A stretch of DNA of 31,819 bases, taken from IMG/VR virus record IMGVR_UViG_3300047562_001735, positions 1 to 31,819 of that record; one strand, written 5' to 3'. The notes beneath the pieces were generated by a model, which did not search any database, had not been told where the DNA came from, and saw nothing but the letters and a program-made list of their open reading frames with translations. The position numbers and the translations under genes are program-made. The DNA comes from a virus. Below, in pieces: positions 1-31,819 of the stretch (positions within the stretch are counted from its first letter, which is position 1; each line of letters opens with the position of its first letter).

Positions 1-958
1 TTTGATCTAAAATAATATCATATGCAAAAATGTTTTGCCATTTTTTTGCTAACGTACCAATCGATCCTGTGTTGTTAGCAACAGGAACAAAAGTTGCATC
101 TTCAAATCGTGCAATCTCTTGTGCACCTGCACCTGAGTTTACATTAACTTTGATTACGTTACCGACTTCGTTTGTAATATTAACATCGTCACCATTTGTA
201 ATGTGTAAATGTAAATCCTGACCAGCACCAATGAATATACCATTGTCGTTATTAAATCTAACTATGTCGCTGAATGACTGTGATCCTGCATTTAAAATAT
301 ATTGATCTGCAGGAATACCTCCTAGTTTATCCGTATCTTCTGCAATACCCCAATATCTAATACCTGGGAAAGTAGCGTTACTAGCAAGATTAAAACCTTT
401 TTTAACAACACTAAATCCTGTAATTGGATTTTTGGAGTTGTCAATTGTAAATTCGTCTTTGGCTATTAAAGAAACAACTTGGTCTTGTATTGTAACTTTT
501 AATACTGTTCTATCATTAGCAAGTGTGTCTTTGATTGTGACTGCTGTTAATTGCGATACACCTTCACCGCCTGTTGCAACAGGACCAACTAGAATAAAAT
601 CTTGTCCGTTATAAACATATAATTGTTCACCGTCTGTTTCCCACCATAGGTCGCCTTTGGCTAAACCTGATGGAGCATTTGAACCTGTTTCAGCACCGCC
701 GGCAATTCTAAACTTATTACCGTCATAGAATTTTAAAACCTTATTTGCTGAATCGTACCACACCTGACCTGCTATCGCATTAGGTGGTTCTGCGGAACCC
801 GCAAAGTTTTCTAAAAGATAAACTAGGTTCTCGTTAAGTATTTCTCCGAATCCAGCATAGTTCTTACCAATTAATTTAATGTCGGTAGTTTGATCAATAG
901 TACCGTCATTTACTATTGCAATTTGCTGTCCGTTATATGTGTTTACAATGTATGGCAT
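1..958 (-). CDS. Tail-fibre-like protein, paralogue 4 (3' end off the window)
   Basis: The frame is open from an ATG at 958 to the left edge (about 319 codons), so the C-terminus is missing. The protein starts MPYIVNTYNG and carries the two-part N-terminal module shared with the three fibre genes upstream: GFGEILNENLVYLLENFA, then GQVWYD (residues about 35-75), then KGDLWWETDGEQLYVYNG with LVGP (about 100-130). Further on are the shared segment GIAEDTDKLGGIPADQY and the fibre motif GSIGTLAKKWQNIF near the edge. I infer a trimeric tail-fibre or baseplate-attached fibre subunit that presents a host-binding tip. Its start follows the stop of the preceding gene by 15 bp, with an AAAGGG ribosome-binding site about 11 bases ahead of the ATG. 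Fibre identity is well supported by the paralogy; the receptor and exact virion position are unknown. Confidence 0.8.
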   Translation of the reverse strand, partial: MPYIVNTYNGQQIAIVNDGTIDQTTDIKLIGKNYAGFGEILNENLVYLLENFAGSAEPPNAIAGQVWYDSANKVLKFYDGNKFRIAGGAETGSNAPSGLAKGDLWWETDGEQLYVYNGQDFILVGPVATGGEGVSQLTAVTIKDTLANDRTVLKVTIQDQVVSLIAKDEFTIDNSKNPITGFSVVKKGFNLASNATFPGIRYWGIAEDTDKLGGIPADQYILNAGSQSFSDIVRFNNDNGIFIGAGQDLHLHITNGDDVNITNEVGNVIKVNVNSGAGAQEIARFEDATFVPVANNTGSIGTLAKKWQNIFAYDIILDQ

Positions 959-973
959 ATCTATATTTACCCT

Positions 974-1453
974 TTATGCTTTTCCTAACTTTTTGTTCTT
1001 TGTAAGCAATAGGTCTTCCTTGCTTACATAAATGTACGGAGAAGAAGGGTCTTTGTACACTTCTTTTCTTGCACTGTTGCGTTCTCTTTCATCTTTGATG
1101 TAATTGTACATCGCTGTAAATTCTGCTGTGTTTGGAACACTGCTTTGATTTAACATTTCAATAATAATATTAAGTTGCTTATATATCGGATATTCGCCTT
1201 CGATATTTCCAGCAACGTTTCTGTCCAATACATCTTCTTCAATAACAGGAACTTCAGCAACATAGTCAGCCATCGGCTCAACCTTACCATCGTGGAAAGT
1301 ACCATTGTAAAAGTGTGTGTCAGGATCGTATTCAACAACCTTGGTCATAACTTCTTTACCGTTAAGACCTTTAACTTTAGTACCTTCAGGCAAGTTACCA
1401 ATCAACTCCCCGTTGCTTTTGTTAAACATTAAAATCATTTGTTTTTTAGCCAT
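974..1453 (-). CDS. Unrecognised small phage protein among fibre genes; possible fibre chaperone
   Basis: This 159-residue protein is mostly polar and shows no signal peptide or membrane segment. Residues 1-60 look like a small beta domain (MILMFNKSNGELIGNLPEGT). The second half contains EYPIYKQLNIIIEML (about 87-101) followed by FTAMYNYIKDERERN (112-126). This pattern of a YP-x-x-x-QLN helix followed by an Arg-rich helix recalls short phage tail-fibre assembly proteins, but I cannot assign a family. The ATG is 4 bp after the oxygenase stop and a GGGAATAAAAAG stretch serves as the ribosome-binding region. It is flanked by fibre paralogues 3 and 4. A chaperone or fibre-accessory role is inferred from size and position only. 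Confidence 0.6.
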   Translation of the reverse strand: MAKKQMILMFNKSNGELIGNLPEGTKVKGLNGKEVMTKVVEYDPDTHFYNGTFHDGKVEPMADYVAEVPVIEEDVLDRNVAGNIEGEYPIYKQLNIIIEMLNQSSVPNTAEFTAMYNYIKDERERNSARKEVYKDPSSPYIYVSKEDLLLTKNKKLGKA

Positions 1454-1457
1454 CTTT

Positions 1458-1949
1458 TTATTCCCATATCAAGCAAAGACTGTATTTAGGTTCTTCACCA
1501 TCCTCTATTTTTGTTACTTCATGCCAAGTTTCAATAGGCATATTAAACATTGCACCTTTCTGTTCTTGAACTAGATGTTCATTACCATCTTTGTCCCAGT
1601 ATTTAAAGTGTGGTTTACCTTGTGTTAGATATACCAACTTAAATTTCCAATATCCTCCGGCACTGTCTTGGTGTTTTACCAACCAATCACCAGGAGCATA
1701 TTTGTTAACAACAACCTGTGAGCACCATTTTCTTTCTTCCTGTGGTACTGTTTCCCAAATTGTATCAACTAAATCCTGTTCCATGTCTCTTTGAAACAAA
1801 GAACTAAAGTGACTTTCGCCATACTTAGTACCGTGCAACTCTTTTCCGCCGATACCCCTGAATGTAAACTTTCCTTTTGCTTCGTGTTCTTTAACCTTTT
1901 GCATTATATTGTCCACATTCTTTATATAATTTTCAACTATATCGTACAT
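1458..1949 (-). CDS. 2-oxoglutarate/Fe(II)-dependent oxygenase (prolyl-4-hydroxylase-like)
   Basis: This 163-residue protein is close to a minimal double-stranded beta-helix dioxygenase. The iron-binding triad is visible: H93 and D95 in VKHQDSAGG, and H143 in ETWHEVTKI. A basic residue, K155, in PKYSLCLIW sits where the family binds the 2-oxoglutarate carboxylate; most small phage members have Arg there, while prolyl-4-hydroxylases use Lys. The segment YAPGDWLVKHQD is the usual strand leading into the HxD motif. The enzyme would hydroxylate a side chain or another acceptor with 2-oxoglutarate and oxygen in the infected cell. Its place 2 bp after a fibre gene and among fibre paralogues suggests a virion or host surface protein as substrate, which is inference. 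The ATG lies only one base from the AGGA ribosome-binding sequence, so translational coupling to the upstream gene is plausible. Enzyme class is confident, substrate unknown. Confidence 0.85.
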   Translation of the reverse strand: MYDIVENYIKNVDNIMQKVKEHEAKGKFTFRGIGGKELHGTKYGESHFSSLFQRDMEQDLVDTIWETVPQEERKWCSQVVVNKYAPGDWLVKHQDSAGGYWKFKLVYLTQGKPHFKYWDKDGNEHLVQEQKGAMFNMPIETWHEVTKIEDGEEPKYSLCLIWE

Positions 1950-1951
1950 TC

Positions 1952-4309
1952 CTAAATATAATTTTTAAACACCCAGTTAGCAATAACATTATAAGTTATA
2001 GCATTGTAATCATACACTTCAAAGTGTACACTTACTCCACCTATGGTCGCTGTTGTTTCGTAATCTTCAACATTTGCTCTTGTGTAGGTTGTCACGTTAT
2101 CGTATAAAATTGCTGTGTTTTGTGTGCTTGAATAATCTCTTACAACACCATTGTCTACAGCAATCACTCTTGCATTTACGATAGCAGGATCACCAAATGC
2201 ATTTGCAACTGCTTGTGGAATTGGATTATCAAATTCAATCCATCCTGTAAATGTTCTGCTGTTAATTTGTGTTACAATGTTACCAGCGTCCGAACTGTTA
2301 TTCTTTTGATCTGTTGCCTGCACAGGAGTACCACCTGCTTCACGTTGGAATAGGTATCCTGTGAATCCGCTTTTTGCTGTTAACACATCTGTTGATGTAA
2401 CATTTGAAGATGTTGCTCTACCACCGATGTAACCAATACCTCTAAGTACCTGGCCTTGACCGTAGAACACAACATATCGTTTGTTTCCGTTATAGTCTGT
2501 GCCAATATTATTAAAATAATGAGCACCTAAAATTCTTGCTTTTGTTCCTTCTGGATAATCCAACGGAGGAGCAATTCTTGTAAGTTGGGTTTTAACATCA
2601 TCAACACTCATGTCTTTGTTATCAATGTAGAACTGAATGTCTGTTGCAACGTCATCAATTTTAGCGTCAACATATTCTTTAATAGCAAACGCTGTCATTA
2701 CAGTTGTGTTGTCAGCGTTTGTAAATGCTACATCGCTTGAAATTTTTGTAAATGAGTGTCCTTGTGTGTCATAGTATATTTGTGATTTAACCCATTGTAC
2801 AGGAATAGAGTCACCAACCTTAGCACCATTAATTGCTGTGCCTTCTCTTAGTTCACCACCCTTAAACAATGTTGTGTTAATTTCAGCATCATTGATTCTT
2901 GGTTTTCCAATAACTAGATCACCTAATTGAATTGCACCAATAGCACCATCTCCAATTACACCTTCTTTAATAAGTGTATTACCCGCCGACTGCAAAGTAC
3001 CATTTGTTAGTACGGTGCCATCAAATTTTGATGTGCCATCAAATTCATTTGTTCCTGAGAATAGGTTGTTTCCTGTAAACGTGTTGTCAGCATTGTAGTA
3101 TGCACCATAATCAACAAATCTAGCAGTACCTTCAAAACGACCTTCCACTGTTCCTGCACTTGCTGGAATTTTAGGAGCCGCTGTTACTGCATCATTATCA
3201 ACAATAGTAGCACCACCTGATGCTTTTAGAATACCTGTGTGTGCACCTGCTGAATTACCTACGTGATTACCAAATGTGTCACCTGTTGAAACACCAACGT
3301 GTGAACCAACAATGTCACCAATAATGTTTGCATAAATGGCATCAGCGTACACATTTCTATATTTTAGTGTTGGCGAACCTAGGTTAACTTCATTGTCTTG
3401 ATAAGGAATAAATTCTTTATTGTTTAATATCAGCACACGTTTGTCTGTACTGCTTCCTACATAGTTAACACCTAAACTTAAATTAGTTCCTGTTTCGTTA
3501 ACCAATGCAGGTTGATCGGTATTGTAAATTTTAAGATGTAATTCTTGACTATCACCAACTGTAATACCTGCATCATTTGCAAAATGATAATAACCTGTAA
3601 TAGTTTCGTTGTCAAATCTATGTGCGTATTCATCTGCAGGTCTATCACCTAGCCTATCAGCATTTTTAGCAGTACCAAAAAATCTTGTTGTGGCTGTTTG
3701 TCCTGTTGCTGATGTTCCGTCTAGTGTAATACCTCTGTAAACATCAGTAAATCCTACCAACGGTGTTACATTTTGATCAATAGTAAATTGTGTGTCTGCT
3801 ATCACAGCATATGCGACGCCATTTATGTATCCTATTGTCACAGGATGATCAACTGCTGATGTATCTGTTAGTTTAGTTGTTACCCAACGTGTCGTTGCAA
3901 AAGGTCTAATGCTTTCAGGACCAACTAAAACGTGTTGATTTCCGTCCGCAGTCCAAACATAAAGTTGATTGTTTGTGGAATCCCACCACATATCGCCTTC
4001 TTTTCTATTCTGAGGCTCTGTTGTTGTTGATTCTAACAATGAAAGTTGACGCCATTGAACACCGTCAAAGACCGATGGTCTTAATTTATTTGCATTTTTA
4101 TCAAACCATAACTGACCTACCAATGCTTTGCTTGGCGGAGTATCTGCTCTAGCAAAATTTTCTAATAGATGTACAAAGTTTTCGTTTTGAATTTCACCAA
4201 AGCCGGCAACGTTTCTACCAACCAACTGTAAATCAGTTGAGATATCAACTACGCCGTCTGCTAGTGTTACTAATGTTGTTCCATCGAATCTATCTATTTG
4301 GTATGGCAT
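1952..4309 (-). CDS. Tail-fibre-like protein, paralogue 3
   Basis: This 785-residue virion protein starts MPYQIDRFDG. The shared fibre N-terminus is clear: GFGEIQNENFVHLLENFA and GQLWFD (about residues 37-70), then EGDMWWDSTNNQLYVW and LVGPE (about 105-132). The middle has the shared FFGTAKNADRLGDRPADEY segment, the NLGSPTLKYRNVYADAIYAN fibre motif, and a glycine/histidine stretch with repeats of GxHxG type (GSHVGVSTGDTFGNHVG). Next comes a short repeat run, NLFSGTNEFDGTSKFDGTVL. The C-terminal 220 residues differ from the other paralogues and hold no domain I recognise, which fits a receptor-binding tip. It starts 10 bp after paralogue 2 with an AGGAT ribosome-binding site. It has no signal peptide and probably assembles as a trimer at the baseplate. 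Confidence 0.82.
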   Translation of the reverse strand: MPYQIDRFDGTTLVTLADGVVDISTDLQLVGRNVAGFGEIQNENFVHLLENFARADTPPSKALVGQLWFDKNANKLRPSVFDGVQWRQLSLLESTTTEPQNRKEGDMWWDSTNNQLYVWTADGNQHVLVGPESIRPFATTRWVTTKLTDTSAVDHPVTIGYINGVAYAVIADTQFTIDQNVTPLVGFTDVYRGITLDGTSATGQTATTRFFGTAKNADRLGDRPADEYAHRFDNETITGYYHFANDAGITVGDSQELHLKIYNTDQPALVNETGTNLSLGVNYVGSSTDKRVLILNNKEFIPYQDNEVNLGSPTLKYRNVYADAIYANIIGDIVGSHVGVSTGDTFGNHVGNSAGAHTGILKASGGATIVDNDAVTAAPKIPASAGTVEGRFEGTARFVDYGAYYNADNTFTGNNLFSGTNEFDGTSKFDGTVLTNGTLQSAGNTLIKEGVIGDGAIGAIQLGDLVIGKPRINDAEINTTLFKGGELREGTAINGAKVGDSIPVQWVKSQIYYDTQGHSFTKISSDVAFTNADNTTVMTAFAIKEYVDAKIDDVATDIQFYIDNKDMSVDDVKTQLTRIAPPLDYPEGTKARILGAHYFNNIGTDYNGNKRYVVFYGQGQVLRGIGYIGGRATSSNVTSTDVLTAKSGFTGYLFQREAGGTPVQATDQKNNSSDAGNIVTQINSRTFTGWIEFDNPIPQAVANAFGDPAIVNARVIAVDNGVVRDYSSTQNTAILYDNVTTYTRANVEDYETTATIGGVSVHFEVYDYNAITYNVIANWVFKNYI

Positions 4310-4318
4310 CTTTTAATC

Positions 4319-6127
4319 CTAAATATCCTGTATGTAGGTCCAGTTGCTTCCTACAATTCTAAATAATTTTGCTACACGGTTTACACCGATAGAACTTCCA
4401 GATAGTGTAATACCAAATGGAAAACTAAAATCTTGCACCGTACTAGCACTATTTAATATTCCGCCCTTGTCAACGTTAACGTCAACAACCTGAACATCGT
4501 TAGTTTGGTATGGTCCGGTACGTTTAACTGTAATACTTGTTGCACCACCACCTAAAGATAGTGTTTCGCACAATACTCTTGCTTCTGTTCCAACTTCATA
4601 ATTACCCACAGGAGCAATTTTTGATAACCATAAAGGAATATCTGTTCCTTCAGGATCAATCATGCCACTAATATTCATTGTAAGTGCTAAAGTTTTTGAA
4701 TTAACTTTATAATCAACGTAATATTTGTTTGCACCGTCATTAGCATCTGTTGGATTAGCAACATCTTTTAATTGACTGTTGCTTAATCGTACAGCACCTG
4801 TGCCGTTTGGATCTAAAGTAATATCAACATTTGATACGTTTGTTGAAATAACACCGTCATTGATGTAAATGTCATCAATTTGTATTTCTCTAAGTGTTCC
4901 TAATGTTTCTAAACTTGAATTAACAACCGTTGAACCCAATGTAGTTTCGTTTAATACATTAACTTCGTTTACTCTAAACTCTTTTCCTGTTGCAATACTA
5001 ATTGACTCTGAACTTTCCCATGCATCATCTGCGTTGCTCCAATTGATTGTATGGTCTGTATCACCCTTAAGAGTAATACCACCACCGTTTGCTAATAAAT
5101 CAGTTGGTGTATCTCCATAACTTAACTCAATATTCTTGTCTTTTGTTCTTAAATTTTGTGTGTCAATATAAGTTGTTGTTCCATTTACTGTTAAATTACC
5201 TGTAACAACAGCATTACCACCAACAGTTAAGTTACTGTTAATTAAGTTTGGCCAAATTGTAAATTGTAATGCTGAAGTATCAATGTTGATAGCATCAACA
5301 ATACCCGAACCGTCCTTGTTAACCTGTAATCTAAAGTCTCTGTTCTGTAGGTTGTTTTTAAATATTGTGTCATTGCCTTGAACAACCATTGAAATATCCG
5401 AGTCTTCACCAATTGTTAAACCAAGATCATCCTGAATACTTAACGGAGCATTTGCACTTGAAGCAATATCTGCTCTTAAGAAGTTACCTGGGTCAATACC
5501 TGCAATAGTATCTGCTGAAGTTGCTGAGCCGTGTAGTTTTAATCCGCTTACATTTGTTGAAAAATTTAATCCAATGTTGATAGTTGCAAAACCTGTAAGT
5601 GCATCTCTAGGTGTAAATGCTACTTTACTTAATATTGCTACCAATAATCCATTGACATACAATTTAGAAACAACACGACCGTTGCTGTTTGTGTCAACTA
5701 TTGTGTCAACCACCCAACCGTTTATGTCTTGTTGTTTGGAATATATTGGACCGGCCAATGTTAAATCAATGCCGTCAAAGAAATAAATCTGATTCTTTAA
5801 GGAATCAACCCATAAATCACCTTTAACCAATCCCGCAGGTTGTGTATCTTGTACTAAAGGTCCACCTGTTGGTTTAAACTGTGTTCCAGTGTAAACTTTT
5901 AAACGACCTTCTAGTGTATCATACCAAATTTGTCCAGCGATAGGGTTGTCTGGAGAGGTATTATTTGCAAAACTTTCTAATAGTTTCACAAAGTTTTCGT
6001 TTAAAATTTCGCCGTAACCGCTAAACTTTCTTCCTACTAATGAAATGTCAGTAGAAGTGTTATCAACAGTACCGTCACCGACTATCGTTAAAACTGTTCC
6101 GTCTGTTTTGTTAACTGTATAACTCAT
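4319..6127 (-). CDS. Tail-fibre-like protein, paralogue 2
   Basis: This 602-residue protein starts MSYTVNKTDG. It has the common N-terminal module GYGEILNENFVKLLESFA and GQIWYD (about 36-70), then KGDLWVDSLKNQIYFFDG and LAGP (about 100-128). A central region carries LHGSATSADTIAG and GLTIGEDSDI, segments that align with the other paralogues. This is followed by beta-rich LTVGGNAVVTGNLTVNGTTT repeats typical of fibre shafts. The last 110 residues, after LSKIAPVGNYEVGTEARVL, form a distinct tip; paralogue 3 has a matching LTRIAPPLDYPEGTKARIL at the same junction, so these two share an extra stalk-to-tip connector. The start ATG shares a base with the restored stop of paralogue 1 (TAATG) and has a strong AGGGGAG ribosome-binding site. 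Confidence 0.82.
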   Translation of the reverse strand: MSYTVNKTDGTVLTIVGDGTVDNTSTDISLVGRKFSGYGEILNENFVKLLESFANNTSPDNPIAGQIWYDTLEGRLKVYTGTQFKPTGGPLVQDTQPAGLVKGDLWVDSLKNQIYFFDGIDLTLAGPIYSKQQDINGWVVDTIVDTNSNGRVVSKLYVNGLLVAILSKVAFTPRDALTGFATINIGLNFSTNVSGLKLHGSATSADTIAGIDPGNFLRADIASSANAPLSIQDDLGLTIGEDSDISMVVQGNDTIFKNNLQNRDFRLQVNKDGSGIVDAINIDTSALQFTIWPNLINSNLTVGGNAVVTGNLTVNGTTTYIDTQNLRTKDKNIELSYGDTPTDLLANGGGITLKGDTDHTINWSNADDAWESSESISIATGKEFRVNEVNVLNETTLGSTVVNSSLETLGTLREIQIDDIYINDGVISTNVSNVDITLDPNGTGAVRLSNSQLKDVANPTDANDGANKYYVDYKVNSKTLALTMNISGMIDPEGTDIPLWLSKIAPVGNYEVGTEARVLCETLSLGGGATSITVKRTGPYQTNDVQVVDVNVDKGGILNSASTVQDFSFPFGITLSGSSIGVNRVAKLFRIVGSNWTYIQDI

Positions 6128-6316
6128 TACTCCCCTGCCCTTATAATATAATTTAATGTCATGTATGGGTTTAATATGTTCAATTGTTGATATCCACCGC
6201 TACCTGAACCTGAAGCACCTTGTGCTCCACTTCCGATTGAGTTATCTGTAACAGTAATAATTTCATTACCGCCAGTACCACCAATGTTTTGTGCGTTAGT
6301 GTCTGAAACACGACCG
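6127..6316 (-). other. Displaced 3' end of fibre paralogue 1 (alternate frame)
   Basis: Read in the frame that begins GGT CGT at 6315-6310, this stretch encodes GRVSDTNAQNIGGTGGNE, then a Gly/Ser-rich segment, then LNPYMTLNYIIRAGE and TAA. NPYxTxNYIIR is the standard end of tail-collar fibre proteins. With one base added near 6316-6323, the whole gene from 8114 to 6127 becomes exactly 663 codons including the stop. The simplest explanation is loss of one C, turning a run of three Cs into the present AACCAACC. I cannot tell a real mutation from a sequencing or assembly error. Confidence 0.8.
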
Positions 6317-8114
6317 GTTGGTTATTTGTATCTTGAACTGTTAGTCCGTTGTCCATGTTATCTTTACCTAGTGGGAATCTACCACGTAGGTCTGGTAATT
6401 TAAATGTTGCAGGGTTAATACCTGTACCAAATGTTGTACCAATAACATTGTATAAATCGTTATAACTTGCAATCGGAACTTCTGATCCATCACATAACAA
6501 ATATCCTGCTGGTGCACTATTACCCGCATAAGGTAAAATACCTCCCACAGGAACGATTGCCGCCGATGCAAAGAAGTTACCAAATGTGATTTTCTTTAAA
6601 CCTTGACCATCTCTATGAAGCAATAACAAGTCATCTGGTTGTGTATCTGTATCTTCTGTTTGATCGGTAATAGCATCTTGTGTTAGTGTTACATTGAATG
6701 TTTTTGTTGTACCACCTGTTTGTCCATCGAATGAAAATCCTGTTGTGTCAGCAACATGGCCACCAACTTTAAATACTGTCGAAGCAACCAATCTATCTGC
6801 TGTACCGTTAACGTTACCATTAACATCACCAATAACTGTTCCTACCAAACGTCCTGTAAACACTTCCGAGTAAACATTAGAAAATCTTCTGGTGCCGCCG
6901 CCATCGCCTGGATCACCACCAATGGTTAAATTATTATTTGTTGTTGGAAGTATAGCAATACCGCCTCCGCCACCAATTTCTCCTACTACTAAGTGACCAT
7001 CAAATGCCGCATTACCACCAATGTGCAATCCTCCTGCAATGCCAACACCACCAGCAACTTTTAATGCACCCGTTGTGCCTGCTGTTAGTGAGTTATCAAC
7101 CGCTGTTGTTGACGATACTTGTAGTGTGCTTGAAAAATGTCCAGCACCAGTAACATCTAAATCAACCGTCGGTGCAATGTTATTAATACCAACACGCTTG
7201 TTTGTTCCGTCAATACGCATAACAGTTTTAACAACTTTATCAACATTTGGAAATACTTTAAAGTCGATGTTACCGTCAACGGAGTTATTTTTAATAACAG
7301 AGTTATTAGAAGCAATTTCTAGGTTGAAAATTTGGTTTGCACCAATTGTTAATCCACCATCATTACGAATGAACAACTGTCCGTCAGTTGTATCTGTAAT
7401 ATCACTTCTTAAAAAATTGTTTGCATTTACAACTTCAACCGCAGGCTGTGTTACGTTAAGTGAATCTGCTTTAGTTGCTGTTGCATGAAGTTTGTTAAGA
7501 ACAATACCATTGCCATTAAAGTCTGTTGCCGAAACGTTAATTCCAGGATATAGTTCTGAAAATCCTTCAATAACCTGTCTTGGAATAAATTGATCTTTTG
7601 AAATAATTGTTACAACTTTGTCTGCAACATAATTTTTAATAACAGTGTGTGTTACACCTTTAGTGTCAACAACTTCTTCTGCCTGAGCACCTGATTGTAA
7701 CCCGCCTGCAAAGTTAGGTCCTACTAATTGAAATTGTGCACCAGTGTGAAGATAAAGTTGATTGTTGGTCGTGTCTACCCAAACATCTCCTTTGATCGGA
7801 TTGCTTGGTTCGATTGCTTCAACATGAACTCCGCCTGCTGGCCTCCAGTTACTTGCACCAGCGGTTGAGTCATTAATTTTTAATCTGTTAGTACCACTGT
7901 CATACCATAACTGTCCTTCAATTGGATTGTTAGGCGGAGTGCTGTTTGCAAAATTCTCTAGTATGTGTACAAAGTTTTCAGCAATCGCTTGACCATAACT
8001 TGGTTCATTACGACCAAGTAGTGTCAATGACGTATCAGAAGTATTTCTACTATTGTCATCGATAGTAATCGGTGTCTTTTGTACTAGATTTGAAAAATTT
8101 ACCGTATACGCCAT
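6180..8114 (-). CDS. Tail-fibre-like protein, paralogue 1, with tail-collar tip; C-terminus frameshifted
   Basis: The uninterrupted frame encodes 644 residues starting MAYTVNFSNL. It has the shared N-terminus SYGQAIAENFVHILENFA and GQLWYD (about 42-80), then KGDVWVDTTNNQLYLHTG and LVGPNF. Later come LHATATKADSL, GGLTIGANQ, glycine-rich shaft repeats, and GRLVGTVIGDVNGNVNG. Residues about 518-585 are a phage tail-collar domain: GGILPYAGNSAPAGYLLCDG, then FKLPDLRGRFPLGKDN. After QDTNNQ the reading frame leaves the family sequence, and the final 45 or so residues are an out-of-frame product. The other frame continues GRVSDTNAQNIGGTGGNE and ends NPYMTLNYIIRAGE at a TAA at 6127-6129. Restoring one base gives 662 residues and a stop that overlaps the next ATG. 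It starts 2 bp after the preceding gene's stop. Confidence 0.82.
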   Translation of the reverse strand: MAYTVNFSNLVQKTPITIDDNSRNTSDTSLTLLGRNEPSYGQAIAENFVHILENFANSTPPNNPIEGQLWYDSGTNRLKINDSTAGASNWRPAGGVHVEAIEPSNPIKGDVWVDTTNNQLYLHTGAQFQLVGPNFAGGLQSGAQAEEVVDTKGVTHTVIKNYVADKVVTIISKDQFIPRQVIEGFSELYPGINVSATDFNGNGIVLNKLHATATKADSLNVTQPAVEVVNANNFLRSDITDTTDGQLFIRNDGGLTIGANQIFNLEIASNNSVIKNNSVDGNIDFKVFPNVDKVVKTVMRIDGTNKRVGINNIAPTVDLDVTGAGHFSSTLQVSSTTAVDNSLTAGTTGALKVAGGVGIAGGLHIGGNAAFDGHLVVGEIGGGGGIAILPTTNNNLTIGGDPGDGGGTRRFSNVYSEVFTGRLVGTVIGDVNGNVNGTADRLVASTVFKVGGHVADTTGFSFDGQTGGTTKTFNVTLTQDAITDQTEDTDTQPDDLLLLHRDGQGLKKITFGNFFASAAIVPVGGILPYAGNSAPAGYLLCDGSEVPIASYNDLYNVIGTTFGTGINPATFKLPDLRGRFPLGKDNMDNGLTVQDTNNQPVVFQTLTHKTLVVLAVMKLLLLQITQSEVEHKVLQVQVAVDINN

Positions 8115-8116
8115 TA

Positions 8117-8791
8117 TTAAATCTCACTTATGTTCGTCAAACTTTGAATTCTAATAGTATAATCAATTTGTATTAGTCTGTTCAATGACTTCTGCACAGG
8201 GTGGAAAATAACGTGAGTTAATAATCTTCCCTGATTGGCACCGCTAGTTGAATAAGCCTTTAGACCTAATTCATCAAACACAAAGTTTCCATCCATGTCT
8301 GTCGAATTATCAAATGCTTGTTGTCCTGTTGGTTCACCGTAATCAAGTAAACAACTAATTAGAATATCTGTATATGTTGTACCTAATGTATGTCTTGTTT
8401 CAATAAAGTTACGTGCAGGGTCTGTGTTGTTGGTATTGTTATCGTCAACAGTTTTATAATATGTTTGATTATATAACGATGCGTTAACACCAGCATTGTT
8501 TGGCGTAAGATAAGTGATGATTCCGGTTGGATCAACGGTTGTTCCACCGTTACCAAAGGCCATCTCAACAATATTGCCCCTACCCTCATTACCTAAAGAT
8601 TCAGCAAGTGAGATACTCATGTTCTCATAGTGGATAGCATTACGCTTGTCAATAAAAACTTCGTTTGATTCTGGGTCAAATATCTTGATATGACCTTCCA
8701 TCATCACTCCTGTGTTTTCATTGGGTTTTTGAACCGTTTCTTTCACTGTTTGCTCCACTGTTTTATCCTTACTGTTATCCGTGTTAGACAT
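8117..8791 (-). CDS. Conserved virion structural protein of marine T4-like phages (baseplate or fibre-attachment)
   Basis: This 224-residue protein has a polar, low-complexity N-terminal 25 residues (KDKTVEQTVKETVQKPNEN). A compact domain follows: GHIKIFDPESNEVFIDKRNA, then IVEMAFGNGGTTVDPTG with an LYNQTYYK strand. The C-terminal half contains FVFDELGLKAYS and LLTHVIFHPVQKSLNRLIQI. From memory this combination recurs beside large tail genes in marine T4-like phages, usually as an unnamed structural protein. It has no enzyme motif, signal peptide or membrane segment. It starts 4 bp after the giant gene's stop, with AAGGAAT as ribosome-binding site, and precedes the fibre array. A baseplate or fibre-connector role is inferred from position. 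It could correspond to one of the T4 wedge proteins gp8-gp10, but I see no motif that proves this. Confidence 0.72.
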   Translation of the reverse strand: MSNTDNSKDKTVEQTVKETVQKPNENTGVMMEGHIKIFDPESNEVFIDKRNAIHYENMSISLAESLGNEGRGNIVEMAFGNGGTTVDPTGIITYLTPNNAGVNASLYNQTYYKTVDDNNTNNTDPARNFIETRHTLGTTYTDILISCLLDYGEPTGQQAFDNSTDMDGNFVFDELGLKAYSTSGANQGRLLTHVIFHPVQKSLNRLIQIDYTIRIQSLTNISEI

Positions 8792-8795
8792 ATTG

Positions 8796-11700
8796 TTATT
8801 CCTTAATATTTATTACAGGCAAACCAGAGGTCCTCTCTAGCAAGAATTTGGCTTGCGGTGTTTCCGATCTTTGTAGTGTGGCACCGTTTGACGCGGTTGC
8901 AACGCCTTGTTGATACCAAACTCTGCCCTGTTTTTGCACTACTTTTAGTTCTAATCCATCTTGAGGTTCATCTCTTAATGTTAATTTATAGTAACCTTTA
9001 GCAACACTATCGCCCACTGGCTCAATAGTAAACTCTGCTTGTTGTGTTACATCACTTGCTACACCTAAACTGTTTGTTTCATTACTGTCAAATGCAATTT
9101 CAACATTATGTTTCTTAATTGGATTTGCTATAACTGTCGGTTTTTGTAGTTTTCTACCACCTAAATATACCTCAACCTGGTCGTGTGCTCTTGCACCCGA
9201 AGATATATTAATAGTTTCTAGCACGTGAATCTTTCTACCATTTGGTAATCCTGGACGTATAGTACTTTGATATACGTTCAATGCATCAACATATGGAACT
9301 GTTTGATTAACTGATACATCTTCAACATACGTTCCTACAGGATAGTTATCTTTAACTCCTGTACCTAGTGTACCTCTTGTAATTTGTTTTAGAGTATTTC
9401 CTGATTTTTCATAGTATTCAATACGCTCTCTATCAACAAATATCACACCAGGTATTTTTCTTACCTTGCTAGGTTGAGGTAAGAAACTTGCATCTTCAAG
9501 TTTAATTTCGGTGCTGGTTTTTGTTAGTGCTTGTGTTAGCACTGTTCTATCCTGGGCACTAATTCTCTTGAAGTGTGTTCTGTTTAACATATCTTTAAAC
9601 ACATGATATCCAATACCATCATATGAAATGTCTTCACTGAATGTTGTTGCAACTACTCTGCTTGTTGGTAACTGTTCAATCTTATCATCAATGTAGAATG
9701 AAAGCCTATCATCAAGAACTTTATAATCTGTATCAGCAACTAAAGGTTTACCATCTAATTCAACCCAAACATAGTTTGTGTCTACAACTCTACGAGATAA
9801 TGTATAGTTTCCTCCAGTATTACCTGTAAACACTTCTTTTCTAATTAAGTTTGTATCATGATTTGTAAATGTTGTAACGTACACGGTATCATTATTATTA
9901 ATTACATACGGTGTTGAAGTGTCAATTGTTACAAAACTTGCACGACTGCTGTCTGCTTGGTTTTGTATTTTTACTTCATACTCATGATTTCTTAAAATTG
10001 TAATAGCAATAACATCACCCGCTTGTAGTGTTCCAGCGTAGAATGTTAATAAGTTTGTTGAAGTATCAAATTGATAGTCAGCGATAGCCGTCAACTTAAT
10101 ACCATTTTGATAAACTTCAAGTTCACCAATAGCAAGGTTAAATGTTGAATACTGTGGATCTTGACTTACAAGATAATCTAACGTTACTCCATTTGATACA
10201 TAGTAAACAGTATCAGGAGTTTTTAATCTTCGTGTTACACCTGTTAAATTATTTTTAACTTCAACAATTACCATAGCATGAAGTGGTGCAATGGTTGCCG
10301 GAACTTCGTTAAGAATAAATTCTTTAACTCCTGTGTATGTAAACACTTCTTTCTTAATTTCACTGTATGTTTTTTCAGACGAAGTTAATACTAATATTTG
10401 AATTCTGCTGTTAGCAGGTGCTGTATAAGAAATATCAACAATAACCGAAGCGTTGTTTGCTTTTCTTAAAACATAATTTTTAGCAACACCATTTACAGTT
10501 ACAAAAGCAGATTTAACATCATCATATTTTGCTGTTAATTCAAATTCGGTTGTTGAACCGTCGCCAACAAAGTTTGCTCTTTCAAGAATCTTGCTACCAG
10601 CAACGTTTAATGTTTGTATGGTTACGAATACATCTTGTGCAGGAACATTTGATAGTGTAACTGTTTTGTTTGCCCAGTTAATAGTATAATCAGTATCGTC
10701 AATATAAATTCCGTCAACAGTAACAAATATACTTGCTTCGGATCCAGGAATTTGATCAAATCCAAATACTGTTGTTGTACCATCACCTTGATATCTATTT
10801 GTCTTAATAATCGGTGATCCGTCAGCAGGTGAGTTGTAAACTTTCATGCTTAATGTATCAAACACCTGACCTGGAACAACTTCTTCCGGAGCATGACTTG
10901 TTTCTGGTGTAATGAATCCATCACCGTCTAAGGAAATATCTTCTGGTCGTGAACCTGTCGCTGTATTGAACTTACCATTGGTGGTTGTAAAACTACCACC
11001 ACTTAATAGTGTGTCAAGGTTGTTTACATCTGTTGGTACCAACGCACCGTCTGATGTATCTAATCTAAATACAACCAATACGCCATCAGCAGGTGTAACA
11101 TTTAAAACAAATGTTGCAGTATTGCCATCTCCAACAATAGTAGGTGTTACGTCAGGATCTTTTCTTACACCATCAAAATAAACATTAACATTTTGTCCTG
11201 CTTCAGGAGTATATGGTAATGTAAATGATGTTGTTGATCCATCTGCACGGAAAGCATAGTCTGTATTACTTCCCGAGAATGTGTCCCAACCATGACTGAA
11301 CCATGGTAGACCATCCCAACCCACGCTAACACCAAAGTCTAAACCTTGTATTTGTACTCCAGGATATTCAACACCTGTCATTAATTGTGCAGGATCTTTG
11401 CCTGGCATACCAGCGGTTGGTGAATAATAGTAATCAATTCTATCAGTTGCCTGCATTAGATTAATTGATTTTTTATATTTAATACTAACTATCGAACCAG
11501 CACCCGGAGGGTTCTTAAAGATAATGTATGCTTCTTTTGCTTTATATGTCCAATTTTCTTTTGTTGCAAGTACAATGTTATAACTTTCAATATATGCAGT
11601 TTCATTATTAACATCAATAGTAAACTGACGCTTGTCTAGTGTTGACAAATAAGTTAATTTAAATTTAACCTGTCCTGCTGTTGCTGTATATCTGTCAGTA

Positions 11701-14700
11701 AATGTTTCAGACTGAATTACTTTACTTGAATTCAATCTATCAAATTTCATTACAACTTTATTTGTTCTTACTTTTTTGTTTTCTAATATCGGCACCGCTC
11801 TTGCAGTTTTTGTAACAACATCTGTACCACCGCCACCAACAATACTAACAATAGGTGCAGTTGTGTATCCAGTACCTGATTTAATTAATCTAATTTCACG
11901 CACTTTTCCTCTTGCCACGTATGCTTCTGCTAGTGCATCTTCTTGAACGCCTGAAGGTAACTCATAATTTCCATTTGGTAATAACGGAGTTCCATAATAT
12001 TTTGGTCCAACAACATAAGGATACACAGCAACATCTGTATCTCTAGGATCAACTGTAATAAAGTATGCGTATGTGCCTTGTGGATATTCTGGTGTTGCAC
12101 AGAATCTTCCGTTATGCTCATCTAGGTCACCTAGACCAGCAACGTATTCATAATCTTCAATGTATCTTCCATTAGGAACAGAACCATCTGATCTTAAAGC
12201 ACTTTTTAATCTATAACTAGATGTCATTATCTTAATTGTACTAGGACCGTTAACGTTCTCAAAACCATATGGACCATAAATTGGGAATCCATCAAATGCA
12301 TAACCTAATATAGGAGAATGAACAGTGTCATCTTTTTCATACATTAATCGAGGATCACTGTGATAATGATAAACACCGTCCTCTTGTGGATGTCCTGATC
12401 CGTCATCAATACCTAATTCTTCATGACTTTCAACAGCATTGATTGTGTAACTAACACCATTTCTAATTTCTTTTTCTATTGCTCTAGGATCAAAAAATAC
12501 AACGCCGTTAACAGCAAGACCAATTGGTCCCATTGGTGTTGAAACTTTCTGCAATGCTTCTGCAGGAGTTCTTGTAATCTTAAAGATAAAATTCTGTCTT
12601 AAAACATTTGTTACACTAAAATTATGATCAGGCAAGTTGCTTGATTTAACATAGAAATCACTTACAGTATAATCTGTATCAACTAATGCCCTAAAAGGTG
12701 TTGTTTGTAAAATATTAGGTTTAGCAACACGGCCACCTGTAATTACAACCAATGGATTTTGATTATACCCTTCTCCTGCATCACTAATTTCAATATTACC
12801 TACAACATATTTGTAGTTGTCAAACCAATTTACATAAGGTTGTTCAGAAATTAATCTATGATTTTCGTCAAGAACTTCCCATTTTCCTGATTCCTTATCA
12901 AAGAAACCCGGAAGGTCAAAGTCTGTGCTACCAATACTTCCTTGCTCTAAGTTTTCATAAGAAGTAATAAATTCTCTAATGCTGGATCTATAAGGCTTAA
13001 CTTCTTTTAGATATTCCTCAATGTAGGTTGGTTCGTTTAGATTATAAGTTAATTTTTTGCTAAATCCACCAAGATTATTTTTAACATTTAAGAAACTTGT
13101 TTTGAACGCCCAGTCAATAAATTCTGATTCGCTAAGTGCATACTTAACTGCAATAAAGAATAACTTATTCCAATTATCACGTAGATCATCAACAAAAATA
13201 TTGTTTTGTATTACATCAATAATAATTCTTGTTTCAGCAATAGGTTGTTCATCGAACAAGTTAATATCAAAGTTTTCAGCACCAGCAAAACCAAAGTTTA
13301 ATAAACTATAATCGTATAGGTTTTCATTAAACTTAATTGTGCTTTTTGCTTTAAAGACTAAATTGTATTCATTATTAAACGATCCGCCCGATGCAACACG
13401 CTGAAGTATCATCTTATTGCCATCGCCAGCATTGTCAATTTGAACAAATTGTCCAACTGTTGTAACCAATGTATCTAATTGATATGGTGCTGATATTTTA
13501 TGGTTAATAATTGTATCAACATCAAAGTCTGCATTTTTGTAATCAACATATGACCAGAATCTAGATAGATCGTATGTCTGTGTATTTGTTCTGTTCCATA
13601 AACTTGTGTTAGCGTTCCACTCATACATTGTCCAGTAGTTGTTTGCTGTTTCATCTATATCAACAAGAACTTTAAATGGTCTTACTTTTATTTCCGCACT
13701 GTCATATCCACTGCCTGTTTTTACAATCTCAGTACCAATAACTTTACCGTCAGTATTGATTATTGACTTGATTCTTGCTCCGGAGCCGTTTCCTGTAATG
13801 GTAATTTCAGGAGCGATTTTATAACCATATCCTTGTTTAATAATATCAACGTTAACAATTCTACCATTTTTTAATACAGGCGATAATTGTGCTTGTATTA
13901 AGTCCTGTGTTCCAATATTTTCTAGATCGCTAAAATTATCAACCTTAACATCATACTTTCCTGATATAGCAGTTGGCTTAGGATCGTTTTGTCTTAGTTT
14001 ACTAATATCCTTTGTGTCAACGATTCTAGTTTTACTCATTACTTCGTTAACAAAAGTAATTACAATTTTAAGTGCATTGAGTCTATCTCTAAACATTGAC
14101 TGTCTAGGACGTATTTGTAAACCATATTTTCTTTGTTCAGGTAGATCAGCATCTGGTACCGCACTTCCTTGATCATCAAAGCCAACTAAACTGTCGTACA
14201 ATTTTTTAATCAACAAGTTGTTGTCAATTTTTGCTGTTTGATTTTGTCTTAATAACAGCCATTCATTATGTTCAGGTATATCAGTATTAACATTTGAATA
14301 ATGCACTGCTAAGAAAACATCTTCGTCTGTTAATGTTGTTTTAACATTTGCTAAACTTATGCTGTTCTTGCTTAATACCTGTAAACTCTTAATGCCGTAT
14401 GCTGTTGGATTAGAAATAATATTTGATACTTCAATAGCAGGAATTGTTCTTCCTTCGATATTCTCCGGAACAATTACAGTATTCTTAACCCAATAGTAAT
14501 AGCGTGTTTGGAAAGTATTAGTGGTTGCGTTGTACACACGTTTGATTGAAACTGTGTTGTCGTCATATTTTGCTTCGCCGCTAAAACCAGCCGCCACACC
14601 TTCGTTGGTGTCAGCAACAGTATTCCATTCACTTGGTAATAAATCGGTCGCTACCCACTCGTAGATGTCAATGCTTGACCCAGGGAACAATGCTCCCCAG

Positions 14701-17700
14701 TTGTTTGTTCTATATTCTGTATCACCTTGTTCATAATCAATATAACGAACAGAACTTAAATCCCACCATAATTCCCCTTCGTGTTCATCGGTCCAAGGTT
14801 TACCTTCATTAATATTAACTGATTGATCACTAACTGTGTATATTGCAGGATCAACGTTTGTTTTATAACTTAATTCTTTTTCTGCTAGATATGGAATTTT
14901 TCCTTTTACAGGATCAATAACTTCTAGATAATCTTTAACCTTGTTTGTTTTTGTGTTGTATGTGAATACATTTTTAATCTTATAAGGATCGGTAAATTCT
15001 GTTTCTTGTCTTAACAGGTTCCAACCTGCAGATTTTGTTTTTTGATAAACGTATAAACTTCCTGTTTGGAAATCTTGTACGTCTGCTTGTGGTGCACCAA
15101 CAAACACACTGTTTGTTCCATAGTCAATACCTGCACCAAAACCGTCTGCTGTTTTGATATCACTGCTGTTTAATTTTTGACCGAATATAAATTTAGTTCC
15201 AAGTTTTGTATATGTGTATACCGTACCTGAACCTACATTGTAATCAACTATTTTAGTTGTATTAGAATCAAAGGTTGTAGCAAAATCATTTTCACCACTG
15301 GTTTCAACATTTGGTGTAATATATTTGTCAAATGTTGTTATCTGTGTATTCTTTCCACCTTCGGCTTGTACAGCGAAAGATGTACCTTCGGCGTTTATAG
15401 AAATTACTGAACCAAATCTATCATTACCATCATTAAATGGTGCTGATACTTCTTGTTCCAAACTAAACAGATTGTTTACTGTTTTAAAGTAATAGACCAA
15501 TCCACTGTTAATATTGTTTACATCATTGCTAGGAGATCCAACAACCAACACAGTACCGTTACTGTTTAAATCAAGGCTAGCACCAAATCCATCACCTTTA
15601 AGCACCGTAGGAATAATAAGTGTGCCGCCGGTTGTGTATGTTCCTGTTGCTGTTACAGGATTCGTTAATAGGCTATCATGATATAGTGTAAACTCTTTTG
15701 CGTTTGAATTGCTAACCTTAACAAAATATTCTGCATTGTTTAATCCTGTTATACCTCCAACACCGGTAATTAAAATTCTCTGTCTATTAGTGAATCCATG
15801 ATTGTTTGTTGTTTGAATTCTTACAGGAGTTTCTGCGAACACTGCACTAATTGTTAGTTCTAATACTTCACCTGTGGTAGTTGCATCAATCGTTTGTGAT
15901 AAAACATATGTACCGTTGCTGTATTTGTAAATGTATACAGCACCTCTGTTGGCTGTTGAGTCATCTCCTGTTAATTCTGCATTAGGAGCACTCACAGCAA
16001 CAATGCTTAGATCTTTTGAAGCAACCATTCTTGCTCCAAAGTTATCATTGTTTACTCCGGAAACGCCTCTGCTGAACGAACTAGCAACTTGCCATTGCAA
16101 ACTACCATTTAATAATGTTTTTTCAAATACATAAACCTTACCTTTACCATTTGACCAACCTGGTGCTGATACTAACATTTTTGTATCTGTTAATGCTACC
16201 GCTGAACCAAAATGTGTTCCTGTGTTTGGTTCTGGTGATTGAATTATATATTCTGTTTCAAATAAGTTTGTTAATGAATTATATTTTAATAATTTAACAG
16301 CACCCTCTTCTACGTGTGTGCTAGGTGTGCTACCAATACTTCCAAACGAGAAGTTTGGTCTATTAGGATCTGTTGTTCTTTTGAAGTGACTTGCAAAAGG
16401 TGCACCAACAACTAAATGTTGATCTGTATTAGATAATGCTAAACTGTATCCAAAGCGAGGAACACCATCAACAATATTGTCTGAAGCATTATCACTAAGT
16501 GCAAACCCTTGAACCGCTTCAAGAGTTGAAATGTTTGTATTAAGTTTTCTTCTTAACACAACCACTTGACCTTCATCACCACCCTCTGGTGAACTTACCA
16601 CTATTAAACGTCCTTGATCACCACTAGTAATTGTGCTACCAAATTTCTGTCCTGGAATTAGGTTTACGCTTCCCCATTTGTTTCGTTGGAAAGCCAGCGT
16701 CTTTTCATATACACCCCAATTGCCAGTTGAATCATTGTCAGCAAATACCTTTGAACCGACCTCAAAGTTAATAACATCTTTTAAATTGTTAAGTTGATCA
16801 ATATTGTCGAGCCTTACTGAAATTAACTCTAACAATGTACCATTAGCACTGTCTTCTTGAATTTGCAATGATGTTAACTCTGTTTGAATTGTAAATGAAT
16901 ACGCTGATAAAACTTCTTTAACTTTGTAAACAGAATCTATGCTTGGATCAAAATCTTTAATAGAAATATATGCACCTTCTGTTAATGTGTGCGGTAGATC
17001 CGTGTATAATGTAACAACACCGTTAATGGTAACAGTAGGCTCTAGGTCCACTGTTCTAATAACTCGTGCATCTAGTCCTGTTAATCTTAGTACGTTCCAA
17101 TCCTTTGCTGGTGTTTTACCAATCCAAATAGTGTCGTTTTCTTTTAATGCATTTACAATTGGATTATTAAGTATATCTTCTTCATTGAAGATTGTCATTG
17201 TAACATCATCTAATCTTCCGTATCCTGCTGTTGGCAATTTTTGGAAGTAATTAGGTGTGTTAAATTCTATGGTTCTATCAATTATCGGCCACGGATTATT
17301 ATCGTATGTTGATGGTTTTACAGCAATGTCCTTGGACAATAGTTTAATAATATTAGAACTTGTTAGTGCAGTTGATCTTTGAGAAACAAAGTCAAATCCT
17401 TGCGGATTATCAACATTTAATCTTTCACTTAACGCAAACTCAATTTCTTTTACTGTTGAATTACTTCCTAAACTACCAACCTTAAATGCCCACTCTTCAT
17501 CAACGTTGATGTTAGTATCAACACCATCAATCTGTAAACGCTGAATTTTATCAATGGCATTTTTTGTTCCTTTTTCTTTAATAAATCCTTGATAGAATTT
17601 GTACTGTGCTGTTTCATCTTGAATTAAGTTATCAAGATATGTTCTCTTTTGATATCCAACAAGATGCTGTGCATATCTCGTTTGATTAACATCAAAGTTT

Positions 17701-20700
17701 TCGCTTTCTAAAGAATAAAAATCTTCAAATGAACTTGTTTTATAATCTAAGTTAGGTAATAGTTCAGCAACCGGTTTGGTTCCTAGATACAACCAGTCGT
17801 TAACATTAAATGAATCTGTGCCTGGAATAAATTTCTTAGCACTATAAAATGTACCTTTATGTTTTACAACTTCACCTAAATAGTAATCATTAAATGCAAG
17901 CCAATCATTAATTTGTGCTTCGTCGTATATAAAACCAGGGGAGAAAAAGTCTCCATCCCATTCACTTGTTTTAAACCCTAATAATTTAATTCTTTTTGCT
18001 CTATATCCTGCTTCTTGGTCGTACAGAATATCACCAAACTGTGACTTATCATCAAATACAATTACGTGTTCTTTTTGTACAACATTTAATTGCATAAAGA
18101 AAATACCGCTCTTGGTATCTCTTGGTCTTATTGTAAATGCACCATTTGCTCTCGTTGTAGTAAATTCTTCTCTTGGTAGAATATTACCGTTAGCAGTTAA
18201 AATTGTATAATCATAAAAACTGTTTAATACGTTATCAACTTGTCCAGCATTAAAATTAAACTTGATTCCATCAGCGAATGGTGCTATTGCAATAACACTT
18301 TCTACCGCCCATCCCTGTGTTGTCCAGAATAAAAATTCTTTACCAGAGAACTCCCAATTTTGTATATCAAACACTTCCGGAATATATTTGTCAAAAATAA
18401 ATCCTCTGCTTTCTAAATATTTTCCATAACCTAATATTAGATCATAAACATCCTGAACACGACTGTAAACTTTACCATAACCAACCTGTGTTACGGTTTG
18501 TTTCCAACGTGTGGCTTTTCTTACTTCGGCTCCGCCCGTCATAGGCAGTTGTGGTAATGAAGTAAATTTAGAAGCATCAAATTCTGCTGTGCTTGTATGC
18601 TGTTCTTTACAACGATAATATCTTCCACCCGCTTCAACAATTTGTCCTACGCCATAGAATTTATCCACCGTCCAAATAACATATTTGGCACTAACACCTC
18701 CTACGTTAACAACAGGATCATCTTTTTGATGTACTGGTTCAAATACTTTAAAGAAAGGTTTATATCTATCGTATCCTCTAATTTTATAACCGTCCTCAGT
18801 CCTTTCAATGATAATACCGCTAATTTTTTCATTGCGTACAGGGTTACTTGTTCTTAATTTTAATTCATAGTTTTCATTTGGTAAGAACACACTTGATTGT
18901 TTAGAATCAGGATTAGAACTTTCTAATAAAACTCTTAATCTATTTTTATTTGCAAATCCGCCTAATTTATAAACAAGATTCATACTGGTCTTGGTTACTT
19001 TGTTCCAGTAAATATCATCCGGTGACTTATCAGAAGATTTTAAGTATTCAACAATAAATGTATGATAACCTAATCCTATGTGTCTTACATTATTATAAAC
19101 AGAATCATGTATTCTAATATCAGTTAAATCTAAAATTTTTCCTGTTGGTTTATATAATACACTTCCGCTAGGTGCAATTTCAGTTTGTCCTACATCAAAC
19201 AATGAACCTAAGTATTGTGCTGGCTTCATTAATATTAATGCAACTTGTAGTGCAAACGGATACCATGAACTTGTTCTCCATGACGATTCTGCAGGATGCC
19301 AATCACCGAATTTAAAGTCATCGTCTAGTGTTCCATCAAAAATTTCTCCGACCATTCCTGCTCTGATTGGATCTTTTAATTCTCCGTATTCATTAACAGG
19401 AATAATTTTAGTTACGCCTGGTCTAGCATAAACAGGATTAATTTTTTCTCCGTCGGCATATCTAATTCTACCTAGTTCTATGTCATCCCAAAGTTTTTTA
19501 TTACCATCTGTGTATGGTGCCGCACCGTATTCAGTTTCCCACCAAGTTGGTTTTTCACTAAACCCTTGCATTTCCCATGGGTGACTGTGTGGACGATAAG
19601 TTCCATAAAATTTTGTATAAATTCCCTTCCAGTATCCAGGTAAAAACTCGCCTGTAAATGTATCACGTGTTTTCCCATAGTTTAGGGTAAACATATTTTC
19701 TTTGTTTGTGACATCATTTTTTGTTGAGTTAACACGATACACATCAACCCATGATCCAAAATCATTTGTTAATAATTCGTTAAATTCATCTAATGTGTAA
19801 TCACTCTTATTAAATGCTCCAGGAACATATGAATTAATATCAAATACCTTTGGATTGTACTGTGCTTTGATATTATTGTAAATTCTTTTTTCAAACTCTA
19901 ATAAAATGTCATCTCTAAAATCGTCGTAGGTAACATTTATAGATCCGTCATGACCTTTTATAACTCTGCGAGGCGTTACAAATGTGTCATCAACAAATAT
20001 TTCAGGCTTAAATTTAGGATACAAACCTAACTTGGTTGGTGTCTGCGGTACAATGTTACCCGTTGTATCATAATCACGAATAGTAACAACGTCACCAACA
20101 TTTACTGTTTTAATAATAGTAACACCGTTATCAAGTGCATCAAATGTATAGTCCTGACCATAATATAATTGTTCATCATTAATGTAGACATACACTGATC
20201 TATTCTGTAATGCTGTTGTATCAAAAGCAGAACTAAGACCAAATATCTGTTGTGTTGGTGCTACTTTTGTGTATTTTAACTCTGTAATTTTTCGACCAAA
20301 ACCAAGCATATCTGAGTAGAAATAAGGTGAATTTACTGGCTTGTCTAAAGACATACGATATAGAATTAAATCAATATCTTCCTTAACATTGCCAGAAAGT
20401 TCCATGCTCGATGCTTGAACTAGCAGTTGTTCTTTAAAGAAGTTATAATCTCTTGCTTGTTTTCTAATTGCTTTAACAATGTTATTTTCAAAGTCAACTA
20501 AACTAAAAATACTGTTTAGTATTGATCCACCGTGCTTAACATAACGCAATCCGTCAAAGTGTATATCCTTAACATCTCTAGCATTGTTTGGACCAAATGC
20601 CTTTCCAGAAATATTAACATTATTTTCAAAAATAGTTTTGAAGTGATCACTGATACTACCTAGCGTGAATGTTGTAAGGTCATTATTCTCAGCATTGTTT

Positions 20701-22955
20701 GTTAAGTTTAATGGTGCTTCATAAAAACCGTTGCTATTAGGAACACGATCAGTATAAATTTTTGTAACGGTTCTTGTGTTTAAAGAAATTGTATTTTTAA
20801 AAACAGCATAAACTGTATTTGCCAGATCGTCAATCTCAATGTCAAAGTCACCTGGTTTGTAAACTGTGTCATTAAACTCAATGGTAATTTCCATTGAATT
20901 TACATAATTCTTAATATTGTCTACACATAATAATTCAATTCTGTCAGTTTCTTCTGTAATATCGTTTAACTGAATAATTGCTTGTCTGGTCTTTTTAGTT
21001 GCTTTCTGCCAGCCACTTTGATATTCTTGTTGATTGTTTTCTTTGTAAACTTTAACATATCCACTTGCTGTGTCAACTGTTTTAATTGTTCCGTCTGCAG
21101 ACGTATAATCAAATGTGCTGTCGTCCCAATCAAATTCAAAAACAATATCACCAACGTTGGCGACGTTTTGATAACTTAATGGAAAACCTAAAATAGAGTC
21201 GTTGTTTCCTGATCCTACTTTATAACTTACAATCTCATTACCTGTAAATGTTGTACCATCATAGTCAGCAAAACTTAGACCATCTTTGTTAAACAATTCA
21301 AATGTTGGTGCTTGATTTAATTTTGTTTTTTGTTGCCCTGAAACCCAACCGGTTCCGTTATAGTACCAACTCTTTCCTTGATGAGTTGCACCGTCAATGG
21401 TTACAATATTATCTCCTGTCGCCGGGACATAAGTTTCAACAAGGTGTACTCTTTTTACTCCGTTGAACTCGACAAAATCAACAGTATAAACTTTACCCTT
21501 AACTGTGATATCTGTATCAGCATTGAATATAACTCTCATGCCTTTCTTTAATATCACTTCGTCAACATAATAACCAATAGAACCTTCAACATCACTCATT
21601 GCATCAACAGTTTTTGTATCAATAACATCAATGTTGTCAATACCTATTGATCCAAAGTTATGTAATTGTATATTTGGTTTAAATTCTATAATAGGTCTTT
21701 TAGCACGTTGGGTTTCGTCTAACACAATAGTTGTGTTATTATAAGTCGCCGCGGCTTCGATAGCATCTTTATGAATCCATCTATTATATCTTGACCAAGG
21801 ATTCTTATCTTGAGCACTTCTATTAATAGTGATGTATTCTGGTTTGGTTGGATAACTTTCAACATCGTCAAATGGTGTGTCATCGTATTCTTCAACATCA
21901 AATTCAAAGTCAAAATTTGAACTATAAAGTTCAGGAGTTTTTAATTCCTGCTCGTCAATTAATTTAATTTTATCTCCAACACCTTCAACATAAAAATTTT
22001 TATTTTTATAAGTGTCTGGAGTTACATCACCTTCAAATTTAACCTTTAAACCATTAGTAAACTTAACACCATTGGAAGATGTAAATTCTTTTTTACCTAA
22101 GATTTCAATATTAATGTTAAGTTCTAATTCATCTTCAGTATTTTTAATTTCGAATAATCCAACCATCGATTGGTGTTTGCCGCACTGATAATATAAAGTA
22201 TCTGGTGCACTTGACGGGACCGTAAATGTAACAACACCTTGTTCGACGCCATTATTTTGAATTCCTACATTGTATTGATCACCAGCACCTAGTGTTTTTG
22301 CTACTTTAATATAAAACGGATGACCCACAGAGTTAACATCAAATGCGTATGTCGCACCTCGATATAATGTAACAATAGGATTTTTGCTAAAGCCATTTGG
22401 TGTAAACACCCATGCCGCATTATTGTCGTTGGTTACTTGAAATGAACTTGTTGTTCCTTGCGGACTTCCTGACACTGTTACAGGACTAGGTCCGTCTGCT
22501 AACCAATAGTACTGACGATAGTTAACAAACTTATCAAAGTCGATAAGAGGATTCCATACATAGTAATCACTCTTTGTTAATCTATCTTGGTTAGTTGTTA
22601 TGCCATCAAAGAAATTAATTTGATTTAATAAGTCGTCGTAGGTTCCTACCCAATCAGTTCTATCATTGAAATCATCTCTAACAACAACAGATGGAAGAAA
22701 GTTATAACGTCTTCTGTTGTCAGTTAACTCAGGAACATAAACATCTGACGGTTTTGCATTTTTTGAATACCTTGATCCAACATAACCATTAAGGCGTTCT
22801 AAGTTTCCTTTAGAAATTAAATTATCAACCGTAGCACCAAGAAACTTTTTGTTTGCTTCTGTTCTAAAAAATAAAGGAAGAAGATCGGCACTATTTCTGT
22901 GCAAATCCCTGTTTTCTTTATCTACCGGTGTTTGACTATTTTCGCTGTATGCCAT
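8796..22955 (-). CDS. Giant multidomain virion structural protein (4719 aa)
   Basis: This protein sits directly after gp6, where T4 has wedge genes 7 and 8 and marine T4-like phages have very large structural proteins. Visible parts in order: N-terminal wedge-like region (1-155, DLLPLFFRTEANKKFLGATV); cupredoxin-like domain (about 165-275; H212, C258, H261, M264); helical segment (about 820-890); HDGSINVTYDDFRDDILLEF (about 1000); two aromatic CBM-like modules (about 1437-1470 and 1689-1722); seven-blade FG-GAP propeller (about 2095-2650); Gly-Tyr repeats (about 3030-3090, 3385-3410, 3680-3720); LKEVKPYRSSIREF (about 3320); YHYH domain (about 3455-3655); beta-sandwich repeats of GDGSTT type (about 3895-4150); and a C-terminal RGTLGTG module (about 4470-4555). 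The product would be an extended baseplate or fibre component that meets the cell surface. The ATG has TATAGGA just upstream and lies 13 bp after gp6. No frame breaks occur across 14 kb. VrlC-like is my best comparison, not proven. Confidence 0.85.
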   Translation of the reverse strand: MAYSENSQTPVDKENRDLHRNSADLLPLFFRTEANKKFLGATVDNLISKGNLERLNGYVGSRYSKNAKPSDVYVPELTDNRRRYNFLPSVVVRDDFNDRTDWVGTYDDLLNQINFFDGITTNQDRLTKSDYYVWNPLIDFDKFVNYRQYYWLADGPSPVTVSGSPQGTTSSFQVTNDNNAAWVFTPNGFSKNPIVTLYRGATYAFDVNSVGHPFYIKVAKTLGAGDQYNVGIQNNGVEQGVVTFTVPSSAPDTLYYQCGKHQSMVGLFEIKNTEDELELNINIEILGKKEFTSSNGVKFTNGLKVKFEGDVTPDTYKNKNFYVEGVGDKIKLIDEQELKTPELYSSNFDFEFDVEEYDDTPFDDVESYPTKPEYITINRSAQDKNPWSRYNRWIHKDAIEAAATYNNTTIVLDETQRAKRPIIEFKPNIQLHNFGSIGIDNIDVIDTKTVDAMSDVEGSIGYYVDEVILKKGMRVIFNADTDITVKGKVYTVDFVEFNGVKRVHLVETYVPATGDNIVTIDGATHQGKSWYYNGTGWVSGQQKTKLNQAPTFELFNKDGLSFADYDGTTFTGNEIVSYKVGSGNNDSILGFPLSYQNVANVGDIVFEFDWDDSTFDYTSADGTIKTVDTASGYVKVYKENNQQEYQSGWQKATKKTRQAIIQLNDITEETDRIELLCVDNIKNYVNSMEITIEFNDTVYKPGDFDIEIDDLANTVYAVFKNTISLNTRTVTKIYTDRVPNSNGFYEAPLNLTNNAENNDLTTFTLGSISDHFKTIFENNVNISGKAFGPNNARDVKDIHFDGLRYVKHGGSILNSIFSLVDFENNIVKAIRKQARDYNFFKEQLLVQASSMELSGNVKEDIDLILYRMSLDKPVNSPYFYSDMLGFGRKITELKYTKVAPTQQIFGLSSAFDTTALQNRSVYVYINDEQLYYGQDYTFDALDNGVTIIKTVNVGDVVTIRDYDTTGNIVPQTPTKLGLYPKFKPEIFVDDTFVTPRRVIKGHDGSINVTYDDFRDDILLEFEKRIYNNIKAQYNPKVFDINSYVPGAFNKSDYTLDEFNELLTNDFGSWVDVYRVNSTKNDVTNKENMFTLNYGKTRDTFTGEFLPGYWKGIYTKFYGTYRPHSHPWEMQGFSEKPTWWETEYGAAPYTDGNKKLWDDIELGRIRYADGEKINPVYARPGVTKIIPVNEYGELKDPIRAGMVGEIFDGTLDDDFKFGDWHPAESSWRTSSWYPFALQVALILMKPAQYLGSLFDVGQTEIAPSGSVLYKPTGKILDLTDIRIHDSVYNNVRHIGLGYHTFIVEYLKSSDKSPDDIYWNKVTKTSMNLVYKLGGFANKNRLRVLLESSNPDSKQSSVFLPNENYELKLRTSNPVRNEKISGIIIERTEDGYKIRGYDRYKPFFKVFEPVHQKDDPVVNVGGVSAKYVIWTVDKFYGVGQIVEAGGRYYRCKEQHTSTAEFDASKFTSLPQLPMTGGAEVRKATRWKQTVTQVGYGKVYSRVQDVYDLILGYGKYLESRGFIFDKYIPEVFDIQNWEFSGKEFLFWTTQGWAVESVIAIAPFADGIKFNFNAGQVDNVLNSFYDYTILTANGNILPREEFTTTRANGAFTIRPRDTKSGIFFMQLNVVQKEHVIVFDDKSQFGDILYDQEAGYRAKRIKLLGFKTSEWDGDFFSPGFIYDEAQINDWLAFNDYYLGEVVKHKGTFYSAKKFIPGTDSFNVNDWLYLGTKPVAELLPNLDYKTSSFEDFYSLESENFDVNQTRYAQHLVGYQKRTYLDNLIQDETAQYKFYQGFIKEKGTKNAIDKIQRLQIDGVDTNINVDEEWAFKVGSLGSNSTVKEIEFALSERLNVDNPQGFDFVSQRSTALTSSNIIKLLSKDIAVKPSTYDNNPWPIIDRTIEFNTPNYFQKLPTAGYGRLDDVTMTIFNEEDILNNPIVNALKENDTIWIGKTPAKDWNVLRLTGLDARVIRTVDLEPTVTINGVVTLYTDLPHTLTEGAYISIKDFDPSIDSVYKVKEVLSAYSFTIQTELTSLQIQEDSANGTLLELISVRLDNIDQLNNLKDVINFEVGSKVFADNDSTGNWGVYEKTLAFQRNKWGSVNLIPGQKFGSTITSGDQGRLIVVSSPEGGDEGQVVVLRRKLNTNISTLEAVQGFALSDNASDNIVDGVPRFGYSLALSNTDQHLVVGAPFASHFKRTTDPNRPNFSFGSIGSTPSTHVEEGAVKLLKYNSLTNLFETEYIIQSPEPNTGTHFGSAVALTDTKMLVSAPGWSNGKGKVYVFEKTLLNGSLQWQVASSFSRGVSGVNNDNFGARMVASKDLSIVAVSAPNAELTGDDSTANRGAVYIYKYSNGTYVLSQTIDATTTGEVLELTISAVFAETPVRIQTTNNHGFTNRQRILITGVGGITGLNNAEYFVKVSNSNAKEFTLYHDSLLTNPVTATGTYTTGGTLIIPTVLKGDGFGASLDLNSNGTVLVVGSPSNDVNNINSGLVYYFKTVNNLFSLEQEVSAPFNDGNDRFGSVISINAEGTSFAVQAEGGKNTQITTFDKYITPNVETSGENDFATTFDSNTTKIVDYNVGSGTVYTYTKLGTKFIFGQKLNSSDIKTADGFGAGIDYGTNSVFVGAPQADVQDFQTGSLYVYQKTKSAGWNLLRQETEFTDPYKIKNVFTYNTKTNKVKDYLEVIDPVKGKIPYLAEKELSYKTNVDPAIYTVSDQSVNINEGKPWTDEHEGELWWDLSSVRYIDYEQGDTEYRTNNWGALFPGSSIDIYEWVATDLLPSEWNTVADTNEGVAAGFSGEAKYDDNTVSIKRVYNATTNTFQTRYYYWVKNTVIVPENIEGRTIPAIEVSNIISNPTAYGIKSLQVLSKNSISLANVKTTLTDEDVFLAVHYSNVNTDIPEHNEWLLLRQNQTAKIDNNLLIKKLYDSLVGFDDQGSAVPDADLPEQRKYGLQIRPRQSMFRDRLNALKIVITFVNEVMSKTRIVDTKDISKLRQNDPKPTAISGKYDVKVDNFSDLENIGTQDLIQAQLSPVLKNGRIVNVDIIKQGYGYKIAPEITITGNGSGARIKSIINTDGKVIGTEIVKTGSGYDSAEIKVRPFKVLVDIDETANNYWTMYEWNANTSLWNRTNTQTYDLSRFWSYVDYKNADFDVDTIINHKISAPYQLDTLVTTVGQFVQIDNAGDGNKMILQRVASGGSFNNEYNLVFKAKSTIKFNENLYDYSLLNFGFAGAENFDINLFDEQPIAETRIIIDVIQNNIFVDDLRDNWNKLFFIAVKYALSESEFIDWAFKTSFLNVKNNLGGFSKKLTYNLNEPTYIEEYLKEVKPYRSSIREFITSYENLEQGSIGSTDFDLPGFFDKESGKWEVLDENHRLISEQPYVNWFDNYKYVVGNIEISDAGEGYNQNPLVVITGGRVAKPNILQTTPFRALVDTDYTVSDFYVKSSNLPDHNFSVTNVLRQNFIFKITRTPAEALQKVSTPMGPIGLAVNGVVFFDPRAIEKEIRNGVSYTINAVESHEELGIDDGSGHPQEDGVYHYHSDPRLMYEKDDTVHSPILGYAFDGFPIYGPYGFENVNGPSTIKIMTSSYRLKSALRSDGSVPNGRYIEDYEYVAGLGDLDEHNGRFCATPEYPQGTYAYFITVDPRDTDVAVYPYVVGPKYYGTPLLPNGNYELPSGVQEDALAEAYVARGKVREIRLIKSGTGYTTAPIVSIVGGGGTDVVTKTARAVPILENKKVRTNKVVMKFDRLNSSKVIQSETFTDRYTATAGQVKFKLTYLSTLDKRQFTIDVNNETAYIESYNIVLATKENWTYKAKEAYIIFKNPPGAGSIVSIKYKKSINLMQATDRIDYYYSPTAGMPGKDPAQLMTGVEYPGVQIQGLDFGVSVGWDGLPWFSHGWDTFSGSNTDYAFRADGSTTSFTLPYTPEAGQNVNVYFDGVRKDPDVTPTIVGDGNTATFVLNVTPADGVLVVFRLDTSDGALVPTDVNNLDTLLSGGSFTTTNGKFNTATGSRPEDISLDGDGFITPETSHAPEEVVPGQVFDTLSMKVYNSPADGSPIIKTNRYQGDGTTTVFGFDQIPGSEASIFVTVDGIYIDDTDYTINWANKTVTLSNVPAQDVFVTIQTLNVAGSKILERANFVGDGSTTEFELTAKYDDVKSAFVTVNGVAKNYVLRKANNASVIVDISYTAPANSRIQILVLTSSEKTYSEIKKEVFTYTGVKEFILNEVPATIAPLHAMVIVEVKNNLTGVTRRLKTPDTVYYVSNGVTLDYLVSQDPQYSTFNLAIGELEVYQNGIKLTAIADYQFDTSTNLLTFYAGTLQAGDVIAITILRNHEYEVKIQNQADSSRASFVTIDTSTPYVINNNDTVYVTTFTNHDTNLIRKEVFTGNTGGNYTLSRRVVDTNYVWVELDGKPLVADTDYKVLDDRLSFYIDDKIEQLPTSRVVATTFSEDISYDGIGYHVFKDMLNRTHFKRISAQDRTVLTQALTKTSTEIKLEDASFLPQPSKVRKIPGVIFVDRERIEYYEKSGNTLKQITRGTLGTGVKDNYPVGTYVEDVSVNQTVPYVDALNVYQSTIRPGLPNGRKIHVLETINISSGARAHDQVEVYLGGRKLQKPTVIANPIKKHNVEIAFDSNETNSLGVASDVTQQAEFTIEPVGDSVAKGYYKLTLRDEPQDGLELKVVQKQGRVWYQQGVATASNGATLQRSETPQAKFLLERTSGLPVINIKE
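8807..8814 (-). promoter_or_regulatory. Possible T4-type late promoter (AATAAATA)
   Basis: On the minus strand this reads AATAAATA, one base from the T4 late consensus TATAAATA. It sits about 16 bp before the ATG of the 224-residue gene and overlaps the last codons (VINIKE) of the giant gene. T4 late promoters consist of this single element with start a few bases downstream, so it could restart transcription after the 14-kb gene. In AT-rich DNA such an octamer arises easily by chance, so support is weak. Confidence 0.3.
15010..16660 (-). repeat. Seven FG-GAP (integrin-alpha-type) propeller blades inside the giant protein
   Basis: Seven FG-led blades are visible, with FG at about residues 2105, 2167, 2249, 2306, 2456, 2515 and 2606. 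Examples are QKFGSTITSGDQGRLIVVSS, PRFGYSLALSNTDQHLVVGA, THFGSAVALTDTKMLVSAPG and DGFGASLDLNSNGTVLVVGS. Each runs FGxx(I/L)xx, a turn, a hydrophobic strand ending in (A/S)P, and a G-x-V-Y-x(F/Y) strand. Seven is the number needed to close an integrin-alpha-type propeller. The long gap between blades 4 and 5 holds an insert of about 90 residues with HGFTNRQRILITGVGG and NAEYFVKV. The calcium loops (DxDxDG) of integrins are not evident. Confidence 0.8.
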
Positions 22956-22968
22956 TTCCTATACCTAA

Positions 22969-25668
22969 TTAACTAGTGCCAGAAGCAACCGAAACTCCGC
23001 CGGTTACTTGATCAACTGAAGTAACAATGCTACCAGATGCTTTTAAGTTAGATGCTGTTATGCTATCTATAACATCAACATTATCTACTGTTGCAGTGCT
23101 GATAAAAATTTCGTCCGATCTGCTAGAAATTTGAAACAGTGATCCAAAACTTTGATTGTTACTTCTTGGAACTATTACAAGGCTTGAAATGTTTGGAATC
23201 ATTTTAGTTTGTACATAAGTTGCAAGTTCTGTAAAATGGAAACTGTCACCAAACTCCCAGTTTTCAATATCAAAAAAGTCATTGATTGCTGAAACAACCT
23301 GCGACTTAATTTCGTTGTCACTTAGTGTTATTCCATCGCTCTTAACAACCTTAAATGTTGCTTGAAGTGCTGTTTCTGAGTCAGCACCAAAAAGCGATTT
23401 GTATTTTACGCTGTGAAAAATAATTTCATCGCTGATTGATTTAACTTTGTTTAATGATTCTTCAAATTGCACTCTTAACTGTTCTGTAGAAGGTGCTGAA
23501 GGTTTTGTGCCTGTGCCATTGATGTATGCTCTATAAGCATTGTCATATGACTCTGTTAATATGTAAAGATCGATTAGGTTTGTTTTAGAAGGATCAAGTC
23601 TTCTATCATTCTCAGCATTGTGAATGTATTGGAATCTAACGTTGTCTCTTCCTGGTTTAGCAGAATAATCTGTTTTTAAAACTAATGTACCTAATGTTGC
23701 ATTATATTGTTTAACAACATCTTCTGTTTGATCATAGAAGTAAAATAACTGTCCATCGCTATAAGAAGCAAGAATTACTTTTTCTTCTTTATCGAAAATT
23801 TCAAATTTAGAACTATCAACTTTAGTTGTGGTTGTATAATTTCCAACTTCTGTTGTTTGGAAAAACACAAATTTGTCTTTATATCCTCGAATATCAACAT
23901 TATTAGGTTTAACAATGTTTTCAAAACTATCAGGATCATCAATCATTCCGTCGTCATCTGAATCATAAAAATTAACTTTAACTTTGTTTGTTTCTTGATA
24001 TCCATCTGAATTTGTTACAGCACCAATAATTTCCCACTGAAAATCTTTTGATAGAATAGCATCCTGTACAGGATCTTCGTTCACCTTAAGAACTTTAACT
24101 TGGTCTTTAATTACTGCTCCGGTTTCGTTGTTAAATTTTTTCTTACCAATGTCAACATAAAACTGAATTAAATTTTCGCTTTCAAATCTGTAATCTAATC
24201 CTCTGTATGTAACTGTATAAGTTTCGCCGTCATTGGTGAACAGTACAAACCAACTTCTGTCTGCTTTGGTTCCTGTTAGATCTCCTTGGCGTTCTAAACT
24301 AAATCCGTCTTTTGTGTTTAGGTTAGAGTTTGCAATAATTTTCCACTCTAATGCGTTTTGATCATAGCGTATACCAAATGTTTTATAGTTAAACACCAAA
24401 TCAACAATTTCTGTTTCAATCGCTGTTGGAAGATCTGTAACAATATTTGGAATAACTTCGCTAGGTACCGCTAGTGAAGGAATATTTTCACTTAAAATAA
24501 TAGGTCCAGTATTGTCATCTAAATTACCTTTGCCGCCGTTAGAGCCGTCGCCAACAACAGTAATAACTTTTGCCCAAATGTATTCGCTTGTAAATTTTGA
24601 TCTTGTTGTTGTTAGTGTTCCGTTTGGTAGGAAATATCTTCCTGCAGGGGGAACAAACTTAATCATTGAATCTGCTTGAACATACTTAAAGTTATTTGAC
24701 GTAAACGAACCAATTGTAATAGGTGCATCATTTACATTGTTTCTAAAATAACCAGTGCTTGAAGTTGTTGATTGTGTTGAATGAACCCAATCAATGTTAA
24801 TACCCGATGTGCTTATTCTTGAAAACTTATCATAATAAAATGCTTTTGTTGGCAAACTAACAATAATTGGCTCAACTTGATTTCTTAAAACTCCTAGCAC
24901 GTCATTACGTGTTTGGAATGTAAATGTAAAATCGTTTTCAAAATCGTTTTTATAAATGATCCCATCATCAGCAACTAGATTAGTTGTTGAATATTTTCCT
25001 GTAGGATCCGCAATGTCATACTGTCTTGAAATTCCCGAACTTGCTCTGTTTACCGCTTTTGCTTTTACAATAGACTGGTTGCTTGTTAAAGGAAATGTAT
25101 TGTAGTCCTCACCTGTGATCATTCTGTTCTGTGTGTAGAATGCCTGTGGTGCATTTTGTCTAATTGAAGCAACTGTCTCTGTTGCGGCTGAATTTGTAAC
25201 AGTTGATTGTAATCCCATCTGTATCAATAGTGTATGTGACACACCTGCTTTGTTTACATAAGGAACTTCAATAACAATGTTTGATAGGTTGGTTGGTGAA
25301 ATTGTGTAAGACAATCCGTTAGATGTTCTATAATACAAACGGAAATCTCCTTTTGGTAAATCACCAAAACTGCCGTCGGCAAAATTTAGACTAATTTGAT
25401 CGTTGTCTCTTGTAACAACACTATAAATTGATCTTGTTTGTTGATTGACCGAATTAAAAATTACGTTACTACCATAAACGCTATCTAACTTCGTCCATAG
25501 TTTAGTATAGTTTCCGAATCTATCTAATTGCCATAACCAAACATCGGAGTTGTTAATGTTATCAACGTCAACATTAATAACTTCGTTAGCACTAGGATCT
25601 ACAACACTAAATCCCGAACTTTGTAGTGATCCTTGCTTAAAGTCAAAAAAGAATTCCCATTGAGTTTC
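22969..25668 (-). CDS. gp6: Baseplate wedge protein gp6, C-terminal part (frame-broken from its N-terminus)
   Basis: The frame is open from a stop at 25669-25671 down to 22969. It starts TQWEFFFDFKQGSLQSSGFS and continues VWLWQLDRFGNYTKLWTKL, then SIYSVVTRDNDQISLNFADG, FGDLPKGDFRLYYRTSNGL and the rest of the gp6 family body. No ATG or GTG exists in the upstream 110 codons; the first usable start is a TTG at 25338, which falls inside the conserved FRLYYRTSNG stretch, so it is not a real gene start. The stretch must therefore be read as a continuation of the N-terminal part at 26362-25643. gp6 forms the inner baseplate ring that carries the wedge conformational switch during contraction. The C-terminus (GSIVTSVDQVTGGVSVASG) lies 13 bp before the giant gene. 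The family assignment is firm; whether an intact gp6 is made from this exact sequence is doubtful. Confidence 0.85.
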   Translation of the reverse strand, partial: ETQWEFFFDFKQGSLQSSGFSVVDPSANEVINVDVDNINNSDVWLWQLDRFGNYTKLWTKLDSVYGSNVIFNSVNQQTRSIYSVVTRDNDQISLNFADGSFGDLPKGDFRLYYRTSNGLSYTISPTNLSNIVIEVPYVNKAGVSHTLLIQMGLQSTVTNSAATETVASIRQNAPQAFYTQNRMITGEDYNTFPLTSNQSIVKAKAVNRASSGISRQYDIADPTGKYSTTNLVADDGIIYKNDFENDFTFTFQTRNDVLGVLRNQVEPIIVSLPTKAFYYDKFSRISTSGINIDWVHSTQSTTSSTGYFRNNVNDAPITIGSFTSNNFKYVQADSMIKFVPPAGRYFLPNGTLTTTRSKFTSEYIWAKVITVVGDGSNGGKGNLDDNTGPIILSENIPSLAVPSEVIPNIVTDLPTAIETEIVDLVFNYKTFGIRYDQNALEWKIIANSNLNTKDGFSLERQGDLTGTKADRSWFVLFTNDGETYTVTYRGLDYRFESENLIQFYVDIGKKKFNNETGAVIKDQVKVLKVNEDPVQDAILSKDFQWEIIGAVTNSDGYQETNKVKVNFYDSDDDGMIDDPDSFENIVKPNNVDIRGYKDKFVFFQTTEVGNYTTTTKVDSSKFEIFDKEEKVILASYSDGQLFYFYDQTEDVVKQYNATLGTLVLKTDYSAKPGRDNVRFQYIHNAENDRRLDPSKTNLIDLYILTESYDNAYRAYINGTGTKPSAPSTEQLRVQFEESLNKVKSISDEIIFHSVKYKSLFGADSETALQATFKVVKSDGITLSDNEIKSQVVSAINDFFDIENWEFGDSFHFTELATYVQTKMIPNISSLVIVPRSNNQSFGSLFQISSRSDEIFISTATVDNVDVIDSITASNLKASGSIVTSVDQVTGGVSVASGTS

Positions 25669-26362
25669 CTAGCGTTGGAGTTTCTTCAACTATGTTTCCA
25701 TCAGTTATCCCTGAACTTACAAGTTCAAAATTCATTGATCTTCCTTGAATCGTTTTGCTAAACTGGAATAGTGGAACATCAGAGTTTGTAGTATTAAGTT
25801 TATATTGTTCTGTAATAATTCCGCCTACTACACCTGATTGATTTGGTTTTCCAATAACCATCTGTCCCGGCATGGCCGCATTAAGAATTGTTTGAAACTG
25901 TTCTAACCAATTGGTATTTGTTTCATCGTTCCAAGTAATAAATCTGTTTGATAATGTGATACCTAAACTGTCCTGCACAGGCTCTGATGTTTGAACACCA
26001 ACAACTTTTAAAAGGCCTGAAGCACCTTGGTTACGTTTAATATTGTATCCAACCAATCGTGCAAGTCTTAGTACAGACTCTTTTTTCTCTGCTAGTTCAA
26101 TAAAGTTTTCTCTAGCATTTAGATCAATTCTGTAAGATATACTCTGACCTAAGAATGCAATAAGGTCAATAAGGGCAAGGTACTCACTGGATTCAATATA
26201 ATCGTTAAAATCTTCTGGGTAGTTGTTACGTAGATAGTTTATCATAGTTCTACGTAGGGTAGGGAAGTCATAAGAAGTAAAGTCTGCATCCGTAAATGCA
26301 CGATAGATTTTACTCCAATCTTCGTTCGCTAATAGTGAGTTCTGTCTGTTAATACTTGCCAT
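25643..26362 (-). CDS. gp6: Baseplate wedge protein gp6, N-terminal part
   Basis: This 239-residue frame holds the conserved gp6 start: NEDWSKIYRAFTDADFTSYD, LRRTMINYLRNNYPEDFNDY, IESSEYLALIDLIAFLGQSI, SYRIDLNARENFIELAEKKE and SVLRLARLVGYNIKRNQGAS. The family protein is normally several hundred residues longer, but this frame ends at TGA (25645-25643) after EETPTLGNSMGILF. The missing remainder lies in the +1 frame at 25668-22969. The gene starts 33 bp after gp25 with AAAAGG about 11 bases before the ATG. In the baseplate, two gp6 copies per wedge link neighbouring wedges into the inner ring. The N-terminal identity is very clear; the break is discussed in the findings. Confidence 0.9.
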   Translation of the reverse strand: MASINRQNSLLANEDWSKIYRAFTDADFTSYDFPTLRRTMINYLRNNYPEDFNDYIESSEYLALIDLIAFLGQSISYRIDLNARENFIELAEKKESVLRLARLVGYNIKRNQGASGLLKVVGVQTSEPVQDSLGITLSNRFITWNDETNTNWLEQFQTILNAAMPGQMVIGKPNQSGVVGGIITEQYKLNTTNSDVPLFQFSKTIQGRSMNFELVSSGITDGNIVEETPTLGNSMGILF

Positions 26363-26395
26363 ACCAATATTTACCTTTTAAAATTAACTGCGTAC

Positions 26396-26836
26396 TTAAT
26401 TTGTAGTAAGACCGTTGTTCTTGTCAAAATTAAGTTGCAGTGTTTCGCTAATGTTATACCTTAAATATGTAACGCTAACCAATATTTGGATGCCATATTC
26501 TTTCTCAATGATGTTCAAAGCATCCACTTGAACACGTTTTTCTGTGTTTAATATCGTAGCAACGTCATTTGCTATTGCTTCTTTAATAACAGGAGTAAGC
26601 GGTTCAAACAACACATTCCAGATAATTGTGCCAAAACTAGCATTGTTAATCTTTTCTCCCTTGCGGATGTGAAAATGGTTGATTATATCCTGTTTGATTA
26701 ACGCAAGATCGTACAAAGAAAAGTTTCTAACATCAGGGTTAACCGTGCTGATTCCTCGGTATACCTGTGTTCTAGAACCTTGGTTACCTGCGTTAGAAGC
26801 ATTTGGTTTAATTGTTATATCGTTATATCTTGCCAT
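26396..26836 (-). CDS. gp25: Baseplate wedge subunit gp25 (GPW/gp25 family)
   Basis: This 146-residue protein matches the usual gp25 length. The GPW/gp25 signature runs RKGEKINNASFGTIIWNVLFEP (residues 58-79): a short turn, then F-G-T, then L-F-E-P. Next come an amphipathic helix (TPVIKEAIANDVATILNTEK) and the strand ILVSVTYLRY. In T4, gp25 lies in the wedge core, contacts gp6 and the first sheath layer, and helps start sheath assembly. The order gp5, gp25, gp6 is that of T4-like marine phages. The ATG follows gp5's stop by 23 bp and has AGGAAG as ribosome-binding site. The N-terminal 30 residues (KPNASNAGNQGSR) are polar and probably flexible. There is no lysozyme activity implied despite the older family name. 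Confidence 0.92.
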   Translation of the reverse strand: MARYNDITIKPNASNAGNQGSRTQVYRGISTVNPDVRNFSLYDLALIKQDIINHFHIRKGEKINNASFGTIIWNVLFEPLTPVIKEAIANDVATILNTEKRVQVDALNIIEKEYGIQILVSVTYLRYNISETLQLNFDKNNGLTTN

Positions 26837-26859
26837 ACTCTTATTTACTTCCTGTTAAA

Positions 26860-28803
26860 TTATCCGTTTTCTCTATCAGTGTTTGCTTTATTGCTCTTTT
26901 CCTTAGCAACGTTTTCGTGGTCTCGCCATGGTTCATGCACTGGTTTGCGTTTAACAATATCATACGTATCTGGTACTTGATACCAGTTGAATTTTTCCCA
27001 TTGTGCAGTTTGACTCGTATCCGGATTCGGCCATAAAGGTAAGTCTTGTGTTGGTCTTCCAGGTTGTGGTATTAGCGTTTGTGCTGACATTGAGGTTGTT
27101 GCATCAACAGCACCCGGTCCAGGTAAGTTTAAATGCACTGCACTTGTACCATCAACATAAACAGTAGAAGGTGTTGTAAAGTGCATATCTGCCTGTGTTT
27201 TAACATTAATGTCTTCTAAAGTTTGAACATAAATTTGACCATTTGTTTTAACATGAATTTGTCCTGTTTGCGGACCATCAGAAGTTAATCTTACATCATA
27301 TCGAGGTAATCCTTCTGCGGTTACAGTTAAACTTTCTGCCCACGGAACAACTGTCCAGAAATCTACATTCGGTGGATCAATAACTATTCTTTCAGGATAC
27401 TTAACGTTTCGTCCTATACATTCATAGATTGTTAACACACCATCTTCATCGGGTGCTATAACACGCATACCTAATTGATATACATGACCAGGAACGTGTG
27501 TATTTGCAAATGATTGAGGTGAATTTGCTTTCAAATCAATATTTTCTGTTGCTGATAATCTAATTGTGCTAACCGCAGATACATCAAAGTTTTCTGTTTT
27601 AAGATACGTGTTGTGTTTTGCCAGTGTACGAATATTGTGTGCATTGATACTTAAATCATTAATTTCTACATTGGTGTTAGTTGCTCTTAAATCAATTTCG
27701 CCCCTAACTTCAACTGTTGCGTTTGCTCCGGTGATGCTTCTTAAAAATTTATTTTCTAATTGCATTCTTTCTGTTGCTTTAATATTCACGTTGCGTTTTG
27801 CTTCAAGGTTAATATCTCTATCTGCAACAAAATTAAAATCATTTTTTGTATGAACTGAAATGCTGTCATTAGCAAAAATATCAATCTTGCCATCAGCAGT
27901 TAATTCTACCCAAGCAGTTCCTTTTGCATTACCGATATAAATTAAATCGTCTGTGTCGTGTAATAATATTTGATGACCTTTGCTCGAACGTAGTCTTACT
28001 AAATTGTTAAGACCTTGTTCATCACCATCGTCCATGACAAATACATGGCCACCTAGATTTGTTACCTTAAGTGGTATCTTATTAGGACCTACTAATTTTT
28101 TATCAAAAGTATCTTGACTTACAGCACCAGGTGTATTAATACCAAAAATTCTATTGGATGGATCTCTAGTAAAACTAGATGTGGTAGTTCCTCTAACTGT
28201 ATCAACTAATAGTCCTTGTGCTTTTAAAATATTAGCAAATGGATGTATCGGTCTTCTCTCGTCACCTAATGCAATCTGTCCTTGTTGTTGTTTTTTATTA
28301 AATTCTCCAGCAGGTAAACCATTAGGAGAACTGTAAGAATTAAATGTTTGATTGTCTGCTGTAATAGCCGTTGATATTGCATAATCAGGGACAGCATGAG
28401 CCATTCCTGGTTCTATAAAATATCCTATCCAGTACCCTTGAGACACATCGTTGTTTGGACAAATAACCAATCCTTTTGTGCCTATTTGTGGTGCAGGAAA
28501 CACCATACCGTATGCCTGTTGTGAATCACCAAAACGCTGTGGATCATCTCCAGCATTTCTATAATCCTTTAAACTATAAAAAGGATACAACATACGCACA
28601 GAAGACTGTCCTAATGATGTTTCTCTATCTGTTTCAAAGGAAGAAAACAAAGAAACTCTAAAAGATCCTTGCTTTTGATAATCAACCGTGCTTTCAACAA
28701 CACCAATAAAAGGACCTTTGGCTTCTGACTGTGCGACCTTCTCCTGTTTCGCCGAGGATAACGGTCTATTGTTTCTTGTCTGTCTATTAAAAAACTCTGG
28801 CAT
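26860..28803 (-). CDS. gp5: gp5-like baseplate hub spike protein (OB fold plus beta-helix, no lysozyme)
   Basis: This 647-residue protein has an OB-fold domain at about 30-135 (GPFIGVVESTVDYQKQGSFR, then GTKGLVICPNNDVSQGYWIG). A linker follows (140-245). A VgrG/gp5-type beta-helix starts at GGHVFVMDDG (251-260). It runs through TAWVELTADGKIDIFAND and alternating strands (DINLEAKRNVNIKATERMQL, EIDLRATNTNVEINDLSINA) to about 427. Residues 437-490 form an inserted CBM-like module (YQLGMRVIA, TIYECIG, FWTVVPW), after which beta-helix strands resume (GQIHVKTNGQIYVQTLEDIN). The C-terminus has KPVHEPWRDHEN (620-631), which I associate with marine T4-like gp5. The trimeric spike would puncture the outer membrane. 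The T4 lysozyme domain that normally separates OB fold and beta-helix is absent. It starts 8 bp after the preceding gene with TAGGAT. Confidence 0.88.
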   Translation of the reverse strand: MPEFFNRQTRNNRPLSSAKQEKVAQSEAKGPFIGVVESTVDYQKQGSFRVSLFSSFETDRETSLGQSSVRMLYPFYSLKDYRNAGDDPQRFGDSQQAYGMVFPAPQIGTKGLVICPNNDVSQGYWIGYFIEPGMAHAVPDYAISTAITADNQTFNSYSSPNGLPAGEFNKKQQQGQIALGDERRPIHPFANILKAQGLLVDTVRGTTTSSFTRDPSNRIFGINTPGAVSQDTFDKKLVGPNKIPLKVTNLGGHVFVMDDGDEQGLNNLVRLRSSKGHQILLHDTDDLIYIGNAKGTAWVELTADGKIDIFANDSISVHTKNDFNFVADRDINLEAKRNVNIKATERMQLENKFLRSITGANATVEVRGEIDLRATNTNVEINDLSINAHNIRTLAKHNTYLKTENFDVSAVSTIRLSATENIDLKANSPQSFANTHVPGHVYQLGMRVIAPDEDGVLTIYECIGRNVKYPERIVIDPPNVDFWTVVPWAESLTVTAEGLPRYDVRLTSDGPQTGQIHVKTNGQIYVQTLEDINVKTQADMHFTTPSTVYVDGTSAVHLNLPGPGAVDATTSMSAQTLIPQPGRPTQDLPLWPNPDTSQTAQWEKFNWYQVPDTYDIVKRKPVHEPWRDHENVAKEKSNKANTDRENG

Positions 28804-28811
28804 TTGTTATC

Positions 28812-31800
28812 CTATACACTTGTTGTTTCATTTTTCTTTGCTTTGTCAACGGCACTTGCAACATCAGTTGCACTAGGAGGTGCTTTACCTGATACATTAG
28901 TTATTGCATCCGTAACCGTACCAACACCACCTTTGATTGCTCCAACAATATTTCCTATTGTTCCTTTAATCGCCCCTGTAACATTGCTAACAACCGTACC
29001 AACACCATTTGCAACATTACCAGCGGCACTTGATGCTTGTTTGGCCGCTTCATTAATAAAGTTCGATCCTGATTTAATTGGACCAATTTCAGACGCATCG
29101 TTAAGTTGTGCTGTTGATAGTTTGTCGGTATTAACTTCCAGACTAGGTTTAGTATCCATTTTGTTAGTTTGTGTTTCATCACCCGGTTTAAGCAACGGAT
29201 TAGGAACAGATGTAAGTTGAATAGTCGCTTCAGCAACACCTTGTTTAACAAAGTCATTTTTCTGATTTTGTCTTCTAACCAACTGCAACATTTGTTTAAA
29301 CTGCCCTTCAGAAAATTGATTTTCAACCAATGTTACTCTGTATAATCCACTGTACCTTGATGGTTGTGGAAGTGCAACAAATTTAGCACCTGATTCTAAT
29401 TCTTCTGCTGTTGGTGTGTCTCCCGGAAAACCAAAGTTAAAAATAATATCGCACTCATGTGAAAATATATTTGCTTCTCCGTCGTTAGTTTCTTTTTCCT
29501 CTGTGACTGCTCTAGTATCAATACCAGTTCCTACTAAAAATACAGGATCTCCCACAATTTGTAATTTTGCATTTAGTAGTCCTCTTTCAGTTCCGTTATA
29601 TAAACTGTCATGCAATAACTCAGCAATCTGTGTCGCGTTGTCTGTTGGCATACCAGAACCTTTATTTCTATTCTGTGGAACACCTTCTGACATTTGTTCA
29701 ATACCTACCGCATTGAATAGATCTGTTAATGCATTTGTATTTTTAATAACCGTTTCTGTTTTTTCAGCAGTAGCAGGTGCCGTTTCACCTTTGGCTTGTT
29801 GATTCACTGACTTCGCACTCATTTGAACAAACAAGTTATTATATTCTATGTCAAAGTCTAAAACATCAATATTTTTTCCTGTGTAGATATAGTTGTATTC
29901 TCGAACAGCACGTTTCAATGCTTTGTCATAATTGAACACTCCTTGTATTCCGTATTGTGCCGCAAGTTTGCTGTAATGAATTTTATAAGGAACAATTAGA
30001 TAATGAAATTCATACACAGGTGTATGATAATAACTGTCATATCCTATCGGCTTAGCAAACTTATCAATCCTATACCAAGGAATATAATGATTTGTTTTAA
30101 TTTCATTGAATACTTTGCTGTTTCCTTGATCTGCTAGTCCGGTTGCATAATCGCTATCTAGTATAATATTATGAATGTTACTTTCTAGTGTTGTTCCTTT
30201 TTTAAACTGCCATGCTTTCTTTCCAGACCCGTATCTTTTATATTTTTGTGTTGCTGTGGTGTTTAAAGAATCAGCGGATTTCTTGTATCGGTTTCCATAA
30301 AACTCAATGTCTCGTTGTGCATTGTTTAGTCTTAACTGTTCTTTGTTAAGTTCTTTAATTTTTATATCTAAACTTTCTTTTGCTTCTTTTTCTTTTTTAA
30401 GCACATCAGGAGTTTTACTGTATGTTGTTGCTTGAATTGCTTGTGGATCATATCCATATGTGTAATAAGGATAAGTTGTTTGGTCGTCATCATAAGCAGA
30501 CTGATCTGCTTTTTCATTGTAATTAATAGTACCACCAATTTTCTTTGATAGTTCATCCACTTCTTTTCTTAAAACGTTTATTATTTTTTGTGCGTCTTGT
30601 GCTTCTTTTTGTGCTTTGGCTAGTTTCGGGGCAATGTCTTTGTCTAATACTTCTTTTTCTGCTTTGATTGCTTCACTAATTTCAGGAACTTCAAAATGTC
30701 CTGAATACGTAAATTCAGTTTCACGCATTCCTGCTTTTGAAAAATCATTTTGATATGCTAATTCAAATTGTTCTTTTTGTTGCTTGGTTATGGCCGTCAT
30801 TCCAGATACAGGATTATTAGATTTAATTAAGGGCACTTCACCTGCTAACCAAGTTTCAAAATTAACCGCTTGTAAATCAAATTGACCATTATATCCTGAT
30901 GGAAACCAAACACACCATCGATGCGGTTGGAAATCACTTACTTTTAATCCTTCTGATTTTGCCTGAGCAATTTGTTCTTCACGCTGTCTTCGAATTGCGT
31001 CGTCTATTTTTTCAGGAACTTTTAATCCTGTTTTACTTTCACCTTTAGCATCACTCATCTTTTTTTGATAAACGTTATTATGTTTTAAAAACATATCATA
31101 TATCACTTTACCAACTGTCAATAGATAATCGCTAGGACCATTAAGGTTGTCAACTAATTGTGTTACACCCGGTTTATTTGCTTCTAGATGACCTCTACTA
31201 CTAAAGTTAACGCTGTACCTAGCACCTGCTTCTGTTACTTTCATTGAACTCTTTGTGATCATTATTGGAAAATAACGTGTTGATCTAGGAACTGTCATTG
31301 TTCTGTTTTCTGTAACACCCCCTAGTGCTTCATGTCCAACAAAGGATATTACAAGTAGAAAAGGTGCGGCGGCATAACTTGGATGACCTGCGTGTCTTGC
31401 CGCATTGAATAAAGATTCATAAAACCCGCCAACCCCTAATGGTTCAAGAACTTCAAAAGTTCCGGTTGTTAGGTTACCACCGGATGGACTGTTTACACCC
31501 ATATAGGTTTGAAAGGTTAAATTCTCAATAAAAAGATCTTTAGTCCTTTGATCGGTGGCTTTAAAAGTATAATCGTCGCCGCCATCAAAGTCTCCATAGG
31601 TACTTGCCGACCTTGCATATCCTCCGGTTTTGGCAACAATATAAAAAGGACTTTGTTCTACGCCGCCTTCTGTAACTACTTTCCCTATATAACTGTTAGG
31701 ATCTTTTATTTGTTCATTTGATAAACTTGTTAATGTAATAATATAATTGTAAGAGTTATAATTGTGTAATATGTTATTGCCAGGTTTATCTTTTCTTGCT

Positions 31801-31819
31801 CCGGTGCCGGCCAAAGAAA
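28812..31819 (-). CDS. Large putative baseplate-hub structural protein (5' end off the window)
   Basis: The frame runs open to the right edge. A TTG at 31814 could serve as start, but the preceding codon is also open and no ribosome-binding site is visible, so the true start may lie outside the window. About 1000 residues are seen. Residues 15-215 form a beta-rich domain (NYNSYNYIITLTSL, PLGVGGFYESLFNAARHAGH, PFLLVISFVGHEALGGVTEN). Residues about 375-430 and 468-515 are strongly predicted by eye as coiled coil (KLAKAQKEAQDAQKIINVLR; KEAKESLDIKIKELNKEQLR). Residues 813-855 contain SGLYRVTLVENQFSEGQFKQ and MLQLVRRQ, a pattern seen in tail-hub proteins. The last 70 residues are Gly/Ala/Val-rich. 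Because it directly precedes gp5 by 8 bp, I infer a hub or hub-adaptor role (T4 gp27-like position). Homology to gp27 is not shown. Confidence 0.7.
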   Translation of the reverse strand, partial: SLAGTGARKDKPGNNILHNYNSYNYIITLTSLSNEQIKDPNSYIGKVVTEGGVEQSPFYIVAKTGGYARSASTYGDFDGGDDYTFKATDQRTKDLFIENLTFQTYMGVNSPSGGNLTTGTFEVLEPLGVGGFYESLFNAARHAGHPSYAAAPFLLVISFVGHEALGGVTENRTMTVPRSTRYFPIMITKSSMKVTEAGARYSVNFSSRGHLEANKPGVTQLVDNLNGPSDYLLTVGKVIYDMFLKHNNVYQKKMSDAKGESKTGLKVPEKIDDAIRRQREEQIAQAKSEGLKVSDFQPHRWCVWFPSGYNGQFDLQAVNFETWLAGEVPLIKSNNPVSGMTAITKQQKEQFELAYQNDFSKAGMRETEFTYSGHFEVPEISEAIKAEKEVLDKDIAPKLAKAQKEAQDAQKIINVLRKEVDELSKKIGGTINYNEKADQSAYDDDQTTYPYYTYGYDPQAIQATTYSKTPDVLKKEKEAKESLDIKIKELNKEQLRLNNAQRDIEFYGNRYKKSADSLNTTATQKYKRYGSGKKAWQFKKGTTLESNIHNIILDSDYATGLADQGNSKVFNEIKTNHYIPWYRIDKFAKPIGYDSYYHTPVYEFHYLIVPYKIHYSKLAAQYGIQGVFNYDKALKRAVREYNYIYTGKNIDVLDFDIEYNNLFVQMSAKSVNQQAKGETAPATAEKTETVIKNTNALTDLFNAVGIEQMSEGVPQNRNKGSGMPTDNATQIAELLHDSLYNGTERGLLNAKLQIVGDPVFLVGTGIDTRAVTEEKETNDGEANIFSHECDIIFNFGFPGDTPTAEELESGAKFVALPQPSRYSGLYRVTLVENQFSEGQFKQMLQLVRRQNQKNDFVKQGVAEATIQLTSVPNPLLKPGDETQTNKMDTKPSLEVNTDKLSTAQLNDASEIGPIKSGSNFINEAAKQASSAAGNVANGVGTVVSNVTGAIKGTIGNIVGAIKGGVGTVTDAITNVSGKAPPSATDVASAVDKAKKNETTSV

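Follow-up and report, generated by a model that had tools for sequence, protein, structure and literature searches.

A giant protein of 4719 aa encoded in the analysed window (the whole stretch of DNA, an IMG/VR virus record of 31,819 bases) carries a predicted seven-blade FG-GAP_2 propeller. Sequence profiles place this propeller in the turn of a conserved beta-hairpin, between the WGVYEK strand and the WNLLRQE strand. As far as the compared sequences indicate, the propeller is a trait kept across a phage lineage, with at least 102 members listed. We propose that it forms an exposed binding platform of the baseplate, with an integrin-type fold and without calcium cages, a reading that we regard as evenly balanced between right and wrong. 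The features concerned are as follows.

8796-22955, minus strand: giant propeller-bearing protein, 4719 aa (ORF; phrog_10938 match; adjoins gp25- and gp6-like genes)
16674-16808, minus strand: first half of the stem, aa 2050-2094, ending in the strand around NWGVYEK (propeller-less profile)
15006-16655, minus strand: seven-blade FG-GAP_2 propeller including the insert, aa 2101-2650 (Pfam, AlphaFold2 model, integrin matches)
16503-16655, minus strand: blade 1, aa 2101-2151 (FG at 2105; profile; model strands)
16239-16466, minus strand: blade 2, aa 2164-2239, with a long B-C loop (FG at 2168; profile; model strands)
16068-16223, minus strand: blade 3, aa 2245-2296 (FG at 2249; best Pfam repeat; profile; model strands)
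15888-16052, minus strand: blade 4, aa 2302-2356 (FG at 2306; profile; model strands)
15606-15869, minus strand: inserted module of 88 aa, aa 2363-2450, in the blade 4-5 loop (Pfam; alignment of 53)
15447-15599, minus strand: blade 5, aa 2453-2503 (FG at 2457; profile; model strands)
15171-15428, minus strand: blade 6, aa 2510-2595, with the TFD...TTFDxxST arm (FG at 2514; profile; model strands)
15006-15152, minus strand: blade 7, aa 2602-2650 (FG at 2606; profile; model strands)
14988-15038, minus strand: second half of the stem, aa 2640-2656, the strand around WNLLRQE (propeller-less profile, second match)
14001-14990, minus strand: conserved domain that follows the propeller, aa 2656-2985 (query for the family scans)

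Nine FG dipeptides occur in the propeller stretch, two of which (2204 and 2591) sit within blades 2 and 6 and are not blade starts. Six occurrences of the pattern FG-x(10-22)-[VA][GSA][AS]P were found in the giant protein, all within the 566-aa segment; 5000 shuffles of that segment gave a mean of 0.006 and a maximum of 1. Blade 6 is without the GAP half of the repeat pattern. The Pfam family FG-GAP_2 (PF14312), which had been suggested as an HMM check, was hit above its curated cut-off of 23 by both the whole protein (E 1.7e-17, 63.8 bits) and the propeller segment (E 1.4e-22, 80 bits), and it is matched in 50 of 53 aligned members. An earlier sequence-only reading had counted seven FG-led blades, and the seven repeat starts, the Pfam matches and the seven four-stranded units of the structural model bear out this count; the placement also held, with its limits shifted from 15010-16660 to 15006-16655.

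The AlphaFold2 model, for which an alignment of 53 family members was used as input, contains seven four-stranded units in a row (mean pLDDT 82, pTM 0.80), and the insert is the one poorly predicted part. In a Foldseek search against the PDB, the 44 top-ranked matches are all integrin alpha chains (E from 3.3e-13), with TM-scores of up to 0.68 when normalised by the target and only 0.48 when normalised by the query. Integrin alpha chains are also the top PDB matches of the alignment profile, led by alpha-4 (E 3.6e-18). FG-GAP proteins of giant viruses and phages are among the best matches in a viral library. The integrin-alpha kinship supposed from the sequence, for which structure prediction and a fold search had been proposed as checks, is thus supported by the seven predicted blades and by both searches of the PDB. 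The seven four-stranded sheets, together with near full-length integrin propeller matches, suggest that the ring is closed.

In integrins, calcium is held in the A-B loops of the propeller. The calcium motif DxDxDG was identified in none of the 53 aligned members, which extends to the family what had been remarked of the window propeller. A looser calcium-loop pattern was not commoner in these 53 members than in shuffles. The A-B loops have mean lengths of 3-6.5 residues and show little length variation.

Compared with six isolates, homology ends between approximately aa 1860 and 2000 and restarts near aa 2642-2666. At the propeller site, RaK2 has 87 residues versus approximately 670 in the window. 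A stem profile for which only members lacking FG-GAP hits were used matches the window twice, at aa 2028-2094 (E 1.2e-5) and in a hit ending at aa 2694 (E 1.8e-14), with the propeller between the two matches. The second hit begins loosely within blade 6, and the stem is its last part only. Split matches at E <0.1 were obtained for 64 of 105 propeller sequences. It is this split match around the propeller that places it in the hairpin turn. In propeller-less relatives, the hairpin is unbroken at the propeller site, from which the insertion point is known. The WNLLRQE stem strand doubles as the final strand of blade 7.

Single-sequence searches with the propeller or the insert retrieved almost no relatives, and the relatives were therefore reached via the conserved domain after the propeller, which was used to scan IMG/VR. 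With the best 80 matches taken per scan, at least 161 distinct members were retrieved, at least 151 of them with both flanks. Among the matches listed with both flanks, a propeller (counted as present when five or more blades were recognised) was found in 102 of 151, none in 41 and an apparently partial one in 8, proportions that are not population frequencies. Seven blades were recognised in 45 of the 102 listed propeller members, six in 41 and five in 16. Blade 2 is the lowest-scoring blade, and counts below seven are probably due mostly to missed weak blades. Other members contain different, unrelated material in the stretch before the hairpin. A by-eye assignment of the L245 slot as LamG-like was abandoned, being without Pfam support.

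A quick FastTree phylogeny of the conserved domain after the propeller requires two changes for propeller presence and absence. The propeller rows form one group of 117, with one propeller-less row inside. This topology is consistent with the propeller having been gained once and lost once; a single gain is the most economical interpretation but falls short of proof, because approximately 29% of the branches are open. The carrier phages are uncultured and are probably jumbo phages. Photosystem reaction-centre genes, a sign of cyanobacterial hosts, were found in none of four relatives, a weak result since all four are fragments.

The giant protein matches phrog_10938 with 1127 bits. In reading order, its gene is preceded by baseplate genes resembling gp5, gp25 and gp6, and the gene neighbourhood is common to the window and the jumbo phages Deifobo, Phosso and RaK2. 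The window protein thus combines the phrog_10938 body homology with a position after gp25 and gp6. Two homologs encoded at the corresponding position have been detected as virion proteins by mass spectrometry, gp245 of phAPEC6 (382 kDa) with 17 unique peptides (PMC7247149) and CBB_236 with 21 unique peptides (PMC5259590). Both loci were checked and encode sequence homologous to the window's giant protein. As no propeller is known in either homolog, these data assign the giant protein to the particle but do not do so for the propeller. Together with the gp25-gp6 block, they agree with the suggestion, made from the sequence, of a virion protein of the baseplate. The phrog_10938 family is classed as head and packaging; the gene order and neighbours of 8796-22955 instead indicate baseplate. 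Similarity to T4 gp7 was detected neither in the PDB with four body profiles of the giant protein nor in a model of its aa 701-1300, which gave no significant fold match, T4 gp7 included. The argument for a wedge protein at the gp7 position is therefore based on gene order. In cyano- and pelagimyophages, VrlC is said to replace gp7 (PMC7029224).

Several other features were observed in the giant protein and its surroundings. The segment at 22116-22508 (minus strand, aa 150-280) has a cupredoxin-like reading with C-x2-H-x3-M near the segment end, and it matches phrog_677. A YHYH domain (PF14240, E 2e-51) is encoded at 12048-12584 (minus strand, aa 3458-3636); in a segment-by-segment comparison, its coverage is limited to the closest relatives of the window. 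A metal-dependent hydrolase role has been proposed for YHYH (PMC7824862). A CBM_5_12-like, chitin-binding-type module at 18585-18674 (minus strand, aa 1428-1457) is under the Pfam cut-off and is backed by a family profile compared with solved chitin-binding domains. The gp6-like gene (22969-26362, minus strand) is in two pieces, with phrog_10646 aa 1-237 in 25643-26362 and positions 359-847 in 22969-25338. Its missing middle lies in another frame. The gene breaks near 25645, at six consecutive T, through either an assembly indel or frameshifting. Four adjacent tail genes (2-8114, minus strand) have a common N-terminal segment, LLGRN...ENFVHLLENFA...GQLWYD, and are divergent afterwards.

The propeller has diverged more than most of the protein. 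Compared with L012, the nearest relative, it is 58% identical, and the other segments are 63-83% identical. Over 43 distant members, it has the lowest identity of the well-covered segments (26.8%), with 27.7% in the segment just before the propeller and 33-45% in the other well-covered segments. Strand columns are conserved above loops. Big extra segments occur in B-C loops, D-A loops and the blade-3 C-D loop; A-B loops have none. Because the large blade-3 inserts fall in the aligned C-D loop, a single integrin-like upper face bearing every insert became less likely. One exception among the diverging loops is the blade-6 arm TFD...TTFDxxST (aa 2541-2567), in which D2563 is identical in 53 of 53 members.

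A module of about 90 residues had been noticed between blades 4 and 5, and it was delimited here as 88 aa (aa 2363-2450). Among the 53 aligned members, it was found in the window phage only. The same place in six close relatives is a short empty loop. For example, the L015 loop reads QTIDATTVDTLSKSDLFG, and the window has QTIDATTTG, the insert and then VLKGDGFG. The Pfam family E1_FCCH scores 22.5 bits on the segment, under its cut-off of 29.5, and 31.4 bits on the whole protein from two stretches, weakly suggesting that the module is an E1_FCCH-like beta domain. Compared with the domain that directly precedes the propeller, the insert showed no significant similarity. An iterated insert profile was discarded, as it had drifted to an unrelated C-terminal domain.

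Sequence comparison and the model show that, in this phage group, a giant protein of the baseplate block took up a seven-blade FG-GAP_2 propeller where a conserved beta-hairpin turns. The following role is proposed for it. Because of this insertion in the turn, the propeller is placed on a two-strand stem, on which it may stand out from the baseplate. The strands would preserve the fold, and the loops would diverge and accept extra modules. Before tail contraction, the propeller may touch the host surface (protein or glycan), possibly other tail parts too, by binding without integrin-type calcium cages. The blade-6 arm would be a constant contact or docking site, and the remaining loops, including the 88-aa module of the window, would vary the outer contacts.

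Host or glycan binding by such a putative platform is plausible. Within the propeller of the window itself, Pfam identified no carbohydrate-binding domain. A receptor- or glycan-binding head would be compatible with the rapid divergence and the variable loop lengths; tail-protein docking fits nearly as well, and rapid divergence can equally reflect weak constraint. Propellers are common protein-docking platforms, and the propeller may be an internal docking module that anchors tail fibres or neighbouring baseplate proteins and never meets the host, which we consider a serious possibility while leaning against it. That the blade-6 arm is strongly conserved and holds an invariant Asp fits contact with an unvarying partner in the virion. 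The whole lineage keeps the propeller, seven is the commonest blade count among the matches listed, and several different tail-fibre-like proteins encoded adjacently would need attachment. However, identity that is low relative to most flanks, and large loop insertions, one of them unique to the window phage, are less expected of a fixed docking surface.

The propeller would be a dispensable decoration, adding bulk or stability without specific binding, if its absence from 41 of the 151 listed relatives, in which the neighbouring stretch is filled with unrelated material, were given most weight. This is unlikely, as only approximately one loss occurred among at least 102 listed propeller members and the blade-6 arm is conserved. 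Some phage tail propellers are enzymes, such as the K1F endosialidase (cited in PMC10607447), and weak Pfam NANM and Lactonase hits were obtained in one member each. Nevertheless, integrin-type matches predominate and no conserved catalytic set was seen, just the one conserved Asp-bearing arm, which makes an enzyme, e.g. a tail glycan hydrolase or lyase, very improbable. An exposed binding platform remains our preferred reading. In a more specific form, by analogy with the integrin head, it would be an adhesion platform with a constant calcium-free propeller, a blade-6 docking arm and swappable loop modules; we regard this form as rather doubtful. Under that analogy, loop modules such as the window-only 88-aa insert would resemble the integrin I domain in retuning host contact.

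The I domain of some integrins sits between blades 2 and 3. The phage propeller resembles that of integrin alpha in its seven FG-GAP repeats and in having a module inserted in an inter-blade loop. Unlike integrin alpha, it is without DxDxDG calcium loops, has a weakly E1_FCCH-like module in the blade 4-5 loop rather than an I domain, and is embedded in a phage tail protein. Integrin thigh, calf and membrane parts were not found by Pfam on the whole giant protein. The phage propeller is not an integrin.

Phage FG-GAP or integrin-like proteins are already known as separate genes (PMC11242549), and some of these stand-alone proteins are annotated as virion or tail proteins. Cyanophage S-TIM5 gp054, Atu_ph07 hemagglutinin, AP-J-162 gp213 and Phosso XYS97267.1 likewise have FG-GAP or integrin-like propellers, but they are encoded by separate genes and are unfused to the giant protein. 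In Sinorhizobium phage Phosso (L010:2614-12537), at least 19 FG-GAP_2 repeats lie in the separate giant protein XYS97267.1, and the Phosso homolog of the window's giant protein has no FG-GAP_2 repeats. The giant virion proteins (phrog_10938) of RaK2-like, PA5oct-like and Atu_ph07-like jumbo phages are alike in body and gene order; in the isolates examined, however, they are without the propeller, and the site is unbroken or differently filled. Jumbo phage CBB also has propeller proteins, of the Kelch type, one of which (CBB_552) was found in the virion (PMC5259590), but these belong to another repeat family and are separate proteins. Other propeller types occur in phage tails (PMC5259590, PMC10607447). 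In the part of the literature covered, no report was found of an FG-GAP propeller in a phage baseplate or a giant baseplate-block protein. The window propeller resembles FG-GAP_2 (PF14312) proteins in its Pfam match over the cut-off and differs from them in being built mid-way into a giant baseplate-block protein, within a hairpin. Across the lineage, it exemplifies a putative integrin-alpha-type propeller incorporated into the tail machinery of a phage, and its insertion point is mapped. With propeller-less relatives as natural controls, both the acquisition of binding domains by baseplate proteins and the way in which an FG-GAP propeller works without calcium cages become testable.
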